In this document: piece after piece, positions 1-64,000 of the stretch | Layout: each line of letters starts with the position of its first letter | Numbering within the stretch: position 1 is the stretch's first letter | Assembly (NCBI RefSeq): GCF_001570585.1 | Contig: NZ_BBXF01000005.1 | Coordinates: 806,001-870,000 of the forward strand | Length of the DNA stretch: 64,000 bases | Reading direction: 5' to 3' | Source of the DNA: Herbidospora daliensis | Lineage (GTDB): Bacteria > Actinomycetota > Actinomycetes > Streptosporangiales > Streptosporangiaceae | Notes under the pieces: model-generated | The model's input: only the letters and a program-made list of their open reading frames with translations | Database searches by the model: none | What the model was told of the DNA's origin: nothing | Translations under genes and position numbers: made by a program

Positions 1-1582
1 GCCGTTCGAGATGGCCCTGCGCGCGGGCGCGGGGTCGGTGATGAACTCCTACGCCGACATCGACGGCACCCCCGTCGCGGCCGACGTGACCCTGCTGACC
101 GACCTGCTGCGCGACACCTACGGCTTCACCGGCACGGTCGTGGCCGACTACTTCTCGGTGGCGTTCCTGCAGACCCTGCACCACGTCGCCGCCTCGCCCA
201 CCGACGCCGCCCGGCTGGCGCTGACCGCCGGGATCGACGTCGAGCTGCCGACCGTGAACACCTTCGGCCCGGCGCTGGTCGAGGCGGTGGAGCGGGGCGA
301 GGTCGACCTCGCGCTGATCGACCGCGCGCTGCGCCGGGTGCTGGTCCAGAAGGCCGAGCTCGGCCTGCTCGACGAGGACTGGAACCCCGAGCCGCCGATC
401 CTGGGCGAGGCCGACCCGGTGCTCGACGGGCCCGAGGTCCGCGAGCTGGCCGGCCGCCTGGCCCGCCGCTCCATCGTGCTGCTGCACAACCGGGACGCGG
501 CGCTGCCGCTGGCCCCCGGCGCGAAGCTGGCCGTGGTGGGGCCGCGCGCCGACACCGCGCAGGCCATGATGGGCTGCTACTCCTTCCCGATGCACGTCGG
601 CGTGCACCACCCGGAGACGGGCATGGGCGTGGAGATCCCCACCCTGCTCGACGCGCTCAAGGACGAGTACGCCGTCACCCACGCGCAGGGCGTGCCGGTG
701 ACCGGCGGCGACGACGAGGGCATCGCGGCGGCCGTCGCGGCCACCGCCGACGCCGACGTGATCGTGGCGGTGCTCGGCGACCAGGCCGGGCTGTTCGGGC
801 GCGGCACCTCCGGCGAGGGCTGCGACGCCCCCGGCCTGGCGCTGCCCGGCCGCCAGGAGGAGCTGCTGGAGGCGCTGCTGGACACCGGCAAGCCGGTCGT
901 GCTGGTGCTGCTGGTCGGCCGTCCCTACGAGCTCGGCCGGCAGATCGACCGCCTGGCCGCCGTGGTGTGCGGGTTCTTCCCCGGCGAGGAGGGCGCCTCG
1001 GCGCTGGCCGACGTGCTGTCGGGCCGGGCCGACCCGGCCGGGCGCCTGCCGGTGAGCTTCCCGCGCGACGGCGGCAACCAGCCCGCCACCTACCTCGGCG
1101 CGCCCCTGGCGCAGCAGAACGAGGTCAGCACCGTCGACCCGACCGCGCTGTTCGCCTTCGGCCACGGCCTGTCGTACGCCCCGGTCACCTGGGGCGAGGT
1201 CGCCGGCCCGGCCTCGTGGAGCACCGACGGCACGTTCGACGTCACGGTGACGCTGCGGAACGAGAGCGACCGGGAGTCCTCCGAGGTCGTCCAGGTCTAT
1301 TTGCACGACCCGGTCGCCGAGGTCGCCCGGCCGGTGCAGGCGCTCATCGCGGCGCGGCGCGTCGACCTGGCCCCCGGCGAGAGCCGCGAGCTCACCCTCA
1401 CCCTGCACGCCGACCAGACCTCCTACACCGGGGCGTCGTGGCGGCGGCAGGTCGACCCCGGCGACGTCGAGCTGCGGGTGGGCGCGTCCAGCGCCGACAT
1501 CCGCGGCGTGCTCGCCGTCACGATGACCGGCCCCCGGCGTTTTGTCGGATTCGACCGAGTCATGGAAGCATCCGTCGTCTGA
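1..1582 (+). CDS. Glycoside hydrolase family 3 beta-glucosidase/xylosidase, 5'-truncated
   Basis: The frame is open from base 2, so the gene begins outside the window and only the C-terminal ~526 residues are present. The visible part starts in the GH3 (alpha/beta)8 barrel: the segment MNSYADIDGTP is followed by GFTGTVVADY, where the Asp (codon at 146-148) is the expected nucleophile. The second GH3 domain follows (LARRSIVLLHNRD, then GRGTSGEGCD and GHGLSYAPVTW), and a fibronectin III-like C-terminal domain ends the protein. Family members release terminal glucose or xylose from beta-oligosaccharides. No signal peptide can be judged because the start is missing. A strong terminator follows directly, separating it from the oxidoreductase gene. 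Substrate specificity cannot be read from this fragment. Confidence 0.9.
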   Translation, partial: PFEMALRAGAGSVMNSYADIDGTPVAADVTLLTDLLRDTYGFTGTVVADYFSVAFLQTLHHVAASPTDAARLALTAGIDVELPTVNTFGPALVEAVERGEVDLALIDRALRRVLVQKAELGLLDEDWNPEPPILGEADPVLDGPEVRELAGRLARRSIVLLHNRDAALPLAPGAKLAVVGPRADTAQAMMGCYSFPMHVGVHHPETGMGVEIPTLLDALKDEYAVTHAQGVPVTGGDDEGIAAAVAATADADVIVAVLGDQAGLFGRGTSGEGCDAPGLALPGRQEELLEALLDTGKPVVLVLLVGRPYELGRQIDRLAAVVCGFFPGEEGASALADVLSGRADPAGRLPVSFPRDGGNQPATYLGAPLAQQNEVSTVDPTALFAFGHGLSYAPVTWGEVAGPASWSTDGTFDVTVTLRNESDRESSEVVQVYLHDPVAEVARPVQALIAARRVDLAPGESRELTLTLHADQTSYTGASWRRQVDPGDVELRVGASSADIRGVLAVTMTGPRRFVGFDRVMEASVV

Positions 1583-1589
1583 CGGATCC

Positions 1590-1623
1590 GGGGGCGGTCC
1601 GTCGGCCGGGCCGCCCCCTTTTT
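1590..1623 (+). terminator. Intrinsic terminator after the GH3 gene
   Basis: A 12-bp stem (1590-1601 with 1607-1618, one G-T wobble) closes a 5-nt loop and is followed by five T residues at 1619-1623. It lies between the GH3 stop codon and the ribosome binding site of the next gene, so the two genes probably have separate promoters or rely on read-through. Confidence 0.85.
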
Positions 1624-1640
1624 CTCTCCCAGGAGTTGTG

Positions 1641-2630
1641 ATGACCTCTTCCCCTCCCCTGCGCTGGGCGATCATCGGCACCGGCGGCATCGCCCGCCAG
1701 TTCGCCGACGACCTGCGCCTGACGGAGGCCGCCGAACTCGTGGCGGTCGGCTCGCGGACCCAGGAGCGCGCCGAGGCGTTCGCCGCCGAAGTGGGCGCGG
1801 CCCGCGCCTACGGCGACCAGGCCGCGATGCTCGCCTCCGACGACGTCGACGCCGTGTACGTCGCCACGCCCCACCCCGCCCACCACGCCGGCGCCCTGGC
1901 CGCGATCGAGGCGGGCAAGGCCGTCCTGGTCGAGAAGCCGTTCACCGTCAACCGGCGCGAGGCCGAGGAACTGGTCGCGGCGGCCCGCGCGCGCGGCGTG
2001 TTCCTGATGGAGGCCATGTGGAGCCGCTTCCTGCCGCACATGGTCCGCATCCGCGAACTGCTCGCCGAAGGGCGGCTCGGCGACGTGCGCCTCGTGGTGG
2101 CCGAGCATGGCGTCTGGTTCCGCCATGACCCCGTCCACCGCATGTTCGACCCCGCCCTCGGCGGCGGCGCGCTGCTCGACCTGGGCGTCTACCCGGTCTC
2201 GTTCCTGTCGATGGTCTTCGGCGAACCGCTGTCGGTGACCGCCTCGACGCAGTTCGGCGACACCGGCGTCGACGGCCAGACCGCCGTGCTCGCCAAGTAC
2301 GACGGCGGCCGGCAGGGCGTGGCGACCAGTAGCATGGAGGCGTTCCTGCCCAACCGGGCCTCGATCGCCGGCACCGACGCGCGCATCGACATCGACCCGT
2401 GGTGGTACCGCCCCACGTCGTTCACCCTCACCACCCGCGCCGGCGCGGCCGAGCGCTACACCTTCGACGTGCCCGGCAACGGCCTGCGTTTCCAGGCCGA
2501 GGAGGTCGCCCGCTGCGTGCGCGCGGGCCTGCTGGAGAGCCCGGTCCTCACCCTTGAGGAGTCGTGCCAGATCATGGGCACCATGGACGAGGTGCGCGCC
2601 CAGGCCGGGCTGCGCTACCCCGGCGAATAG
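1641..2630 (+). CDS. Gfo/Idh/MocA family NAD(P)-dependent oxidoreductase
   Basis: Encodes 329 aa. The ATG at 1641 is preceded by AGGAG at 1631-1635, which favours it over an in-frame ATG 99 nt upstream that would lie inside the previous gene and terminator. The Rossmann motif WAIIGTGGIA is at residues 9-18, the signature EKP at 98-100, and the C-terminal-domain motif GGGALLDLGVYP at 174-185. The family oxidises or reduces sugars, inositols or dihydrodiols with NAD(P). The adjacent GH3 glycosidase and the sugar-acid operon on the other strand suggest a carbohydrate substrate, but this is inference. Its last 16 nt overlap the 3' end of the convergent LacI-type gene. Confidence 0.88.
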   Translation: MTSSPPLRWAIIGTGGIARQFADDLRLTEAAELVAVGSRTQERAEAFAAEVGAARAYGDQAAMLASDDVDAVYVATPHPAHHAGALAAIEAGKAVLVEKPFTVNRREAEELVAAARARGVFLMEAMWSRFLPHMVRIRELLAEGRLGDVRLVVAEHGVWFRHDPVHRMFDPALGGGALLDLGVYPVSFLSMVFGEPLSVTASTQFGDTGVDGQTAVLAKYDGGRQGVATSSMEAFLPNRASIAGTDARIDIDPWWYRPTSFTLTTRAGAAERYTFDVPGNGLRFQAEEVARCVRAGLLESPVLTLEESCQIMGTMDEVRAQAGLRYPGE

Positions 2631-3673
2631 CGGGCGGTGCTGGCCCGGACCACCAGCTTGGTCGACAACTCGACCCGGCCCTCGGTCATCTCCGCGCCGT
2701 CTTGGTGACCGAGCAGCGACCGGACCGCCAGCGCCGCCATCTTCGCGATCGGCTGCCGGACCGTCGTCAGGGGCGGGGCCATCCACTGCGCCATCGGCAC
2801 GTCGTCGAACCCGACGACGCTCACGTCGGCGGGCACCCGCAGGCCCCGGTCCTGGATGGCGGCGTAGACGCCGAGGGCCTGCTCGTCGTTGCCCGCGAAG
2901 ATCGCCGTCGGCGGCTCGGGCCGGTCGAGCAGGGCCTGGGTCAGCGAGAACCCGCTGTGGTAGTGGAAGTCGCCGTGCTGGACGAGGTCGTCGTCGAGCG
3001 TCATCCCGGCCCGCTCGACCGCCGCGCGGCACCCGGCCAGCCGCGCCTGGCTGCAGAGCATGCGCATCGGCCCGGTGAGCACGCCGATGCGGCGGTGGCC
3101 CGACTCGATCAGATGGTGCGCGGCGGCCATGCCGCCGCCCCAGTTGCCCGCGCCGATCGACGGGATCGTGCCGTCGGCGTCGCCGACGGGGTCGACCAGC
3201 ACCGCGGGCAGCCCCAGCTTGGCGATGCGGGCCAGGTCGGCCGGGGTCAGCTCCGACAGGGCGAGGATGAGGCCGCCCGGCGCCCGGTCGGCGATGTCCT
3301 CGAGCCACTGCTGCCCGTGCCCCGGCGCGCCGTCGAACACCGACACCACGACGCCGACCCGGGCCGACCGCGCCTCCTGCTCGGCGCCGCGGATCACCTC
3401 GGCCGACCACGGCGACCCCGCGTCGTTGACCACCAGCTCCAGCAGCCCGCCCCGCCGGGCGGCGGCTCTGGGCAGCGGCAGGTGCAGCGGCCGTTTCGTG
3501 CGCTTGGTCGGCACGTATCCGCGCGTCGCCAGGAGCGCCTCGATCTGCGACCGGGTGGCGGGCGCCACGTCGGACCGGCCGTTGAGCACCTTCGAGACCG
3601 TCGCGCGCGACACCCCCGCCTCGGCGGCGATGTCGGCGACGGTCACGCGCGAATCTAACGGGTCGGGCATCAA
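2615..3673 (-). CDS. LacI family transcriptional repressor
   Basis: Encodes 352 aa. The N-terminal LacI helix-turn-helix is clear at residues ~10-33 (VTVADIAAEAGVSRATVSKV then LNGR), followed by a periplasmic-binding-protein-like ligand domain (DIADRAPGGLILALSE, GNDEQALGVYAAIQDRGL, VVGFDDVPMAQWMAPPLTTV). It is the last gene of the minus-strand operon that begins at 7259, starting 15 nt after the dehydratase stop. That position suggests a local repressor released by a sugar or sugar acid of this pathway. Candidate operators with the LacI-like core TTTCGAAA lie upstream of the first gene at 7329-7443. The inducer is unknown. Confidence 0.92.
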   Translation of the reverse strand: MMPDPLDSRVTVADIAAEAGVSRATVSKVLNGRSDVAPATRSQIEALLATRGYVPTKRTKRPLHLPLPRAAARRGGLLELVVNDAGSPWSAEVIRGAEQEARSARVGVVVSVFDGAPGHGQQWLEDIADRAPGGLILALSELTPADLARIAKLGLPAVLVDPVGDADGTIPSIGAGNWGGGMAAAHHLIESGHRRIGVLTGPMRMLCSQARLAGCRAAVERAGMTLDDDLVQHGDFHYHSGFSLTQALLDRPEPPTAIFAGNDEQALGVYAAIQDRGLRVPADVSVVGFDDVPMAQWMAPPLTTVRQPIAKMAALAVRSLLGHQDGAEMTEGRVELSTKLVVRASTARYSPG

Positions 3674-3688
3674 CCGATCGTACCGAGG

Positions 3689-5434
3689 TCAGTGGGAGTC
3701 GCGCGGCACGTCACTGCCACGGCCGCCCCGCAGGAACCCGAAGTCGGCGCCGCCGTCGGCCCCGAGCACGTGCTCCCGGTAGAGCCACCGGTAGCCGCCG
3801 AGGTCCTCATGGGTGGCCGGCGTCCATTCGGCCCTTCTCCGGTCGAGTTCGTCGTCCGGTACGAGCAGGGTCAGACTCCGCTTGGGCACGTCGAGTTCGA
3901 CCAGGTCACCGGTCTGGACGAGAGCCAGCGGGCCGCCCACGGCCGCCTCGGGCGAGACGTGCAGGACGACCGTGCCGAAGCCGGTGCCGCTCATCCGGCC
4001 GTCGCTGATCCGCACCATGTCGGTCACCCCGGCGCGCAGCAGCTTGGCGGGCAGCGGCACGTTCGCCACCTCGGGCATGCCCGGGTAGCCCTTCGGCCCC
4101 GCGCCCCGGATGATCAGGACGTCGTCGGGCGTGACGTCGAGGTCGTCGTCGTCGCAGACCGCGTGGTAGGCCTCCGGCGAGTCGAACACCAGCGCCCGGC
4201 CGGTGTGCGTCATCAGCGCGGGCGAGGCCGCCGACTGCTTGATGACCGCGCCGTTCGGCGCCAGGTTGCCGCGCAGGATCGCGGTGCCGGTCCCGGCGGG
4301 CTGCAGCGGCGCGGCCATCGGCCGGATGACCTCGGTGTTCCAGTTGACCGCCGTCCGCACGTTCTCGCGGAGCGTGCGCCCCGTCACCGTGAGGGCGCCG
4401 GGGTTGACCAGCCCGGCCTCGTCGAGCTGGTTCAGCACGACCGGCAGGCCGCCCGCGTAGCAGAAGTCCTCCATCAGGAACCGGCCCGACGGCATCAGGT
4501 CGACGATCGTCGGCACGTCGCGCGCCAGCGCGTCGAAGTCGTCGAGCGGCAGGTCGACGCCGAGCCGCCCGGCCAGCGCCGTCAGATGGACGATCGCGTT
4601 GGTCGAGCCGCCGATCGCGGCGTTGGCCCGGATCGCGTTCTCGAACGCGGCGCGCGTCATGATCTGGCTCGGCTTCAGGTCCTCCTCGACCATGGCCACG
4701 ATCCGCTTGCCCGCCTCCTGCGCCACCTCGTAGCGGCGCGAGTCGACGGCCGGCCAGGTCGCCGACCCGGGCAGCTGCATGCCGAGCGCCTCGGCCAGGC
4801 ACGCCATCGTCGAGGCGGTGCCCATCGTCATGCAGTGGCCGTTCGAGCGGGCCATGCAGCCCTCGGCGACGTAGCCGTCCTCGACCGACATGCGCCCGGC
4901 CTTGATCTCGGCCTCGAACTTCCACACGTGGGTGCCCGAGCCGACGTCCTGCCCCCGGAACTTGCCGTTCAGCATCGGCCCGCCGGTCACCATGACCGCG
5001 GGCAGGTCGACGCTGGCCGCGCCCATCAGCAGCCCCGGCGTGGTCTTGTCGCACCCCGACAGCAGCACGACGCCGTCGAGCGGGTTGGCCCGGATCAGCT
5101 CCTCGGCCTGCATGGCCAGCATGTTGCGGTAGAGCATCGCGGTCGGCCGCAGCAGCGTCTCACCGGTCGACATCACCGGGAACACGAGCGGGAATCCGCC
5201 CGCCATCCAGACGCCCCGCTTGACGGCGTCGGCCACCCGGTCGAGGTGGGCGTTGCAGGGCGCCAGCTCCGACCACGTGCTGGCGATCCCGATGACGGGC
5301 CGGCCGTCGAACACCTCGGGACCGAACCCCTGGTTGCGCATCCAGGAGCGGTAGAGCATGCCGGAGCGCCCTTCGGCCCCGAACCAGTGCTGACTGCGTC
5401 GCGTCACGTTCGCGTTCTCGCTCAAATCATCCAT
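3689..5434 (-). CDS. IlvD/Edd family dehydratase, probably sugar-acid (aldonate) dehydratase
   Basis: Encodes 581 aa, the usual length for pentonate/hexonate dehydratases of the IlvD/Edd family, which remove water from sugar acids to give 2-keto-3-deoxy acids. Fe-S cluster cysteines are visible as APCN (Cys60), GCDKTTPG (Cys128) and GHCMTMGTAST (Cys201). The ATG at 5434 lies 13 nt inside the end of the upstream SDR gene, indicating translational coupling. Neighbours are two dehydrogenases and a LacI repressor rather than ilv genes, which argues for catabolic sugar-acid dehydration instead of branched-chain amino acid synthesis. The actual sugar acid (arabinonate, xylonate, fuconate, galactonate) cannot be decided from sequence alone. 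Confidence 0.88.
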   Translation of the reverse strand: MDDLSENANVTRRSQHWFGAEGRSGMLYRSWMRNQGFGPEVFDGRPVIGIASTWSELAPCNAHLDRVADAVKRGVWMAGGFPLVFPVMSTGETLLRPTAMLYRNMLAMQAEELIRANPLDGVVLLSGCDKTTPGLLMGAASVDLPAVMVTGGPMLNGKFRGQDVGSGTHVWKFEAEIKAGRMSVEDGYVAEGCMARSNGHCMTMGTASTMACLAEALGMQLPGSATWPAVDSRRYEVAQEAGKRIVAMVEEDLKPSQIMTRAAFENAIRANAAIGGSTNAIVHLTALAGRLGVDLPLDDFDALARDVPTIVDLMPSGRFLMEDFCYAGGLPVVLNQLDEAGLVNPGALTVTGRTLRENVRTAVNWNTEVIRPMAAPLQPAGTGTAILRGNLAPNGAVIKQSAASPALMTHTGRALVFDSPEAYHAVCDDDDLDVTPDDVLIIRGAGPKGYPGMPEVANVPLPAKLLRAGVTDMVRISDGRMSGTGFGTVVLHVSPEAAVGGPLALVQTGDLVELDVPKRSLTLLVPDDELDRRRAEWTPATHEDLGGYRWLYREHVLGADGGADFGFLRGGRGSDVPRDSH

Positions 5435-6168
5435 CCGGCGTCCACGATCCAGTTCTGTCCGGTGCACATGGCACTGTCGTCGGCGGCCAGCCAGAGCACC
5501 AGGCGCGCCACGTCGGACGGCTCCAGGTTGTCGGGCAGGCACTGCACCTCCGCGAGTTTCTCGCGAACCTCCGGTGTGACCCAATGGGTGAGCTGGCGCT
5601 CGGTGAAGACCCAGCCGGGGATGACGCAGTTGACGCGGATGTGGTCGCCGCCGAGTTCGCGGGCCATCATCTTGGTCAGGCCCTCGATGGCCGACTTCGA
5701 GGAGACGTAGGCGGGCAGGCCGAGCAGGCCGACGTGGGGGCTGACCGAGCCGAGGTTGATGATCGAGCCGCCGCCGAGGGCGCGCATCCCGGCCAAGACG
5801 GCCTGGGCGGCGAAGAACTGGTGGCGGAGGTTGACGGCGATGCCCTGGTCCCAGTCGGCGGGTTCGAGGGTCTCGATGCCGGTGCGGGTGTCGTTGGCCG
5901 CGTTGTTGACCAGGATGGAGACGGGGCCGAGGGCCTGTTCGACCATGACGATCGCGGTGCGCAGGGCGTCGACGTCGGTGACGTCGGCGTGGATGTAGAG
6001 GGCGCGGTCGGTGAGTTTCTGCGCGCCGGCGTCGTCGACGTCGAGGAAGGCGACCTTGGCGCCCTGGGCGGCGAGCTGGGCGACGAACTCGGCGCCGAGG
6101 CCGGTGGAGCCCCCGGTGACGAGGGCGACCCGGTCGCGCAGGCTGGGGTAGACGGCGTACTCGCTCAT
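5422..6168 (-). CDS. Short-chain dehydrogenase/reductase (SDR), likely sugar dehydrogenase
   Basis: Encodes 248 aa with all classical SDR features: TGGSTGLG (18-25) for NAD(P) binding, NNAA (88-91), and the catalytic set Ser140, Tyr153 and Lys157 (YVSSK). The acidic residue after the second strand (FLDVDD) suggests NAD preference. Its ATG overlaps the stop of the upstream alcohol dehydrogenase by 4 nt, and its 3' end overlaps the dehydratase start. In sugar oxidation operons such an SDR usually converts an aldose to the lactone or acts on a later ketose or deoxy-acid intermediate. Which step applies here is not resolved. Confidence 0.9.
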   Translation of the reverse strand: MSEYAVYPSLRDRVALVTGGSTGLGAEFVAQLAAQGAKVAFLDVDDAGAQKLTDRALYIHADVTDVDALRTAIVMVEQALGPVSILVNNAANDTRTGIETLEPADWDQGIAVNLRHQFFAAQAVLAGMRALGGGSIINLGSVSPHVGLLGLPAYVSSKSAIEGLTKMMARELGGDHIRVNCVIPGWVFTERQLTHWVTPEVREKLAEVQCLPDNLEPSDVARLVLWLAADDSAMCTGQNWIVDAGWMI

Positions 6169-7259
6169 GGCACGATCACTCCACGGCCGACGGCGCCACC
6201 GGTGAGGTCGGCGAACGCCTCGTTGATCTGGTCGAGCCGGTAGCGCCTGCCGATCAGCAGGTCGAGGGGCAGGCGTCCGGCGAGGTAGAGCTCGAAGATC
6301 TTGGGCAGGTCGATGAGGGGGTTGGCGGAGCCGTAGAGGCTGCCGACCACCCGCTTCTCGCGCTGGACGAGCAGGTTGACCGGCACGTTGAAGGTCTGGC
6401 CGACCTTGCCGAGGCCGACGGCGACCAGGGTGCCGCCGGGGCGGAGCACCTCGAAGGCGGTCTCCAGGGTCTCGGGGCGGCCGATGGCCTCGATGGCCCA
6501 TTCGGCGCCGCCGGGGCGGATCTCCGCCATGGCCGCGGCGACGTCGCCGGCCGAGGCGTCGACGACGTGGGTGGCGCCGAGGCGCTCGGCCGTCTCCAGG
6601 CGCTCCGCGACGACGTCCACGACGACGATGGGGTTCGCGCCCGCCAGGACCGCGCCGAGGACGGCCGAGAGGCCGACGCCGCCGGCGCCGAAGATGACGA
6701 CGCCGTCGCCGGCGCACTCGCCGATCGCGTTGAGCACCGCGCCGACGCCGGTGATGACGGCGCACCCGGCGATGGCGGCGATCTCCGGCGGCACCCCGTC
6801 GGGGACCGGCACGACCGCGCGCTCGGAGACCACGGCGTACTCGGCGAAGCAGGAGACGCCGAGCAGGTGGTGGACCTTCTCGCCGTCGGCGCTGAGCCGG
6901 GTGGTGCCGTCGAGCAGCCCGCCCGAGCCGACCATGATCCCGGCGGCCTCGCACAGGGCGGGCCGTCCGACGAGGCAGTTGCGGCACTGGCCGCACCGGG
7001 GCCGCCACATGAGGCAGACGCGGTCGCCGGCCTTGTGGCGGGTCACCCCGGGGCCGACGGCCTCGATGACGCCGGTGCCCTCGTGGCCCGGGACGACCGG
7101 GAGGGGGCACCTGAGGTCGCCCGCGAGGTAGTGCTGGTCGCTGTGGCAGACGCCCGCCGCCTCGATCCTGACGAGCACCTCTTCGGGGCCCGGTGGCGCG
7201 AGGTCGAGGTCGCGCACCACGAGAGGCGCTCCGACCTTTTCCAGCAGCGCAGCTCTCAT
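6165..7259 (-). CDS. Zinc-dependent alcohol dehydrogenase (MDR family)
   Basis: Encodes 364 aa. I chose the ATG at 7259 (MRAALLEKVG) because GGAGG lies about 10 nt upstream on the coding strand; a longer in-frame extension to 7298 lacks such a site. Catalytic zinc ligands are Cys38 (GVCHSD) and His59-Glu60 (GHEGTGV). Structural zinc cysteines are 89, 92, 95 and 103. The cofactor site GAGGVG follows in the Rossmann domain. It is the first gene of the four-gene operon (dehydrogenase, SDR, dehydratase, LacI) and probably oxidises a sugar or sugar-derived alcohol/aldehyde with NAD(P). Substrate unknown. Confidence 0.88.
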   Translation of the reverse strand: MRAALLEKVGAPLVVRDLDLAPPGPEEVLVRIEAAGVCHSDQHYLAGDLRCPLPVVPGHEGTGVIEAVGPGVTRHKAGDRVCLMWRPRCGQCRNCLVGRPALCEAAGIMVGSGGLLDGTTRLSADGEKVHHLLGVSCFAEYAVVSERAVVPVPDGVPPEIAAIAGCAVITGVGAVLNAIGECAGDGVVIFGAGGVGLSAVLGAVLAGANPIVVVDVVAERLETAERLGATHVVDASAGDVAAAMAEIRPGGAEWAIEAIGRPETLETAFEVLRPGGTLVAVGLGKVGQTFNVPVNLLVQREKRVVGSLYGSANPLIDLPKIFELYLAGRLPLDLLIGRRYRLDQINEAFADLTGGAVGRGVIVP

Positions 7260-7328
7260 CAGACCCGTCCCTCCATCTACCGAACTCGATCGCAGCAAAC
7301 GTAGATGTAACGAACGTAGTGGTCAATA

Positions 7329-7443
7329 GTTTCGAAACTTTCACCCTGGTTACCGCGCCGATCAGCCGGGGTGAGCCGGTTTCAGCTGCGCCGATCGGCC
7401 GAGTCCCGGTTTCGGAACTTCGCCGCCGAGGGACCGAAACTTT
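7329..7443. promoter_or_regulatory. Operator-like repeats upstream of the sugar oxidation operon
   Basis: The 187-nt gap between two minus-strand genes contains GTTTCGAAACTT at 7329-7340, inside the perfect 12-bp palindrome 7328-7339, and GTTTCGGAACTT at 7409-7420, 11 of 12 identical and 80 bp away. A third partial copy, CGAAACTTTC, lies at 7435-7444. The CG-centred palindrome is typical of LacI-family operators, and a LacI repressor is encoded as the last gene of this operon. The paired sites would allow looping. Assignment to that repressor is inference. Confidence 0.6.
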
Positions 7444-7446
7444 CTG

Positions 7447-8361
7447 TCAGGACGTCAGCACGATCTTCCCCCGGGCGTGCCGGGTCTCGGCGAGTTCGTG
7501 CGCGGCGACGACCTCGTCGAGCGGGAACGCCGCCGCGACCGGCACCCGCAGCCGCCCCTCATCGGCGAGGCCCGCCGCGACGGCGAGCCCGTGCCAGGCC
7601 GGGGCGTCGGCCCCGCCGTGGGACAGGTGGACGCCGTGCTCCCGCGCGGCGAAGTCGGCGATCGTCACCACCCGCGCCGGGTCGCCCGCGAGGCCGACGA
7701 GATCGGGCAGCGCGCCGCCCGCGCAGTCGACCACGGCGTCGACGCCCCCAGGTGCCAGCGCGCGCACCCGGCCGGCCAGTCCCGGCCCGTACGTCGTCGG
7801 GACCGCCCCCAGCGAGCGCAGGTAGTCGTGGTTGTGCTCGCTCGCCGTGCCGACGACCACGGCCCCGAGCGCGAGCGCGAACTGGACGACGACCGCGCCC
7901 GTGCCGCCGGAGGCCCCCTGGACGAGCACGGTCTGCCCGGCGGCGACGGCGAGCCGGTCGAGCACCCGGGCCGCCGTCTCGGCCGCGCCCGCCGCGCCGG
8001 CCGCCTCGGCCCAGTCCCACGCGGCGGGTTTGGCCGCCCAGGCGGTCAGCACGGCGAGGTCGGCGTTGGTCCCGCGCCGGGCGAAGCCGGCCGCGCCGAA
8101 CACCGCGTCGCCGACGCGCACGCCGGTGACGCCGGCGCCGACCTCGTCGACCACCCCGGCCGCGTCGAAGCCGGTCCGGAACGGGAAGGCGACCGGCATC
8201 AGGTCGCGCAGGCGTCCGGAGCGGAGGGCGACCTCGCCGGCGGCCACCCCCGACGCGCGCACGGCGACGCGGATCTCCCCCGGCCCGGCGTGCGGCTCGG
8301 GGACCTCGGTGACGTGGACGACGGCGGGCGGGCCGTATGCGGTGAACTGCGCTGCTCTCAT
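7447..8361 (-). CDS. NADPH:quinone oxidoreductase-like MDR protein
   Basis: Encodes 304 aa, the length of zinc-free medium-chain dehydrogenases of the quinone oxidoreductase group. The N-terminal GroES-like fold (MRAAQFTAYGPPAVVHVTEV) is followed by FPFRTGFDAAGVVDEVGAG and the NADPH-binding glycine motif QGASGGTGAVVVQFA. There are no zinc-ligand cysteines. It likely reduces quinones or reactive enones. It is transcribed divergently from a TetR-type regulator with only 50 nt between the starts, the usual layout for a repressor controlling its neighbour. Confidence 0.88.
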   Translation of the reverse strand: MRAAQFTAYGPPAVVHVTEVPEPHAGPGEIRVAVRASGVAAGEVALRSGRLRDLMPVAFPFRTGFDAAGVVDEVGAGVTGVRVGDAVFGAAGFARRGTNADLAVLTAWAAKPAAWDWAEAAGAAGAAETAARVLDRLAVAAGQTVLVQGASGGTGAVVVQFALALGAVVVGTASEHNHDYLRSLGAVPTTYGPGLAGRVRALAPGGVDAVVDCAGGALPDLVGLAGDPARVVTIADFAAREHGVHLSHGGADAPAWHGLAVAAGLADEGRLRVPVAAAFPLDEVVAAHELAETRHARGKIVLTS

Positions 8362-8411
8362 GTCCGGGGACGGTAACGGAACACCCCGTCCGGTTGTCTA
8401 AAGTGAGAGTG
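8362..8411. promoter_or_regulatory. Divergent promoter with TetR-type operator candidate
   Basis: The 50-nt intergenic space between the oxidoreductase and the TetR gene holds the inverted repeat GGACGG (8368-8373) and CCGTCC (8386-8391) with a 12-nt spacer. TAAAGT at 8399-8404 fits an actinobacterial -10 (TAnnnT) and ends 7 nt before the GTG at 8412, so the regulator is probably read from a leaderless transcript. Confidence 0.5.
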
Positions 8412-9026
8412 GTGACGGCACAAGTGAGGCTCCGGTCCGACGCCCGTGACAACCGCGAGCGCATCCTCGCGGTGGCCCGGCTCGCGTTCGCGACCGAGGG
8501 CGTCGAGGTGCCGCTGCGCGAGATCGCCCGCCGCGCCGAGGTGGGCCCCGCGACCCTCTACCGCCACTTCCCGACCAAGGACGCGCTGCTGGCCGAGGCG
8601 TTCACCGAGCAGATGGAGACGTGCTCGGCGATCGTGGCCGAGGGGCTGGCGGCGGCCGACCCGTGGCAGGGGTTCCGGCTGGTGGTCGAGCGGCTGATGG
8701 AACTGCACGCGCTCGACCGGGGGTTCGCGCGGGTGTTCGCCTCGCGACTCCCCGAGGCGGTCTTCGCCGCCGACCGCGACCGCACGCTGCGGATGCTGCT
8801 CGACCTCGTCGGCCGGGCGAAGAAGGCGGGGCCGCTGCGCCGCGACTTCGTCATCGAGGATCTGAGCCTGGCGCTGATGGCCAACGAGGGCATCCGCGCC
8901 GAGTCCCCGGCGGCGCGGGCCGCCGCGTCGCGCCGTTTCGCGGCGCTGATGATCCAGTCGTTCATGGCCGACCCCGTCGCCGTGCCGCTGCCGCCGCCGG
9001 TCAGGCTGCCGCTGTCGCGGGCTTAG
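8412..9026 (+). CDS. TetR/AcrR family transcriptional regulator
   Basis: Encodes 204 aa from the GTG at 8412, chosen because a -10-like TAAAGT ends 7 nt upstream. Alternative in-frame starts are TTG 8394, GTG 8403 and GTG 8409. The TetR helix-turn-helix is clear near the N-terminus (RERILAVARLAF, then VGPATLYRHFPTKDALLAEA). The remainder is an all-helical ligand and dimerisation domain. Divergent orientation and a shared short promoter region point to repression of the quinone oxidoreductase gene and itself, with a small hydrophobic or electrophilic ligand as inducer (inference). The stop codon overlaps that of the convergent response regulator by 4 nt. Confidence 0.9.
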   Translation: MTAQVRLRSDARDNRERILAVARLAFATEGVEVPLREIARRAEVGPATLYRHFPTKDALLAEAFTEQMETCSAIVAEGLAAADPWQGFRLVVERLMELHALDRGFARVFASRLPEAVFAADRDRTLRMLLDLVGRAKKAGPLRRDFVIEDLSLALMANEGIRAESPAARAAASRRFAALMIQSFMADPVAVPLPPPVRLPLSRA

Positions 9027-9646
9027 CGGGGCACCAGCAGGCCGCGGTTGAACGCCTCGGCGACGGCCGCGGCGCGGTCGTTGACGCCGAGCTTGGCGTA
9101 GATGTTCAGCAGGTGGCTCTTGACCGTGGCCTCGGTGATGAACAACCGGGCCGCCGTCTCGCGGTTGGAGTTGCCGGCCGCGATGAGTTCGAGCACCTCC
9201 AGCTCCCGTGGGCTGAGCGGCGGCGGGGGCGTGCGCACCCGGGTCAGCAGCCGGGCCGCCACCGACGGCGACAACACGCTCTCGCCCCGGGCGGCGGCCC
9301 GCGCGCCGCGCAGCAGCTCCTCGCGGGGCGAGTCCTTCAGCAGGTAGCCGGTCGCGCCCGCCTCGATGGCGGGCAGCACGTGGGCATCGGTGTCGTACGT
9401 CGTGAGCACCAGGATCTTCGACGGCACGCCCAGCCGCGCCAGCTCGGTGATCGCGCCCAGCCCGTCGAGCTCCGGCATGCGCAGGTCGAGCAGGATCACG
9501 TCGGGCCGCAGGTCGGCGGCCAGCCGCACCGCCTCGGCGCCGTCGGCCGCCTCCCCCACCACCTCGAACCCGGGGGCGGCCGCGAACATGGCGCACAGGC
9601 CGTCTCTGACGATGGGGTGGTCGTCGGCGACCAGCAGCCGGATCAC
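9023..9646 (-). CDS. NarL/FixJ-type response regulator
   Basis: Encodes 207 aa. The GTG at 9646 overlaps the kinase stop codon (GTGA) and has GGAGGT 5 nt upstream, which fixes the start. The receiver domain carries the acidic pair in VADDHP and the phosphoacceptor Asp54 (ILLDLRMPELDG). The C-terminal LuxR-type helix-turn-helix is evident (LSPRELEVLELIAAGNSNRE, then FITEATVKSHLLNIYAKLGV). It is the last gene of a four-gene operon of ABC ATPase, ABC permease, sensor kinase and regulator, and probably adjusts expression of the exporter in response to cell envelope or drug stress. Confidence 0.94.
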   Translation of the reverse strand: MIRLLVADDHPIVRDGLCAMFAAAPGFEVVGEAADGAEAVRLAADLRPDVILLDLRMPELDGLGAITELARLGVPSKILVLTTYDTDAHVLPAIEAGATGYLLKDSPREELLRGARAAARGESVLSPSVAARLLTRVRTPPPPLSPRELEVLELIAAGNSNRETAARLFITEATVKSHLLNIYAKLGVNDRAAAVAEAFNRGLLVPR

Positions 9647-10761
9647 GCGGACCTCCAGGGGACGCAGGCGGAGACGCCGGTGCCGCCGCCGGGCTCCGAT
9701 TCGACGCGCAGGCTCCCGGAGAGCCCTTCGACGCGCTGCCGCATGATGGCCAACCCGAACCCCTCGCTCCGGCCGGAGAGATCGAAACCGGTCCCATCGT
9801 CCCGTACGTCCAGGGCCACCTCGTCCGCCAGGTAGGAGAGCGTCACCCCGACCCGGGTCGCCCCGGCGTGCTTGGCGACGTTGGCCAGCGCCTCCTGGGC
9901 GGTGCGCAGCAGGGCGACCTCGATGGCGGGGGCGAGCGGCCGGGCCGTCCCGGTGGCGGTGAACCCGACCGGGACCCCGTGCAGCGCCGACCACTTCTCC
10001 GCGACGGTCTCCAGGGCCTCGCCGAGCCGGGCGGTCTCGAGGTCGGCGGGGCGCAGCGCCTCGACCGAGCGGCGGGCCTCGGCCAGGCTCTCCCTGGCCA
10101 GCCCCATCACCGCGTCGAACGGCCGCCGCCAGGCGGCGGGCACCTCGTGGCGCTGTTCGGCGGCCTGGAGCTGGGTGATGATCCCGATCAGCCCCTGGGC
10201 GAGGGTGTCGTGGATCTCGCGGGCCATACGCTGCCGTTCGTCGAGCACGCCGGCCTCACGGGCCTGGACGAGCAACTGGGCGTGCAGCCCGGCGTTCTCC
10301 TCCAGCGCCGCCTCCAGCTTCTCCAGGGCGGCCAGCCGCTTCTCCCGCTCGACGTCGGCGGTGTGCAGCACCCAGGCGGTCGTCACCATCATCACGACGT
10401 TGACCACGATGATCACCCCCTGGAGCGTCGCCATCCCGGACGCGGCCGACGCCTGCGCCATCCCGGCGACCACCGCCGTGAGGCCCACCCCGGCCAGCCG
10501 CCACGGCCAGGTCAGCACCGTGAAGGCGTAGACGTAGGGGACGGGGGTGAACAGCCCGTACAGCGGGTTCTGCAGCACCATCACGGCGGTGATCGCGAGC
10601 AGCCCGGCGAAGAACGCCGGCTTGTCGCGCCACCGGTAGAGCACGACCATCCACACCGCCGCCGGGAGCAGCTCCGTCACCGGGAACCCGGCGGCCACGA
10701 CCAGGACCGCGAGCCCGGCCAGCAGTGTGTACGGCACGACGGTGACCAGTAAGAACGGCAA
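9643..10761 (-). CDS. Sensor histidine kinase, HisKA_3 (NarX/DesK) type
   Basis: Encodes 372 aa from a TTG at 10761, selected because GGGAG lies 5 nt upstream and the reading frame upstream lies inside the permease gene. About five hydrophobic segments fill residues 1-132 with no extracellular sensor domain, then a coiled coil (~136-172). The phosphoacceptor is His184 (REIHDTLAQG), the N box is ALANVAKHAG (291-300), and the ATP-lid glycines are in RDDGTGFD and GFGLAIM. The membrane-buried input region suggests sensing through the membrane or through the neighbouring ABC permease. The partner regulator overlaps by 4 nt. Confidence 0.92.
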   Translation of the reverse strand: MPFLLVTVVPYTLLAGLAVLVVAAGFPVTELLPAAVWMVVLYRWRDKPAFFAGLLAITAVMVLQNPLYGLFTPVPYVYAFTVLTWPWRLAGVGLTAVVAGMAQASAASGMATLQGVIIVVNVVMMVTTAWVLHTADVEREKRLAALEKLEAALEENAGLHAQLLVQAREAGVLDERQRMAREIHDTLAQGLIGIITQLQAAEQRHEVPAAWRRPFDAVMGLARESLAEARRSVEALRPADLETARLGEALETVAEKWSALHGVPVGFTATGTARPLAPAIEVALLRTAQEALANVAKHAGATRVGVTLSYLADEVALDVRDDGTGFDLSGRSEGFGLAIMRQRVEGLSGSLRVESEPGGGTGVSACVPWRSA

Positions 10762-10763
10762 CC

Positions 10764-11501
10764 CTACTCCCAGCGGAACCAGCGGACCGCGACGGCCGCG
10801 CACACCGCCGCGTAGGCCACCAGGATCACCAGCGGCGGCCAGGAGGGAAAGCCGCCCAGGTAGGCGTCCTGGAAGGCGGCCATGCCCGCGCCGAGCGGCG
10901 TGTAGGCGCTGATGTCCTGGAGCAGCGGCGGCATCTGCGCGATCGGCACCCACAGGCCGGCGAAGAACATCATCGGGAAGAACAGCAGCGTGCCGATGGC
11001 CGTGGCCGCCGCCCGCGACGGCACCAGCGCGGTGACCAGCAGTCCGATCGACAGCAGCGCGGCGGTGGCCAGCAACCAGGCGACCGCGAACCCGAGCGGG
11101 TGGCGCGGCGGGTCGACCCCGAACCCGAGCGCGGCCACCAGGAGGAAGAGCGCCATCGCCACCAGCGCGATGGCGAAGTTGGCGGCGAGCTGGGCGGCCA
11201 GCACCCGCACCGGCCCGACGGGGGTGGTCCGCATCCGTCTCAGGACCCCGTTCTCCCGGTAGCCCGCCAGGGTGGTGGGCAGCGCGGTCATCGCCAGGAT
11301 GGCGATGTTGAACAGGATGAGCACCGGGACGTACACGTCGAAGATGGTCAGGTCGGCGGTGATGGGCTCGCGCAGCGCCGGGATGCTGCCCAGGATGACG
11401 AGCACCACCAGCGGGCAGGCCACCCCCCAGATGGGGGCGACCTTGTCGCGGAGAGCCAGCTTGCCCTCGACGGCGATGAGCCGCCACGTCGCGCCGGTCA
11501 T
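10764..11501 (-). CDS. ABC-2 type exporter permease
   Basis: Encodes 245 aa. The ATG at 11501 overlaps the ATPase stop codon (ATGA). Six predicted membrane helices are seen (for example PLVVLVILGSIPAL, VLILFNIAILAMTALPTTLA, LVTALVPSRAAATAIGTLLF and PLVILVAYAAVCAAVAV), together with the motif YRENGVLRRMRTTP typical of DrrB-like ABC-2 permeases. With the upstream ATPase it forms a two-gene exporter, probably for a hydrophobic drug or lipid. The substrate is not predictable. Confidence 0.9.
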   Translation of the reverse strand: MTGATWRLIAVEGKLALRDKVAPIWGVACPLVVLVILGSIPALREPITADLTIFDVYVPVLILFNIAILAMTALPTTLAGYRENGVLRRMRTTPVGPVRVLAAQLAANFAIALVAMALFLLVAALGFGVDPPRHPLGFAVAWLLATAALLSIGLLVTALVPSRAAATAIGTLLFFPMMFFAGLWVPIAQMPPLLQDISAYTPLGAGMAAFQDAYLGGFPSWPPLVILVAYAAVCAAVAVRWFRWE

Positions 11502-12400
11502 TTGGGGTCCTTCCTGGTCAGCTGGACGAAGGCCGCTTCGAGGCCGGCCTGTTCGACGCGGAGCCGCTCGGCCGTGATCTGGTTCCTGGCGAGCACCGCC
11601 ATGACGGCGTTCACCACGGTGTCGTCGCCGGTCACGACGACGAACTCGCCGCGGCGGGTGACGCCGGTGACCCCGGGCAGGCCGGCGAGCAGGGCGTCGT
11701 CGAGCGGGCGGGAGGGGCGGAACTGCATGCGCTGCTCGACCTGGGCGCGGTCGGCCAGCCCGGCGGGGGTGTCGATGAGCACGACCCGGCCCGCGTCGAT
11801 CAGGGCCACCCGGTCGCAGAGGCGTTCGGCCTCCTCCATGAAGTGGGTGACGAGCACGATCGTCACCCCGCGCGCCCGCACGCCCTCGATCAGCGCCCAG
11901 GTGTCGCGGCGCGCCTGCGGGTCGAGGCCGGTGGTCAGCTCGTCCAGGACCGCGATGTCGGGGTTGCCGATCAGGGCCAGCGCGATCGACAGGCGCTGCT
12001 TCTGGCCGCCGGAGAGGGCGGCGTACGTGGCCTTGGCGGGCAGGCCGAGGTCGTCGAGCAGGACGCGCCAGTCGGCGGGGTCGGGGTAGAAGGAGCCGTA
12101 CAGCTCCAGGGCCTCGCCCACGCGCAGGCTCTCCGGCAGAGAGCCGGCCTGCAGCTGGACGCCGAGCCGGCGGGTCAGCTCCAGGTGGTCGCGGAGCGGG
12201 TCGAGGCCCAGGACGGAGACGGTTCCCCCGTCGGGGGTGCGGAGACCCTCGACGCACTCGACCGTGGTGGTTTTCCCGGCGCCGTTCGGGCCGAGGATGC
12301 CGAAGATCTCACCCTGCTCGACGGTGAAGGAGACGTCGTCGACGGCGACCTTGTCGCCGTAGCGCTTGTGGAGGCTGGTGACCTCGATCACTGGTGGCAT
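11498..12400 (-). CDS. ABC transporter ATP-binding protein (DrrA/CcmA type)
   Basis: Encodes 300 aa. Walker A is GPNGAGKTT (37-45), the signature is LSGGQKQRLSIALALIGNP, and Walker B is IAVLDELTTGLDP. The H-loop is in VLVTHFMEEAERLCDR. The C-terminal ~80 residues form the extra domain common in DrrA-like exporters. The Walker B motif has Leu instead of the usual Pro after Glu (DEL for DEP), a common variant in this group. It is the first gene of the exporter/two-component operon. Only a weak ribosome site precedes the ATG at 12400. Confidence 0.92.
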   Translation of the reverse strand: MPPVIEVTSLHKRYGDKVAVDDVSFTVEQGEIFGILGPNGAGKTTTVECVEGLRTPDGGTVSVLGLDPLRDHLELTRRLGVQLQAGSLPESLRVGEALELYGSFYPDPADWRVLLDDLGLPAKATYAALSGGQKQRLSIALALIGNPDIAVLDELTTGLDPQARRDTWALIEGVRARGVTIVLVTHFMEEAERLCDRVALIDAGRVVLIDTPAGLADRAQVEQRMQFRPSRPLDDALLAGLPGVTGVTRRGEFVVVTGDDTVVNAVMAVLARNQITAERLRVEQAGLEAAFVQLTRKDPK

Positions 12401-12436
12401 GGCCCAAGAGTGCTCCGGCGGGGCCCCCTCCCGGCA

Positions 12437-12451
12437 CCGACCGGCGGTCGG
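12437..12451. promoter_or_regulatory. 15-bp palindrome between the MFS gene and the exporter operon
   Basis: CCGACCG-G-CGGTCGG is a perfect inverted repeat in the 60-nt gap downstream of the MFS stop and 36 nt upstream of the ABC ATPase start. It could be a binding site for the operon's response regulator or a weak terminator. There is no T tract. Confidence 0.35.
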
Positions 12452-12460
12452 GAATCGGGA

Positions 12461-13672
12461 TCAGCCGATCGGTGGATTCCCCGCCGCCGCCGGTCCGTGC
12501 GAGGCTGGACGAGGCGTTCTCGGCGTCACCAGATAGAGCGCCAGCCCCGCCGAGGTGAGCAGGAAGCCGGCCCACACCGTCGACAGGGCGCCCCAGCCGG
12601 CCGCCAGGGTGATCGCGCCGCCGATCGCGCCGAGCGAGTTGGCCAGGTTGAGGGCGGCCAGGTTGAGCGCGCCCATGAGGGTGGGGGCGTCGGGCGCGAA
12701 GGAGGTCAGCCTGACCTGGATGGTGGGGATCGCGAACATCATGGTCGCGCCGACGCCGAACAGGCACGCCAGCAGCACGAGCCAGTCGCCGCCGGCCACC
12801 CCGATCACCACCAGGAGTACGAGCACCCCGCCGTATCCCCAGGTCAGGCCGCGGTGCTCCCACCGGTCGGCGGCCCGGCCGCCGAGGTGGTTGCCGACCG
12901 CCATGCCGAGGCCGAACACGGCCAGCGCCACGGGGATCAGCGCGGGGTCCTGGCGCGCCGCGTCGGTGACGAACGGGCCGATGAACGTGTAGACGGCGAA
13001 GATGCTGGAGATGCCGAGCGAGGCCACGGCGACCATCACCCAGACCCCGCCCCGGCGCAGGCCGGTCAGCTCGCTCCTGATCGGGCCGCCGTGCAGGTCG
13101 GCGGTGCGCGGCACCCAGGCCCACAGCGCCAGCCCCGCGAGCAGGCCGACGGCGACCACGGCGGCGTACATGACCCGCCACCCGGCCTGCTGCCCGATGT
13201 ACGTGGCGAGCGGCGAGCCCGCGACGGTGGCGACGGTGAGCCCGCCCATGACGGTGGCGAACGCCTTGCCGCCCCGGCCCGGCCCGTAGACGTAGGCGGC
13301 CACGACGGCCCCGGCGCCGAAGAACGCCCCTTGGACGCTGCCCGCCACGAAGCGGAAGACGACGAGCAGCGTGATCTCCGGGGCCAGGGCCGACAACCCG
13401 TTGCCCACGAGGAAGAGCACGGCCAGGCCGAGCAGCAGCGTGCGCCGGTTGACGCGGGCGGCCAGCAGGGTGATGAGGGGTGAGCCGACCACCACCCCGA
13501 GGGCGTAGGCGGTGATGGCGTGGGTGGCGACCGGGATCGACACCCCCAGGTCGGCGGCGAACAGCTGGATGACGCCGTTGCTGCCGAACTCGCCGGTGCC
13601 GATGGCGAAGGCGCCCAGCGCCAGCGCGAACAGGGCGAGTCTCGGCCGGGCGGCGCCCTTCCCGGCGGGCAC
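12461..13672 (-). CDS. MFS drug/sugar efflux transporter (DHA1, AraJ-like)
   Basis: Encodes about 403 aa starting at the GTG at 13672, which has GAGGAGG 8 nt upstream; an in-frame GTG at 13729 would add 19 polar residues. Twelve hydrophobic segments are visible, beginning LALFALALGAFAIGTGEFGS. That signature (FAIGTGEF) and the motif VNRRTLLLGLAVLFLVGNGL are typical of AraJ/YdhP-type proton-coupled exporters. The gene is divergent from a BASS transporter across a long operator-like palindrome, so the two are probably controlled together. Substrate unknown. Confidence 0.88.
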   Translation of the reverse strand: MPAGKGAARPRLALFALALGAFAIGTGEFGSNGVIQLFAADLGVSIPVATHAITAYALGVVVGSPLITLLAARVNRRTLLLGLAVLFLVGNGLSALAPEITLLVVFRFVAGSVQGAFFGAGAVVAAYVYGPGRGGKAFATVMGGLTVATVAGSPLATYIGQQAGWRVMYAAVVAVGLLAGLALWAWVPRTADLHGGPIRSELTGLRRGGVWVMVAVASLGISSIFAVYTFIGPFVTDAARQDPALIPVALAVFGLGMAVGNHLGGRAADRWEHRGLTWGYGGVLVLLVVIGVAGGDWLVLLACLFGVGATMMFAIPTIQVRLTSFAPDAPTLMGALNLAALNLANSLGAIGGAITLAAGWGALSTVWAGFLLTSAGLALYLVTPRTPRPASHGPAAAGNPPIG

Positions 13673-13783
13673 GTGCCGGGCCTCCTCGGCGGCGCACTGG
13701 GCTTCGTACGCGCGGACGTGCACGGTCACCGGGCCGGCGCCGGTCGACGGTTCGTGGTCATGGCGCCCATGGTCTTCTCCGGC

Positions 13784-13824
13784 ACTGGACGCCCACTGAA
13801 CGGGCGGTTCACTGCCCGTCCAGT
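13784..13824. promoter_or_regulatory. 41-bp imperfect palindrome between divergent transporter genes
   Basis: Two 18-bp arms (13784-13801 and 13807-13824) match at 15 of 18 positions around the 5-bp centre GGGCG. The outer half-site is ACTGGACG/CGTCCAGT and the inner half-site is TGAAC/GTTCA. Such nested dyads are typical of TetR- or PadR-family operators. It sits 22 bp upstream of the BASS start and about 110 bp from the MFS start. No regulator of those families is encoded beside it. Confidence 0.65.
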
Positions 13825-13846
13825 CGGGCCCGCCGACACTGGGGCG

Positions 13847-14743
13847 ATGGACTCGCCCCTCCTCTTGGCCGCCCTCCCCTACGCCCTCGGCATCGTCATG
13901 TTCGGGCTGGGACTCACGCTGACGGCCGACGACTTCCGCCGGGTGGGCCGCCATCCGAAAGCGGTCGTGGTCGCGTTGTCGTGCCAGATCGTGCTGCTGC
14001 CGGTGGTCTGCTTCGGCCTCGTGCTGGCCTTCGGGCTGCCGCCCGAGCTCGCGGTCGGGCTCATGGTGGTCGCGGCCTCGCCCGGCGGCCCCACCGCCAA
14101 CCTGTTCAGTCACCTGTTCGGCGGGGACGTCGCGCTGAACATCACCCTCACCGCGGTCAACTCGGTGCTGGTCGTGGTCACCCTGCCGGTCGTGGTGAAC
14201 CTGTCGGCCGCCCATCTGCTGCCCGGCGGGGCGGCCCTCGGGCTGCAGGCCGGCAAGCTGCAGCAGCTCTTCGTGATGGTGCTCGGCCCGGTCGCGCTCG
14301 GCATGCTGGTGCGCGCCTTCGCGCCGGCGGCGGCGCGCCGCCTCGACCTGCCGGTCCGGCTGTTGTCCGTGGTGGTGCTGGCCGCGGTCATCTCCGCGGT
14401 CCTGTACGCCGAGCGGGCGAACCTGCTCGGCTACTTCGCGGTGGTCGGGCTGGCCGCGCTGGCCTTCAACGTCGTGAGCATGGCCGTCGGCTACGGCGTG
14501 CCGCGCCTGGCCGGGGTCGACCACGGCGCGGCCGTCGCGTCGGGGTTCGAGATCGGCGTCCACAACACCGCGCTGGCCATCACGATCGCGCTGAGCCCGG
14601 CCATGCTGGACAGCGCCCAGATGGCGGTGCCGGGCGCGGTCTACGGCGTCGTCATGTTCGGCACCGCCGCCGCGTTCGGCTGGGCCGTCACCCGGGGTCA
14701 GAGCCCGGCGAGGAACCTCGCGGCGCGGCCCGCGAACAGGTGA
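13847..14743 (+). CDS. Bile acid:sodium symporter (BASS) family transporter
   Basis: Encodes 298 aa from the ATG at 13847. About nine to ten hydrophobic segments are present. Family motifs include FGLGLTLTADDFRRVGRHPK near the N-terminus, VAASPGGPTANLFSHLFGGD and the conserved EIGVHNTALAI, which holds the Na-binding Glu. Members import bile acids, pantoate, pyruvate or other organic anions with sodium; the bacterial substrate here is unknown. The last 46 nt overlap the 3' end of the SARP gene on the other strand. Expression is probably tied to the 13784-13824 palindrome. Confidence 0.88.
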   Translation: MDSPLLLAALPYALGIVMFGLGLTLTADDFRRVGRHPKAVVVALSCQIVLLPVVCFGLVLAFGLPPELAVGLMVVAASPGGPTANLFSHLFGGDVALNITLTAVNSVLVVVTLPVVVNLSAAHLLPGGAALGLQAGKLQQLFVMVLGPVALGMLVRAFAPAAARRLDLPVRLLSVVVLAAVISAVLYAERANLLGYFAVVGLAALAFNVVSMAVGYGVPRLAGVDHGAAVASGFEIGVHNTALAITIALSPAMLDSAQMAVPGAVYGVVMFGTAAAFGWAVTRGQSPARNLAARPANR

Positions 14744-17700
14744 CCGCCGCGTGCGGCCGACCGGTCGCGGGCCTCCTCGGCGGCGGCCCGCACCGCGTCG
14801 GCGGGCTCGCCCGTGGCATGCAGCAGGCGGGCGCGCAGCAGCAGGACGAGCCCTTCGGCGTACCGCTGGCCGTGGGCCTCCAGCGCCTGCTCGGCCCGGC
14901 CGAGGGCGGCGGCCGCCCGGCCGGGGTCGCCGGCGGCCAGCCACATCTCGGCGATCAGGGCGTGGTGGTGGGCCAGGCCCCAGCGCGGGGGCTCCATGAA
15001 GCCCGCGAGCAGCCGTTCGGCCTCTTCGGTGACGCCGACCGGGTCGTCGCCGGTCAGGGCGCGGGCCCACGACCAGTTCAGCCGGATGTAGAGCTCCTGC
15101 TGGAGGGCGGCGCGGCCGGTGCCCACCGCGATCCACCGGTCGATGGTGCGGATCACCGAATCGGGGTCGCCGGCCGTCGACGCGATGATGGACCTGTAGT
15201 ACGCCCAGGTCGCGACCGCGTAGGAGTCGTCAGGCCCGTTCCACCGGTCGATGACGGCGACCGCGGCGTCCACGTCGCCGTGCATGGCCGTCACGACGGC
15301 CAGCCAGCCCGGCCACTCCCCCGACACGTCGCGCCTGATCGGGCTGTCGCTGTGCGCGGAGACGACCCCTTCCAGGAGGGCGGTGTCGTTGGCGCGGAAG
15401 AACCGGTACGCCTCGCCGATCTCGCCGACGTCCCACTGGTGCAGTCCCCACGCCTGGCGGCCGTAGACGCGCACGACGGGATCGGCCGACGCCTCCCCCT
15501 GCTCGTGGAGGCGGCGGACCAGCGCGGCGCGGTCCCACTCCATGAAGGTGTACGCCCCGAACAGGCGGGCGAACAGCAGCCCGGCCGCCTCGACCTCGCG
15601 GCCGAGCCGCCGGGCCAGCAGCTCGGCGCGCTCCAGCAGGTCGAAGGTGGTGCCGCCGAACCCGGCCTGCCGGCGCGGGGCGATGGCCAGCAGCGACAGG
15701 GCCGACAGTTCGAGCTCGGGGAGCCCGGCGCTGCGGGCGAGGTCGGCGGCCGACTCCAGGTGGCGGTCGGCGGCGGCGAACGCGAGCTTGGTCGCCGCAC
15801 GCCGTCCGGCGCGCTTCAGCGCCTCCACGACGCGGACCGGGTCGGCGAGCACCCTGGCCGCCCACAGGTGGAAGGCGAGCCGCTCGGTGACCGACTCGTC
15901 GTCGGCCCCCTGCCGCTCCAGCGCGTCGGCGATGCTCAGGTGCAGCCGGACGGCCCGCCAGTGCTCGGTCGTCTCGGTGACCGACTCGCGGACGAGGTCG
16001 TGCGCGAACCGCCACGCGAAGGAGTCGTGCGGATCGCATTCGAGCAGGCCGAGGGCGCGCAGCGGTTCGAGGCGCCGCAGACAGTCGGCGACGCCGATCC
16101 CGGCGGCGTGGGCCAGCAGGCCGAGCTCGACGTCGCGGCCGATGACCGCCGCGAGGTGGACCAGCTCCCTGACCTCGTCGTCGAGGCCGGCCATGCGGTC
16201 GCGGACGACGTCGCGCACGGTCGCCGGCACCCCCGGCCGGGCCGCCGCGTCGCCGAGCGCGCCCCGGTCGCTGAGCAGCCGCGAGAGTTCGCGTACGAAG
16301 AAGGGGTTGCCCTCGGTGCGGGCGTGGATGTCGCGGGTCGCCTCGGCGCCCGGATGGTGGCCGGTCTCGCGGCGCACCAGCTCGGCGACGTCGGTCAGGC
16401 CGAGCGGGCCGAGCCTGACGCGGTGGTGGCCGGGCAGCCGTCCGGCGGCGGCCAGCGCCTGCGACAGGGCCGCGCCGGGGGTGGGGGCGCGGTCGCGCAG
16501 CGCGCAGACGATCGCCGCCCCGGCGGGCAGCCGCCCCACCACGTGGCCGAACATCTGGAGCGAGGCCGGGTCGATCCACTGGAGGTCGTCCATGACCAGC
16601 AGCACCGGCCGGTCGGCGGCGGCCTGGGCGATGACGCCGACCGCCTGCTCGAACAGCCGGAACTGGGCCCGGCTCCCGGTGACCGGCGGCCCGGCCTGGT
16701 CGCCGCCGCCCTCGATGAGACGGCCGAGCTCCCCGGCCCGCCACTTCTCCCGCGCTGGGGCGGGCAGGGCGTCGAGCAGCCCGGTGAGCGCCTGCTCCCA
16801 CGGCCACATCGACGGCGTGCCGTCGCCCTCCAGGCAGGAGGCCCGGACGACGAGCGCACCGCGCCTGGCCGCGGCGGCGGCCGTCTCCTCCAGCAGGCGC
16901 GTCTTCCCCGCCCCCGGTTCGCCCTCGACCACGCCGAGCCCGCTGCCGCCCGTGTACGCGGCCTCGACGGCCCGCCGCAACCCGGCGAGCTCCTCGGCCC
17001 GGCCGACCAGCCCGGCCGCCCGCCTGGGGGCGTCCGGCACCGGCGCGGCCTGGGTCAAGACGCTCTCCTGCGCGGCCCGCAGCGCCGGCCCGGGGTCGAT
17101 GCCGAGCTCCTCGGCGAGCCGGTCGCGGATGGCCTGGAAGGCCGACAGCGCCTCGGCCTGCCGTCCGGCCGCGCCCAGGGCGGTGACGAGGGCGGCGTGC
17201 ACGGGCTCGTGGAACGGCGCCATCGTGGCGGCCAGCCGCAGCGCGCGCAGCACCCGTTCGGGCCGGTGCGCCGCCACGGCGAGCTCGGCCGCCGCCACGC
17301 AGGCGGCGTGGAACTCGTCGTCGAGCGCGGTCAGGACCGGCGCGGCGGCCGGTTCGAGCGACAGCCCGTCGCCCGCGTGGCCGTGCCAGAGGCCGAGCGC
17401 CGTGACGTAGTGGTCGAGCGCCGTGTCGGGCGACCGGGCGGCCAGGTCGGTGCGGGCGGCGACGAGGTGGCGGCGGAAGTCGACCAGGTCGAGGGCGCCG
17501 GGCCCGGCCTCGAACACGTAGGCGTCGCCGCGCCGGTGCAGGTAGCCGCCGGCCGCGCGGGCGGGCAGGGCCGGTTCGAGCAGGCGGCGCAGCGCGCCGA
17601 CGTACTTCTGGATGATGTTGAGGGCGCTGGCGGGGGCGTCGTCGCCCCACAGGAGGTCGATCAGTTCGCGGGTGGTGATCGGGCGGCCCGCGCGGGCCAG

Positions 17701-17856
17701 CAGCAGGGCCAGCAGCTGCGCCTGCTGCCGGGGCCCGGCGTCGAGTTCGGCGCCGTCGCGCCACAGGCGGAGCGGGCCGAGGATCCGCAGGCGCAGGGGA
17801 CCTCGGCCGTCGGGGTGGGCAGGCCCGGTCACGTCGCTCGGCTCCCGTCTGGACAT
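14698..17856 (-). CDS. SARP/AfsR-like regulator with BTAD and AAA ATPase domains
   Basis: Encodes 1052 aa from ATG 17856 (a GTG directly precedes it). Domain order: OmpR-type winged helix (~23-115, LRLRILGPLRLWRDGAEL), bacterial transcriptional activator domain (~120-268), AAA ATPase (~285-550) with Walker A GEPGAGKT (312-319) and a Walker B-like LLVMDDLQWID, then helical repeats to the C-terminus. There is no C-terminal LuxR helix-turn-helix. Large SARPs activate secondary metabolism clusters, with ATP hydrolysis gating DNA binding. No polyketide or NRPS cluster lies beside it; its nearest possible targets are the transporters and the WYL/VOC pair. Its 3' end overlaps the BASS gene by 46 nt. 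Confidence 0.9.
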   Translation of the reverse strand: MSRREPSDVTGPAHPDGRGPLRLRILGPLRLWRDGAELDAGPRQQAQLLALLLARAGRPITTRELIDLLWGDDAPASALNIIQKYVGALRRLLEPALPARAAGGYLHRRGDAYVFEAGPGALDLVDFRRHLVAARTDLAARSPDTALDHYVTALGLWHGHAGDGLSLEPAAAPVLTALDDEFHAACVAAAELAVAAHRPERVLRALRLAATMAPFHEPVHAALVTALGAAGRQAEALSAFQAIRDRLAEELGIDPGPALRAAQESVLTQAAPVPDAPRRAAGLVGRAEELAGLRRAVEAAYTGGSGLGVVEGEPGAGKTRLLEETAAAAARRGALVVRASCLEGDGTPSMWPWEQALTGLLDALPAPAREKWRAGELGRLIEGGGDQAGPPVTGSRAQFRLFEQAVGVIAQAAADRPVLLVMDDLQWIDPASLQMFGHVVGRLPAGAAIVCALRDRAPTPGAALSQALAAAGRLPGHHRVRLGPLGLTDVAELVRRETGHHPGAEATRDIHARTEGNPFFVRELSRLLSDRGALGDAAARPGVPATVRDVVRDRMAGLDDEVRELVHLAAVIGRDVELGLLAHAAGIGVADCLRRLEPLRALGLLECDPHDSFAWRFAHDLVRESVTETTEHWRAVRLHLSIADALERQGADDESVTERLAFHLWAARVLADPVRVVEALKRAGRRAATKLAFAAADRHLESAADLARSAGLPELELSALSLLAIAPRRQAGFGGTTFDLLERAELLARRLGREVEAAGLLFARLFGAYTFMEWDRAALVRRLHEQGEASADPVVRVYGRQAWGLHQWDVGEIGEAYRFFRANDTALLEGVVSAHSDSPIRRDVSGEWPGWLAVVTAMHGDVDAAVAVIDRWNGPDDSYAVATWAYYRSIIASTAGDPDSVIRTIDRWIAVGTGRAALQQELYIRLNWSWARALTGDDPVGVTEEAERLLAGFMEPPRWGLAHHHALIAEMWLAAGDPGRAAAALGRAEQALEAHGQRYAEGLVLLLRARLLHATGEPADAVRAAAEEARDRSAARGGHLFAGRAARFLAGL

Positions 17857-17862
17857 CACGGA

Positions 17863-17875
17863 CTCGGGTGCCGAG
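17863..17875. promoter_or_regulatory. 13-bp palindrome just upstream of the SARP start
   Basis: CTCGG-GTG-CCGAG is a perfect inverted repeat with a 3-nt centre, lying within 20 nt of the SARP start codon and between it and the WYL gene stop. It could be an autoregulatory site or an mRNA hairpin limiting translation. The evidence is positional only. Confidence 0.3.
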
Positions 17876-17880
17876 TGTAG

Positions 17881-18813
17881 TCAGGCTCGGGCGTACCGCC
17901 GCGCCAGGCGGTGGAGGTGATCGGTCAGCTCCGGCGGGTCGAGCACGGTGAAGTCGACGCCGAGGCTGCCGAGGAACGCCGCCAGGTCGCCCAGCGAGTC
18001 GCCGCCCGTCTCCAGCACGCCGTCGTCGGTGAGCACCCCGGCGGCCGGGGTGAGCAGTTCGGTCAGCCGCTCCATCGGGGCGTGCAGCCGCACCCGGGCC
18101 GTGTGGCGGTAGGCGGCCGAGCCGACCCCGCGCATGACCTGGGTGGCGGCGTCGGCCGGGGGCTCCCTCGGGACGAAGCGCGGCCCGTTCGGCGTGCGCG
18201 GGCGCACCCGGTCGACGCGGAAGGTGCGCCAGTCGGCGCGGGCGACGTCCCAGGCGAGCAGGTACCACCGGCGGCCGGTGTAGACGAGCCGGTGCGGTTC
18301 GACTTCGCGGACGCCGGGCGTGCCGTCGCGGAGCCGGTAGTCGAAGCGCAGGCGCTCGCGGTCGCGGACGGCGGCGGCGATGTGGGTCAGGGTGGCGGCG
18401 TCGACGGTCGGCCCGCGCCGGGCGACCGAGACCGTGGCCACGCCGACGGCGTCGATGCGGTGGCGCAGCCGGGAGGGCAGCAGCCGCTGGAGCTTGGTCA
18501 GCGCCCGCAGCGAGGTCTCCTCGATGCCGGTGACGGTGCCTCCGGCGGCGGCGTGCAGGCTGACGGCGACGGCCACCGCCTCCTCGTCGTCGAGCAGCAG
18601 CGGCGGCAGCGCCGCGCCCGCGCCGAGCCGGTAGCCGCCCGCCACACCCGGGGTCGACCGGATCTCGTAGCCGAGGATCCGCAGGCGCTCCACGTCGTTG
18701 CGCACGGTCCGGCCGGTCACCCCGAGCCGGGCGGCCAGCTCGGGCCCGCCCCAGTCGGGACGCGACTGGAGCAGGGACAGCAGGCGGAGCAGCCTGACGG
18801 AGGTTTCCAGCAT
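17881..18813 (-). CDS. WYL-domain (YafY/DeoR-type) transcriptional regulator
   Basis: Encodes 310 aa. The N-terminal HTH_11 winged helix (LLRLLSLLQSRPDWGGPELA, then LGVTGRTVRNDVERL) is followed by a WYL domain (VYTGRRWYLLAWDVARADWR, then FRVDRVRPR) and a WCX-like C-terminal part. WYL proteins sense nucleic acid or other ligands and act as repressors or activators. The gene diverges from the VOC/YdeI pair, and the space between contains a perfect 10-bp-arm palindrome, so it probably controls that pair and itself. Its start ATG at 18813 has a purine-rich stretch very close upstream, so the exact start is moderately certain. Confidence 0.9.
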   Translation of the reverse strand: MLETSVRLLRLLSLLQSRPDWGGPELAARLGVTGRTVRNDVERLRILGYEIRSTPGVAGGYRLGAGAALPPLLLDDEEAVAVAVSLHAAAGGTVTGIEETSLRALTKLQRLLPSRLRHRIDAVGVATVSVARRGPTVDAATLTHIAAAVRDRERLRFDYRLRDGTPGVREVEPHRLVYTGRRWYLLAWDVARADWRTFRVDRVRPRTPNGPRFVPREPPADAATQVMRGVGSAAYRHTARVRLHAPMERLTELLTPAAGVLTDDGVLETGGDSLGDLAAFLGSLGVDFTVLDPPELTDHLHRLARRYARA

Positions 18814-18824
18814 GCTCCCAGTCA

Positions 18825-18849
18825 ATCGCGGAACCGCACGTTCCGCGAT
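18825..18849. promoter_or_regulatory. Perfect inverted repeat, probable WYL regulator operator
   Basis: ATCGCGGAAC (18825-18834) and GTTCCGCGAT (18840-18849) are perfectly complementary around the 5-nt centre CGCAC. The dyad lies 12 nt from the WYL start and overlaps the region where the -35 of the divergent VOC gene would be. TACTGT at 18856-18861 may be the VOC -10. The arrangement fits autoregulation plus repression of the VOC/YdeI genes. Confidence 0.7.
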
Positions 18850-18885
18850 CGTTCCTACTGTGCGAGGAGACGAAAGGAGCGACCC

Positions 18886-19272
18886 ATGTTGCGCGGACCG
18901 GCCACCATCACGTTCTGGGCCGACGACCTGAAGGCCGCCAGGGAGTGGTACACCGAGCTCCTCGGCATCGAGCCCTACTTCGAGGTGCCGGGCTATCTGG
19001 AGTGGCGCATCGGCGACCACCAGGCGGAACTGGGCGTCGCCGACTCCCGGTACGCCCCCGGCCCCCCGGCCCGCCCCGGCGGCGCGGTGCTCCACTGGCA
19101 CGTCGACGACGTGGCGGAGACCCTCGACCGGCTGCTGAAACTGGGCGCGACCCCGCACCTCCCAATGACCGATCGGGGCGAGGGCTTCGTGACGGCGTCC
19201 GTCGCCGACCCGTTCGGCAACGTGCTGGGCGTCATGTACAACCCCCACTACCTGGAGATGCTGGCCCGATGA
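18886..19272 (+). CDS. VOC (glyoxalase/bleomycin resistance/dioxygenase) family protein
   Basis: Encodes 128 aa. ATG 18886 is preceded by AAAGGAG at a good distance. The beta-alpha-beta-beta-beta modules of the vicinal oxygen chelate fold are recognisable: ATITFWADDLKAAREWYTEL at the N-terminus and VTASVADPFGNVLGVMYNPH at the C-terminus. Members act as metal-dependent lyases, dioxygenases or drug-binding proteins; the role here is not assignable. The stop overlaps the start of the YdeI-like gene by 4 nt, so the two are co-translated and probably answer to the divergent WYL regulator. Confidence 0.88.
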   Translation: MLRGPATITFWADDLKAAREWYTELLGIEPYFEVPGYLEWRIGDHQAELGVADSRYAPGPPARPGGAVLHWHVDDVAETLDRLLKLGATPHLPMTDRGEGFVTASVADPFGNVLGVMYNPHYLEMLAR

Positions 19273-19823
19273 TGCACTTCCCCGACGCGGCGGCCTGGGA
19301 GACCTGGTTGTCGGCCAACCACACCGGCGAGGGCGTGTGGTTGCGCATCGCCAAGAAGGGCGCGCCCCTGGAGGCGATCACCATCGGCCAGGCGCTCGAC
19401 GTGGCCCTCTGCTACGGCTGGATCGACAGTCAGCGCAGGGGCCACGACGAGCACAGCTACCTCCAGCGCTTCTCCAAGCGGCGGCCCGGCAGCCCGTGGT
19501 CGCGGGTCAACGTCCGCCGCGTCGAGTCCCTCACCGAGGCCGGCCGCATGCGCCCCCCGGGCCTGGCCGAGGTGGAACGCGCCCGCGCCGACGGCCGCTG
19601 GCAGGCCGCCTACGCGGCCCAGAGCGAGTTCGCGGTACCCGCCGACCTGGAAGCGGCCCTCGACCCCGCCCAGCGAACGGCCTTCGAGTCCCTCGACCGC
19701 ACCGCCCGCTACCTGCTGGTCCTGCCCCTGCTCAAAGCCCGCACCCCGCAAACGCGGGCGGCCCGCCTGAAGAAGGCCCTGGACGCCCTCCGCGGCGACC
19801 CGCCACCCACCGTCGAGAAGTGA
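19269..19823 (+). CDS. YdeI/OmpD-associated family protein
   Basis: Encodes 184 aa. Start ATG 19269 overlaps the VOC stop (ATGA); a second ATG follows at 19272. The sequence has the family pattern WLSANHTGEGVWLRIAKKG, ALDVALCYGWIDSQRRG and RFSKRRPGSPWSRVNVRRVE, with basic C-terminal helices (KALDALRG). The biochemical role of the family is poorly defined; E. coli YdeI has been linked to stress and peptide resistance. Pairing with a VOC protein under a WYL regulator suggests a small stress-response module (inference). Confidence 0.85.
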   Translation: MMHFPDAAAWETWLSANHTGEGVWLRIAKKGAPLEAITIGQALDVALCYGWIDSQRRGHDEHSYLQRFSKRRPGSPWSRVNVRRVESLTEAGRMRPPGLAEVERARADGRWQAAYAAQSEFAVPADLEAALDPAQRTAFESLDRTARYLLVLPLLKARTPQTRAARLKKALDALRGDPPPTVEK

Positions 19824-20228
19824 GACCGTCCCACGGAGATCGTCTACTCCGGCTGGGGCGCCACTACCGTGACCGCCCCTCCGGCCGGGCAGGTCCGGTC
19901 CTGACGGGTGGCCCGAGGCGGTCGGGTGGCCGGCCGGGCGGAGCCGTAACGGAAAGAAGCCGTTGACCACGGGCGGCGGGAGAGGGAGTTCCGCTGGTTG
20001 CCAAGACGACGCCCAGTTGTTACCGGGCGTTATAAAGGGACATCAGGGACCAACGGGAGCGATGTGACCTGGTAATATGTGAGATACCACAGGTTTTGAC
20101 AGTGTTTTGTTGAGTTTTCCTGTCCCTTGTCCTGTTTTTACCGTTCCATTACCGTCCGCAGTGGCTTTTCCTCCCTCGGACGGGTTCCCTCTCCCGAGCA
20201 CCCCCGTCCCCTCCGCCCTGGAGGCGAC
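19824..20228. other. Gene-free stretch before the M14 peptidase gene
   Basis: The 405 nt hold no convincing gene. The first half is GC-rich with short inverted repeats. From about 20030 the composition turns AT-richer and contains TATAAA at 20031-20036, TAATAT at 20073-20078 and a consensus -35-like TTGACA at 20096-20101, so the peptidase promoter(s) and a long 5' leader probably lie here. GGAGG about 6 nt before ATG 20229 is the ribosome site. An 18-nt segment at 19936-19953 recurs exactly at 62450-62467. Confidence 0.5.
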
Positions 20229-23024
20229 ATGCGGTTTCGCGCGATCATGCGCAGAAGATCCCCCTACGTCGCGGCACTGGGCGCCGCGACGCTGGTGGCG
20301 GCCGGTCTCACCCTGACGCCGACCGCCTCGGCGCAGTCGGCCGCGGCCGACTGCTCCACCGACCCCGCCGCCCACATCGCGTCGGTCCCGAGCCCTCAGC
20401 AGTTCTTCGGCTTCCCGCTGGGCACCGGCCAGACCCGGATCCTGACCAGCCAGGAGCTCATCGACTACACCCACGCCGTCGGCGCCGCCTCCGACCGCGT
20501 GAAGCTCGGCGTCATGACGAACAGCGTCCTGGGCACCGAGATGCCCTACGCGATCGTCTCGGACGCGGCCAACGTGACGGACGCGCGGCTGAAGAAGATC
20601 GCGGACGACATCCTGTCGCTGCGGGACCCGCGCACCCAGACCGACGCCAAGGCCGCCAAGATCGCGCAGGACATCCCCGCGATCGTGTACGTCGCCGGCA
20701 ACGTGCACGGCGGCGAGAAGAGCGGCGCGGACGCCTCGCTGCAGACGCTCTACGAGCTCGCCTCGGGCCTGTCGTGCGACGTGAAGAACCGCAACGACAA
20801 CCTGCTCACGATCATCGTGCCGACGCAGAACCCCGACGGCCGCGACGCCAGCCGCCGGCAGAACGAGTACGGCTTCGACCTCAACCGTGACTGGTTCGCG
20901 CGCACCCAGAAGGAGACCGACGCCAAGCTGGAGCTGCTGCGCCGGTACCCGCCGCAGGTCTTCATCGACGCTCACGAGATGGGCGGGCGGCAGTACTTCT
21001 TCCCGCCGAACGCCGACCCGATCCACCACGAGATCGCCGACCAGCCGGTCGACTGGATCAACCGCATCGGCGAGGCCAACAAGGCCGGCTTCGGCTTCAA
21101 CGGCGCCTGCGGCGGCTCGGTGACCGTCGAGTGCTACTTCAACTACGCCACGTACGACATGTTCTACATGGGCTACGGCGACACCGTCCCGGCCACCGGC
21201 TTCGGCGCCGCGGGCATGACGTTCGAGAAGGGCTCCTCCTCGGCCGTCCCCGACCGCGTGCAGCAGCAGTTCAACACCCAGTGGGCGACCACGGGCTGGG
21301 CCGCCGCCAACAAGCACGAGATCCTCGGCAGCTACTGGGACATCTGGAAGACCGCGCTCGCCGAGGGCGAGCAGGGCGTGCTGGAGCCGAACGAGGTCGT
21401 GCAGCCGACCAACACGGTCCAGTTCCCGGTCCCGGACGTCAAGATCCGCTCGTACTTCCTGCTGAACGACCGCCAGCTCGGCGACGTGCGCAAGCTGGTC
21501 GAGCGCCTGCGCCAGATGGACGTCGAGGTCTACCGCCTCACCAAGCCGCTCACCGTGCCCAACGCCAAGATCTTCGGCGGCCGGTCGGAGGCGGACAAGG
21601 TGATTCCGGAGGGCTCGTACTACATCCCGATGGCCCAGCCGCAGAAGCACTGGATCCAGGCGACGCTCGGCGAGGACCCGTACGTGCCGTTCCCGTACTT
21701 CTACGACGTCTCCTCCTGGAGCAACCCGCTCCTGGCGGGCGTCGACACGGTCTACAGCGGCGACGTCGTGTCGCCCCAGGCCGAGCTGGTCCGCAAGATG
21801 GAGGGCGGCGTCGCCCAGGGCGCGTCCAAGAAGGGCTCGTTCTCCTACCCGCTCGACTCCTCCTCGGCCTCCGAGCTGACCTTCAAGCTCCTCGGCCAGG
21901 GCGTCGCGCTCAAGCGTGACCTCTCCACCGGCGTCGTCTCCTTCTCGCCGGGCGAGATCGGCCGCGCCGACCTCGACGCGCTCGCCACCTCCCTCGGCGT
22001 GACCGTCACCGGCAGCGGCGCGGCCCCCTCGGGCACCCCGCTGAAGACCCCCGACGTCGGCCTCTACAACGGCACGGGCGTCAGCACCACCTCCGGCTCC
22101 TACGGCGAGGCCCGCTTCGTCCTGGGCGCCAAGTGGGGCCTGACCCTCAAGCCGGTCACCACCGCCGACGTCAACAACAACACCGCCGCCTTCACCGAGC
22201 GCGGCGTCCTGCTGATGCCCGACGGCAGCAACTCCACCGGCGGCCTCACCGCCCAGGGCCAGGCCAACCTCAAGGCGTGGGTGGCGAACGGCGGCACCTA
22301 CATCGGCCTGCGCAACCAGGGCACCCGCGTCGCTCGCGCGGCCGGTCTGACCAGCACCACCGAGAAGACCAAGCCGACCGGCTACCAGGTCATCGGCTCG
22401 CACTTCCGCGTCGACACCGCGACGTCGGACGCCGTCGCCCTGGGCCGCCCGGCCGAGGACTTCCAGTTCAACAACGGCGACCCGATCCTCAACCCGTCGA
22501 CCACCGGGACCAACGTCCTGACCTACCCGGCCGACGGCACCTGGTGGGTGAACGGCACCACCAACGGCGCCGACGCCCTCAAGGGCACCGTCGCGCTGAC
22601 CAACGAGCCGACGGGCGCCGGGCACGCGGTGCTGTTCGCGTACAACCCGCTGTTCCGGGCGTACAACGAGAACGGCATCCACCTGGTCGCCAACGCGCTG
22701 CTGATGCCGGAGGGCGCCGCCTCCCCGGCCGTCCAGAAGCGCGCCCTGGCCCGCACCACCGCCCCCGCCCCGGCGGAGGAGACCCCGCTCATCGGCGGCG
22801 AGTGGCGTCCGTTCCAGATCCAGGTGGCCGACGCCGACCTCGCCCGCACCCAGGCCGTGGTCGCGAAGTACACCGGCACCGCGACGGTCGCCAGCGCGGC
22901 CGGGTCGTCCTACCTGACGATCCCGAACCCGGAGGGCCTCGACATCCACGAGCACCCCTTCCTGCGTGACCTGGTCAACGAGCTGAACGTGGCGGGCATC
23001 CCGCTCCGCTCGGTCGTCGGCTGA
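20229..23024 (+). CDS. Secreted M14 family zinc carboxypeptidase
   Basis: Encodes 931 aa. ATG 20229 follows GGAGG and starts a Sec signal peptide (basic MRFRAIMRRR, hydrophobic core to ~30, likely cleavage after ASA at 35). The M14 zinc site is present: NVHGGEKSG (His160, Glu163) and IDAHEMGG (His249). NPDGR and DLNRDW (~200-222) hold substrate-binding residues, and the catalytic Glu is probably Glu333 (GMTFEKG). About 250 residues after the catalytic domain resemble a class I glutamine-amidotransferase-like fold (ERGVLLMPDGSN, LKAWVANGGTYIGLRNQGTR). It likely digests extracellular peptides. The protein ends at a strong terminator. Confidence 0.92.
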   Translation: MRFRAIMRRRSPYVAALGAATLVAAGLTLTPTASAQSAAADCSTDPAAHIASVPSPQQFFGFPLGTGQTRILTSQELIDYTHAVGAASDRVKLGVMTNSVLGTEMPYAIVSDAANVTDARLKKIADDILSLRDPRTQTDAKAAKIAQDIPAIVYVAGNVHGGEKSGADASLQTLYELASGLSCDVKNRNDNLLTIIVPTQNPDGRDASRRQNEYGFDLNRDWFARTQKETDAKLELLRRYPPQVFIDAHEMGGRQYFFPPNADPIHHEIADQPVDWINRIGEANKAGFGFNGACGGSVTVECYFNYATYDMFYMGYGDTVPATGFGAAGMTFEKGSSSAVPDRVQQQFNTQWATTGWAAANKHEILGSYWDIWKTALAEGEQGVLEPNEVVQPTNTVQFPVPDVKIRSYFLLNDRQLGDVRKLVERLRQMDVEVYRLTKPLTVPNAKIFGGRSEADKVIPEGSYYIPMAQPQKHWIQATLGEDPYVPFPYFYDVSSWSNPLLAGVDTVYSGDVVSPQAELVRKMEGGVAQGASKKGSFSYPLDSSSASELTFKLLGQGVALKRDLSTGVVSFSPGEIGRADLDALATSLGVTVTGSGAAPSGTPLKTPDVGLYNGTGVSTTSGSYGEARFVLGAKWGLTLKPVTTADVNNNTAAFTERGVLLMPDGSNSTGGLTAQGQANLKAWVANGGTYIGLRNQGTRVARAAGLTSTTEKTKPTGYQVIGSHFRVDTATSDAVALGRPAEDFQFNNGDPILNPSTTGTNVLTYPADGTWWVNGTTNGADALKGTVALTNEPTGAGHAVLFAYNPLFRAYNENGIHLVANALLMPEGAASPAVQKRALARTTAPAPAEETPLIGGEWRPFQIQVADADLARTQAVVAKYTGTATVASAAGSSYLTIPNPEGLDIHEHPFLRDLVNELNVAGIPLRSVVG

Positions 23025-23038
23025 CCCTTCTGAGAAAG

Positions 23039-23072
23039 AGCCCGGCCCGGGTGCCACCCCGGCCGGGCTTTT
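23039..23072 (+). terminator. Intrinsic terminator of the M14 peptidase gene
   Basis: A GC-rich hairpin starts 15 nt after the stop: arms 23039-23053 and 23055-23069 pair with one mismatch. The outer nine base pairs AGCCCGGCC/GGCCGGGCT are perfect, and a short T run follows (23069-23072). Confidence 0.85.
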
Positions 23073-23120
23073 CCCATTTCCTGTACGTCGCCTACCGGAT
23101 CCCCACGATCACCCAGGGTT

Positions 23121-23471
23121 ATGGTCGGCAACATGATCCGTTACGCCGCCCTCGCCGGCCTGCTCGCCCTCGCCTCCCTGACCGCCGCCGCGCCCGCCGC
23201 CCAGGCGACGCCCGGCGACATCTGCATGTTCAGCGGCCGTGACTACAAGGGCTCGTCGTGGTGCTGGAACCCGGGCAACGGCTACGTCGACATGCCCCCG
23301 GCGCTGCACGACAACGTGGGCTCCTTCCGGGCCATGTCCGACGGCTGCTTCATCAACTGGATCGAGGTGCCGTCGAAGAAGGAGACCCGGGTGGTCCGCA
23401 GCGGCGACTTCCGCAAGGTGTACGACGACGACTTCGGCGGCAAGGTCGACGCCGTCGCCCCCAAGTGTTAG
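23121..23471 (+). CDS. Small secreted peptidase inhibitor I36-like protein
   Basis: Encodes 116 aa from ATG 23121; ATG 23133 (MIRYAALAGL) is an equally plausible start and neither has a good ribosome site. The N-terminal signal peptide likely ends after AAPAAQA. The mature part of ~85 residues has four cysteines (DICMFSG, SSWCWNPG, DGCFINW and terminal PKC) and a beta-rich pattern like the I36 inhibitor (SMI) and beta/gamma-crystallin-type folds. It follows the secreted peptidase, so a role in restraining extracellular proteolysis is possible but unproven. Confidence 0.75.
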   Translation: MVGNMIRYAALAGLLALASLTAAAPAAQATPGDICMFSGRDYKGSSWCWNPGNGYVDMPPALHDNVGSFRAMSDGCFINWIEVPSKKETRVVRSGDFRKVYDDDFGGKVDAVAPKC

Positions 23472-23584
23472 TTCACCTGTCCTTCTCACACCGTTCGCCG
23501 GGACGTCTCCGGTGACGAAACAGGGCGTTCGGCGCCGGGACGGCGAGTGGAACGGGGGCCCTCACACCGGGCATACTCACGCTC

Positions 23585-24385
23585 GTGCAGCGACGGTTCG
23601 CCTTCCTCGACCATCCCGGGCCGCTGGCCTTCGCCCACCGGGGCGGGGCCGCCGAGGGACGCGAGAACACGATGGCCGCCTTCGAGAAGGCCGTCGCCAT
23701 GGGCTACTCCTACCTGGAGACCGACGTCCACGCGACCGCCGACGGGGTGCTCGTCGCCTTCCACGACCACACCCTCGACCGGGTCACCGACCGGCGCGGG
23801 CGCATCTCCCGGCTGCCCTACCGCGAGGTCGCGCGGGCCCGCATCGGCGGCGTCGACGAGATCCCGCTGCTGGAGGACCTGCTCGGCGCCTGGCCCGACG
23901 TGCGGGTCAACATCGACGTGAAGGAGTCGCCGGCGATCGTGCCGCTGGCGCGGGTGCTGCGGCGGACCGGCGCCTCCGGGCGGGTGTGCCTGACCTCCTT
24001 CTCCGACATGCGCCTGGCGCAGGCCCGGCGGGCCTGCGGGCCCGAGGTGTGCTCGGCGATGGGGCCGAGGGCGATCGCGGCGCTGCGCACCGCCTCGGCC
24101 CGCGGCGGCCACGGCCGACTGCTGGCGGGGCTGGCCCGCTCGGGCGTCCCGTGCGCGCAGGTGCCCGTCGGCTGGCGCGGGCTGCGCGTGGTCACCCCGG
24201 CGTTCGTGCGCGCCGCCCACGAGATCGGCGTGCAGGTCCACGTGTGGACCATCGACGACCGGCCGACCATGGAACGCCTGCTCGACCTCGGGGTCGACGG
24301 GATCATGACCGACAACATCACCGGGCTGCGCGAGGTGCTCACCGAACGCGGCCAGTGGAGTCCCCGCCCACCTGAGAGCGAGTAG
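23585..24385 (+). CDS. Glycerophosphodiester phosphodiesterase family protein
   Basis: Encodes 266 aa from GTG 23585. CATACT at 23572-23577 ends 7 nt before the start and could be the -10 of a leaderless transcript. GDPD active-site features are clear: FAHRGGAAEGRENTMAAF, ETDVHATADGVLVAFHDHTL with the metal-binding Glu/Asp and catalytic His, and the barrel end DLGVDGIMTDNI. There is no signal peptide, so it acts in the cytoplasm, releasing glycerol 3-phosphate from glycerophosphodiesters. The next gene starts 2 nt after its stop, forming a two-gene operon with an MFS transporter. Confidence 0.92.
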   Translation: MQRRFAFLDHPGPLAFAHRGGAAEGRENTMAAFEKAVAMGYSYLETDVHATADGVLVAFHDHTLDRVTDRRGRISRLPYREVARARIGGVDEIPLLEDLLGAWPDVRVNIDVKESPAIVPLARVLRRTGASGRVCLTSFSDMRLAQARRACGPEVCSAMGPRAIAALRTASARGGHGRLLAGLARSGVPCAQVPVGWRGLRVVTPAFVRAAHEIGVQVHVWTIDDRPTMERLLDLGVDGIMTDNITGLREVLTERGQWSPRPPESE

Positions 24386-24387
24386 GT

Positions 24388-25746
24388 ATGGCTTCCCCCC
24401 AGGTCATCGACGAGAGCCCGCAGGCCAGAACCCGCGAGCAAAAAGGCTGGTACTGGTACGACTGGGCCAACTCGGCCTTCCCGACCACGGTCATGACCGT
24501 GTTCCTCGGCCCCTACCTCACCGACGTGGCCGAGACCGCCGCCAACGGGGCGCCGTTCGTCGACGTCATCGGCTTCGACGTCCGGCCGAGCGCCTACTAC
24601 TCCTTCGTGGTCGGCGTGGCGGCGGTCTGCCAGATCGTGGTGATGCTGATCGCCGGGGCGGTGGCCGACCACACCGGCCGCAAGAAGGAGATCCTCGGGT
24701 TCTTCGCCTACCTGGGGTCGGCGGCCACGCTGGCGATGTGGTTCGTCTCCGACGGCGCCTACCTGCTGGGCGGGATCCTGTTCATCGTCGGCCAGACCAG
24801 CTTCGCGGCGGCCATGGTGGTCTACAACTCGTTCCTGCCGCAGATCTCCACCCCCGAGGAACGCGACACCGTCTCGGCCCGCGGCTGGGGGTTCGGCTAC
24901 CTGGGCGGCGGCCTGCTGCTGGTGGTCAACCTGGCCCTGTTCCTGAACGCCGAGGCCCTGGGCATCGAGACGGGCACGGCCGTCAGGCTCGCGCTGGCCT
25001 CGGCCGGCCTGTGGTGGGGCGCGTTCACCATCATCCCGCTGCTGCGGCTGCGCAACCGCCGCGGCGACGCGGCGGCCGGCGAGGGCGCCGTGAAGGCCGT
25101 CGGGGTCAGCATCAGGCAACTCGGCCTGACCATCCGCGACCTGGTCACCCGCTACCCGCTGACGCTGGTCTTCCTGCTGGCCTACCTGGCGTACAACGAC
25201 GGCGTCCAGACCGTCATCTCGTTCTCGGCCACCTACGCCGACAAGGAACTCCAGCTCGACGACACCACCCGCATCGGCGCGATCCTCATGGTCCAGTTCG
25301 TGGCCTTCTTCGGCGCGATCCTGCTGGGCCGGGTGGCGGTCAAAATCGGCACCCGCAAGACCGTGTTGTGGTCGCTGGTCGGCTGGACGGGCGTCGTCGC
25401 GGCCGCCTACTTCGTGCCGCCCAAGCAGCCGTTGCTCTTCTTCGCCCTCGGGTTCGCCATCGCGATCGTGATGGGGGGAACACAAGCCCTGTCGCGGTCG
25501 TTGTTCTCCCACGTGATCCCAAAGGGGCGGGAAGCAGAATATTTCAGCCTTTACGAGATCAGTGACAAGGGTGCGACACTCATCGGATCCTTCACCCTGG
25601 GCCTGGCCCTGCAGCTGACCGACAGCTACCGGTTCGGCATCGTCTCGCTGGTGATCTTCTTCGTCATCGGCGGCGTGCTCCTCGCGACCGTGAACCTGCC
25701 GAAGGCGATCAGGGCCGCGGGCAACGACGTGCCAGAACGGATTTGA
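24388..25746 (+). CDS. UMF1-family MFS transporter
   Basis: Encodes 452 aa with about 12 membrane segments. The N-terminus GWYWYDWANSAFPTTVMTVF is the hallmark of the UMF1 (Atg22-related) group, and ADHTGRKKEILGFFAYLGS is the MFS loop 2-3 motif. QALSRSLFSHVIPKGREAEY follows in the second half. Adjacent to the GDPD gene (2-nt gap), it may move a lipid-derived small molecule, but UMF1 substrates are largely unknown. Confidence 0.9.
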   Translation: MASPQVIDESPQARTREQKGWYWYDWANSAFPTTVMTVFLGPYLTDVAETAANGAPFVDVIGFDVRPSAYYSFVVGVAAVCQIVVMLIAGAVADHTGRKKEILGFFAYLGSAATLAMWFVSDGAYLLGGILFIVGQTSFAAAMVVYNSFLPQISTPEERDTVSARGWGFGYLGGGLLLVVNLALFLNAEALGIETGTAVRLALASAGLWWGAFTIIPLLRLRNRRGDAAAGEGAVKAVGVSIRQLGLTIRDLVTRYPLTLVFLLAYLAYNDGVQTVISFSATYADKELQLDDTTRIGAILMVQFVAFFGAILLGRVAVKIGTRKTVLWSLVGWTGVVAAAYFVPPKQPLLFFALGFAIAIVMGGTQALSRSLFSHVIPKGREAEYFSLYEISDKGATLIGSFTLGLALQLTDSYRFGIVSLVIFFVIGGVLLATVNLPKAIRAAGNDVPERI

Positions 25747-25800
25747 CGGCGAATCGGTTCACGAGCGCCGGAAAAAGCGCGATTGGATCACGTCTTGGGT

Positions 25801-25827
25801 GGGAATCCACACACGGTATCAGGCGTT
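25801..25827 (+). promoter_or_regulatory. SigR-type promoter of rbpA
   Basis: GGGAAT at 25801-25806 is followed by exactly 18 nt and GTT at 25825-25827, matching the Streptomyces SigR consensus GGGAAT-N18-GTT. It lies 67 nt upstream of the rbpA start. In Streptomyces coelicolor rbpA belongs to the SigR disulfide-stress regulon, so both spacing and gene identity agree. Confidence 0.85.
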
Positions 25828-25893
25828 GTACCCGGTGGAGACCAACCCCTCTATAGCTGTGTCGTATAGGGGGACCCTCAGGAGGCTTAGAAC

Positions 25894-26238
25894 ATGGGCG
25901 AGCGTGCACTTCGCGGTACCCGGCTCGGCGCGACCAGCTACGAGAACGACCGCAACACCGATCTGGCACCCCGCCAGGAGGTGTCCTACACCTGCCCCAG
26001 GGGTCACCACACCACCGTTCCACTGGCCGCTGAGGCCGAGATCCCCGCGAGCTGGGAGTGCCGTCACTGCGGCTCCCCCGCGCTCCGGGTCGACGCCGAG
26101 CAGCCCCAGCAGAAGAAGGCCAAGCCCCCGCGCACCCATTGGGACATGCTGCTGGAGCGGCGTTCGATCGAAGACCTCGAAGAGGTCCTGAACGAGCGAC
26201 TGGCCATTCTGCGGGCACAGCGGCGCAAGAGCGCATAG
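25894..26238 (+). CDS. rbpA: RNA polymerase-binding protein RbpA
   Basis: Encodes 114 aa with AGGAGG upstream of ATG 25894. The layout matches RbpA: basic N-terminal tail (RGTRLGATSYE), zinc-binding core with Cys34, His38, Cys56 and Cys59 (YTCPRGHH and WECRHCGS), a basic linker (QQKKAKPPR), and the C-terminal sigma-interaction helices THWDMLLERRSIEDLEEVLN. RbpA binds the principal sigma factor and promoter DNA, stabilises open complexes and contributes to rifampicin tolerance. Its location next to fxsA, ppm and lnt matches the mycobacterial Rv2050-Rv2053c neighbourhood. A SigR promoter precedes it. Confidence 0.97.
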   Translation: MGERALRGTRLGATSYENDRNTDLAPRQEVSYTCPRGHHTTVPLAAEAEIPASWECRHCGSPALRVDAEQPQQKKAKPPRTHWDMLLERRSIEDLEEVLNERLAILRAQRRKSA

Positions 26239-26260
26239 GCCCCATCCCACCACCGACGCG

Positions 26261-26293
26261 AGGGCGCCCTCCGGATCATCCGGAGGGCGCCCT
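26261..26293. terminator. Near-perfect hairpin between convergent rbpA and the anti-sigma-like gene
   Basis: The arms 26261-26276 and 26278-26293 are perfectly complementary (16 bp) around a single central base. It lies in the 65-nt gap between two convergent genes and would serve as a bidirectional terminator; only a short T run (TTT at 26300-26302) follows. Confidence 0.75.
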
Positions 26294-26303
26294 GTCGCGT
26301 TTC

Positions 26304-27248
26304 TCAGTCGCAGGTCACGTTCTTCTTGACCCGCGTCACCTGATCGGCCCTCAGCGGCGGCTCGTCGCCGATGAAGGCCGACTTGGCGGGTTTGCGCGGC
26401 AGCTTCCGCTCGACGCCGTACTGGTCGATGGTGTGCCCGATGACGGTGCCGGCCGGGATCTTCTTGCCTTCCCCTTGGGGGATGTCCCTGGTCACCACGG
26501 TTCGCCGCCCCAGCAGGGCGTTTCCGAGCTCGTCGAAGACCAGCTCCTCGCGGACCCCGTCGAGGGCGAGGCCGACGGTGAACGCCGGTGTGCCCTTGGC
26601 GTCGGTCTGTCCCCTGGTCACGGTGAGGCCGCGCAGCTCGGCGGCCAGCCGCAGCAGGGTGGCCGCGCGTTCCGGGTGGAAGCGGGTCCACTCCAGCATG
26701 GCGGCGATCTGATCGAAGCGGCCGGGGACGTCCCCGGCGGTGATCTCGGCGCGGAGGTCCGGCGACCAGGCGGACGGGTCCTCGGAGGGGCAGAGGCGCG
26801 TGAACAGCGTCTCCCGCTTCCCCGTGCTGCTCAGCCACGGGCCTTCGCCGTCGCTGGGGCTCCAGTTCTCGACCAGGTACGTCGTGACCTCGCCCTTGCG
26901 GTCATCCCATCCTTGGTGGAACCAGACCACCCAGAGGTACTCCCCCGGCTTCCCCGGCTCGAAGGCGGACGTCTGCGCCGCGGTGGCGTCGGCCGCCGTC
27001 AGCAGAGCCTGCTGGGCCTCGGACGGCTCAGGCGGCTTGGGCGGCGGCGGGGTCGCCGGGAGCGGCCGGAGGGTGACGGCGGCGGTGATGGCGAGCAGCG
27101 CGGTCACCAGGGCCGCCAGCAGCGGTTTCAGCAGGTTGCGGCCCCGGGGGCCGCTCCTCTCGGCGGCGGCCACGAAGCGGGCGCGGGCGGCGGCCAGATC
27201 GGCCTCGGTGGCCGGGGGGCGGGCGAACAGGGTCTCGAGATCACGCAT
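26304..27248 (-). CDS. CU044_5270-like membrane protein, ECF sigma partner
   Basis: Encodes 314 aa. Cytoplasmic N-terminus (~1-40), one membrane helix (LLAALVTALLAITAAVTL, ~43-60), a Pro-rich linker, then an extracytoplasmic domain of ~230 residues. The gene overlaps the end of the ECF sigma gene by 8 nt, the usual position for an anti-sigma or sigma-accessory protein. No classical zinc-binding HxxxCxxC anti-sigma motif is visible, so the mode of action is unclear. The C-terminal region (VGLALDGVREELVFDELGNA) resembles the actinobacterial CU044_5270 family. Confidence 0.75.
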   Translation of the reverse strand: MRDLETLFARPPATEADLAAARARFVAAAERSGPRGRNLLKPLLAALVTALLAITAAVTLRPLPATPPPPKPPEPSEAQQALLTAADATAAQTSAFEPGKPGEYLWVVWFHQGWDDRKGEVTTYLVENWSPSDGEGPWLSSTGKRETLFTRLCPSEDPSAWSPDLRAEITAGDVPGRFDQIAAMLEWTRFHPERAATLLRLAAELRGLTVTRGQTDAKGTPAFTVGLALDGVREELVFDELGNALLGRRTVVTRDIPQGEGKKIPAGTVIGHTIDQYGVERKLPRKPAKSAFIGDEPPLRADQVTRVKKNVTCD

Positions 27249-27795
27249 CGGCCGCCTCCAGCGCGGTCTTCACCCGGGTGCGGGCGCGGTTCAACCGGGA
27301 GCGGACCGTGCCCACCGGGATCGACAGGGCCAGCGCCACCTCCCCGTAGGTGAACTGGGCCCAGGCGACCAGCAGCAGCACGTCGCGGTCGCCCGGTTTG
27401 AGCGCGGCCAGCGCGCGCAGCAGCGGCCGGTTCACGGCCAGGGTCGTCACGCCCTCCTCCACCAAAGCGGCGACGGTCTCGTCGGGGCCGGTGCGGGCGT
27501 AGGCGCGGTAGCGGGCCGTCTCGCGGCGGCGGTGCTTGCCGACCAGGTTGGAGGCGATGCCGTAGAGCCACGGGCGGGCGTCGGCGTGGGCCGGGTCGTA
27601 GACGTGGCGGCGGCGGAAGGCGTCCAGGAAGGCGTCGGAGACGACGTCGTCGGCCACGTCGGGCCCTAATCGGCGGGCGACGTAGGCGTGCAGGTGGGGT
27701 GCGTGCCGGTCGAACAGGACGGCGAAGCACTCGGGGTCGGTCAGGGACAGGCGAACGAGGTCGTTGTCCCGGGCCGTCACGACGGATTCCCTCAT
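27241..27795 (-). CDS. ECF-type RNA polymerase sigma factor
   Basis: Encodes 184 aa from ATG 27795 (AGAGG upstream); an extended frame to 27825 has no better start. Region 2 is seen as FAVLFDRHAPHLHAYVARRL and DDVVSDAFLDAFRRR with ARPWLYGIASNLVGKHRRRE, and region 4 as LLLVAWAQFTYGEVALALSI followed by GTVRSRLNRARTRVK. It would direct RNA polymerase to a small regulon, probably including its own operon, held in check by the overlapping downstream membrane protein. The signal is unknown. Confidence 0.93.
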   Translation of the reverse strand: MRESVVTARDNDLVRLSLTDPECFAVLFDRHAPHLHAYVARRLGPDVADDVVSDAFLDAFRRRHVYDPAHADARPWLYGIASNLVGKHRRRETARYRAYARTGPDETVAALVEEGVTTLAVNRPLLRALAALKPGDRDVLLLVAWAQFTYGEVALALSIPVGTVRSRLNRARTRVKTALEAADA

Positions 27796-27859
27796 GGGAT
27801 CCTCTCGGGCGGAGCGGGCTGGCACCTGTCCATCACCGCGAGCCGCCCGGAGGGTTCAC

Positions 27860-28333
27860 TCAGTCGTCGACGACCTCGCCGCGCACCACGTTGTCGCGCT
27901 GCCGGGGCTGGTCGTGGCGGGGCATGGCGGAGATGAAGGGGGCGTAGGGGGACCGGGCGGCCATCGACTTCACTCGCCGGCCCAGGAACCAGGTCGCCAG
28001 GCTGCGGGCGAACGGCCGGGTGAAGGGCAGGATCATGAAGAAGCCGAACACGTCGGTGATGAAGCCAGGGGTCAGCAGCAGCGCGCCGCCCGCCACGATC
28101 AGGGCGCCGTCGGCGAGTTCCTTGTCGGGCATGCGGCCCGACTCGATCGCCTTCTGCAGCGCGGCCCAGGCCCGGCGGCCCTCGCGCCGCACCAGCCAGC
28201 CGCCCAGCAGGCTGTCGGCGATCAGCAGCGCCACCGTGGTCCAGCCGCCGATGACCTCACCGATCTGGATCAGCAACCAGATCTCGAGCACCGGCACCAC
28301 GAGAAACGCCAGGAACAGCCCGATTCGCAGCAT
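27860..28333 (-). CDS. fxsA: FxsA family membrane protein
   Basis: Encodes 157 aa, with GGAGGTG 7 nt upstream. The N-terminal pattern RIGLFLAFLVVPVLEIWLLI and the segment ADSLLGGWLVRREGRRAW are characteristic of FxsA, followed by a second hydrophobic stretch (GALIVAGGALLLTPGFITDV) and a polar C-terminus. FxsA was named for suppressing F-exclusion of phage T7 in E. coli; its function in actinobacteria is unknown. The order rbpA, fxsA, ppm, lnt resembles mycobacteria. Confidence 0.92.
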   Translation of the reverse strand: MLRIGLFLAFLVVPVLEIWLLIQIGEVIGGWTTVALLIADSLLGGWLVRREGRRAWAALQKAIESGRMPDKELADGALIVAGGALLLTPGFITDVFGFFMILPFTRPFARSLATWFLGRRVKSMAARSPYAPFISAMPRHDQPRQRDNVVRGEVVDD

Positions 28334-28398
28334 TCGTCACACCTCCACACGCGAGCCTACGAGGGTTGGAACGCCTGCGCGCGCGAGGCGGGTTCCCG

Positions 28399-29142
28399 TT
28401 AACGCCGACGGCGAAACCGGCCCGGGATGCCGGTGACGCCCCACACGCTGATGCGCCACAACGCCTCGGTCATGACGTCGCGGCTCATCTTGCTCTGCCC
28501 GACGGTCCGGTCGACGAAGGTGATCGGCACCTCGGTGATGCGCAGCCCCTCGCGGACCGTGCGCAGGGTCAGGTCGACCTGGAAGCAGTAGCCCTGCGAC
28601 TGCACGCCCTCGACGCCGATCTTGCGCAGGGTGGTGGCCCGGTAGGCGCGGAACCCGGCGGTCGCGTCGCGGACCGGCATGCCGAGCATGATCCGCGTGT
28701 ACGTGTTGGCGCCCCGCGACAGGAACTCGCGCGAGGCCGGCCAGTTGATGACCTTCCCGCCCGGCACCCACCGCGACCCGATCGCCAGGTCGGCGCCGCC
28801 CTCGACGGCCGCGAGCAGCTTGTGCAGCTCCTCGGGCTGGTGGGAGCCGTCGGCGTCGATCTCGACGAGCACGTCGTAGCCCCGGTCGAGCCCCCACTGG
28901 AACCCGGCGATGTAGGCGGCGCCCAGGCCCTGCTTGCCGGGCCGGTGGAGCACGTGGACGTGGTCGTCGCGCTCGGCGAGCTCGTCGGCGATCTTGCCGG
29001 TGCCGTCGGGGCTGTTGTCGTCGGCGACCAGCAGGTCGACGTCGGGCAGCGCCGCGCGCAGCCGCTCGACGATGCGCGGCAGGTTGTCGCGCTCGTTGTA
29101 GGTGGGGACGATCACGAGCACGCGTCCAAGCATCCGGTCCAT
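28399..29142 (-). CDS. ppm1: Polyprenol-phosphate mannosyltransferase (Ppm/DPM-like)
   Basis: Encodes 247 aa, a single GT2 domain with AGGAGG upstream of ATG 29142. Motifs: VLVIVPTYNERDNL at the N-terminus, ADDNSPDGTG, the metal-binding EIDADGSH, and GSRWVPGGKVINWPASREFL. It transfers mannose from GDP-Man to polyprenyl phosphate, making the lipid donor for lipoglycan and protein O-mannosylation. It lies 9 nt downstream of lnt. In Mycobacterium tuberculosis the two activities are fused in one protein (Rv2051c); here they are separate but adjacent. Confidence 0.94.
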   Translation of the reverse strand: MDRMLGRVLVIVPTYNERDNLPRIVERLRAALPDVDLLVADDNSPDGTGKIADELAERDDHVHVLHRPGKQGLGAAYIAGFQWGLDRGYDVLVEIDADGSHQPEELHKLLAAVEGGADLAIGSRWVPGGKVINWPASREFLSRGANTYTRIMLGMPVRDATAGFRAYRATTLRKIGVEGVQSQGYCFQVDLTLRTVREGLRITEVPITFVDRTVGQSKMSRDVMTEALWRISVWGVTGIPGRFRRRR

Positions 29143-29151
29143 CGGCTCCTC

Positions 29152-30714
29152 CTAGTGACCTTCGAAGTCCCGTCGGCTCCGCCGCGCGGCTGCCACCGCG
29201 AAGACGGCCGCGCCCGATCCCGCCACCATCAAAATGATCTCGGGCAGAACACCTACCCGGGTCGCCACGGTGTCACGCGTGCGCACCTGGGCGGTGACCA
29301 CGGCGCTCGCGGCCACCAGTTCGGGCGTCTCCCACAGGATGCGCCCGTCGGGGGCCACATGGGCCGAGACGCCGGTCGTGGCCACCGGGATGACCGCGCG
29401 GTTGTGCTCCACGGCCCGGATCCGCGACATGGCGAGCTGCTGCGGCGGCAGGTTCGACAACTCGTAGGTCGCGTTGTTGGTCTGCACCACCAGCGGCGAG
29501 CCGCCCGCGCGGACGGTCCCGTTGACGATCGTGTCGAAGGCCACCTCGTAGCAGCTGACCGCGCCGAGGGTGACCGGGCCGGCCTTCAGGTCGCCGGGCT
29601 TCTCGCCGGGGATCGACTGCCGCCCGACCAGGTTCGCCCGCTCGAACAGGGCCAGCACCAGGTCCTTGTACGGGGTGAACTCCCCGAACGGCACCAGCTT
29701 CTGCTTGTCGTAGTGGACGCCGGGCCCGGTGACCGGGTCCCACACGATGCTGCGGGTGGCCCGCGCGTCGTCGCCGAGGATCACCACGGCCCCCACGAGG
29801 ACCGGCACGCCGACGTCCTTCACGGCGGCGTCGATGATCGCGTAGGCGGCGGGGTCGCGGAACGGGTCGATGTCGGTGGAGTTCTCGGGCCAGACCACCA
29901 CGTCGGGCTTGGGCTGCTTTCCGGCCCGGACCGCCTCGGCGAGCCGGTGGGTCTCCTCGGCGTGGTTCTTCAGCACGACGGCCGGCTCGCCCCCGTGGAA
30001 CCCCAGCTGTTCGCTGCGGGGCACGCTGCCCTGGATCACCCCGATGTTCACCGTCTTGCCCTCGTCGCCGTGGAGGGGGACGAGCATCCCCACCACCGGT
30101 AGGGCTACCACCCCGACCGCCGTCAGCGCGACCACGCGCTCGCGGTAGTCGCGGGTGAACAGGTGAACGGCCAGGTAGGCCAGCAGGGAACCGGTCAGGG
30201 CGACGGTGAAAGTTACAAACGGGGCGCCGAACAGGGAGGCGTACTTCAGGTAGGGCGCGGTGCCCTGGCTGAAGACCAGGCGGGCCCACGGGAAGCCGCC
30301 CATCGGGAAGGTGCTGCGGGCCCACTCCTGCAGCACCCACAGGCACGCCGCCCAGAGGGGCCACAGCCGCACGCGGAGCACCAGGGACACCAGCACCCCC
30401 TGGACGGCCCAGAAAGCGCTCTCAATGACGACCAGGGCCACCCAGGCGTCGACGCCGATGGGCCGCACCCACGCGATGGCCGGGAACAGGAACGCCAGCC
30501 CGGCCAGGAAGCCGATCCACAGCGCGCGGCGGGGACGCACCCCGTACACCGAAAGGATCACGGAGGCCACGCCGACGGGGGCCAGGAACCACCAGCCGAG
30601 CGGCGGGAAGGCCAGGAAGATCAGCAGGCCGCCGACGACGGCCAGTCCCGCGCGGGCCCAGACGGGCGGGGCGAACGCCGGGGCGGTCGACCGCGGGGTC
30701 GCCGTTGCGAGCAC
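29152..30714 (-). CDS. lnt: Apolipoprotein N-acyltransferase
   Basis: Encodes 520 aa from GTG 30714, chosen for AAAGGAG five nt upstream. The N-terminal half has about six to seven membrane helices (GLAVVGGLLIFLAFPPLGWW). The C-terminal half is a nitrilase-like domain with the expected Glu-Lys-Cys triad: VVVWPENSTD, YDKQKLVPFGEFTPY and AVSCYEVAF. It adds the third acyl chain to lipoproteins. Co-transcription with ppm recalls the fused mycobacterial Lnt-Ppm1 and suggests coupling of lipoprotein maturation and mannosylation at the membrane. A gene-free region with a large palindrome lies upstream. Confidence 0.94.
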   Translation of the reverse strand: MLATATPRSTAPAFAPPVWARAGLAVVGGLLIFLAFPPLGWWFLAPVGVASVILSVYGVRPRRALWIGFLAGLAFLFPAIAWVRPIGVDAWVALVVIESAFWAVQGVLVSLVLRVRLWPLWAACLWVLQEWARSTFPMGGFPWARLVFSQGTAPYLKYASLFGAPFVTFTVALTGSLLAYLAVHLFTRDYRERVVALTAVGVVALPVVGMLVPLHGDEGKTVNIGVIQGSVPRSEQLGFHGGEPAVVLKNHAEETHRLAEAVRAGKQPKPDVVVWPENSTDIDPFRDPAAYAIIDAAVKDVGVPVLVGAVVILGDDARATRSIVWDPVTGPGVHYDKQKLVPFGEFTPYKDLVLALFERANLVGRQSIPGEKPGDLKAGPVTLGAVSCYEVAFDTIVNGTVRAGGSPLVVQTNNATYELSNLPPQQLAMSRIRAVEHNRAVIPVATTGVSAHVAPDGRILWETPELVAASAVVTAQVRTRDTVATRVGVLPEIILMVAGSGAAVFAVAAARRSRRDFEGH

Positions 30715-30825
30715 GCGTCTCCTTTGACCAGACCGAATGATGGGCTGGTCGGAACGGTACCGCGCCGGACGGCAGGCCCCAAAACAGGCACTGGAACATC
30801 CCAGGGAACTCACAGCTTCGACAGC

Positions 30826-30873
30826 GATGGTCCTTGAGTTCTCCTGTGGCCACAGGAGAACTCAAGGACCATC
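30826..30873. repeat. 48-bp perfect palindrome
   Basis: All 24 positions of each arm pair, with the centre between 30849 and 30850 (GTGG|CCAC) and no spacer. It lies downstream of helD and upstream of lnt, both on the minus strand. As RNA it would form a hairpin of ~22 bp with a GGCC loop, without a T tract; as DNA it could extrude a cruciform. No coding frame crosses it convincingly. Confidence 0.95.
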
Positions 30874-31086
30874 CGGCTACGCACAGGGCACGGGTGCCAC
30901 GTGCCCAGGCCCATCTCACGAGACGGTTCGGAGCCCTGAGCGCCCTTCGGACCGGTTCCGTCCCGTCGGCGGCGGGCGCGGAGTTCCGTTGTCTACTGGG
31001 CGCCGGGACCCCTCCCGGGTCCAACCCCCCACCCGGTTGTGGTGCCCCGGCCCGACAAAAGCGCCGGCGCCGCGCCTGGCTGAGCT

Positions 31087-31119
31087 ACGGAGCGTCCCGA
31101 ATGTGGGGCGACGCTCCGT
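31087..31119. repeat. Stem-loop in the helD-lnt intergenic region
   Basis: ACGGAGCGT (31087-31095) pairs perfectly with ACGCTCCGT (31111-31119) around a 15-nt loop that itself contains a CCC/GGG pairing. It may help end helD transcription or be part of a decayed structured RNA. Confidence 0.55.
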
Positions 31120-31276
31120 CACGGACGCGGAATCCGACGATGTCTGAGGACGGCCAACCGGTCAGTCCCGTGCTGGACTGCGCAGCAAACTACCGACCTG
31201 AGCGCAGATGTCAACCAGCTCCCCAGCAGCGGGAACGCCAAGTTTTCGCAGGTGGGACAGGCTGGTACAAGGGGCG

Positions 31277-33487
31277 CTATCGGAGGCCCGCCAGCACCTC
31301 GGGCAAGGGGCCGGTGTGGACGACGCAAAGACGTCGGGTCGCCCTGGTCAGGGCCACGTAAAGGTCGCTCGCGCCACGGGGTGACTCGGCCAGGATCCGG
31401 GCCGGTTCGACCACCACGACGGCGTCGAACTCCAGGCCCTTGGCCTCGGTCACCGACAGCACCGCCACGTCGGCGTCGAGCGCCTCGGGACCGGTCATCC
31501 GGGCCATCCCGACGTCGAGGCCGTCGGGGACGATCACGACCAGCCGGCCGTCGGCCACCTTCTGCCGCTCGATGATCCCCGGCAGGTCTGCGACCAGGTC
31601 GTTCGTGCGGACGGAGGTGGGCTTCTCGCCGCTCTCGCGGACCGAGTCGGGGGCCTTGAGCGAGGGGTCGACGAGGGTCAGCACGTCGGCCGCGACGGCC
31701 ATCAGCTCGGCCGGGGTGCGGTAGTTGACGGTCAGCCGCGACTCGCGCCAGCGGCCCTGGACGTAGGGGTCGAGCACGCTCTTCCAGCTGGGCGCGCCAG
31801 CCGCCGAACCGGTCTGCGCGATGTCGCCCACGATCGTCATCGACCGCGACGGGCAGCGGCGCATCAGGGTGCGCCAGGCCATCGCCGACAACTCCTGCGC
31901 CTCGTCGACGATCACGTGGCCGAAAGCCCACGTCCGGTCGCGGGCGGCGCGCTCGGCCGTTGTGAGATATCCCTCTTCCGCCTGCTGCCGTTCGGCGAAG
32001 CGCTCGGCGTCCATGATGTCGGCCAGGCCGGTCATCTCCAGGACCTCGCGGGCGTAGGCGAGCTGCTGCTCGCGCTCCTCCTCGGCGCGGCGGGCGGCCC
32101 GCAGCACGCCCTCGTCGATGTCGCCGAGCAGTTCGGCGGCCTCGTCGAGGAGCGGCACGTCGGCCTCGCTCCACCAGCGCTCGCCCTTGCGCGGCGGCTC
32201 GCGCAGCAGCAGCGCGGCCTCGGCCCGGCCGAGCCCGGCGGCGGTCATCCGGTCGGCCGAGGTGAACAGGCCGATGAGCAGCTGCTGGGGCGTCAGGTAG
32301 GGCCACAGGCGGTTGAGGGCGGCCTTCACCGGCTCCTCGGTGCGCAGGTCCTCGCGCAGGTCGGCGAAGTCCTCGTCGGACAGCACGCCGCGGCCGAGGT
32401 GCCGGGCGGCCTGCTTGGTCAGCGTGTTGAGCAGGTGGCGCACGAACACCGAGCGGGCCTGGTTGTGGGGGCGGCGCGACTTGACCGCCCGGTTGCGGGC
32501 CGCCTCGAAGCTCTGCCGGTCGAGCCGCAGCGTGTAGCGGTCGAGCTTGATGTCGACGGGCTTGGCCGGCATGCGCTGCCGGTCGGCGATGGCGCGGCCG
32601 AGCACGTCGGCCATCCGCAGCCCGCCCTTGAGCGCCGCCGCGGCGGCCGGCTCGGCCCGGGTGGCGGTGACGCCGGGGAACAGCTCCCCCACGGTCGACA
32701 GCAGCACGTCGGTCTCGCCCAGCGACGGCAGCACCTGCTCGATGTAGCGCAGGAACGTGAGGTTCGGGCCGACGATGAGCACCCCGCGGCGCTCCAGCCT
32801 CTCCCTGTACGTGTAGAGCAGGTAGGCCGCCCGGTGGAGGGCGACCACGGTCTTGCCGGTGCCCGGCCCGCCCTGGACGACCATGACGCCCGACAGGTCG
32901 CCCCGGATGATGCGGTCCTGCTCGGCCTGGATGGTGGCGACGATGTCGCGCATCCGGCCGGTCCGGGTCTCGGAGAGCGCGGCCAGCAGGGCGGCCTCGC
33001 CGTTGAGGGTGGCCCGGTCGTCGGCGGTCAGGCCGTCGAGGTCGAGCAGGTCGTCGTCGACCGAGACGACCTCGCGGCCCTTGATGTGCAGGTGGCGGCG
33101 GCGGGTCACGCCCATCGGCGCGGCCGGGGTGGCGCGGTAGAACGGCTGGGCCACCGGGGCCCGCCAGTCGATCAGCAGCCGGTGCTGCTCGTCGTCGGTG
33201 AGCCCGATGCGGCCGATGTAGAAGCGCGTCTCCTCGGCGCCGGGCGCCAGGTCGAGCCGGCCGAAGCACAGGCCGCGCTCCACGGCCCACAACCGGGCCA
33301 GGCGCTGGGAGTACATGACGGCGAAGTTGTCGCGCTCCGACCGGTTCTGGTGGGTGCCGAACGCGCCCTGGGCGAGCACGCCGTCGAGCTGCGCGCGGGT
33401 GCGCACCCGCAACTGGTCGAGCCGGTCGTAGAGGCCGGCGACGTAGTCGCGTTCACGGGTCAGCTCGGGCGCGGATGACTGTGGCAT
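31277..33487 (-). CDS. helD: HelD-like superfamily 1 helicase/RNA polymerase recycling factor
   Basis: Encodes 736 aa from ATG 33487 (MPQSSAPEL); an upstream in-frame start at 33529 is possible. The N-terminal coiled coil (ELTRERDYVAGLYDRLDQLR) precedes a split UvrD-like ATPase with Walker A QGGPGTGKTVVALHRAAYLL, the DEAQ motif (VIVDEAQELSAM) and late motifs VTEAKGLEFDAVVV and YVALTRATRRL. Actinobacterial HelD proteins enter RNA polymerase channels, strip nucleic acids and recycle stalled enzyme, and some protect against rifamycins. No rifampicin-associated element is evident upstream. The same window also encodes RbpA. Confidence 0.88.
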   Translation of the reverse strand: MPQSSAPELTRERDYVAGLYDRLDQLRVRTRAQLDGVLAQGAFGTHQNRSERDNFAVMYSQRLARLWAVERGLCFGRLDLAPGAEETRFYIGRIGLTDDEQHRLLIDWRAPVAQPFYRATPAAPMGVTRRRHLHIKGREVVSVDDDLLDLDGLTADDRATLNGEAALLAALSETRTGRMRDIVATIQAEQDRIIRGDLSGVMVVQGGPGTGKTVVALHRAAYLLYTYRERLERRGVLIVGPNLTFLRYIEQVLPSLGETDVLLSTVGELFPGVTATRAEPAAAAALKGGLRMADVLGRAIADRQRMPAKPVDIKLDRYTLRLDRQSFEAARNRAVKSRRPHNQARSVFVRHLLNTLTKQAARHLGRGVLSDEDFADLREDLRTEEPVKAALNRLWPYLTPQQLLIGLFTSADRMTAAGLGRAEAALLLREPPRKGERWWSEADVPLLDEAAELLGDIDEGVLRAARRAEEEREQQLAYAREVLEMTGLADIMDAERFAERQQAEEGYLTTAERAARDRTWAFGHVIVDEAQELSAMAWRTLMRRCPSRSMTIVGDIAQTGSAAGAPSWKSVLDPYVQGRWRESRLTVNYRTPAELMAVAADVLTLVDPSLKAPDSVRESGEKPTSVRTNDLVADLPGIIERQKVADGRLVVIVPDGLDVGMARMTGPEALDADVAVLSVTEAKGLEFDAVVVVEPARILAESPRGASDLYVALTRATRRLCVVHTGPLPEVLAGLR

Positions 33488-33546
33488 AGGCCGATAGATT
33501 CTACGCGTCCCCCCGAGCCTGCCGGTCACGATGCGGTGTCGGCCCC

Positions 33547-33582
33547 TTGACTCGTTTGGAAGGTTTCTTTACTTTCTCCAAA
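33547..33582 (+). promoter_or_regulatory. Promoter of the ROK-GH4-kinase operon with dyad
   Basis: TTGACT (33547-33552) and TACTTT (33570-33575) are spaced by 17 nt and place the transcription start at about 33582-33583, the GTG of the ROK gene, so the mRNA is probably leaderless. The inverted repeat TTTGGA (33555-33560) and TCCAAA (33577-33582) brackets the -10 and is a natural operator for the ROK protein. Confidence 0.65.
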
Positions 33583-34764
33583 GTGAGCCAGCCGACTCCA
33601 GGAACCCCCAGCCTGCTGCGGGCCATCAACGACCGCGCGGCCCTGCGGGTCCTCCTCGACCGGGGTCCGCTGACCCGGCCCGAACTGGGCGCCCTCACGG
33701 GCCTGTCCAAGCCGACCGCCTCCCAGCTGCTGCTGCGCCTGCAGGAGGCCGGTCTGGTCGTGCTCGACGGCATCCGCGAGGGCCTGCCGGGCCGGACCGC
33801 CGAGCTCTACCGCATCAACGCCGGGGCCGCCCACGTCGCCGCCCTCGACGTGACCCGCGACCGGATCGAGGTCGCCGTGGCCGACCTGACCGGAGCCGTG
33901 GTCGGCGCCTCCACGCTGCCGACGCCCGGCCGGGCCGGCGGCGACGTCGTGGAGCGGGTGCGCACCGCCCTGGCCGGGGCCTGGCCCCACCGGGTCAACC
34001 GCGTGGTGATCGGCATCCAGGGCGCCGTCGACCCGTCGACGGGCCGGCTCGGCTACGCCGCCCACATCCCGGGCTGGCACGTGCCCGGCCTCGTCCCGAC
34101 CCTGTCGGACGGCGTCGGCACGCCCGTCGACGTGGAGAACGACGTCAACCTCGTCGCGCTGGCCGAACGCGCCCACGGCGGGCACCGCGACTTCGTGCTG
34201 CTGTGGGTCGACTCCGGCATCGGCTCGGCGATCGTGCTGGGCGACCGGCTGCACCGGGGCGCCACCGGTGGCGCGGGCGAGGTGGGCTACATGCCGGCCG
34301 TCGGCGCGCCGACCGCGCGCGACGTCGGCAAGCGGGTCGACCACGGCTTCCAGGCGCTGGCCGGCGGCCAGGCCGTGCTGCGGCTGCTGCGGGCGCGCGG
34401 CATCCGTGGAACGTCGGCGGCCGAGGCCGTGGAGCGTGCCGTACGGGTCGCCGAGGAGGGCGGCAAGCGGGCCGGGGAGGCCGCCGAGGGGCTGCGGGAG
34501 ATCGCCCGGCGGCTCGCCATGGGGCTGGCCGCGATCACCTCCGTGCTCGACCCCGAGGTCATCGTGCTGGCCGGCGGGATGCCGCTGGCCGGCGGCGAGA
34601 CGCTGCGGGCGCTGACCGAACGCGAACTGCACGCCCTCACGCTGCCCCGGCCGCCGCTGCGGCTGTCGGCCGTCGAGGGCAACCCGGTGCTGGCCGGGGC
34701 GCTGCACCTGGGGCTCGACGTGGTCCGGGACGAGGTCTTCGGATCGAAACTACAAGGAGGATGA
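33583..34764 (+). CDS. ROK family transcriptional repressor
   Basis: Encodes 393 aa from GTG 33583. Winged helix at the N-terminus (RAALRVLLDRGPLTRPELGA, then TGLSKPTASQLLLRLQEAGL), followed by a ROK sugar-kinase-like fold (VVIGIQGAVDPSTGRLGYAA, WVDSGIGSAIVLGDRLHRGA). After GAGEVGYMP the zinc-binding cysteine cluster (CxCGxxGC) that many ROK proteins carry is absent. This suggests altered ligand sensing or loss of kinase-like folding constraints. It leads an operon whose next gene begins one base after its stop codon, and probably senses the sugar handled by the GH4 enzyme. Confidence 0.9.
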   Translation: MSQPTPGTPSLLRAINDRAALRVLLDRGPLTRPELGALTGLSKPTASQLLLRLQEAGLVVLDGIREGLPGRTAELYRINAGAAHVAALDVTRDRIEVAVADLTGAVVGASTLPTPGRAGGDVVERVRTALAGAWPHRVNRVVIGIQGAVDPSTGRLGYAAHIPGWHVPGLVPTLSDGVGTPVDVENDVNLVALAERAHGGHRDFVLLWVDSGIGSAIVLGDRLHRGATGGAGEVGYMPAVGAPTARDVGKRVDHGFQALAGGQAVLRLLRARGIRGTSAAEAVERAVRVAEEGGKRAGEAAEGLREIARRLAMGLAAITSVLDPEVIVLAGGMPLAGGETLRALTERELHALTLPRPPLRLSAVEGNPVLAGALHLGLDVVRDEVFGSKLQGG

Positions 34765-36021
34765 GTGAAACTCGCCGTTGTCGGGGGCGGCTCGACGTAC
34801 ACACCAGAGCTGATCGACGGCTTCGCGCGGCTGCGCGAGGAGCTGCCGCTGAGTGAGATCGCGCTCGTCGACCCGGACGCCCACCGGCTGTCCCTGGTCG
34901 CCGGGATGGCCCGCCGCATGCTGGCCCGCGCCGGGCACCCGGCGATCGTGACCGAGCACGCCTCGGTCGCGCCGGGCGTCGAGGGCGCCGGGGCGGTGCT
35001 GCTGCAGCTGCGCGTCGGCGGGCAGGCGGCCCGCAACGTCGACGAGACGCTGCCGCTGGAGTGCGGCTGCGTCGGCCAGGAGACGACCGGCGCGGGCGGC
35101 CTGGCCAAGGCGCTGCGGACCGTTCCGGTGGTGCTGGACATCGCCGAGGAGGTGCGCCGCCGCGCGCCCGGCGCGTGGATCGTCGACTTCACCAACCCGG
35201 TCGGCATCGTGACCCGCGCCCTGCTCGACGAGGGCCACCGCGCCATCGGCCTGTGCAACGTGGCCATCGGCATGCAGCGGCGCTTCGCCGGGCTGCTCGG
35301 CGTGCCGTGGCAGTCGATCGGGCTCGGCCACGTCGGCCTCAACCACCTCACCTGGGAGCGGTCGGTGACCGTCGACGGGCGCGAGGTGCTGCCCGCGCTG
35401 ATCGAGGAGCACGCCGCCGCGATCGCCGCCGAGGTCGGGGTGCCCGAGTGGGTCGTGCGCGACCTGGGCGTCGTGCCGTCGTACTACCTGCGCTACTTCT
35501 ACGAGCACGACACCGTGGTCGCCGAGCAGCGGACCAAGCCGTCGCGGGCCGCCGAGGTGGCCGCGATGGAGCAGACCCTGCTCGACGTCTACGCCGACCC
35601 GGCCAGCGACACCAAGCCCGAGCTGCTGGCCAAGCGGGGCGGCGCCTACTACTCCGAGGCCGCCGTCGCGCTGATCGCCTCGCTGGCCGGCGACCGGGGC
35701 GACGTGCAGGTGGTGAACGCCCGCAACGGCGGCACGCTGCCGTTCCTGCCGCCGGAGGCGGTCATCGAGGTGCCCGCCGTGATCGGCGCGTCCGGCGCCG
35801 CGCCGCTGCCGGTGCCCGCCGTCGAGCCGCTCTACCGGGGACTGATCGCGAACGTGTCGGCGTACGAGGAGATGGCCTTGGACGCGGCCAGGAACGGCGG
35901 GGAACGCCGCGTGCGGGACGCGCTGCTGGCCCACCCGCTCATCGGCCAGGCCGACCTGGCGACGGGCCTGGCGAGCCGGCTGATCGCGGCCAACCGCGCG
36001 CACCTGCCCTGGGCCGTTTGA
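34765..36021 (+). CDS. Family 4 glycoside hydrolase (6-phospho-beta-glucosidase type)
   Basis: Encodes 418 aa. GTG 34765 directly follows the ROK stop, with AAGGAGG upstream inside the ROK gene. GH4 features: N-terminal NAD-binding VVGGGSTYTPEL, DFTNPVGIVT (~141-150), and the divalent-metal ligands Cys164 (GLCN) and His194 (GLNHLTW). These enzymes cleave glycosides by an NAD- and Mn-dependent redox elimination mechanism. Most act on 6-phosphorylated sugars delivered by a PTS, but no PTS gene is visible; the adjacent BadF-type kinase could supply phosphorylation instead (inference). Confidence 0.93.
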   Translation: MKLAVVGGGSTYTPELIDGFARLREELPLSEIALVDPDAHRLSLVAGMARRMLARAGHPAIVTEHASVAPGVEGAGAVLLQLRVGGQAARNVDETLPLECGCVGQETTGAGGLAKALRTVPVVLDIAEEVRRRAPGAWIVDFTNPVGIVTRALLDEGHRAIGLCNVAIGMQRRFAGLLGVPWQSIGLGHVGLNHLTWERSVTVDGREVLPALIEEHAAAIAAEVGVPEWVVRDLGVVPSYYLRYFYEHDTVVAEQRTKPSRAAEVAAMEQTLLDVYADPASDTKPELLAKRGGAYYSEAAVALIASLAGDRGDVQVVNARNGGTLPFLPPEAVIEVPAVIGASGAAPLPVPAVEPLYRGLIANVSAYEEMALDAARNGGERRVRDALLAHPLIGQADLATGLASRLIAANRAHLPWAV

Positions 36022-36962
36022 TGCGGACCATCCTGGCGATCGACGGCGGGAACAGCAAGACCGACCTCGCGCTGGTCGGCGCCGACGGCTCGGTGCTCGG
36101 CACCTGGCGGGGCGGCCCGTTCACCCCGCAGAGCAGCGGCGTCGTGGCCGCGATCGACCTGATCGAGCAGGCCCTCGGCGGGCCGGGCCCGCACGCCGAC
36201 CACGTCTTCGCCTACGTCGCCGGGGCCGACCTGCCCATCGAGGAGGTCCGGCTCCGCGACGAGATGGCCCGGCGCGGCTTCGCCCCCGAAATCGTCGTCG
36301 GCAACGACACCTTCGCCCTGCTCCGGGCGGGCGCGAGCGGCCCGTGGGGCGCGGCGGTGGTGTGCGGCGCCGGGATCAACGCGGTGGCCGTCGCCCCCGA
36401 CGGCCGCGTGGCCCGCTTCCCCGCGCTCGGCCGCCTGTCCGGCGACTGGGGCGGCGGCGGGGGCCTAGCCGAGGAGGCCCTGTGGCACGCCGCCAGGGCC
36501 GAGGACGGCCGGGGCCCGGCCACCGAACTGGCGTCGGCGGTCTGCCGGGCCTTCGGCACGGCGACGGTCGAGGAGGCCGTGATCGCCCTGCACTTCGGCG
36601 ACCTCCCCTTCGACCGCCTGCACGAACTCGTGGCCCCGCTGCTGGAGACCGCCCGCGCCGGAGACCCGGTCGCCCGGTCGGTCGTCACCCGGCAGGCCGA
36701 CGAGGTCGCCGTGCTCGGCGTGGTGGCGATGCGCCGCGTCGGCCTGCTCGACGGGCCCTGTGAGGTGGTCCTGGGCGGCGGCGTGCTGACCGCCCGCGAC
36801 CCGCTCCTGACCACCCTGATCGAGGAGCGGTACGCCGCCCAGGCCCCGCACGCGAAACTCGTCGTCGCCGACGTGCCCCCGATCGTCGGCGCGGCCTTCA
36901 AGGGCCTGGACGCCCTCGGCGCCGCCCCCGAAGCCTACGAGCGGGTCAGGGCGGCGTTCTAA
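36021..36962 (+). CDS. BadF/BadG/BcrA/BcrD-type ATPase, probable amino sugar/sugar kinase
   Basis: Encodes 313 aa. Start ATG 36021 shares one base with the GH4 stop (TGATG). The ASKHA fold is recognisable from the phosphate-1 motif AIDGGNSKTDLALVGADG, the phosphate-2 region VVCGAGINAVAVAPDG and the motif GDWGGGGGLAEEALW. The closest functional group is N-acetylglucosamine/glucosamine kinase. With GH4 and the ROK repressor it forms a compact sugar-use operon. An odd tandem GCGTTCTAA around the stop (36954-36971) gives two consecutive in-frame-like stop triplets near the convergent Lrp gene. Confidence 0.88.
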   Translation: MRTILAIDGGNSKTDLALVGADGSVLGTWRGGPFTPQSSGVVAAIDLIEQALGGPGPHADHVFAYVAGADLPIEEVRLRDEMARRGFAPEIVVGNDTFALLRAGASGPWGAAVVCGAGINAVAVAPDGRVARFPALGRLSGDWGGGGGLAEEALWHAARAEDGRGPATELASAVCRAFGTATVEEAVIALHFGDLPFDRLHELVAPLLETARAGDPVARSVVTRQADEVAVLGVVAMRRVGLLDGPCEVVLGGGVLTARDPLLTTLIEERYAAQAPHAKLVVADVPPIVGAAFKGLDALGAAPEAYERVRAAF

Positions 36963-36968
36963 GGCGTT

Positions 36969-37409
36969 CTAAACGGCGGGAGGCCGGTAGTCGAACGGGG
37001 TGGAGAGCACGACCGTGGTCCGGGTCGACACGTTGGCGGCGGCCCGGATCTGGTTGAGCAGCTCCTCGAGGTCACGCGGCGAGCCGACGCGGACCTTGAG
37101 GATGTAGCTCTCCTCCCCGGCCACGCTGTGACACGACTCGATGGCGGCCAGATGGCGCAGCCGGTCGGGCGCGTCGTCGGCGGCGGCCGGGTCGATCGGC
37201 TTGATCGACACGAAGGCGGTCAGCGGCAGCCCGACCTCGTCGAAGTCGACGAGCGCGGCGTATCCCCTGATCACGCCGCGTTTCTCCAGCCGCCGCACCC
37301 GCTGGTGCACGGCCGACACCGAGAGCCCGGTCTCCTTGGCCAGATCGGTGAAGCTCATCCGCCCGTCGGCCGCCAGCAACGCGACTATCCGCCTGTCGAT
37401 CTCCTCCAT
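36969..37409 (-). CDS. Lrp/AsnC family transcriptional regulator
   Basis: Encodes 146 aa, standard length. The N-terminal HTH (DRRIVALLAADGRMSFTDLA, GLSVSAVHQRVRRLEKRGVI) is followed by the RAM/AsnC ligand domain (AFVSIKPIDP, CHSVAGEESYILKVRVGSPR). It lies 19 nt downstream of the M24 peptidase gene and is probably co-transcribed with it. Pairing of an amino-acid-sensing regulator with a dipeptidase suggests control of peptide or amino acid use (inference). Confidence 0.92.
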   Translation of the reverse strand: MEEIDRRIVALLAADGRMSFTDLAKETGLSVSAVHQRVRRLEKRGVIRGYAALVDFDEVGLPLTAFVSIKPIDPAAADDAPDRLRHLAAIESCHSVAGEESYILKVRVGSPRDLEELLNQIRAAANVSTRTTVVLSTPFDYRPPAV

Positions 37410-37428
37410 TTCGCAAACGGTACGGCAA

Positions 37429-38547
37429 TCAGACGATCACCAGATCCCGGGTCGTGTTGTTCAGCCGGGAAACCCCGTCGTCGGTGCAGATGACGATGTC
37501 CTCGATGCGGGCGCCGTGCTCGCCCGGCAGGTAGATGCCCGGCTCGACCGAGAACGCCATGCCCGGCGCGAGCGGCTCGTCGTTGCCCGCCACGATGTAG
37601 GGGTCCTCATGGGACTCCAGGCCGATCCCGTGGCCGGTCCGGTGGACGAACAGGTCGCCGTAGCCGGCCTCGGCGATCACCTCGCGGGCCGCCGCGTCGA
37701 TGGACTCGCAGGTCACGCCGGGACGGACGGCCGCGCAGGCGGCGTCCTGGGCGGCGCGCAGCACCGCGAAGTAGCGCGCGTAGTCGGCCGGGGGCTCGCC
37801 CACGCAGTAGTTGCGGGTGGAGTCGGAGCAGTAGCCGGTGGCCATCGTGCCGCCGATGTCGACCACCACCGGCTCGCCCTCCCGGATCACCCGGTCGGAC
37901 ACGTCGTGGTGGGGCGAGGCGCCGTTGGGGCCCGAGGCCACGATGACGAAGTCGATCGTGACGTGGCCGGCGCTCAGGATCGCGTCGGCGATGTCGCGGC
38001 CGACCTCGCGCTCGGTGCGGCCGGCCTTCAGCAGCGAGGGCACCAGCGCGTGGACGGCGTCGATCGCCGCCCCGGCCTCGGCCAGCGCCGCCGCCTCGGC
38101 GGCCGACTTGCGCATGCGCAGGTCGCGCAGCACCGAGGAGGCGAGCCGCTGCTCGGCCCCCGGCAGCGCGTCGCGGAACCGCAGCGACTGCATCGCCCAC
38201 ATGCGGTCGGCCAGGGCGACGCTCCCGACCTCGCCCAGCCGGTGGGCGACGACCGCGTAGGGGTCGTCGGTCTCGTCCCACGGCACGAACTCCACGCCGA
38301 GGCGGCCGGCCGGCGAGCTCTGCGCGGCGGGCAGTTCGAGGCGCGGCACCATCATGAAGGGGTCGCCGCCGTCGCCCGGCACGACCAGACAGGTCAGCCG
38401 TTCGAGCGCGTGGGCGTCGTAACCGGACACATAGCGCAGATCGGGGCCGGGGGTCAGCAGCAGGGCGCCGGCCCCGGAGGCCGCGGTCGCCGATCGCACC
38501 AGGTCGAGGCGGTCGGCCGAAAACACGTCAAGGGACTCCGTTGTCAC
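37429..38547 (-). CDS. M24 family Xaa-Pro dipeptidase/aminopeptidase
   Basis: Encodes 372 aa from GTG 38547. The pita-bread metal ligands are complete: Asp230 (VVVDIGG), Asp242 (YCSDSTRN), His306 (TGHGIGLESHEDP), Glu335 (SVEPGIYL) and Glu349 (ARIEDIV). The N-terminal creatinase-like domain spans ~1-145. It cleaves dipeptides or N-terminal residues next to proline in the cytoplasm. Its position near the 5'-3' exonuclease matches mycobacterial pepE (Rv2089c) beside Rv2090. The transcript appears leaderless, as TAGTAT ends six nt before the GTG. Confidence 0.92.
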   Translation of the reverse strand: MTTESLDVFSADRLDLVRSATAASGAGALLLTPGPDLRYVSGYDAHALERLTCLVVPGDGGDPFMMVPRLELPAAQSSPAGRLGVEFVPWDETDDPYAVVAHRLGEVGSVALADRMWAMQSLRFRDALPGAEQRLASSVLRDLRMRKSAAEAAALAEAGAAIDAVHALVPSLLKAGRTEREVGRDIADAILSAGHVTIDFVIVASGPNGASPHHDVSDRVIREGEPVVVDIGGTMATGYCSDSTRNYCVGEPPADYARYFAVLRAAQDAACAAVRPGVTCESIDAAAREVIAEAGYGDLFVHRTGHGIGLESHEDPYIVAGNDEPLAPGMAFSVEPGIYLPGEHGARIEDIVICTDDGVSRLNNTTRDLVIV

Positions 38548-38553
38548 AGCGTC

Positions 38554-38559
38554 ATACTA
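38554..38559 (-). promoter_or_regulatory. -10 element of a leaderless M24 transcript
   Basis: On the minus strand TAGTAT is followed by six bases (GACGCT) and then the GTG start. This is the spacing expected when transcription begins at the start codon, the common leaderless design in actinobacteria. No clear -35 is present. Confidence 0.6.
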
Positions 38560-38672
38560 GAAGTGGCGTGGATCGGCGAAAAACCCGGCGACCTGTGCCG
38601 ACCGATGCTACGCTCCGCACAGGGCCGTTTACGGCTCGTCCCCCATCCGTCACTTCTCACCCTGTTTGGACC

Positions 38673-39608
38673 ATGCGTTTCCCGAGAGCGAGCCTCACCA
38701 TGACCGGCACCGCCGGTGGCGAGCAGCCGCCCCTCCCCTCGATCGAGGAACCGTCCCTGGCCGGGGCGCACACCGCGGCCGACATGGTGGCCTCGATGCG
38801 AGAGCGGCTCGACCGCACCGAGGCGCGGCTCGCGGAACAACAGCAGCTCACCTACCTGCTGCGCGACGCGATCATGCCCGATCCCGGCGCCGACCTGGTC
38901 CTGCCCAGCGCCCGGGTCGCCGTGCGCTGCGTGCCGATGGAGGAACGCCCGGCGGGCAGCCACCACCGGCGGCAGGTCACCGACGAGCCCGAGCAGCTGC
39001 TCAACGTGCTCGGCGGCGACTGGTGGGAGGCCAGCAGGCTGCCCGACGGCCGCATCCTGCTCGCGGTCGGCGACGTGTCCGGCCACGGCGTGCCCGCGAT
39101 CGCCCACATGGCCCAGCTCCGCCACGGCCTGGCCGCCCTGGCGATGACCGGCCAGGGCCCCGGCGCGATGCTCGGCTGGCTCAACACGCTCACGATGACC
39201 CGCCTCGACGACACCACCGCCACCGCCGTGGTCGGCCTGTTCGACCCCGCCACGCTCCGGTTCACCTGGGCCGGCGCGGGCCACCCGGTGCCGGTGATGG
39301 TGCGCGGCGGCATCGCGCGGCCGATGGTCGCCCCGCCGGGCGTGCTGCTCGGCGCGACCCGCAAGCCCACCTACGGCGTGGCCAAGGTGCAGCTGCGGCC
39401 GGGCGACGTGCTGGTGATGTTCACCGACGGGCTGATCGAGCGGCGCGACCGCGACATCGACGAGGGCCAGGCCCAGGTGCTCGCGGCGGCCGGGTCGCTG
39501 ACCGTGGCCGACCTGCCCGACGGGGTCGACGCGATGCTGAAGACCGTCGGCGGGCCGAATCCGCGCGACGACACGTGCCTGCTGGCCGTAGGGGTGCTGG
39601 GAGCATAG
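38673..39608 (+). CDS. PP2C/SpoIIE-type serine phosphatase
   Basis: Encodes 311 aa from ATG 38673 (ATG 38700 is an alternative, 302 aa). A short N-terminal region with a coiled coil (MVASMRERLDRTEARLAEQQ, ~37-56) precedes a SpoIIE phosphatase domain: LGGDWWEASRLPDGRILLAV, GDVSGHGVPAIAHMAQLRHG with metal-binding Asp residues, and the late MFTDGLIERR and PRDDTCLLAV. There is no PAS, GAF or kinase domain. It probably dephosphorylates an anti-anti-sigma protein (STAS type) encoded elsewhere, feeding a partner-switching sigma cascade. Confidence 0.9.
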   Translation: MRFPRASLTMTGTAGGEQPPLPSIEEPSLAGAHTAADMVASMRERLDRTEARLAEQQQLTYLLRDAIMPDPGADLVLPSARVAVRCVPMEERPAGSHHRRQVTDEPEQLLNVLGGDWWEASRLPDGRILLAVGDVSGHGVPAIAHMAQLRHGLAALAMTGQGPGAMLGWLNTLTMTRLDDTTATAVVGLFDPATLRFTWAGAGHPVPVMVRGGIARPMVAPPGVLLGATRKPTYGVAKVQLRPGDVLVMFTDGLIERRDRDIDEGQAQVLAAAGSLTVADLPDGVDAMLKTVGGPNPRDDTCLLAVGVLGA

Positions 39609-39612
39609 ACAG

Positions 39613-40506
39613 GTGCTGATGCTTCTCGACACCCCGTCGCTCTACTTCCGCGCCTTCTACGGCATCCCGGAGTCGATGACCGCCCCTGACGGCATGCCCG
39701 TCAACGCCGTCCGGGGCCTGATCGACATGATCGCCACGCTGGTGAAGACCCACCGCCCCACCCATCTGGTCGCGGCGATGGACGCCGACTGGCGGCCCGC
39801 GTTCCGGGTGGCGGCGATCCCGTCGTACAAGGCCCATCGGGTCGCCTCCGGCGACGAGGAGGAGATCCCCGACACGCTGGCCCCGCAGGTGCCGGTCATC
39901 GAGCAGGTCCTCGCCGCCGTGGGCATCGCGTCCTTCGGGGTCGAGGGGTACGAGGCCGACGACGTCATCGGCACGCTTACGGTCACCGCCTCGCAGCCGG
40001 TCGAGATCGTCACCGGCGACCGTGACCTGTTCCAGCTCGTCGACGACGAGAAACGGCGCCGGGTCCTTTACACAGTAAGGGGAATCCGGAACCTGGAGAC
40101 GGTCGACGAGGCGTGGGTGAGCGCCAAGTACGGCATCCCCGGCCGGGCGTACGCCGACTTCGCGACGCTGCGGGGCGACCCCTCCGACGGCCTGCCGGGC
40201 GTGGCCGGGATCGGCGAGAAGACCGCGGCCTCGCTGATCACCCGGTTCGGCTCCCTTGACGCCCTGCTCGCCGCCGTCGGCGACGAGGGTTTCCCGGCGG
40301 GGGCGCGCAACAAGCTGGCGGCCGCCCGCGACTACCTGGCGGTGGCGCCCGCCGTGGTGAAGGTGGCCCACGACGTGCCGATCCCGGCGGGCTCGTTCGA
40401 GGTGCCGGCCAAGCCCAACGACCCCGAGGCGCTGATCGCGCTGGCCGACCGCTACGGGCTCGACAGCCCGCTCAACCGCCTGCTCGCGGTGCTCGGGAAG
40501 AGCTGA
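39613..40506 (+). CDS. 5'-3' exonuclease (FEN/Pol I N-terminal domain type)
   Basis: Encodes 297 aa from GTG 39613 (GGGAG upstream); ATG 39619 is an alternative. The acidic metal-binding motifs are intact: LMLLDTPSLYFRAFYG, GYEADDVIGTL, IVTGDRDLFQLVDD and GDPSDGLPGVAGIGEKTAAS (helix-3-turn). It is a stand-alone homologue of the 5' nuclease domain of DNA polymerase I, acting on flaps or RNA primers. Corresponds in type and position to mycobacterial Rv2090. The RNB nuclease gene follows after 12 nt. Confidence 0.93.
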   Translation: MLMLLDTPSLYFRAFYGIPESMTAPDGMPVNAVRGLIDMIATLVKTHRPTHLVAAMDADWRPAFRVAAIPSYKAHRVASGDEEEIPDTLAPQVPVIEQVLAAVGIASFGVEGYEADDVIGTLTVTASQPVEIVTGDRDLFQLVDDEKRRRVLYTVRGIRNLETVDEAWVSAKYGIPGRAYADFATLRGDPSDGLPGVAGIGEKTAASLITRFGSLDALLAAVGDEGFPAGARNKLAAARDYLAVAPAVVKVAHDVPIPAGSFEVPAKPNDPEALIALADRYGLDSPLNRLLAVLGKS

Positions 40507-40518
40507 GCCGCTACGTTG

Positions 40519-41961
40519 ATGGACGTGCCACACCGAAAAATCCGCATACCCGAGGCCGGATCGCCGCGGCTGAGCGAGGGATTCGACCGGGTGCGCCGGG
40601 AGTTCGACCTGCCCGACGAGTTCCCCCAGGCGGTCCTCGACGAGGCCACGGCCACCGCCTCGCGGCGTTTCGTCGGCGACGACCGGACCGACCTGCCGTT
40701 CCTGACCATCGACCCGCCCGGCTCGATGGACCTCGACCAGGCCCTGTGCCTGGAGGAGCGCCAAGACGGCTACCGCGTCTGGTACGCCATCGCCGACGTC
40801 GGCGCGTTCGTCCGCCCCGGTGGGGCGATCGACCGGGAGGCCAGGAAGCGGGGCGAGACGGTCTACCTGCCCGACGGGCGGGTGCCGCTCCATCCGCCGG
40901 TGTTGTCGGAGGGCGCGGCCAGCCTGCTGCCGGGCGAGATCCGCCCGGTGGCCCTGTGGTGCATCGACCTCGACGCCGAGGGCGAGGTCGTCGGGTTCGA
41001 CGTCCGCCCGGCGCTGGTGCGCAGCCGCGAGCGGCTCGACTACGACTACGTGCAGACCCTCGTCGACACCGGCCGCGCCGACGGGACCCTGCGCCTGCTG
41101 GCCGAGATCGGGCCGCTGCGCATGGAGATCGAGCGCGCCCGGGGCGGGGTCACCCTGCCCACGCCCGACCAGGAGGTCGTGCGATCGGGCGACGGCTACC
41201 GGGTGGAGTTCCGCTCGCCGCAGCCGTGCGAGGAGTGGAACGCGCAGATCTCCCTGCTGACCGGGATGTGCGCGGCCCAGATGATGCTCGACGCCGAGGT
41301 GGGCGTGCTGCGGGTGCTGCCCGCCGCCGGGCCGGCCGACGTCGACAAGGTGCGGCGCATGGCGCTGGCGCTCGGTGTGCCCTGGCCCGAGGGGGCCGGC
41401 TACGGCGAGGTCGTCCACGGCCTCGACCCCAAGATCCCCGGCCACGCCGCGTTCCTGCACGAGTCGACGATCCTGCTGCGCGGCGCGGCCTACGTGGCCT
41501 TCGACGGCGAACCGCCGCCCGACGCCCTGCACGCCGCCGTCGCCGCCCCCTACGCCCACGTGACCGCTCCCCTGCGCCGCCTGGTCGACCGCTACGCCAC
41601 CGAGGTCTGCCTGGCGGTGGCGAGCGGCGAACCGGTGCCCGAGGACATCGCCGAGGCGCTGGCGGAGCTCCCCCGCGACATGACCGCGGCCACCCGGCGC
41701 TCCTCGGGCGTCGACCGGGCCTGCGTCGACCTGGTCGAGGCGTTCCTGCTCCGCGACCGGATCGGGGAGACGTTCGAGGCGGTGGTCGTCGACGTGGCCG
41801 AGAACGGCAAGGGTGGCCAGATCCAGCTGGCCGAACCGGCGGTGATCGCGCGCTGCGACGGCGCGGGGTTGCCGCTGGGCGAGCGGGTGTCGGCCCGGCT
41901 GCTGCGCGCCGACACGGCGACGCGGGAGATCCGGTTCACGTGGATGCCCGAGGCCGAATGA
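40519..41961 (+). CDS. RNB-domain exoribonuclease
   Basis: Encodes 480 aa from ATG 40519; a TTG three bases upstream is also in frame. The RNase II catalytic domain is clear, with TIDPPGSMDLDQAL (Asp65, Asp71, Asp73) and the following WYAIADVGAFVRPGGAIDRE, YLPDGRVPLHPPVLSEGAAS and YAHVTAPLRRLVDRY. No N-terminal cold-shock domains and only a short C-terminal extension are present, so it is a compact actinobacterial type that degrades RNA 3' to 5'. It lies 12 nt after the 5'-3' exonuclease and probably shares its transcript. Confidence 0.92.
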   Translation: MDVPHRKIRIPEAGSPRLSEGFDRVRREFDLPDEFPQAVLDEATATASRRFVGDDRTDLPFLTIDPPGSMDLDQALCLEERQDGYRVWYAIADVGAFVRPGGAIDREARKRGETVYLPDGRVPLHPPVLSEGAASLLPGEIRPVALWCIDLDAEGEVVGFDVRPALVRSRERLDYDYVQTLVDTGRADGTLRLLAEIGPLRMEIERARGGVTLPTPDQEVVRSGDGYRVEFRSPQPCEEWNAQISLLTGMCAAQMMLDAEVGVLRVLPAAGPADVDKVRRMALALGVPWPEGAGYGEVVHGLDPKIPGHAAFLHESTILLRGAAYVAFDGEPPPDALHAAVAAPYAHVTAPLRRLVDRYATEVCLAVASGEPVPEDIAEALAELPRDMTAATRRSSGVDRACVDLVEAFLLRDRIGETFEAVVVDVAENGKGGQIQLAEPAVIARCDGAGLPLGERVSARLLRADTATREIRFTWMPEAE

Positions 41962-42044
41962 TGATCCTTACTACCGGATTTATCGGCTGATATCGTCTCG
42001 GGTCAGGAAAGCATCGCGTACCACTGACAGTACGGGAGGCTAGC

Positions 42045-43049
42045 TTGACACCTGATTTCGCCGGTCACGCCAGGATCATGGCCCTCGCCGACCTGGTCAC
42101 CCCGATGAGCGTGCGGACCGCCGTCACCCTCCGCCTCGCCGACCATCTCGACACGGGCGACCGCACCGCCGACGACCTCGCCGAACACACCGGCACGGCC
42201 CCGCGCCCGCTCCGCAAGCTGCTCGACCACCTCGTCCACCTCGGCCTGCTGCGCGCCGAGGACGGGCGCTACGGCCTCACCGACCTGGGCCGGCTGTTAC
42301 GCCGCGGCGACGCGCCGATGGGCCCGTTCGACCAGCTCGACCTCGACACGGTGCTGGGCCGGACCGAGTTGTCGGCCGTGCACCTGCCGCACAAGCTGCG
42401 CACCGGCCGGTCGGTCTACCACGGCATGTACGGCACCGACCTGTGGAGCCACGTCGATCAGGCGCAGGGCACCCCCGAGGCGCTGTCGGCCCAGCTCGCG
42501 GTGCCGCCGGGGTTCGACGTCGAAATTCTGCTCGACCACCCCGTCCTCGCGCGGGCCCGGACGGTCGTGGACGTCGGCGGCAACACCGGCGCCCTCGTCG
42601 AGGCCCTTCTCACGAAACATCCGGATCTGTCGGCGACGCTGATCGACCTGCCGAGCTTCGCCGGGGCCGCCGCGCGGCGGTTCGCCTCGGCCGGGCTCGG
42701 CGACCGGGCCACCGCCCTCGGGCAGGACTTCTTCGAACCCCTCCCCCCGGCCGCCGACGTGTACGTCCTGTCGGCGGTGCTGGCCGACTGGGACGACGAG
42801 GCGGCCGTCCGGCTGCTGCGCAACTGCGCGCTCGCGGCGGGCGACACCGGCCGCATCCTCGTCTCGGAGGTGAGCCTCACCGAGCGGCTGCGCCACGTCG
42901 ACACCGGCATGACCCTGTGGTTCGAGGCCGTGATGGAGAACCCCGACCGCTCCCCCGACGACCTCGCGGCGCTGGCGGCCGAGGCGGGGCTGAAGGTGGC
43001 GGCGGTCGACCGGGCGGGCACCCGGATCGTGCTGGAACTCCATGGCTGA
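42045..43049 (+). CDS. SAM-dependent O-methyltransferase (COMT/ASMT type)
   Basis: Encodes 334 aa from TTG 42045, chosen for GGGAGG five nt upstream. The N-terminal winged-helix dimerisation domain (ADLVTPMSVRTAVTLRLADH, PLRKLLDHLVHLGLL) precedes the methyltransferase fold with SAM motif VVDVGGNTGALVEALL and later YVLSAVLADWDDEAAVRLLR. Such enzymes methylate hydroxyls of aromatic polyketides or related small molecules. It overlaps the FAD monooxygenase gene by 8 nt, making a tailoring pair without a visible backbone synthase. Confidence 0.9.
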   Translation: MTPDFAGHARIMALADLVTPMSVRTAVTLRLADHLDTGDRTADDLAEHTGTAPRPLRKLLDHLVHLGLLRAEDGRYGLTDLGRLLRRGDAPMGPFDQLDLDTVLGRTELSAVHLPHKLRTGRSVYHGMYGTDLWSHVDQAQGTPEALSAQLAVPPGFDVEILLDHPVLARARTVVDVGGNTGALVEALLTKHPDLSATLIDLPSFAGAAARRFASAGLGDRATALGQDFFEPLPPAADVYVLSAVLADWDDEAAVRLLRNCALAAGDTGRILVSEVSLTERLRHVDTGMTLWFEAVMENPDRSPDDLAALAAEAGLKVAAVDRAGTRIVLELHG

Positions 43050-44523
43050 GCCGGTGGACCACGACGTCGTGGTGGTCGGCGGCGGGCCCGTGGGGCTGAT
43101 GACCGCGTGCGAACTGGCGCTGGCCGGGGTGCGGGTGGCGGTGGTCGAGCGGCGCACCGAGGTCGACCCGACGATCAAGGCGATCGGGCTGCACATCCCC
43201 TCGGTCGAGGCGTTCCAGCGGCGGGGGCTGCTGCCCGCGCTGCTCGACGCGCAGCGGCGGCAGGCGCAGGAACTGCTCGCCGCCCTCCCCCGCCGGGCCG
43301 ACTTGGCCCGGGTGCCCGTCTCCTCCGACATCGCGGGGCACTTCGCCGGCCTCACCGTCCCGCGTTCGCTGGTCGACTACGCCGACCCCGACTTCGGGGC
43401 GGCCTGGTCGCGGGACATGATGCCGGTGAGCCAGCAGGCGCTGGAGGCCATCCTCTCCGAACGGGCCGCCGCCCTGGGGGCCGAGCTGCGGCAGGGCGCC
43501 GAGATGGTGAAGTTCGCCGACGACGGCGACGGGGTCGACGTCGAGCTCGACTCGGGCGAACGGTGGCGGTGCGCCTGGCTGGTGGGGGCCGACGGAGGGC
43601 GCAGCGCGGTCCGGCGCGGCGCGGGGTTCGACTTCCCCGGCACCGACCCGGAGATCACGGGCCACCAGGCCGTGGTGGAGTTCGCCGACCCGGAGGTGCT
43701 GACTCCGGGGTGGAACCGCACCGGGAACGGCGTCTACGTCTACACGCCGCTGCCCGGCCGCATCCTGACCGTCGAGATGGACGGCCCGCCGCCCGACCGG
43801 ACCGCGCCGGTCACCCTCGCGGAGCTGCAGGACAGCGTCCGGCGGGTGTCCGGGACCGGGGTCACGATCACGAAGGTGCGGTCGGCAACCCGGTTCACCG
43901 ACCACGCGCGGCAGGCGAGCACCTACGTCAGAGGGCGGGTCGTGCTCGCGGGCGACGCCGCCCACGTCCACTCGCCGTTCGGGGGGCAGGGGCTGAACCT
44001 CGGGCTGGGCGACGCGCTGAACCTCGGCTGGAAGCTCGCCGCGACCGTGCGGGGGTGGGCGCCTGCCGGGCTGCTGGACACCTACACGCGCGAACGCCAC
44101 CCGGTCGGGGCGTGGGTGCTCGACTGGACGCGGGCGCAGATCGCGCTGATGCGGCTCGACCCCCTCACCGAGTCGCTGCGCCGCATCGTCGGCGACCTCA
44201 TCGCCACCCCGAGCGGCGCGACCTACACGGCGAAGCAGTTGTCGGGGGTGCTGCAGAAGTACGACCTGCCCGGCGACCACCCGCTGGTCGGATGCAGCGC
44301 GCCCGACCCCGGCGGCCACGTCGCCGAGGCCCTCCAAAGCGGCAAGGCGGTCGTCACCGGCCCGGCCGGAGCCGGGGCCGCTCGGGCCGACCGCCTGGTG
44401 CACGTGGAGTCCGACCGGCCGATGCTGGTCCGTCCCGACGGCTACGTCGCCTGGGCCGCCGAGGATCCCGGCGACACGGCCGGGCTGGAGGAGGCGCTGC
44501 GCCGCTGGCTCGGCGGGTCATGA
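43042..44523 (+). CDS. FAD-dependent aromatic monooxygenase
   Basis: Encodes 493 aa. Group A flavoprotein hydroxylase motifs: VVVVGGGPVGLMTACELALA (dinucleotide binding, ~9-28), the DG motif WLVGADGGRSAVRRG, and the GD motif VVLAGDAAHVHSPFGGQGLN. A C-terminal thioredoxin-like tail is short. The family hydroxylates aromatic compounds, and one branch (Rox) modifies rifamycins; the sequence alone does not decide. Start ATG 43042 lies inside the methyltransferase end, so the two are co-translated. Its 3' end overlaps convergent pepN by 6 nt. Confidence 0.88.
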   Translation: MAEPVDHDVVVVGGGPVGLMTACELALAGVRVAVVERRTEVDPTIKAIGLHIPSVEAFQRRGLLPALLDAQRRQAQELLAALPRRADLARVPVSSDIAGHFAGLTVPRSLVDYADPDFGAAWSRDMMPVSQQALEAILSERAAALGAELRQGAEMVKFADDGDGVDVELDSGERWRCAWLVGADGGRSAVRRGAGFDFPGTDPEITGHQAVVEFADPEVLTPGWNRTGNGVYVYTPLPGRILTVEMDGPPPDRTAPVTLAELQDSVRRVSGTGVTITKVRSATRFTDHARQASTYVRGRVVLAGDAAHVHSPFGGQGLNLGLGDALNLGWKLAATVRGWAPAGLLDTYTRERHPVGAWVLDWTRAQIALMRLDPLTESLRRIVGDLIATPSGATYTAKQLSGVLQKYDLPGDHPLVGCSAPDPGGHVAEALQSGKAVVTGPAGAGAARADRLVHVESDRPMLVRPDGYVAWAAEDPGDTAGLEEALRRWLGGS

Positions 44524-47007
44524 CGAACGGTCGGCGGCACGGGCGGCCAGCGCCCGTGCCAGCCGGGCCCGCCCCTCCGCCACGAGCCTGGCCAGCGCAG
44601 GCGGCGGGGCGGCCTGGGTGAGCCACTCGCCGACGGCGTCGATCGTGGGCTGGTTTACGGCCCACGAGGGGAACAGCACCATCGCCGGGCCGTGGGCGCC
44701 CTCGCCCCGCCGCCGCCACACGCCGGCGATCTCCGCCAGGTAGCGGGCGGCGTACGGGCGCAGCAGGTGCTTCTGGGCCGGGTGGGCGAAGCCGCCGATC
44801 ACGGCTTCGACGGTCGCGCCGGGCAGGCTCTCGTCGTGCATGGCCCGCCGCCACGCCTCCTCCTTGTGGCCGGGCCGCAGCGCGCGGGCCCGTTCGGCCT
44901 GCGAAGGGCCGAGGAAGGCCGGGCCCCGGGCGAGTTCCGCCTCGATCTCGGCGTCTCCGGCGACGCCGTGGGCCACCAGCGCCTGCACGATCCGCCAGCG
45001 CGTCAGCGGGTCGACGGGCTGCTCCAGCCAGTCGCGGACGTGCGCGAGCTGGGGTTCGTCCAGGACGCCGACCAGCAGCGCGTTCACCACCACATGGTGG
45101 CGGTCGGAGCCGGGCTCGGCGGCGTCGGCCTGCCCGATCAGCCAGGCGGCGTGCGCGCGCCAGCCGACGGGCGACCACTCCGGGTCGGCGTAGGTGTCGA
45201 GGGCGGCGTGCGCCTGCTGGAGCAGCCGCCGCGACACGCCGGTGTCGGTCTCGGCGGCCAGCCCCCGGTGGACGAGGGCCACGTAGTCGCGGGCCCGGAA
45301 CTCGGCGTCGCGGGTCATCTCCCACACCGCCGACCAGGCCAGCGCCCTCGGCAGCGGGTCGGCCAGGTCGCCGATCCGGTCCAGGACGGCGGCCCGGGAC
45401 GCGGGGTCGAGGCGGATCTTGCAGTAGCCGAGGTCGTCGTCGTTGACCAGCACGAGCACGCCGCTGGGGTGGCCGACCAGCTCGGGGGCCTCCGTGCGGG
45501 CCCCGCCGACGTCGAGCTCCTGCCGGTGGATCCGCACCAGCCGCCCGTGGCCGTCGTCGTCGTAGACCCCGACGGCGACGCGGTGGTCGCGCAGCAGGCC
45601 GGCCGTCTGCTCGACGGCGAACGCGGTGAACCGCCCGTCCTCGTCGGCCGACCAGACCGGGCGCAGGGTGGCCAGGCCGGTGGTCTCCAGCCACTGCCCG
45701 CTCCAGGCGGACAGGTCGCGTCCGGACGCCTTCTCCAGCGCCGCCAGCAGGTCGCGCAGCGTCGCGTTGCCCCACGCGTGGGCGGCGAAGTAGCCGCGCA
45801 GCCCGGCGAAGAAGTCGTCCCTGCCCACGCGGGCGACGAGCTGCCGCAGCAGGGCGGCTCCCTTGGCGTAGGTGATGCCGTCGAAGTGCACGGCCGCCGC
45901 CTCGACGTCGGGCACGTCGGCCGCGACCGGGTGGGTGGTGGGCAGCTGGTCCTGCTGGTAGGCCCACGCCTTCTGGAGGTTGGCGAAGGCGGTCCAGGCG
46001 TGCGGGTGCCCGCCCGTCTCGGCCTGGGCCAGCACGCTCATGTACGTCGCGAACGCCTCGTTCAGCCACAGGTCGTCCCACCACGTCATGGTGACGAGGT
46101 CGCCGAACCACATGTGGGCCAGCTCGTGCAGCACGGTCTCCTCGCGGGCCCGCAGGTCGTGCTCGGCTACGTGGCCCTGGAAGAGCATGTCCTCCTGGTA
46201 GGTGACGCAGGCGGCGTTCTCCATGGCGCCGGCGGTGAACTCCGGGACGAAGCACTGGTCGTACTTGGCGAAGGGGAAGGGCACGCCGAAGGTGTCTCGG
46301 TAGTAGGCCAGTCCGCGCCGCGTCTGGGCGAACAGGCGCTCGGCGTCCATGTGGGGGGCCAGGGAGGCCCGGCAGTAGAGCGCCAGCGGGATGTCGTCGT
46401 CGGCGCGCCATTCGGCCCACGGGCCCGCCACGACGGCCACCAGGTAGGCGGGCAGCGGCGGGGTCTCGGCGAAGTGGTGGCGGCGGGCGCCGTCGCCGAG
46501 GGTCTCGACGTGCCGGACGGGGGTGGTGGCGCGGACCGTCCACGACGCGGGCGCGGTCACGGTCAGCGTGTAGGGCGTCTTGAGGTCGGGCTGGTCGAAG
46601 CAGGCGAAGACCCGTTTGGCGTCGGCCGGCTGGAAGTGCGTGTAGAGGTAGACCGCGCCGTCGGCGGGGTCGGTGAAACGGTGCAGTCCCCGGCCCGACC
46701 CGCTGTAGGCGCAGCGGGCCCGCACGGTCAGCTCGTTGTGCGCGGCCGTGCCCGGCAGCACGATGCCCTCGGCGGGGTCGTACCGGCTCAGGTCGAGCGG
46801 GCGTCCGTTCAGGACGGCCTCGTCGGCCGACCGGGCCACCAGGTCGATCCACGACGCCTCGCCGGGCCGCCGGCCGGCGAAGCGGACCGTGGTGACGGAG
46901 GTGAAGTCGTCGTCGCCGGTCAGGTCGAGCGCGACGTGACAGGACTCCACGGCGATCAGCCCGGCACGATGGCGGGCCTGGTCCCTGGTCAGATTGGGTG
47001 TGTCCAC
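44518..47007 (-). CDS. pepN: M1 family aminopeptidase N
   Basis: Encodes 829 aa from GTG 47007, selected for GAGGT five nt upstream; an extension to 47196 would run into the precursor peptide promoter. The exopeptidase motif GAMEN is at 260-264, the zinc site HELAHMWFGDL at 294-304 with third ligand Glu317 (LNEAFATYM), and an ERAP1-like C-terminal domain follows. The length is typical of actinobacterial cytosolic PepN. It removes N-terminal residues from peptides. It diverges from the lanthipeptide precursor gene across 182 nt; a role in trimming leader remnants is conceivable but speculative. Confidence 0.93.
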   Translation of the reverse strand: MDTPNLTRDQARHRAGLIAVESCHVALDLTGDDDFTSVTTVRFAGRRPGEASWIDLVARSADEAVLNGRPLDLSRYDPAEGIVLPGTAAHNELTVRARCAYSGSGRGLHRFTDPADGAVYLYTHFQPADAKRVFACFDQPDLKTPYTLTVTAPASWTVRATTPVRHVETLGDGARRHHFAETPPLPAYLVAVVAGPWAEWRADDDIPLALYCRASLAPHMDAERLFAQTRRGLAYYRDTFGVPFPFAKYDQCFVPEFTAGAMENAACVTYQEDMLFQGHVAEHDLRAREETVLHELAHMWFGDLVTMTWWDDLWLNEAFATYMSVLAQAETGGHPHAWTAFANLQKAWAYQQDQLPTTHPVAADVPDVEAAAVHFDGITYAKGAALLRQLVARVGRDDFFAGLRGYFAAHAWGNATLRDLLAALEKASGRDLSAWSGQWLETTGLATLRPVWSADEDGRFTAFAVEQTAGLLRDHRVAVGVYDDDGHGRLVRIHRQELDVGGARTEAPELVGHPSGVLVLVNDDDLGYCKIRLDPASRAAVLDRIGDLADPLPRALAWSAVWEMTRDAEFRARDYVALVHRGLAAETDTGVSRRLLQQAHAALDTYADPEWSPVGWRAHAAWLIGQADAAEPGSDRHHVVVNALLVGVLDEPQLAHVRDWLEQPVDPLTRWRIVQALVAHGVAGDAEIEAELARGPAFLGPSQAERARALRPGHKEEAWRRAMHDESLPGATVEAVIGGFAHPAQKHLLRPYAARYLAEIAGVWRRRGEGAHGPAMVLFPSWAVNQPTIDAVGEWLTQAAPPPALARLVAEGRARLARALAARAADRSS

Positions 47008-47189
47008 GGGCGACCTCGGCGCGTCGACGATGATCGTTTCCGGGCAGCCGTCACGGGTGTTTCGCGGCCCCCGACGTTTTATTAATAACACGGAAACTGG
47101 CAGAAACGGACTTACTTCTCCGTTGACATGTTCTGGACAGATGTGGTCTTCTGCCTCTAGCCCACCCCTAATAGGAAGGTGAGTCAGGT
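47008..47189. promoter_or_regulatory. Divergent promoter region of pepN and the lanthipeptide locus
   Basis: An unusually AT-rich patch for this genome includes the perfect palindrome TTATTAATAA (47079-47088) and, nearer the precursor gene, a consensus -35 TTGACA (47123-47128). No good -10 is found at 17-18 nt; the sequence there is GTCTTCT. GGAAGGTGAG precedes the precursor ATG. The cluster promoter is probably here, possibly needing an activator because of the poor -10. Confidence 0.5.
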
Positions 47190-47522
47190 ATGACATCTGT
47201 TACAGCGACACTACCCGCAGTAGAGGAGAGAACAGCCGATCCGCAGGTCATGAAGGACGTCAACGACGCCCTCATGGGAATTTCGGGATTCGCGGAGTTC
47301 AGCGCCGCGACCAACGGATTCCTCAAGGGCGACGTCGACGTGGAGCAGGCGCTCGAGGCCATGGCCCCGTTCCTGCGCGGCGAGATCTGCCGCGACGAGG
47401 CCGACCGCGAACGCATGATCCAGCTCGGCCAGACCATCGAGGCGAAGTGCGGCTGGGCGTCGGTCATCGCCACCCTCACCGCCTGCACGGCCGCCTTCAG
47501 CTGCTCGGGTTTCTGCTGCTGA
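47190..47522 (+). CDS. Lanthipeptide-like precursor peptide 1
   Basis: Encodes 110 aa. The leader is acidic and probably helical, with the element GFLKGDVDVEQALEAMAPFL. The last 24 residues (87-110) have Cys at segment positions 1, 13, 19, 23 and 24, and Thr14, Ser18 and Ser20; the end reads CTAAFSCSGFCC. The same spacing recurs in two other small proteins of this locus. The Ser/Thr/Cys-rich tail next to a kinase/lyase/cyclase system marks it as a substrate for lanthionine formation. The cleavage site is not evident (no GG/GA immediately before the core). A poor -10 suggests regulated expression. Confidence 0.88.
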   Translation: MTSVTATLPAVEERTADPQVMKDVNDALMGISGFAEFSAATNGFLKGDVDVEQALEAMAPFLRGEICRDEADRERMIQLGQTIEAKCGWASVIATLTACTAAFSCSGFCC

Positions 47523-47537
47523 GAAGCCCGGCGCGAC

Positions 47538-47562
47538 CGCTCCACCCGCTCCACCGCTCCAC
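47538..47562. repeat. Three copies of CGCTCCAC
   Basis: CGCTCCAC occurs at 47538-47545, 47547-47554 and 47555-47562, just after the stop of precursor 1. It may be simple sequence slippage or a protein-binding array. No coding role is seen. Confidence 0.5.
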
Positions 47563-47714
47563 CTGTGCGAACTCCGCCCTTCCACCGCGTTCACGGGCCC
47601 TTCTCCTCGGCCCGGCGCCGCGAGTCGTACAGAAGAAAGACCGCCCTTTCATGTCGGCGGCGCAATTCTGCGAGTGTACGTAGATGACAGGCTCAAAACA
47701 GTGATCGGTACGCC

Positions 47715-47746
47715 GGAATCCGCCTGGGATTTCCTGGGCGGATTCC
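47715..47746 (+). promoter_or_regulatory. Stem-loop between precursor genes 1 and 2
   Basis: GGAATCCGCC (47715-47724) and GGCGGATTCC (47737-47746) form a perfect 10-bp stem with a 12-nt loop, 31 nt upstream of the precursor 2 start. No T tract follows, so it is more likely an mRNA processing or stability element, or an operator, than a terminator. The rest of the 255-nt gap (47523-47777) shows no supported gene. Confidence 0.6.
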
Positions 47747-47777
47747 CGAGCATGCCCAATGATAAAAGGGAAATGCG

Positions 47778-48071
47778 GTGCCCGAGGGCTACGACATTCT
47801 TGAGCAGATCAATCTCGAACTGAAGAGCATCGACGGAGCCGCCGATTACCGGGCCGCCGCGCTCGGATTCATCAAAGGCGACCTGGAGCTCGACGACGCG
47901 ATCGAGGCGATGACGCGCGTCCTGCACGGCGACGGCTACGGCAACGCCGACCACCGCAAACGCATCATCGAGCTCGCGCAGACCGCCGAGGAGCGCTGCG
48001 GCTTCGTCACGATCACGGTGAGCATCGCGGGCTGCACCGCCGCGTTCAGTTGCTCCATGGGATGCTGCTGA
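47778..48071 (+). CDS. Lanthipeptide-like precursor peptide 2
   Basis: Encodes 97 aa from GTG 47778 with AAAAGGGAAA upstream. The leader shares with precursor 1 the element LGFIKGDLELDDAIEAM and the downstream pattern HRKRIIELAQTAEERCG. The C-terminal 24 residues (74-97) have Cys at segment positions 1, 13, 19, 23 and 24, Thr14, Ser18 and Ser20, and end CTAAFSCSMGCC. Eight of the twelve terminal residues of precursor 1 (CTAAFSCS) are identical. It lies directly before the kinase gene (16-nt gap). Confidence 0.88.
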   Translation: MPEGYDILEQINLELKSIDGAADYRAAALGFIKGDLELDDAIEAMTRVLHGDGYGNADHRKRIIELAQTAEERCGFVTITVSIAGCTAAFSCSMGCC

Positions 48072-48087
48072 CCCGATCGGAGATACT

Positions 48088-49221
48088 TTGAACGCCGACC
48101 CCGCCGACGTCGTCGTCCGGGCCGATCGGCTCACCGCCGAGAAGTCCGTCTTCACCGCCGGCCGGCCCGTGCTCGACGAGGTGGCGGCCGTCCGCGCCCT
48201 CGCCGGGCACGGCGTGCTGAGCCCCGGCCAAACCCTGGATCCCCGGCTGGCCGTCGTCGACGAGTCGCGCCGCTGCCGGTGCCTGATCGTCCGGCTGGGC
48301 GACGCCGGCTGGGTGGTCAAACAGGGCACCTCCGCCGAGACCCAGGAGACCCTCGACCGCGAGGCGGCGGTCTACCGCGTGCTGCGCGGCTCCACGTTCG
48401 CGCCCTACCTGCCGCGTTTCTCCGCCTTCGACGACCGCGCCGGCCTGCTGGTGACCGAGTTCGTCGACGGGCGGGCGCCCCGCGACGCCCACATCGACGA
48501 CCCGGCCCGGCGGCAGATGACGGCGGTCGGGATCGGCGCGGCGCTGGCCCGGCTGCACACCGTCGCGGGCGACGGCGGCCTCCCGGCGCTGGAGGCCCCG
48601 CCCATCCTCCGCTGCGGCCACCCCACCCTCGACTCCATCGAGTTCCACAGCCCGGCGTCGCTGGAGGTGGTCAGGACCGTCCAGGCCAACCCGGCGCTGT
48701 CGGAGCTGCTCGACGGCGTGCACGCCCAGTGGCGCGCCGACGCGATGGGCCACGGCGACCTGCGCGGCGACAACATCCTCATCCGGCCCTCGGGCGAGCC
48801 CGTCTTCATCGACTGGGAGATGGGCGGCCCCTGCGACCGCCGCTGGGACGTCGCCGGCCTGCTCACCGAACGCATCGTGTGGTGGCTCACCGACCCCGAC
48901 GCGTGGGTGCCGATGGAGGCGCAGGCCACCGCGAACGCGGCGGCGGCCGAGGGGCTGCGCGAGATCCGCGAGTTCGCGCACGCCTTCCTCGGCAGCTACG
49001 TCGTCACCTACGCGGGCGAGCTCGACCTCGCCAAGGCCGGCCTCGACGACCTGATGCGCTGGTGCGGCGCGCGGCTGGTGCAGTTCGCCGTCGAGCAGAC
49101 CCACCAGCGCAGCGTGCCGCTGGCGACCTCACGGCAGCTCCTGCAGATGGCGGCGAACTTCCACACCACCCCCGGCGTCGCCGCCCGGACCTTCTTCGGA
49201 TTGGCGATCAGCGATGGATGA
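48088..49221 (+). CDS. APH-fold phosphotransferase, lanthipeptide Ser/Thr kinase (LanK-like)
   Basis: Encodes 377 aa from TTG 48088 with CGGAGA upstream. The aminoglycoside-phosphotransferase kinase fold is visible: Lys78 in GWVVKQG, Glu92 in DREAAVYRVLRG, the catalytic loop GHGDLRGDNILI (His222, Asp224, Asn229) and the metal-binding IDWEMGG (Asp242). In class V lanthipeptide and thioamitide pathways such proteins phosphorylate Ser/Thr of the precursor before elimination by a HopA1-like lyase. The gene overlaps the lyase-cyclase gene by 8 nt and follows two precursor genes, which supports that role rather than antibiotic resistance. Confidence 0.85.
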   Translation: MNADPADVVVRADRLTAEKSVFTAGRPVLDEVAAVRALAGHGVLSPGQTLDPRLAVVDESRRCRCLIVRLGDAGWVVKQGTSAETQETLDREAAVYRVLRGSTFAPYLPRFSAFDDRAGLLVTEFVDGRAPRDAHIDDPARRQMTAVGIGAALARLHTVAGDGGLPALEAPPILRCGHPTLDSIEFHSPASLEVVRTVQANPALSELLDGVHAQWRADAMGHGDLRGDNILIRPSGEPVFIDWEMGGPCDRRWDVAGLLTERIVWWLTDPDAWVPMEAQATANAAAAEGLREIREFAHAFLGSYVVTYAGELDLAKAGLDDLMRWCGARLVQFAVEQTHQRSVPLATSRQLLQMAANFHTTPGVAARTFFGLAISDG

Positions 49222-51385
49222 CAACCGGGAGACCGTCGCCGCCGCGCTGGCCGCCGCGACCGTCTCGCCGACCTACGACCTGGCCTGGTTCGGCGAGGTC
49301 GTCGACACGATCCGGCCGCTGCCCGACGAGGCCATGATGCGGGAGGCGGCGGGCTCCTTCGTCAGCCGCCTGCTCTACCGGGGCTGCTACCTGTTCGGCC
49401 GGCCGCGCCGCGAGGTGGCCGCCTTCCGCGAATCCATCATGGAGGGCCTCCCCTCGACCCGGTCGGCCCGGTTCGTCAACGCCGCCGTGTACGCCGGCTC
49501 CCGCGTCGCCCCCACCTCCCGGCGGCTCCCCCTGGTCACGACCGGCGCCGAACCGCTGATCGACCTGGAGGGCGTCCGGGTCAGGCTCAGCCTCCCCGGC
49601 CCGGCCGAGCACGTCGAGGTGCACATCCCCGGCGTCTCGGTGACCAAGTCGCCCGGGTTCGTGCTCTTCCGCAGCCCCCACGGCCAGCCCGGCGCCGACG
49701 GCCAGCGGCTGGTGCGCGTCTACTGGAACCTGGCGGCCGCCGGGGCGGTCGGCCTCATCGACCCCCTCACCCGGCTGGTCGGCGACCTGCCCTACCACTT
49801 CAAGGTCGTGCACGCCGACGCCGACTGGCCCGAACGCGCCGACAGCGCCGTGCTCTACATCGGCCACGAGGACCTCGCCCGCGTGTGGCCGGGCCTGCGC
49901 GACCTCCACCGGCGGTCGCTGCCGATGATGCGGCCGTACGTCCCGGCGCTGACCCGCAGGGCCGGTCTGGGGCTCGGCGTCGCCGAGGACCCGGGCGGCG
50001 GCGAGAGCTACGGCATGTTCGTCTGCGAGCGCATCGCCGAGGGCCTCATGCGCGCCCACGCCGAAGGGAGCGCCGACCGGGACCTCCAGCTCGCCTACGT
50101 CGCCGAGGCGTTCGCGAAGACCGGCCGCTCCCTCGCGGTCCCCCACGCGACCGCCGAGGTGGCCGCCCTCCTCGACGACCTCACCGGCGCGACCCCCTCG
50201 GCCGGGCCGGTCGCCCCGGGCGGGCTGACGGGCGAGGCCGAACGGCTCGCCCGGCGCATGGCCGCCGACGCGCTGACGCACGGCGACCGCTGCACCTGGC
50301 TCAAGCCCCACCCCGACATCGGCGGCCGGGCCGGGTGGGTGCCGATGGGCGCCGACGTCTACGACGGCACCGCCGGCATGGCCCTGTTCCTGGCCCAGCT
50401 GCCCGACCCCGCGTTCACCGGCCTCGCCGCGAAGGCGGCCCGGCACGCGCTGGCGGCCGCCGCCGACCTGCCGGGCCCCGGCCTCTACAGCGGCGTCTCG
50501 GGCGCCGGCCTCGCCGTGGCGCTGGCCGGACGCGCGCTCGGCGACGCCGACCTGGTCGAGCGCGGCTTCGCCCTGGTGGACGCCGCCGCCCGCGACGCGA
50601 TCGGCGGCACGGGCCCCGCCGACGTCATCGACGGGACGGCCGGCGCCCTGCTGGCGGTCCTGGCCGCCCATCGCCTCGGCAACCCGACCGGCCTGCGCCT
50701 GGCCGCCGACCTGGGCGCCACCCTGATCGGCCAGGGCGACGACACCGGCGGCACGTTGTCGTGGACCCCCGGCTTCGTCGGCTACGCCCACGGGGCGGCC
50801 GGCTGCGCGCTCGCCCTGGCCGACCTGGCCGAGGCGACCGGCGAGCCCGCCTTCCTGGCCGCGGCCAAGAGGGCGGTCGCCTACGAGCGCACCTGGTTCC
50901 ACGACGGCAACTGGCGCGACGCCCGCACCGCCCACGAGCGCGGGCCCGACGGCGACCTGACCCTCGAACCCGACGTCAACCGCTACGACTGGTGCTACGG
51001 CGCACCCGGCATCGCCCTCACCCGCACGAGGCTGGCCCCGCACGAGGCCGCGACCGGTTTCGCGGCCGCCCGCCGCGCCGCCGTCACCCACCCCGCGCTC
51101 GTCTACGACATGTGCGTGTGCCACGGGTCGGCCGGCATCGCCGAGATCCTCTCCCTCGCCCCCGCCGATCTCGCCGATGACGGCGACGGCGACCTGGCCC
51201 GCGACCTGACCCGCCGCGCCCTGGACGCCCACCACGACGACCTGGCCTGGCCCCGGGGCTACGGCCTCATGCTCGGCGCCGCCGGGGTCGCGCTGGCCGC
51301 GCTGCGCCGCGACGACCCCGCGCTCGTCTCACCGCTGCACCTGACCCGCCCGTCTTCACCCGAGGAGGCCCCCCGTGGACGCTGA
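49214..51385 (+). CDS. HopA1-like lyase domain fused to LanC-like cyclase
   Basis: Encodes 723 aa. Residues ~100-310 resemble the HopA1 effector family (RLVRVYWNLAAAGAVGLIDP, then PYHFKVVHADADW and RADSAVLYI), which acts as phospho-Ser/Thr lyase in class V lanthipeptide and thioamitide pathways. Residues ~340-705 are a LanC alpha-toroid with repeated glycine motifs (DGTAGMA 384-390, YSGVSGAGLA, DGTAGALL) and the active site: His526 in GYAHGAAG, zinc ligands Cys594 (WCYGAPG) and Cys636-His637 (VCHGSAG). The protein would eliminate phosphate and then close thioether rings. Fusing these two steps is unusual. The third precursor gene begins 11 nt before its stop. Confidence 0.85.
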   Translation: MDDNRETVAAALAAATVSPTYDLAWFGEVVDTIRPLPDEAMMREAAGSFVSRLLYRGCYLFGRPRREVAAFRESIMEGLPSTRSARFVNAAVYAGSRVAPTSRRLPLVTTGAEPLIDLEGVRVRLSLPGPAEHVEVHIPGVSVTKSPGFVLFRSPHGQPGADGQRLVRVYWNLAAAGAVGLIDPLTRLVGDLPYHFKVVHADADWPERADSAVLYIGHEDLARVWPGLRDLHRRSLPMMRPYVPALTRRAGLGLGVAEDPGGGESYGMFVCERIAEGLMRAHAEGSADRDLQLAYVAEAFAKTGRSLAVPHATAEVAALLDDLTGATPSAGPVAPGGLTGEAERLARRMAADALTHGDRCTWLKPHPDIGGRAGWVPMGADVYDGTAGMALFLAQLPDPAFTGLAAKAARHALAAAADLPGPGLYSGVSGAGLAVALAGRALGDADLVERGFALVDAAARDAIGGTGPADVIDGTAGALLAVLAAHRLGNPTGLRLAADLGATLIGQGDDTGGTLSWTPGFVGYAHGAAGCALALADLAEATGEPAFLAAAKRAVAYERTWFHDGNWRDARTAHERGPDGDLTLEPDVNRYDWCYGAPGIALTRTRLAPHEAATGFAAARRAAVTHPALVYDMCVCHGSAGIAEILSLAPADLADDGDGDLARDLTRRALDAHHDDLAWPRGYGLMLGAAGVALAALRRDDPALVSPLHLTRPSSPEEAPRGR

Positions 51386-51701
51386 GCCGCCGCCCAGGCC
51401 GCAGTACGACCTGAACGCCCTGCTCGTGGAGCTCGAACGGTCGTGGTCGACGGTGCCCGGCATCGACGACTTCGTCGGCTCGGGCGCGGCCTTCGTCAAG
51501 GGCGAGGAGGCCGACCTGGAGAAGACCGTCGACCGCATGATGTCGTTCTTCAACGGCGAGATCGGCGGCTACTCCACCGAACGCCAGCGGCTCGTGCTGC
51601 TCGCCCAGAACATGCGCAAACGCGCCGGCGGCGTGCCGATCGTGCTGCTCACGTTCACCACCTGCACCGAGGTGCTCTCCTGCTCCTACGCCTGCTGCTA
51701 G
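51375..51701 (+). CDS. Lanthipeptide-like precursor peptide 3
   Basis: Encodes 108 aa from GTG 51375 with GAGGAGG seven nt upstream; the start lies inside the end of the cyclase gene, so it is translationally coupled. The leader carries AAFVKGEEADLEKTVDRMMS, matching the [FLIV]KG[DE] element of the other two. The C-terminal 24 residues (85-108) have Cys13, Cys19, Cys23, Cys24, Thr14, Ser18 and Ser20 but lack the first Cys (Gly instead), and end CTEVLSCSYACC. It is more divergent than precursors 1 and 2, so the product may differ in topology. Its stop codon abuts the stop of the convergent permease. Confidence 0.85.
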   Translation: MDAEPPPRPQYDLNALLVELERSWSTVPGIDDFVGSGAAFVKGEEADLEKTVDRMMSFFNGEIGGYSTERQRLVLLAQNMRKRAGGVPIVLLTFTTCTEVLSCSYACC

Positions 51702-53114
51702 CTACCCGGCGATCACGGTCTGCAGGAGGGCCAGCCCCGCCAGCAGCGCCGGGCCGCGCACCAGCTGGAGGATCAGCCCCAGGGGCGTCGGGCCGAACAG
51801 CCCGACGTCCACGAGCGGGCTGGCGTAGTCGAGCGGCGGGCGGGTCGCCACCCGGTAGGTCACCGCCAGCGCGCCGACGGCCGACACGGCCGCCGTGAGG
51901 AGGGACAGGCCGGGCACCAGCGCCCAGGTGACGGCCGACCAGACCACCGCCCCGGCCGCCGGGACCGCCAGGAACGCGAGCGTCAGCATCAGATCGGAGC
52001 CGCCCATCGCCCGCCGGATCGACGGAGAACGCGATATGACCCGCAATCCGGCCGCCAATCTGTCGACGGCCGCGAATGCCGTCACCGTGTGAAGGGCGGG
52101 CAGAAAAGCCTCCAGCCCGACGACATAGGCGCCATAAGGCACGGAAATCAGCGCCGCCCATATGAAGAATCCCGTCGGCATGCGCCGGATTCGCGCCAGG
52201 TCGCTTTTCACCGACGCGGTGAAAAGATTTCCGCTTATCGCCGCCGGACGCACCCGCGCCACCGACCGCGCCCGCCGTTCGAGCACGATCGACCAGAACA
52301 TCGTCACGTCGAGGGACAACACCGACACGTGGGTCGCGGTGGCCAGTTCGGCGCCCGACGACACCTTCCCCCGCGTCATCGCGCCGAGGCCGCGCCGGGC
52401 CCACTCGGCCGCCGCCACCGCCGCCGCCAGCGCGACCACCGCGGCCACCGTGAACGGCGGCGACCCGGCCGACTCCAGCCCGGTCAGCGTCAGGCCGGGC
52501 CGCAGCACCAGCACCGCGACCGCCACGGCCACCAGCGCGTAGGCGGCCACGCTCAGCCGGCGCTGGACGCCGGCGACCGGCCGGTCACCGGCCTGGACCC
52601 GCACGCACACGCAGGTCAGCACCACTCCGGCCGCCACCCAGCAGGCCACCCACGCCACGACCGGCACCGACAGGCGGGTCACCGCGAGGAAGACGAACCC
52701 GACGAGCGCGCCTGTCACCGCCCCCACGGCCAGCGCCGCCGCCAGGTGCCCGCGCAGCAGGGCGCCGCGGTCGACGGGCGTGCTGAGCAGCCACGTGCGC
52801 GCCGCAGAACCGGCGTAGAGCGGGCCGAACGCGAGCAGCCCCTTGGCCAGCAGCACCAGGCACACCACGGCCAGCACCGCCGCCGTGAGCTGCACGACCG
52901 AGGCGCGCACCAGGTCGGGCACGCCGCCGCCGTCGATGCGCGCCACCCCGGCCTCGGTGACCTCGACCACCAGCCCGCCGAGGATGCCCAGGTAGATGAG
53001 GCGCTCCAGGAGCATCGAGAGCAGGAAGCCCAGCGGGCGACGCGGCCTTCGGGCCCGCCGGCGGTGGCGGAGCTCGGCGGCCCGGGGCGGCGCCTGGACC
53101 TGGAGGACCGTCAT
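51702..53114 (-). CDS. ABC transporter permease-like membrane protein of the lanthipeptide locus
   Basis: Encodes 470 aa. Start ATG 53114 overlaps the ATPase stop by 4 nt. A basic N-terminus (~15-26, rich in Arg) precedes about 10-12 hydrophobic segments. It resembles the uncharacterised actinobacterial DUF6297-type permeases more than standard ABC-2 proteins. With the ATPase it would export the mature peptides or protect the producer. Its stop codon lies back to back with that of precursor 3, with no base between them. Confidence 0.75.
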   Translation of the reverse strand: MTVLQVQAPPRAAELRHRRRARRPRRPLGFLLSMLLERLIYLGILGGLVVEVTEAGVARIDGGGVPDLVRASVVQLTAAVLAVVCLVLLAKGLLAFGPLYAGSAARTWLLSTPVDRGALLRGHLAAALAVGAVTGALVGFVFLAVTRLSVPVVAWVACWVAAGVVLTCVCVRVQAGDRPVAGVQRRLSVAAYALVAVAVAVLVLRPGLTLTGLESAGSPPFTVAAVVALAAAVAAAEWARRGLGAMTRGKVSSGAELATATHVSVLSLDVTMFWSIVLERRARSVARVRPAAISGNLFTASVKSDLARIRRMPTGFFIWAALISVPYGAYVVGLEAFLPALHTVTAFAAVDRLAAGLRVISRSPSIRRAMGGSDLMLTLAFLAVPAAGAVVWSAVTWALVPGLSLLTAAVSAVGALAVTYRVATRPPLDYASPLVDVGLFGPTPLGLILQLVRGPALLAGLALLQTVIAG

Positions 53115-53752
53115 CCGGCCACCTCGATCGTCCGGTCGGCCACCGCGTCGATCAGTTCGTGGTCGTGGGAGGTGAACAGCACGGCCACGCCTGCCGCCTT
53201 CTCCTTCTGCAGCCGGTCGGCCAGCCAGGCCCGGCCGGTCACGTCGAGCCGCTGCTCGGGTTCGTCGAGCAGCAGCAGCCGACGCGGCCTGACCAGGCAC
53301 GACGCCAGCCCGAGCCGATGGCGCTGGCCGCTCGACAGGGTGATCGGGAGCTGGTCGGCAGCCCCTTCGAGGTCGAGGTCGCGCAGGGTGGCCGCCACCA
53401 GGCCGCCGGGGTCTTCGGAGCCGTGGGCCCAGGCGTAGAGGGCCAGGTGGTCGACGACCGACATGTCGGGGAAGTAGTCGACGTCGTCGAGCAGGGAGGC
53501 CATCGCGGCCCGGACCGCCGGGTCGGACTCGCGCAGCGGGACCCCGTCGAACTCGACCAGCCCCTCGTCGGCGTCCTCGACCCCGGCGACGCACCGCAGC
53601 AGGGTGGTCTTCCCCGACCCGTTCGCCCCGACGACCGCCACCGCCTCACCGGCCCGGAGGTCGAAGCCGACGTCGTTCAGCACCGGGAGCCGGGAATAGG
53701 ATTTATGCAGACCGGACACGCGCAGCAATGCGGATGGGGCCGTTGCGCTCAT
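53111..53752 (-). CDS. ABC transporter ATP-binding protein of the lanthipeptide locus
   Basis: Encodes 213 aa, a single ABC domain: Walker A GANGSGKT (42-49), signature ITLSSGQRHRLGLASCLVRP, Walker B RLLLLDEPEQRLD and the H-loop FTSHDHELID. The GAGGAG ribosome site lies 11 nt before ATG 53752. Further upstream TACAAT on the coding strand is a good -10 candidate. It is transcribed opposite to the precursor and enzyme genes, from its own promoter, as expected for a separately controlled export or self-protection pump. Confidence 0.9.
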   Translation of the reverse strand: MSATAPSALLRVSGLHKSYSRLPVLNDVGFDLRAGEAVAVVGANGSGKTTLLRCVAGVEDADEGLVEFDGVPLRESDPAVRAAMASLLDDVDYFPDMSVVDHLALYAWAHGSEDPGGLVAATLRDLDLEGAADQLPITLSSGQRHRLGLASCLVRPRRLLLLDEPEQRLDVTGRAWLADRLQKEKAAGVAVLFTSHDHELIDAVADRTIEVAG

Positions 53753-53845
53753 CGGGGATTACGCTCCTCAATCGTCCGGAGATGCCGTATCGCTAATGTG
53801 CTCAATTGCCGTCGGCGTGATTGTAACCGAATTCGAGAAAGCGCG

Positions 53846-53880
53846 AAGGGCCGCTCCGCGATGAACGCGGAGCGGCCCTT
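53846..53880. terminator. Perfect 15-bp hairpin terminator
   Basis: Arms 53846-53860 and 53866-53880 are perfectly complementary around the 5-nt loop ATGAA. It follows the stop of the small membrane gene on the minus strand and precedes the ABC transporter promoter, so it insulates the two units. T-rich runs flank it modestly on both sides. Confidence 0.8.
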
Positions 53881-53892
53881 TACAAAGTCAGG

Positions 53893-54060
53893 TCACTTCC
53901 TGAGACTCCACGTGGTGCCGTAGCCGCCCAGGTGCAGAGCCAGGAACACGGCGCCGGCGATGGTCAGCGTGGTCACGGTCAGGACCGCGCCGACGGCGTA
54001 GCCGCCGATCGCGAAGACGAGGGCGACGAGGAACAGGACAGCGGCGAGCAGAGCGAACAT
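53893..54060 (-). CDS. Small hydrophobic membrane protein
   Basis: Encodes 55 aa from ATG 54060, set by GGAGGT five nt upstream. Two hydrophobic stretches (FALLAAVLFLVALVFAIGGY and VLTVTTLTIAGAVFLALHLG) are followed by a short polar tail GGYGTTWSLRK. I do not recognise a family. It stands alone between the lanthipeptide transporter and helY and ends at a strong hairpin. A longer in-frame extension to 54129 lacks a ribosome site. Confidence 0.7.
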   Translation of the reverse strand: MFALLAAVLFLVALVFAIGGYAVGAVLTVTTLTIAGAVFLALHLGGYGTTWSLRK

Positions 54061-54193
54061 CCGGACCTCCGGGGGGCGTGGGGTGTTACATAGCGGATTT
54101 CCGCCGGGTAACACCCGGAATCTCCCCACGGGGATACGGTGGGCGAACGAACCACTACCCGCGCCTGACCGGCCGGTCAGTTCGCCCCCGGCC

Positions 54194-56902
54194 CTACGTC
54201 AGCGACGAGTAGGCCACCACCCCGCGCCGCATGGCGTCGATCGCCTTCGTCGAGGTCTCGCGCACCTTGCTGCCCTTGGGCGCGGCGTCGCGCAGCTGGC
54301 CCAGCAGGTCGAGCAGCTGCTTGATCCACCGTACGAAGTCGCCCGCCGCCAGGTCGTTGTCGGTCAGCACCGCGTCGAGGGTGTGGCCCTTGGCCCAGCG
54401 CCAGGCCGCCCACGCGAAACTCATGTCGGGCTCGCGGGTGAACGACAGGTCGTGGTCCTGCTCGACGGCCTCCAGGTCGGCCCACAACTTCACCATCGAC
54501 GCCAGCGCCTCCTTCGCGGCCCCGGCCGGGACACGGGGGCTGCGGTTGTCGTCGGTCTGGCGTGATTCGTACACCAGGGACGAGACGCAGGCGGCCAGTT
54601 CGGCGGCGTCGAGCTTCTCCCAGATGCCGCCGCGCAGGCACTCGGCGGTCAGCAGGTCGAGCTCGGTGTAGAGCTTGGCCAGGCGGCGGCCCTCGTCGGT
54701 GACGGTCTCGCCCTCGAGGTAGCCCAGCTGGTCGAGGATGCCGCAGACCCGGTCGAAGGTGCGGGCGATGACGTGGGAACGCCCCTCGACGCGGCGGCGC
54801 AGGCCCTCGGTCTCGCGCAGCAGCTTGTAGTAGCGCTCGGCCCAGCGGGCGTGGTCTTCGCGCTCGTCGCAACCGTGGCAGGGGTGCTGGCGCAGCTCGC
54901 GGCGCAGCCGCAGGATCTCCTCGTCCTCACCGGCGTGGTCGCGGGCCCGCACCGGCTTGCCCAGGTCGACGTCGCCGAGCTTGGCGTGCATGGTGGCGAC
55001 CAGGTTGGCCCGCTCCTTGGGGCTGCGGGCGTTGAAGTTGCGCGGCACCCGGATGTGCTCGACCGGCTCGACCGGCACCGGGAAGTCGGCCGGGGTCAGC
55101 TTCTTGACCTGCTTGCCGACCGTCAGCACCAGCAGCGACGGGCCCTCGCCGCGCACGCTCACCCCCGGGTCGAGCACGACGGCGAGCCCGGCCCGCCGCC
55201 CGCCGGGGACGCGGATGACGTCGCCGACCTTCAGCACCTCCAGGCTCTGCACCGCCTGGGCCCGCCGGGCCGCGCCGCGCTGCTTGGACAACTCGGCCTC
55301 GCGGTCGGACAACGCCCGGCGCAGCGCGGCGTATTCGGGGAAGTCGCCCAGGTGGCAGGTCATCGCGTCCTTGTAGCCCTGGAGCGCGTCTTCGTGCTTG
55401 CGCAGCTGACGCGCCAGCCCGACCACCGCGCGGTCGGCCTGGAACTGGGCGAAGGAGTCTTCGAGCAGGGCCCGCGCCCGCTCGCGGCCGACCTGGCCCA
55501 CCAGGTTCACGGCCATGTTGTAGGAGGGCCGGAAGCTGGAGCGCAGCGGGTAGGTGCGGGTGCTGGCCAGGCCCGCGACGCCGATCGGGTCCATGCCCGG
55601 CTGGTAGACGACCACCGCGTGGCCCTCGACGTCGATGCCGCGGCGGCCGGCCCGGCCGGTGAGCTGGGTGTACTCGCCCGGGGTCAGGTCGGCGTGGGTC
55701 TCGCCGTTCCACTTGTCGAGCTTCTCGATGACGACCGAGCGGGCCGGCATGTTGATGCCCAGGGCCAGCGTCTCGGTCGCGAAGACCGCCTTGACCAGGC
55801 CCTTGGTGAACAGCTCCTCGACGACCTCCTTGAAGGCCGGGAGCATGCCCGCGTGGTGGGCGGCCAGGCCGCGCTCCAGGCAGTCGCGGAAGTCGAGGTA
55901 GCCGAGCACCGCGAGGTCTTCGTCGGGCAGGTGGGCGGTGCGCTCGTCGACCAGCTGGCGGATCTCGTGGCGCTCCTCGTCGGTGGTCAGCCGCAGGCCG
56001 GCGTACAGGCACTGCTTGACGGCGGCGTCGCAGCCCGCGCGGGAGAAGATGAACGTGATGGCCGGCAGCAGGCCCTCGGCGTCGAGGCGCTCGATGACCT
56101 GGGCGCGGTCGTGGGGGGTGCGCCGGGGGCGGTTGTAGCCGCGTTTGCCGCGCACCTGGTTGAGGCGCTGCTCGTCGCGGGAGATGCGCATCAGGTTGGC
56201 GTTGATGCGGGTCGCGCCGTCTTCGTTGGCGAACAGGTCGAAGAGGCGGTTGCCGACCAGCATGTGCTGCCACAGCGGCACCGGGCGGTGCTCGTCGACG
56301 ATCACCGTCGTGTCGCCCCTGACCGCGCCCAGCCACTCGCCGAACTCCTCGGCGTTGGAGACCGTGGCCGACAGCGCGACCACGCGCACCGACTCGGGCA
56401 GGTGGATGATCACCTCTTCCCAGACCGCGCCGCGGAAGCGGTCGGCGAGGTAGTGGACCTCGTCCATGACCACGTAGCCGAGGCCGCTGAGGGTCTGGGA
56501 GCCCGCGTAGAGCATGTTGCGCAGCACCTCGGTCGTCATGATGACGATCGGGGCGTCGCCGTTGACGCTGTTGTCACCGGTCAGCAGACCCACGTTGGCC
56601 GCGCCGTAGCGCCGCACCAGGTCGTTGAACTTCTGGTTCGACAGCGCCTTGATGGGCGTCGTGTAGAAGCACTTGCGGCCCTGCTCCAGGGCCAGGTGGA
56701 CGGCGAACTCGCCGACCACGGTCTTTCCCGACCCTGTCGGGGCCGCCACCAGCACGCCGTCTCCGGCCTCCAGCGCCTGGCAGGCGTCGAGCTGGAACTC
56801 GTCGAGCTCGAAGTCGTACAACCCGCGGAACGAGGTGAGCGCAGGGCCCGACTCGGTCTGCTGGTCACGGAAGGCGGCGTAGCGTTCCGCAGGCGTGCTC
56901 AT
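54194..56902 (-). CDS. helY: Ski2/Mtr4-like DEVH-box RNA helicase HelY
   Basis: Encodes 902 aa. Walker A APTGSGKT (54-61), DEVH box (147-150), SAT motif (VVALSATVSNAEEF) and the helicase C motifs (FATETLALGINMPARSVVIE, QLTGRAGRRGIDVEGHAVVV) are intact. The long C-terminal region includes a KOW-like insert and the DSHCT domain (RTFDRVCGILDQLGYLEGET, FTREPDMSFAWAAWRWAKGH). It likely unwinds structured RNA for decay. Followed downstream on the chromosome order by tatC, tatA, pafC and pafB, as in Mycobacterium (Rv2092c-Rv2096c). Confidence 0.94.
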   Translation of the reverse strand: MSTPAERYAAFRDQQTESGPALTSFRGLYDFELDEFQLDACQALEAGDGVLVAAPTGSGKTVVGEFAVHLALEQGRKCFYTTPIKALSNQKFNDLVRRYGAANVGLLTGDNSVNGDAPIVIMTTEVLRNMLYAGSQTLSGLGYVVMDEVHYLADRFRGAVWEEVIIHLPESVRVVALSATVSNAEEFGEWLGAVRGDTTVIVDEHRPVPLWQHMLVGNRLFDLFANEDGATRINANLMRISRDEQRLNQVRGKRGYNRPRRTPHDRAQVIERLDAEGLLPAITFIFSRAGCDAAVKQCLYAGLRLTTDEERHEIRQLVDERTAHLPDEDLAVLGYLDFRDCLERGLAAHHAGMLPAFKEVVEELFTKGLVKAVFATETLALGINMPARSVVIEKLDKWNGETHADLTPGEYTQLTGRAGRRGIDVEGHAVVVYQPGMDPIGVAGLASTRTYPLRSSFRPSYNMAVNLVGQVGRERARALLEDSFAQFQADRAVVGLARQLRKHEDALQGYKDAMTCHLGDFPEYAALRRALSDREAELSKQRGAARRAQAVQSLEVLKVGDVIRVPGGRRAGLAVVLDPGVSVRGEGPSLLVLTVGKQVKKLTPADFPVPVEPVEHIRVPRNFNARSPKERANLVATMHAKLGDVDLGKPVRARDHAGEDEEILRLRRELRQHPCHGCDEREDHARWAERYYKLLRETEGLRRRVEGRSHVIARTFDRVCGILDQLGYLEGETVTDEGRRLAKLYTELDLLTAECLRGGIWEKLDAAELAACVSSLVYESRQTDDNRSPRVPAGAAKEALASMVKLWADLEAVEQDHDLSFTREPDMSFAWAAWRWAKGHTLDAVLTDNDLAAGDFVRWIKQLLDLLGQLRDAAPKGSKVRETSTKAIDAMRRGVVAYSSLT

Positions 56903-56927
56903 GCCGTCAACCCTACCGATATTCCTG

Positions 56928-57782
56928 TTACGGCCGTGTCATCACCGTCAGCGCACCGGCACGGGCCGTGCAGGTCAACGGGGTCGGTCCGGCGCGTTCG
57001 CCGTCTGCGTAGGCGATCACGCCGGGTGCCTCCAGGGTCACGGAACCGGCACGATGGATCTCCACGGCCGGGTGTTTCGCGTGGGTGCCCAGGAAGACGC
57101 GGGGAAAAGCGCGCAGGAAGGCGGCCGTCGGCAGCGCCTTGAGGATCACCACGTCGAGCAGCCCGTCGTCGGGCCGGGCGGTCGGGCAGATCTTCATGCC
57201 GTTCCCGTACGACCGGGTGTTCCCCACGGCCACCAGCATCGCCTCGACCTCGCGGGCGGGGTGGTGGTCGAGGGTGACGCGGAACGGGATCGGCCGGAAC
57301 TCCCGCAGCTCGCGGAGCACGGCGGTGACGTAGCGGGCCGGGCCCGTCATCGCGTTGGCGCGTTCGTTGACGCGCGAGTCGAAGCCGCAGGCCAGCACCC
57401 CGGCGAACCAGCGGTCGCCCACGGTGGCGGCGTCGATGACGCGGGGCACTCCCCCGGTGACCAGCTCGGCGGCCCGTAACGGGTCGCGCGGGATGCCGAG
57501 GTCGGCGGCGATGTCGTTGCCGGTGCCCATGGGGATGATCGCGAGCGGCACGCCCGTGCCCGCCACCGCCTGCACGGCCAGGTGGACCAGGCCGTCACCC
57601 CCGCACGCGACCACCACCGGCGGACGCCTGCGCACGGCGGCGCGGGCCCGCTCAAGGGTGTCGCCCGCCGACGCGCCCGTGATCACCTCGGGATCGGGCA
57701 GCCGCGCCAGCACCGGGCCCAGACGGCGGGCCCCCCGGCCGCCTCGGGCGGCCGGGTTCACCAGGACGACGGGCCGGTTCAC
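56928..57782 (-). CDS. Diacylglycerol/lipid kinase (YegS/DagK family)
   Basis: Encodes 284 aa. GTG 57782 overlaps the tatC stop (GTGA). The DAGK catalytic domain is evident: VVLVNPAARGGRGARRL, the nucleotide motif VVACGGDGLVHLAVQAV and IIPMGTGNDIAADLG. The C-terminal beta-sandwich (AMLVAVGNTRSYGNGMKICP, PDDGLLDVVIL) completes the fold. It phosphorylates diacylglycerol or a related lipid. Co-translation with tatC places it in the helY-tat-paf block, a position not occupied in M. tuberculosis. Confidence 0.92.
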   Translation of the reverse strand: MNRPVVLVNPAARGGRGARRLGPVLARLPDPEVITGASAGDTLERARAAVRRRPPVVVACGGDGLVHLAVQAVAGTGVPLAIIPMGTGNDIAADLGIPRDPLRAAELVTGGVPRVIDAATVGDRWFAGVLACGFDSRVNERANAMTGPARYVTAVLRELREFRPIPFRVTLDHHPAREVEAMLVAVGNTRSYGNGMKICPTARPDDGLLDVVILKALPTAAFLRAFPRVFLGTHAKHPAVEIHRAGSVTLEAPGVIAYADGERAGPTPLTCTARAGALTVMTRP

Positions 57783-58633
57783 TCGGACGGCGTTCCGTCG
57801 AGCTCCTCTTCGATCTGCCGGGCCTTGAGGGCCGCGGCGGCGTCGGCGCGTTTGTCGTGGAAGTACATGAACGCCTCGGCCACGAAGAACAGGCCGATCA
57901 TCGGCAGCGCGAGCGCCAGCATCGTGAACGGGTCTTGGCTGGGGGTCGCGACGGCGGCGAACACGAAGAACCCGAAGACCACCATGCGCTGGTGCTTGGC
58001 CACGGTCTCGTAACGCACCACGCCGATCAGGTTCAGGAAGACCAGCAGCAGCGGCAGCAGGAACGACACGCCGAAGATCAGCAGCATCATCATCAGGAAC
58101 GTCAGGTAGTCGTTGACGTCGATGAGCGGCACCGCGTTCTCGGGCACGAAGCCCAGCAGCAGCGACAGGCCCTTGTCCATCGTCAGGTAGGCGAGCGTCG
58201 CGCCGGCCAGGAACAGCGGGAACGCCAGGCCGAGGAAGGTGTAGCTGTAGCGCTTCTCGTTGCGGTAGAGGCCCGGCGTCACGAACGCCCAGAGCTGGTA
58301 GATCCACAACGGCGAGGCCACCACGATGCCGAAGATGAAGGCGACCTTCAGGTTGATGAACAGACCGCCGGTGACACTGCCGACCACCAGGCTGCACTCC
58401 TTGCCGCCGCCGAGCCGGTAGGCGTCGGGGAGCCGGCAGAAGGGCCCGGTCATGAAATCCCAGATCGGGTCGAAGAAGACCAGACCGAGGATCGTCGCGA
58501 GCACCACGCCGATGATCATCTTGAACAGGCGGTTGCGCAGCTCGCGAAGGTGGTCCATGAGCGACATGCGCCCATCGGGATCGTCCGCCGCGGCCGAGGG
58601 CTTCGGCGTCGACGACCTCTTCAACAGGGCCAT
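57779..58633 (-). CDS. tatC: Sec-independent protein translocase subunit TatC
   Basis: Encodes 284 aa with six membrane helices. The TatC signature is present: SLMDHLRELRNRLFKMIIGV near the N-terminus, and SPLWIYQLWAFVTPGLYRNE KRY further on. The conserved Glu of the membrane domain and the late motif ATPSQDPFTMLALALPM are seen. It recognises twin-arginine signal peptides and, with TatA, exports folded proteins. A separate tatB is not visible here. Confidence 0.96.
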   Translation of the reverse strand: MALLKRSSTPKPSAAADDPDGRMSLMDHLRELRNRLFKMIIGVVLATILGLVFFDPIWDFMTGPFCRLPDAYRLGGGKECSLVVGSVTGGLFINLKVAFIFGIVVASPLWIYQLWAFVTPGLYRNEKRYSYTFLGLAFPLFLAGATLAYLTMDKGLSLLLGFVPENAVPLIDVNDYLTFLMMMLLIFGVSFLLPLLLVFLNLIGVVRYETVAKHQRMVVFGFFVFAAVATPSQDPFTMLALALPMIGLFFVAEAFMYFHDKRADAAAALKARQIEEELDGTPSE

Positions 58634-58669
58634 CCCATGATCCTGTCTCGAAAGAAGGTGCGGCGGGGG

Positions 58670-59014
58670 TCAGTTCTTCTTGTCGGACGGCTGAGCGGCC
58701 GGCTGCGAGGTGGCGCGGAGCTTCGCGTTCTCCTCCTCGAGCTGGCGCAGCCGGTCTTCGACCGACGGCGTCGCGGTCGCGGGCGGGATCTGCGCCGGCG
58801 GCGCCGGGGCGGGCTGCGGCGTCACGGTCTCGGCCTGCGCCTGCACCACGGTGGACTTGTCGTCGTCCTCCTCGCGGAGCTTCTGCGTCTCCTTCTTGAA
58901 CAGGCGCAGCGACTGGCCCAGGGCACGAGCCGTGTCGGGGAGCTTCTTGGCGCCGAACAGCAGGATGATGATGAGCCCGATGATGATGAGCTCAGTGGGT
59001 CCCAGGCTTCCCAT
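58670..59014 (-). CDS. tatA: Twin-arginine translocase subunit TatA
   Basis: Encodes 114 aa with AAGGACG upstream. Short N-terminus, one membrane helix (GPTELIIIGLIIILLFGAKK), the amphipathic helix LPDTARALGQSLRLFKKETQ, then a long polar tail with Pro/Ala-rich and charged segments ending in DKK. It forms the translocation pore with TatC, 36 nt downstream. The tail is longer than in E. coli but ordinary for actinobacteria. Confidence 0.96.
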   Translation of the reverse strand: MGSLGPTELIIIGLIIILLFGAKKLPDTARALGQSLRLFKKETQKLREEDDDKSTVVQAQAETVTPQPAPAPPAQIPPATATPSVEDRLRQLEEENAKLRATSQPAAQPSDKKN

Positions 59015-59080
59015 GACACGTCCTTAAGGGGCGGGTGATGCACGTCCTTGCCCGATCGTACGCTGCGATCGCAGTGCTCA

Positions 59081-59230
59081 TCACCCTTCAGGGGGACGAA
59101 TCGGGTCCATTCGACTCTTGGCCCGCTCGATTTCGGCCCCCAGTCCCCGGGCCGCAACGAAGACCCGAATGGCCAGAACCCCCACCAGCAGCAGCCCGGC
59201 GACCCCCAGCCCGACGAGTAACCAGAGCAC
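59081..59230 (-). CDS. Small single-pass membrane protein between pafC and tatA
   Basis: Encodes 49 aa. GTG 59230 lies one base beyond the pafC stop codon, and the frame closes with TGA at 59081. One membrane helix (LWLLVGLGVAGLLLVGVLAI) is followed by the amphipathic segment RVFVAARGLGAEIERAKSRM and a short Pro-rich end. The layout of a helix plus an amphipathic helix resembles a miniature TatA/TatB, and it sits immediately upstream of tatA. The relation to Tat function is speculative. No standard annotation length filter would keep it. Confidence 0.65.
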   Translation of the reverse strand: MLWLLVGLGVAGLLLVGVLAIRVFVAARGLGAEIERAKSRMDPIRPPEG

Positions 59231-59231
59231 G

Positions 59232-60182
59232 TCAGACGCCGACCTCGTAGTTGGCCAGGGTCTGCTTGGCGGTCTCGGCGACCCGCTCGGCCAGGCTCTC
59301 GGGGCGGACGACCCGGCCCGAATCCCCCAGCCGCAACGCCAGTCGCACCAGCCAGCCCTGGTCGCGGGCGCGCAGGGCCACCCGCTGGCGGCCCTCGCCG
59401 AGCTCCTCGACCTCCTCGACCGGGTAGTACTCGGAGATCCAGCGCCCCGAGGGAGTGACCTCGAGCTCGACCAGCTCGTCGGTCTCGGAGGGGCGGAAGA
59501 CGCCCTGCGTGACGTCCATCGGCTCGGCCTCGGCGGGCGGGTCGGCGGGCACGTCGAGGACGGCGACGTCCTGGATCCGGTCGACGCGGAACATGCGCAT
59601 CGCCTCGGCCCGGTAGCACCAGCCCTCGAGGTAGTGGCGGCCGTCGACCAGGACGACCCGCAGCGGGTCGACCTCGCGCGGGGTGACCTCGTCGCGGCCG
59701 GGGGTGTAGTAGACGAGCGACAGGCGGCGGTTGCGGCGGGCGGCGTCGGTGACGGTCGCCAGCGCGCCCGGGGCGGCCTCGACCTCGACGGTGACCTGGG
59801 TGCTGACGGCGGCCGCGCCGTCGCCGGCGGCCTGCTCCAGCTTGGCCACCACCCGGCCCAGGACCTCTCCCCCGGCGAACTCGGGCAGCTCGCCGAGCAT
59901 GCGCAGGGCCACCAGCAGCGCGCTGGCCTCGTCGACGCCCAGCTTCAGCGGCCGGGCGATCGTGTCGGCGTTGTCGATGAGGATCTCGCCGCCGTCCCAG
60001 GAGACGTCGATGAGGTCACCGGGGGTGTGGCCGGGCAGGCCGCACATCCAGACCAGCTGGAGGTCGTCGATGAGCTGCTTCTCGTTGAGCCCGAACACCT
60101 TGGCGACCTCGGGCACCGAGGCGCCCGGGTGGGACATCAGGTAGGGCACGAGGGCCAGCAGCCGGGGCAGCCGGTCGTTCAA
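59232..60182 (-). CDS. pafC: WYL-domain regulator PafC
   Basis: Encodes 316 aa from TTG 60182, which overlaps the pafB stop (TTGA). N-terminal winged helix (LPRLLALVPYLMSHPGASVP, EVAKVFGLNEKQLIDDLQLV), then the WYL domain (VLVDGRHYLEGWCYRAEAMR MFRVDRI) and the C-terminal extension. With PafB it forms the PafBC transcription activator of the RecA-independent DNA damage response in mycobacteria. Tail-to-head overlap with pafB is conserved. The proteasome-ligase gene pafA, usually next to them, is not in the adjoining sequence. Confidence 0.92.
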   Translation of the reverse strand: MNDRLPRLLALVPYLMSHPGASVPEVAKVFGLNEKQLIDDLQLVWMCGLPGHTPGDLIDVSWDGGEILIDNADTIARPLKLGVDEASALLVALRMLGELPEFAGGEVLGRVVAKLEQAAGDGAAAVSTQVTVEVEAAPGALATVTDAARRNRRLSLVYYTPGRDEVTPREVDPLRVVLVDGRHYLEGWCYRAEAMRMFRVDRIQDVAVLDVPADPPAEAEPMDVTQGVFRPSETDELVELEVTPSGRWISEYYPVEEVEELGEGRQRVALRARDQGWLVRLALRLGDSGRVVRPESLAERVAETAKQTLANYEVGV

Positions 60183-61123
60183 TGGAGGGCACCCTTCAGA
60201 CGGCGGAGCACGGCCTCGCGGGCGTCGGGCGGGCCGTCGACCACCGCGTCGGGCCCCAGGCTGGCCAGCCAGCCCGCGAGCCGCTCGGGGTCGGTGAAGA
60301 CGATGTCGGCCTCGTCCCATTCGGCGCCGGGCCGCACCTCGCGGGCCAGGTGGCGCAGGCCCTGGCAGGTGCCGGGGCGCACGCGCACCGTGGCGGTGCG
60401 CTCGGGGCCCGGGTCGTCTCCGGCGTACGCCACCAGCGCCCGCAGGTCGGCGCCCTCGGGCACCTCGACGCTGCCCGGCCGCCCGGTGGGCGTGACGTCG
60501 CCGACGATCCGGCTGAGCCGGAAGACGCGGGTGCCGTCGCGGGTGCGGTCGTGGCCGACGACGTACCAGCGGCCGCGGCGCGAGAGCACGCCCCACGGCT
60601 CGACCACGCGCTTGAGGACCGTCTCGCTGCCCGCGGAGCGGTAGCTGAAGGTCACCGCCCGGCGGTCGCGGACCGCCTCCCAGAGCGGGGTGAAGGCCGC
60701 GTCGCGGGTGTCGACCCGCAGCTCCAGCGGCCCCTCGGCCAGGTCGGTCTCGACGCCGCCGGCCTTGAGCTTGAGCATCGCGCCGCCGGCCGCCTCGGCG
60801 AGGCTGGCCCGCTGCCAGACCTGCGCGGCCAGCCCGAGCACGGCCGCCTCGTCGGGCTCCAGCGTGATCTCGGGCAGTTCGTAGGACTGCTTGACGATGC
60901 GATAACCCGGGTCGTCCTCCCACGGGTCCTTCTGGACCTCGATCGGGATGCCGATCTCGCGGAGCTCGTTCTTGTCCCGCTCGAACATCCGCTGGAAGGC
61001 CTCGTCGTTGACCGGGTCGTATCCCGGGACCGCGAAGCGGATCTGCTCCGCACTCAGCGGACGCCGGGTCGACAGCAGGCAGATCACCAGATTAAGCAAC
61101 CGTTCCGTCTTCCGCCGCGACAT
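60179..61123 (-). CDS. pafB: WYL-domain regulator PafB
   Basis: Encodes 314 aa. N-terminal winged helix (RKTERLLNLVICLLSTRRPL, FQRMFERDKNELREIGIPIE) and a WYL domain (RGRWYVVGHDRTRDGTRVFR LSRIVGD). Partner of PafC, with which it makes a heteromeric activator of DNA repair genes after damage. In mycobacteria the order is pafA-pafB-pafC; here the upstream neighbour is instead a divergent DUF3866 gene 37 nt away, so pafA has moved or been lost from this position. Confidence 0.93.
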   Translation of the reverse strand: MSRRKTERLLNLVICLLSTRRPLSAEQIRFAVPGYDPVNDEAFQRMFERDKNELREIGIPIEVQKDPWEDDPGYRIVKQSYELPEITLEPDEAAVLGLAAQVWQRASLAEAAGGAMLKLKAGGVETDLAEGPLELRVDTRDAAFTPLWEAVRDRRAVTFSYRSAGSETVLKRVVEPWGVLSRRGRWYVVGHDRTRDGTRVFRLSRIVGDVTPTGRPGSVEVPEGADLRALVAYAGDDPGPERTATVRVRPGTCQGLRHLAREVRPGAEWDEADIVFTDPERLAGWLASLGPDAVVDGPPDAREAVLRRLKGALH

Positions 61124-61160
61124 CGGCCCTCCTTCCTGACTCGAACGCTACCCTTTTCCG

Positions 61161-62234
61161 GTGATCAGATGGCGCAGGGGCGAGGTCCGTGAGATCAGGC
61201 GCGAATGGCCCGGCGCGCTCGAGATCGAGGTCGCCGTCGACGACGGCTCCCGATGCCGGGCGCTGGCCTATCCGCCGCTGGTGGGCCGCCCCGAGCCCGG
61301 CGACACGGTGCTGCTGAACACGACCGCGCTCGCCATGGGCCTCGGTACGGGAGGTTACGCCATGGTGGTGGCGATTCCTGACCGTTTGCCACAAGATCCC
61401 TCGGGGCCGGGGCATCTCGTCAAGGCCCGGTACACCCCCCTGCAGGCCACGGTTCTGGGCGCCGACGAGCAGGACTCCCCCCACCACGAGGTTCTGCGCG
61501 AGGCCGACTCCCTCGACGGTATGCCCGTCGTGGTCGCCGACCTGCACTCGGCCCTGCCCGCGATCCTCTGCGGCCTCTATCTGGAGCGCCCGGCGGCCCG
61601 GGTGGCCTACGTGATGCTCGACGGCGGCGCGCTCCCGGCGTGGTTCTCGATGGCGTGCGCGAAGCTCCGCGAGATCGGCTGGTTGACAGGCGTTGTCACG
61701 GTCGGCCAGTCGTTCGGCGGCGACCTGGAGGCGGTCACCACCCACACCGGCCTGCTGGCCGCCCGCCACATCCTGGACGCCGACCTGACGGTCGTGGCCC
61801 AGGGCCCCGGCAACCTCGGCACCGGCACCAAGTGGGGCTTCTCGGGCGTCTCCTCGGGCGAGGCGGTCAACGCCGCCGGCGTGCTGAACGGCCGCCCGGT
61901 GGCCGCCCTGCGCGTCAGCGAGGGCGACCTCAGAGAGCGCCACATCGGCGTCTCCCACCACAGCCTCACCGCCTACGGCCGCGTCGCCCTCACCCGCGCC
62001 GACGTCGTCGTGCCCGAACTCGGCGGCGACTTCGGCGCCCGGGTCGAGCGCCAGGCCGCCGTCCTGGGCGACCGCCACAACCTGGTGAAAGTCCAAACCG
62101 AGGGCCTGTACGACGCCCTGAAGGCCTCCCCCGTAGGTCTGTCGACCATGGGCCGCAAACTCGACGAAGACCTGGCCTACTTCCTCACCTCGGCGGCCGC
62201 CGGCCGCCACGCCGCCACCCTCCTGCCCGCCTGA
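61161..62234 (+). CDS. DUF3866 family protein
   Basis: Encodes 357 aa from GTG 61161. TACCCT (61148-61153) ends 7 nt before the start and fits a leaderless -10. The sequence matches the actinobacterial DUF3866 family in length and in conserved Gly-rich stretches (VAQGPGNLGTGTKWGFSGVS SGEA; GVSHHSLTAYGRVALTRADV). No signal peptide or membrane helix. Function unknown. The gene diverges from pafB across 37 nt, so shared regulation with the DNA damage regulators is possible. Confidence 0.85.
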   Translation: MIRWRRGEVREIRREWPGALEIEVAVDDGSRCRALAYPPLVGRPEPGDTVLLNTTALAMGLGTGGYAMVVAIPDRLPQDPSGPGHLVKARYTPLQATVLGADEQDSPHHEVLREADSLDGMPVVVADLHSALPAILCGLYLERPAARVAYVMLDGGALPAWFSMACAKLREIGWLTGVVTVGQSFGGDLEAVTTHTGLLAARHILDADLTVVAQGPGNLGTGTKWGFSGVSSGEAVNAAGVLNGRPVAALRVSEGDLRERHIGVSHHSLTAYGRVALTRADVVVPELGGDFGARVERQAAVLGDRHNLVKVQTEGLYDALKASPVGLSTMGRKLDEDLAYFLTSAAAGRHAATLLPA

Positions 62235-62273
62235 CCGGAAGCCCGACTGGCCGGAAGCCCGCCTGACCGCCAG

Positions 62274-62312
62274 CCCGGCGATCAGGGCCCCTGTTCCCGA
62301 TCGCCGGGTTTT
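62274..62312 (+). terminator. Intrinsic terminator of the DUF3866 gene
   Basis: CCCGGCGATC (62274-62283) and GATCGCCGGG (62299-62308) form a perfect 10-bp stem, followed by TTTT. The remaining gene-free stretch to 62515 is GC-rich and shows no supported gene; it includes the 18-nt repeat copy at 62450-62467. Confidence 0.85.
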
Positions 62313-62515
62313 CCGGGTGATGCGACATCCGCACCGATCGGCGGCCCTGAGCGGCTCTTGGGCCTCAGATGTGCCGTGGCGGGGCGGACCGGGCGCGGCC
62401 GGTCGGCGCCGGTTGCGGCGCGGGGCGGAGGCGGCGGTCGGTGCCGAGCGGGCGGAGCCGTAACGGACCGGCGTTTGCACCCCTGGACGGCGCGGGAGGA
62501 TGACCGCGACCCGAG

Positions 62516-62968
62516 CTACCCCCGAGCACCGTTGGGTTCGTAGAACTCTTTGAAGGTGAAGGCGTCGGGGGTCGGGCCCTTCTGGCGGAGCAGGGTCAGC
62601 CGGTTCCACGCCTCCTTGAGCGAGGGGATCTCGCCCTCCTCGACCCACCACATCACCGTGTAGGGCTCGGCCACGCGATGGAACCACTCGCGGCGGCGCT
62701 GGAGGATCGCCAGGTGGGGCGAGCGGTAGACGAAGTTCCACAACGCGTCGCGCGACTCCCAGATCGAGTAGTTGATCAGCAGGTGGTCGCCGAACTCGTG
62801 GGTGATGGTCTCTTCGGGGTCGTCCTCGTTGGCGATGGCGCGCCAGACGAAGCCGGGGGCGGCGTCGGCCTGGGTGTTCACGGGTTCGAGGGCGGCGACG
62901 AACTCGGCCAGCAGGGGGTCGTCGACGGGCGCGCGCATGTGGGCGACGTTGAACTGGGCCAGATGCAT
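62516..62968 (-). CDS. DUF3291 family protein
   Basis: Encodes 150 aa. It matches the DUF3291 pattern: HLAQFNVAHMRAPVDDPLLA at the N-terminus, LLINYSIWESRDALWNFVYR and VMWWVEEGEIPSLKEAWNRL. The fold is predicted to be a dimeric alpha-beta barrel related to antibiotic-biosynthesis monooxygenase (ABM)-like proteins. Function unknown. It is 32 nt downstream of the HTH regulator gene on the same strand and probably co-transcribed. Confidence 0.85.
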   Translation of the reverse strand: MHLAQFNVAHMRAPVDDPLLAEFVAALEPVNTQADAAPGFVWRAIANEDDPEETITHEFGDHLLINYSIWESRDALWNFVYRSPHLAILQRRREWFHRVAEPYTVMWWVEEGEIPSLKEAWNRLTLLRQKGPTPDAFTFKEFYEPNGARG

Positions 62969-63000
62969 GGCCTCACCGTCGCAAAGCGGGGGCCTCTATG

Positions 63001-63651
63001 TCAACTTTGATTTGTTTTAGAGTTCTCTTGGGGGAAGACGACGCAGCACTCCCCCGGACGGGGATCGAGCCGGGGCGCGCCGGGCTCCCCCCGGCCTTCG
63101 AGCAGCCCCCGGCAGAGGGAGAGGTTCATCGAGCACACCAGCAGCGGCTGCTCCTGGGCGAGCACGTGGAACGGGCAGTTGCGCAGCCGCAGCAGGCCCG
63201 CGTCGTCGTAGGGCTCGTAGCCGCGTTCGGCGAGCAGTTCGGGCAGCGTCGCGGCGGCGCTCTCGGCCCCCAGACGCGCGCCGATGCGGTGGGCGGCCTT
63301 CTCGGCCACCTCGTCGCCGCCCAGCAGGTCGACCACCTCGGCCAGCACCAGGGCCAGAGTCCGGTAGTCGCGCGGCGGCACGCTGACGACGTGCTCCCCT
63401 GGCGCCCGGCGGTAGACCTTCGCGGGACGGCCGCTGCCGGGACCCTTCTTCTCGGTCAGCCGGGCGAAATCGGCCTCCAGCAGGCCCGCCTCGACAAGCT
63501 TGTCAAGATGAAAGGCCGCCAGGGGGCGCGCGACGCCGGCCGCTTCCGCGGCCTCGTTGCGCCCGACCGGGCGGCCTTTCGAGGTGACGAATCGGTAGAG
63601 CTCACGGCGGACGGGGTCGTTGAGGGCCGCGACCGCCGCGAGATCGTCCAT
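63001..63651 (-). CDS. ArsR/SufR-like HTH regulator with C-terminal cysteines
   Basis: Encodes 216 aa. Winged helix at ~10-80 (LNDPVRRELYRFVTSKGRPV, RPLAAFHLDKLVEAGLLEAD). The C-terminal part carries LRNCPFHVLAQEQPLLVCSM and LSLCRGLLEG, with Cys159, Cys173 and Cys180, then Cys202-Cys203 (GECCVVF). This Cys spacing resembles Fe-S-binding regulators such as SufR, so an iron-sulfur or redox input is likely. No suf genes are adjacent; the downstream partner is a DUF3291 gene. It starts 5 nt after the FKBP stop, suggesting one operon. Confidence 0.8.
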   Translation of the reverse strand: MDDLAAVAALNDPVRRELYRFVTSKGRPVGRNEAAEAAGVARPLAAFHLDKLVEAGLLEADFARLTEKKGPGSGRPAKVYRRAPGEHVVSVPPRDYRTLALVLAEVVDLLGGDEVAEKAAHRIGARLGAESAAATLPELLAERGYEPYDDAGLLRLRNCPFHVLAQEQPLLVCSMNLSLCRGLLEGRGEPGAPRLDPRPGECCVVFPQENSKTNQS

Positions 63652-63656
63652 GGTTC

Positions 63657-64000
63657 TTACAGGGCGCCGAGCACGTCGACGACGAACACCAGGGTGTCGG
63701 TGCCCTTGATGCCGGCGTCGGGCTGGCCGGCCTCGCCGTAGCCGAGGGCCGGCGGGATGGTGATCAGCACGCGGCTGCCGACGTTGACGCCGGTCAGGCC
63801 CTGCTTCCAGCCGGGCACGACCTGGTTGAGCGCGAACGAGGTCGGCTGCTTGCGCTCCCAGGAGCTGTCGAACTGCTTGTCGGTGCCCCAGATCTTGCCG
63901 GTGTAGTGGACCATCACCGTCTGGTTCTCGGCGACCTTCGGGCCGTCACCCTGGATGACGGTCTTGACCGTCAGGTCCTTCGGCGGCTGCGCGGAGGTCG
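63657..64000 (-). CDS. FKBP-type peptidyl-prolyl cis-trans isomerase, 5'-truncated
   Basis: The frame is open to the right edge, so the start is outside the window; 114 residues are visible. The FKBP fold is clear: VMVHYTGKIWGTDKQFDSSW, VVPGWKQGLTGVNVGSRVLI, IPPALGYGEAG and TLVFVVDVLGAL. The residues before it (TVKTVIQGDGPKVAENQ) are typical of the secreted or lipoprotein FKBPs of actinobacteria, but any signal lies beyond the edge. It catalyses prolyl isomerisation during protein folding. Confidence 0.92.
   Translation of the reverse strand, partial: TSAQPPKDLTVKTVIQGDGPKVAENQTVMVHYTGKIWGTDKQFDSSWERKQPTSFALNQVVPGWKQGLTGVNVGSRVLITIPPALGYGEAGQPDAGIKGTDTLVFVVDVLGAL

What the first reader, a model, noticed from the sequence alone, without database searches (positions are those of the whole stretch)
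48088..51385. Lanthipeptide locus with an APH-like kinase and a fused HopA1 lyase-LanC cyclase
Seen: an APH-fold kinase with intact HGD...N and DWE motifs, overlapping by 8 nt a 723-residue protein whose first half resembles HopA1 and whose second half has complete LanC zinc ligands (Cys594, Cys636, His637) and the catalytic-type His526. Known: class V lanthipeptides (such as lexapeptide, pristinin A3) and thioamitides use separate APH-like and HopA1-like proteins for phosphorylation and elimination; LanKC enzymes combine unrelated lyase, kinase and LanC domains. Inference: here the elimination and cyclisation steps of a class V-like route are fused, giving a functional parallel to LanKC built from different folds. 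No YcaO or LanD gene is present, so a thioamitide or AviCys product is unlikely.
Basis: partly seen in the sequence, partly recalled or inferred. Interest (0 to 1): 0.9.

Follow-up and report, generated by a model that had tools for sequence, protein, structure and literature searches.

The report
Lanthipeptide cluster with fused lyase-cyclase enzyme
A soil actinobacterium carries a small gene cluster that probably makes three ring-bearing peptides, using a kinase and an enzyme in which the two later ring-making steps are fused into one protein; this kind of fusion was predicted in a 2021 paper, and I found no report of it having been tested.

Summary
48088-49221 encodes an APH-fold kinase; it overlaps by 8 nt a 723-residue protein with a HopA1 domain (residues 146-306, E 2.9e-22) and a LanC domain (377-702, E 4.4e-38). 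Lyase residues R168, K197, R208, Y215 match those of CaoY; C594, C636, H637 and H526 are intact. Three homologous precursors end in [S/T]xxxC[S/T]xxxSCSxxCC. The order A1-A2-kinase-fusion-A3 recurs in 7 genomes of four genera, beside a PF00891 methyltransferase and an ABC/DUF6297 pair. Kinase plus fusion pairs also lie on Pseudonocardia, Deinococcus and Rhizobium plasmids. Best reading: a class V (Vb-type) lanthionine synthetase with LanY and LanC in one chain. Corrections: LanC-using class V systems are known; LanKC's domains have related, not unrelated, folds; and HopA1-LanC fusions were proposed as an uncharacterised lanthionine synthetase in 2021 (PMC8153245). So: a well-conserved member of a predicted, untested kind. 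No activity, product or structure was tested.

The parts
47190..47522 (+). precursor peptide A1, 110 aa, ending TLTACTAAFSCSGFCC
   Evidence: homologous to A2 and A3, same place in 7 genomes; dN/dS 0.08-0.18
47778..48071 (+). precursor peptide A2, 97 aa (GTG start), ending SIAGCTAAFSCSMGCC
   Evidence: dN/dS 0.06-0.11
48088..49221 (+). LanK-type APH-fold kinase, 377 aa, TTG start
   Evidence: PF01636 E 8.5e-18; best NCBIfam model class V LxmK NF038156 E 1.1e-14, 54.3 bits, below its cut-off of 315; H222, D224, N229, D242
49214..51385 (+). fused LanY-LanC protein, 723 aa
   Evidence: PF17914 and PF05147 in one open frame; same fusion in 7 genomes
49649..50131 (+). HopA1 (PF17914) domain, residues 146-306, proposed phospho-Ser/Thr lyase; R168, K197, R208, Y215
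   Evidence: CaoY counterparts from PMC9486802 (section 6)
50342..51319 (+). LanC domain, residues 377-702, proposed cyclase; C594, C636, H637, H526
51375..51701 (+). precursor peptide A3, 108 aa (GTG start), ending TFTTCTEVLSCSYACC; overlaps the end of the fusion gene by 11 nt
   Evidence: dN/dS 0.18-0.49
51702..52895 (-). DUF6297 protein (PF19814 E 8.6e-61), proposed transporter permease; the true start is probably further upstream, before 53111
   Evidence: beside the cassette in all 7 genomes; also annotated in the Pseudonocardia plasmid locus
53111..53752 (-). ABC transporter ATPase, proposed partner of DUF6297 in export or immunity
   Evidence: PF00005 E 5.4e-27; with the cassette in all 7 genomes and in the Pseudonocardia locus
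42045..43049 (+). PF00891 methyltransferase, proposed tailoring enzyme
   Evidence: E 2.9e-28; with the cassette in all 7 genomes and in the Pseudonocardia locus
43042..44523 (+). FAD-dependent monooxygenase (PF01494), proposed tailoring enzyme
   Evidence: E 4.4e-72; in 6 of 7 genomes in the stretches examined, not in G198
44518..47196 (-). M1 aminopeptidase, a second PepN; candidate leader-trimming protease; start probably nearer 47,000
   Evidence: TIGR02412 E 2.8e-266 from residue 68; another, higher-scoring pepN at C14; beside the cassette in 5 of 7 genomes in the stretches examined

Best explanation
This is a class V (Vb-type) lanthipeptide cluster whose synthetase is two proteins: a LanK-type kinase and a fused LanY-LanC. 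[quoted passage not shown] The HopA1-type half removes the phosphate (K197 and Y215 on the alpha proton, R168 on the enolate, R208 helping the phosphate leave, by analogy with CaoY), giving dehydroalanine or dehydrobutyrine. The LanC half holds zinc with C594, C636 and H637, activates the core cysteines and adds them to the dehydro residues, with H526 as acid/base. The core [S/T]xxxC[S/T]xxxSCSxxCC offers four Cys and four Ser/Thr, so up to four (methyl)lanthionine rings. Methylation, an FAD monooxygenase step, leader trimming by the M1 peptidase and export by ABC/DUF6297 would follow. Shown here: domains, conserved residues, precursors, synteny, selection. Inferred: every chemical step, ring pattern, tailoring, trimming and export.
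For: Domains and motifs. R168, K197, R208, Y215 kept in 31, 31, 32, 31 of 32 LanY domains, with order and spacing close to CaoY R187, K219, R229, Y236; there K219A and R187A abolished or nearly abolished elimination and R229Q impaired it (PMC9486802, section 6). A1-A2-K-YC-A3 syntenic in 7 genomes. The precursor profile hits 8 of 338 family genomes, which include all 7 genomes with the fusion among the 341 searched for it. A kinase of the same type lies immediately upstream in 11 of 11 fusion loci (10 of these 11 kinases went into the profile used, but those of the three plasmid loci also match PF01636 on their own). The core pattern [S/T]xxxC[S/T]xxxSC occurs in 23 of 23 precursors of the 8 nearest loci. 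Unfused K-Y-C neighbours, each in its own frame, exist in related genomes, and the 20 LanC domains from HopA1 loci, fused or not, group apart from 19 other LanC-domain proteins (87/86).
Against: The kinase scores far below the LxmK equivalog cut-off (54 of 315 bits). No leader cleavage site was identified. Three of the seven genus genomes listed lack the fusion. The core pattern is that of the near group only: the candidate precursors of the Rhizobium and G966 loci have other cores, and no clear Cys-rich precursor was seen in the Deinococcus locus. The M1 peptidase and monooxygenase are not found in every related locus. A solved-structure search by sequence gave LanC-type hits only for the fusion, none for its HopA1 half, and none for the kinase.
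Confidence: 0.85

Rival explanations
1. The proteins dehydrate the precursors, but the product is not a simple (methyl)lanthionine peptide: for instance partly dehydrated, or with unusual residues as in kintamdin, where an APH/HopA1 pair also makes a beta-enamino acid.
For: KinC/KinD do this in kintamdin (PMC9415263, passages); a monooxygenase and methyltransferase next door suggest further tailoring.
Against: A complete zinc-type LanC is fused on, and each of the 21 precursors of the seven genomes has four core Cys with conserved Ser/Thr.
Confidence: 0.08
2. Class Va or thioamitide-type product with an aminovinyl-cysteine made from the C-terminal Cys.
For: Kinase and HopA1 pair shared with those pathways; the precursors end in Cys.
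Against: No flavoprotein or YcaO match on contig C5; only one kinase match to my LanK profile in window 40001-60000; no LanC gene is described in class Va clusters (PMC12291118, passages).
Confidence: 0.03
3. The kinase is an ordinary small-molecule or resistance phosphotransferase and only chances to sit beside the fusion.
For: It belongs to the broad APH family and misses the LxmK cut-off.
Against: A kinase immediately upstream of 11 of 11 fusions in three phyla, with overlapping genes in the 10 loci where I had both starts and stops; its best NCBIfam model is LxmK, ahead of APH(3') (1.1e-14 against 5.1e-6).
Confidence: 0.04

Closest known systems
HopA1-LanC fusions, with peptide Family 11/20 and Family 22 of HopA1/LanC clusters (PMC8153245, 2021; section 16 read, figures and supplement not seen)
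   Same: HopA1 domain near or fused to LanC beside a phosphotransferase, with co-occurring short peptide families; proposed there as a possible new uncharacterised lanthionine synthetase
   Different: The main text does not name Herbidospora or Pseudonocardia, so whether these precursors are its Family 11/20 is open; lyase and cyclase residues, seven-genome synteny and neighbouring genes are worked out here
Class Vb lanthipeptides (mSmoA, cyclase SmoC; from PMC12291118 and PMC12328550, passages; the primary paper PMC9621591 is not held)
   Same: LanK (PF01636), LanY (PF17914) and LanC
   Different: LanK and LanY are described there as standalone, and PMC10676316 (passages) speaks of three independent enzymes; here LanY and LanC are one chain
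Cacaoidin CaoK/CaoY (class Va, PMC9486802, passages and sections 6-7)
   Same: Kinase and HopA1-type lyase with matching residues; PF00891 methyltransferase in both clusters (CaoSC: PMC11447909, passages)
   Different: CaoY is standalone; class Va uses LanD and LanX and has no LanC; different precursors
LanL (class IV) and LanKC (class III)
   Same: Phosphorylation, elimination and cyclisation by kinase, lyase and LanC-type domains
   Different: All three domains in one chain with a PF00069 kinase; LanKC lacks the zinc site (PMC10604976 and PMC9486802, passages)
LanM (class II)
   Same: Best NCBIfam match of the LanC half (TIGR03897, 160.7 bits, cut-off 304)
   Different: LanM phosphorylates and eliminates in one lipid-kinase-like domain (PMC10604976, passages), not matched here

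Membership tests
class V (Vb) lanthipeptide synthetase | APH-family kinase LanK (PF01636) with catalytic residues | tested here: met
class V (Vb) lanthipeptide synthetase | kinase reaches the curated LxmK equivalog score | tested here: not met
   54.3 of 315 bits; the three plasmid kinases also fall short (64.3-104.3 bits)
class V (Vb) lanthipeptide synthetase | HopA1-type lyase LanY (PF17914) with the CaoY residues | tested here: met
   matched by order and spacing, the CaoY sequence itself was not aligned
class V (Vb) lanthipeptide synthetase | LanC cyclase with zinc ligands | tested here: met
class V (Vb) lanthipeptide synthetase | LanY standing alone, not fused | tested here: not met
   one open frame of 723 codons
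class V (Vb) lanthipeptide synthetase | precursor with leader and Ser/Thr/Cys core | tested here: met
   three paralogues; pattern in 23 of 23 of the near group; cleavage site unknown
class V (Vb) lanthipeptide synthetase | (methyl)lanthionine in the product | not testable with these tools
   needs mass spectrometry
HopA1-LanC fusion group of PMC8153245 | HopA1 and LanC in one protein beside a phosphotransferase | tested here: met
HopA1-LanC fusion group of PMC8153245 | precursors belong to peptide Family 11/20 | not tested
   the sequences are in figures and supplements not available here
class Va lanthipeptides / thioamitides | flavin cysteine decarboxylase, or YcaO, in the cluster | tested here: not met
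   no PF02441 or PF02624 match on contig C5; that LanD-type decarboxylases fall in PF02441 is recalled
class II LanM | LanM model over its cut-off | tested here: not met
   160.7 of 304 bits, LanC half only
class III/IV LanKC/LanL | lyase, kinase and cyclase in one chain; model over cut-off | tested here: not met
   51.4 of 575 and 74.3 of 650 bits, LanC half only

The most novel reading that the evidence does not exclude
LanK plus fused LanY-LanC is a distinct, widely spread two-protein class of lanthionine synthetase that hands dehydro intermediates straight from lyase to cyclase, and in this cluster it makes three different, compact, up to four-ringed, methylated and oxidised peptides that act together.
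Probability: 0.15. Interest if true: 0.75.

Novelty: new member of a known kind. Interest (0 to 1): 0.45.

Why it matters
It gives a complete, conserved and tractable test case (two enzymes, three precursors, likely tailoring and export genes) for a lanthionine synthetase architecture that has been predicted but for which I found no characterisation in the library I could search. Fused and unfused versions occur in related genomes, so one can ask directly what joining the lyase to the cyclase achieves.

Tried and rejected
Rejected: artefactual fusion (same open frame in 7 genomes); thioamitide or AviCys product; simple resistance kinase; LanM-type enzyme. Led nowhere: scans of viral contigs with the protein and with the alignment gave no relative; a sigma-70 and terminator scan of 46900-51900 found none; a weak Pfam match of A1 to TMEM65 (E 0.044, under cut-off) was taken as chance. 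A frame of 1040 codons in G966 looked at first like a triple fusion, but the separate kinase lies in another frame there.

Literature: ten searches. Of the papers from which I read passages or sections, only PMC8153245 states the HopA1-LanC fusion; from the listings I recognised no report of a characterised one, but most listed papers were seen only as title and start of abstract. The primary class Vb paper (PMC9621591) and the triantimycin paper (PMC11186320) are not held.

Limits of the counts: the genome searches score only a few candidates per genome (three, two), so fusions are a lower bound. My LanY, LanC and kinase profiles were built from 10 of the 11 fusion loci; L097 and the unfused loci are the independent finds. 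Of the 14 HopA1 places, four are not in the LanY tree: L093 (a 91-codon fragment) and L095 were not carried on, L091 and L096 gave no hit with my profile. The Runella hit (L081) and the Aliiroseovarius plasmids were not in the trees. In G860 the contig ends 274 bases after the LanY frame, so a LanC there could be cut off. The 19 reference LanC proteins were not classified one by one; 16 of the 19 come from LanM-sized frames.
Full report
OBSERVATION. The window lies at G000:C5:806001-870000 of an 8.5 Mb genome; the named relatives found are Herbidospora species, H. galbida carrying the fusion at 93% identity. Pfam gives APH for the kinase (8.5e-18), and HopA1 at residues 146-306 (2.9e-22) plus LanC at 377-702 (4.4e-38) for the fusion. 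Kinase H222, D224 and D242 are kept in 31 of 31 kinases and N229 in 27 of 31.

PRECURSORS AND NEIGHBOURS. Three homologous short genes flank the pair: A1 (47190-47522), A2 (47778-48071) and A3 (51375-51701). [S/T]xxxC[S/T]xxxSC is present in 23 of 23 sequences (21 from the seven genomes, 2 from a Pseudonocardia plasmid), and SCSxxCC ends the 21 but not the 2. The five genes show dN/dS of 0.06-0.49 against three Herbidospora relatives by a simple Nei-Gojobori count, the highest being A3 against L006. The methyltransferase shares its Pfam family with CaoSC, which dimethylates the N-terminus in cacaoidin biosynthesis (PMC11447909, passages). The M1 aminopeptidase is a second pepN copy: another at C14 scores higher against the family model. 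That M1-type proteases trim class III leaders is recalled; PMC8960859 passages name AplP only as a reported class III protease.

DISTRIBUTION. With the protein as query, 7 of 341 family genomes hold the full fusion: four of the seven genus genomes listed, and one each in three other genera (56-59% identity). In all seven the order is A1-A2-kinase-fusion-A3. A profile of the precursors hits 8 of 338 family genomes: those seven, and G140, where a precursor-like piece lies beside ABC/DUF6297 matches in pieces and no kinase, LanY or LanC was found. In a class sample the fusion profile had full-length matches in 3 of 394 genomes, all of the same family. In a phylum sample HopA1 is found in 13 of 396 genomes (14 places); in two of these genomes, the own genome and G966, LanC lies in the same frame. 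Plasmids carry fusions in Pseudonocardia (with homologous precursors, methyltransferase, DUF6297 and ABC), Deinococcus and Rhizobium. No plasmid record matched at least 80% of the window's protein; the relatedness is distant (about 30-36% identity). The G966 locus has two paralogous Cys-bearing short genes beside the kinase, and the Rhizobium locus one, with cores unlike those here; in the Deinococcus locus no clear precursor was seen. In 11 of 11 fusion loci a kinase is immediately upstream.

UNFUSED RELATIVES AND HISTORY. Five family loci (L031-L035) and L036, L037, L099 have kinase, LanY and LanC as three adjacent genes in different frames; in L031, L033, L034 and L035 a 95-residue Cys-rich precursor candidate lies upstream. 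G274 (contamination given as 7%) holds both a fused and an unfused set. On a LanC tree the 20 domains from HopA1 loci (11 fused, 9 not) form one group apart from 19 other LanC-domain proteins (87/86; 88% of 200 bootstrap trees), while fused and unfused forms interleave, with at least two changes of state forced by well-supported branches; on the LanY tree one origin is not ruled out. Several rows are long-branched, so deeper positions are unsure.

LYASE HALF. Aligning 32 LanY domains, R168, K197, R208 and Y215 of the window protein are kept in 31, 31, 32 and 31 rows. I equate them with CaoY R187, K219, R229 and Y236 by order and spacing (29, 11, 7 here; 32, 10, 7 in CaoY); the CaoY sequence itself was not available. 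In CaoY, K219A and R187A abolish or nearly abolish elimination and R229Q weakens it (PMC9486802, section 6).

MECHANISM. The best reading is phosphorylation by the kinase, elimination by the HopA1 half and zinc-dependent ring closure by the LanC half of the same chain. Each core of the 21 precursors has four Cys, and the four pattern positions for Ser/Thr would allow up to four rings; the ring pattern is inference. Methylation, oxidation, trimming and export are inferred from gene neighbourhood only.

WHAT IS KNOWN. Class V synthetases use LanK and LanY; a class Vb subgroup uses LanC for the rings (PMC12291118, passages; PMC12328550 and PMC10676316, passages). [quoted passage not shown] it names peptide Family 11/20 in HopA1-LanC clusters. 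The present cluster fits that description; whether it is one of those listed could not be seen. Class VI is a different, Streptococcus system (PMC10676316, passages). In ten searches of the held library I recognised no characterised fusion; that does not cover most subscription papers, including the primary class Vb paper.

VERDICT.

Noticed in passing
G000:C8:25027-25578 (L096, L098): The same genome has a second, weaker HopA1 match (E 4.1e-11), with a YcaO match about 14 kb away at C8:39705; possibly another RiPP cluster.
   Followed up: partly
44518-47196: The M1 aminopeptidase beside the precursors is a second pepN copy; a higher-scoring pepN lies elsewhere in the genome. Candidate leader protease.
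   Followed up: partly
L101 (G140:C1, about 485 kb): A precursor-like piece (A3 type, 72% identical over 71 residues) with ABC and DUF6297 matches in pieces and no kinase, LanY or LanC found: looks like a decayed remnant.
   Followed up: partly
L079 (Rhizobium johnstonii pRlX3): The kinase and HopA1-LanC fusion lie near a cupin-like gene and a 1064-residue protein annotated lantibiotic dehydratase: possibly two dehydration systems close together.
   Followed up: no
L005, about 8990-9040: The linker between the two domains holds a short VAPG-type tandem repeat in H. yilanensis, the only one of the seven compared, and is the most length-variable stretch of the fusion.
   Followed up: no
L031, L033, L034, L035: Near-identical three-gene (unfused) K-Y-C clusters with a 95-residue Cys-rich precursor candidate occur in four genomes of two genera, suggesting recent transfer or contamination.
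   Followed up: no
L080, L082 (Nostoc and Tolypothrix plasmids): Kinase and standalone HopA1 genes are followed by aldo/keto reductase, peptidyl-prolyl isomerase and exporter genes.
   Followed up: no
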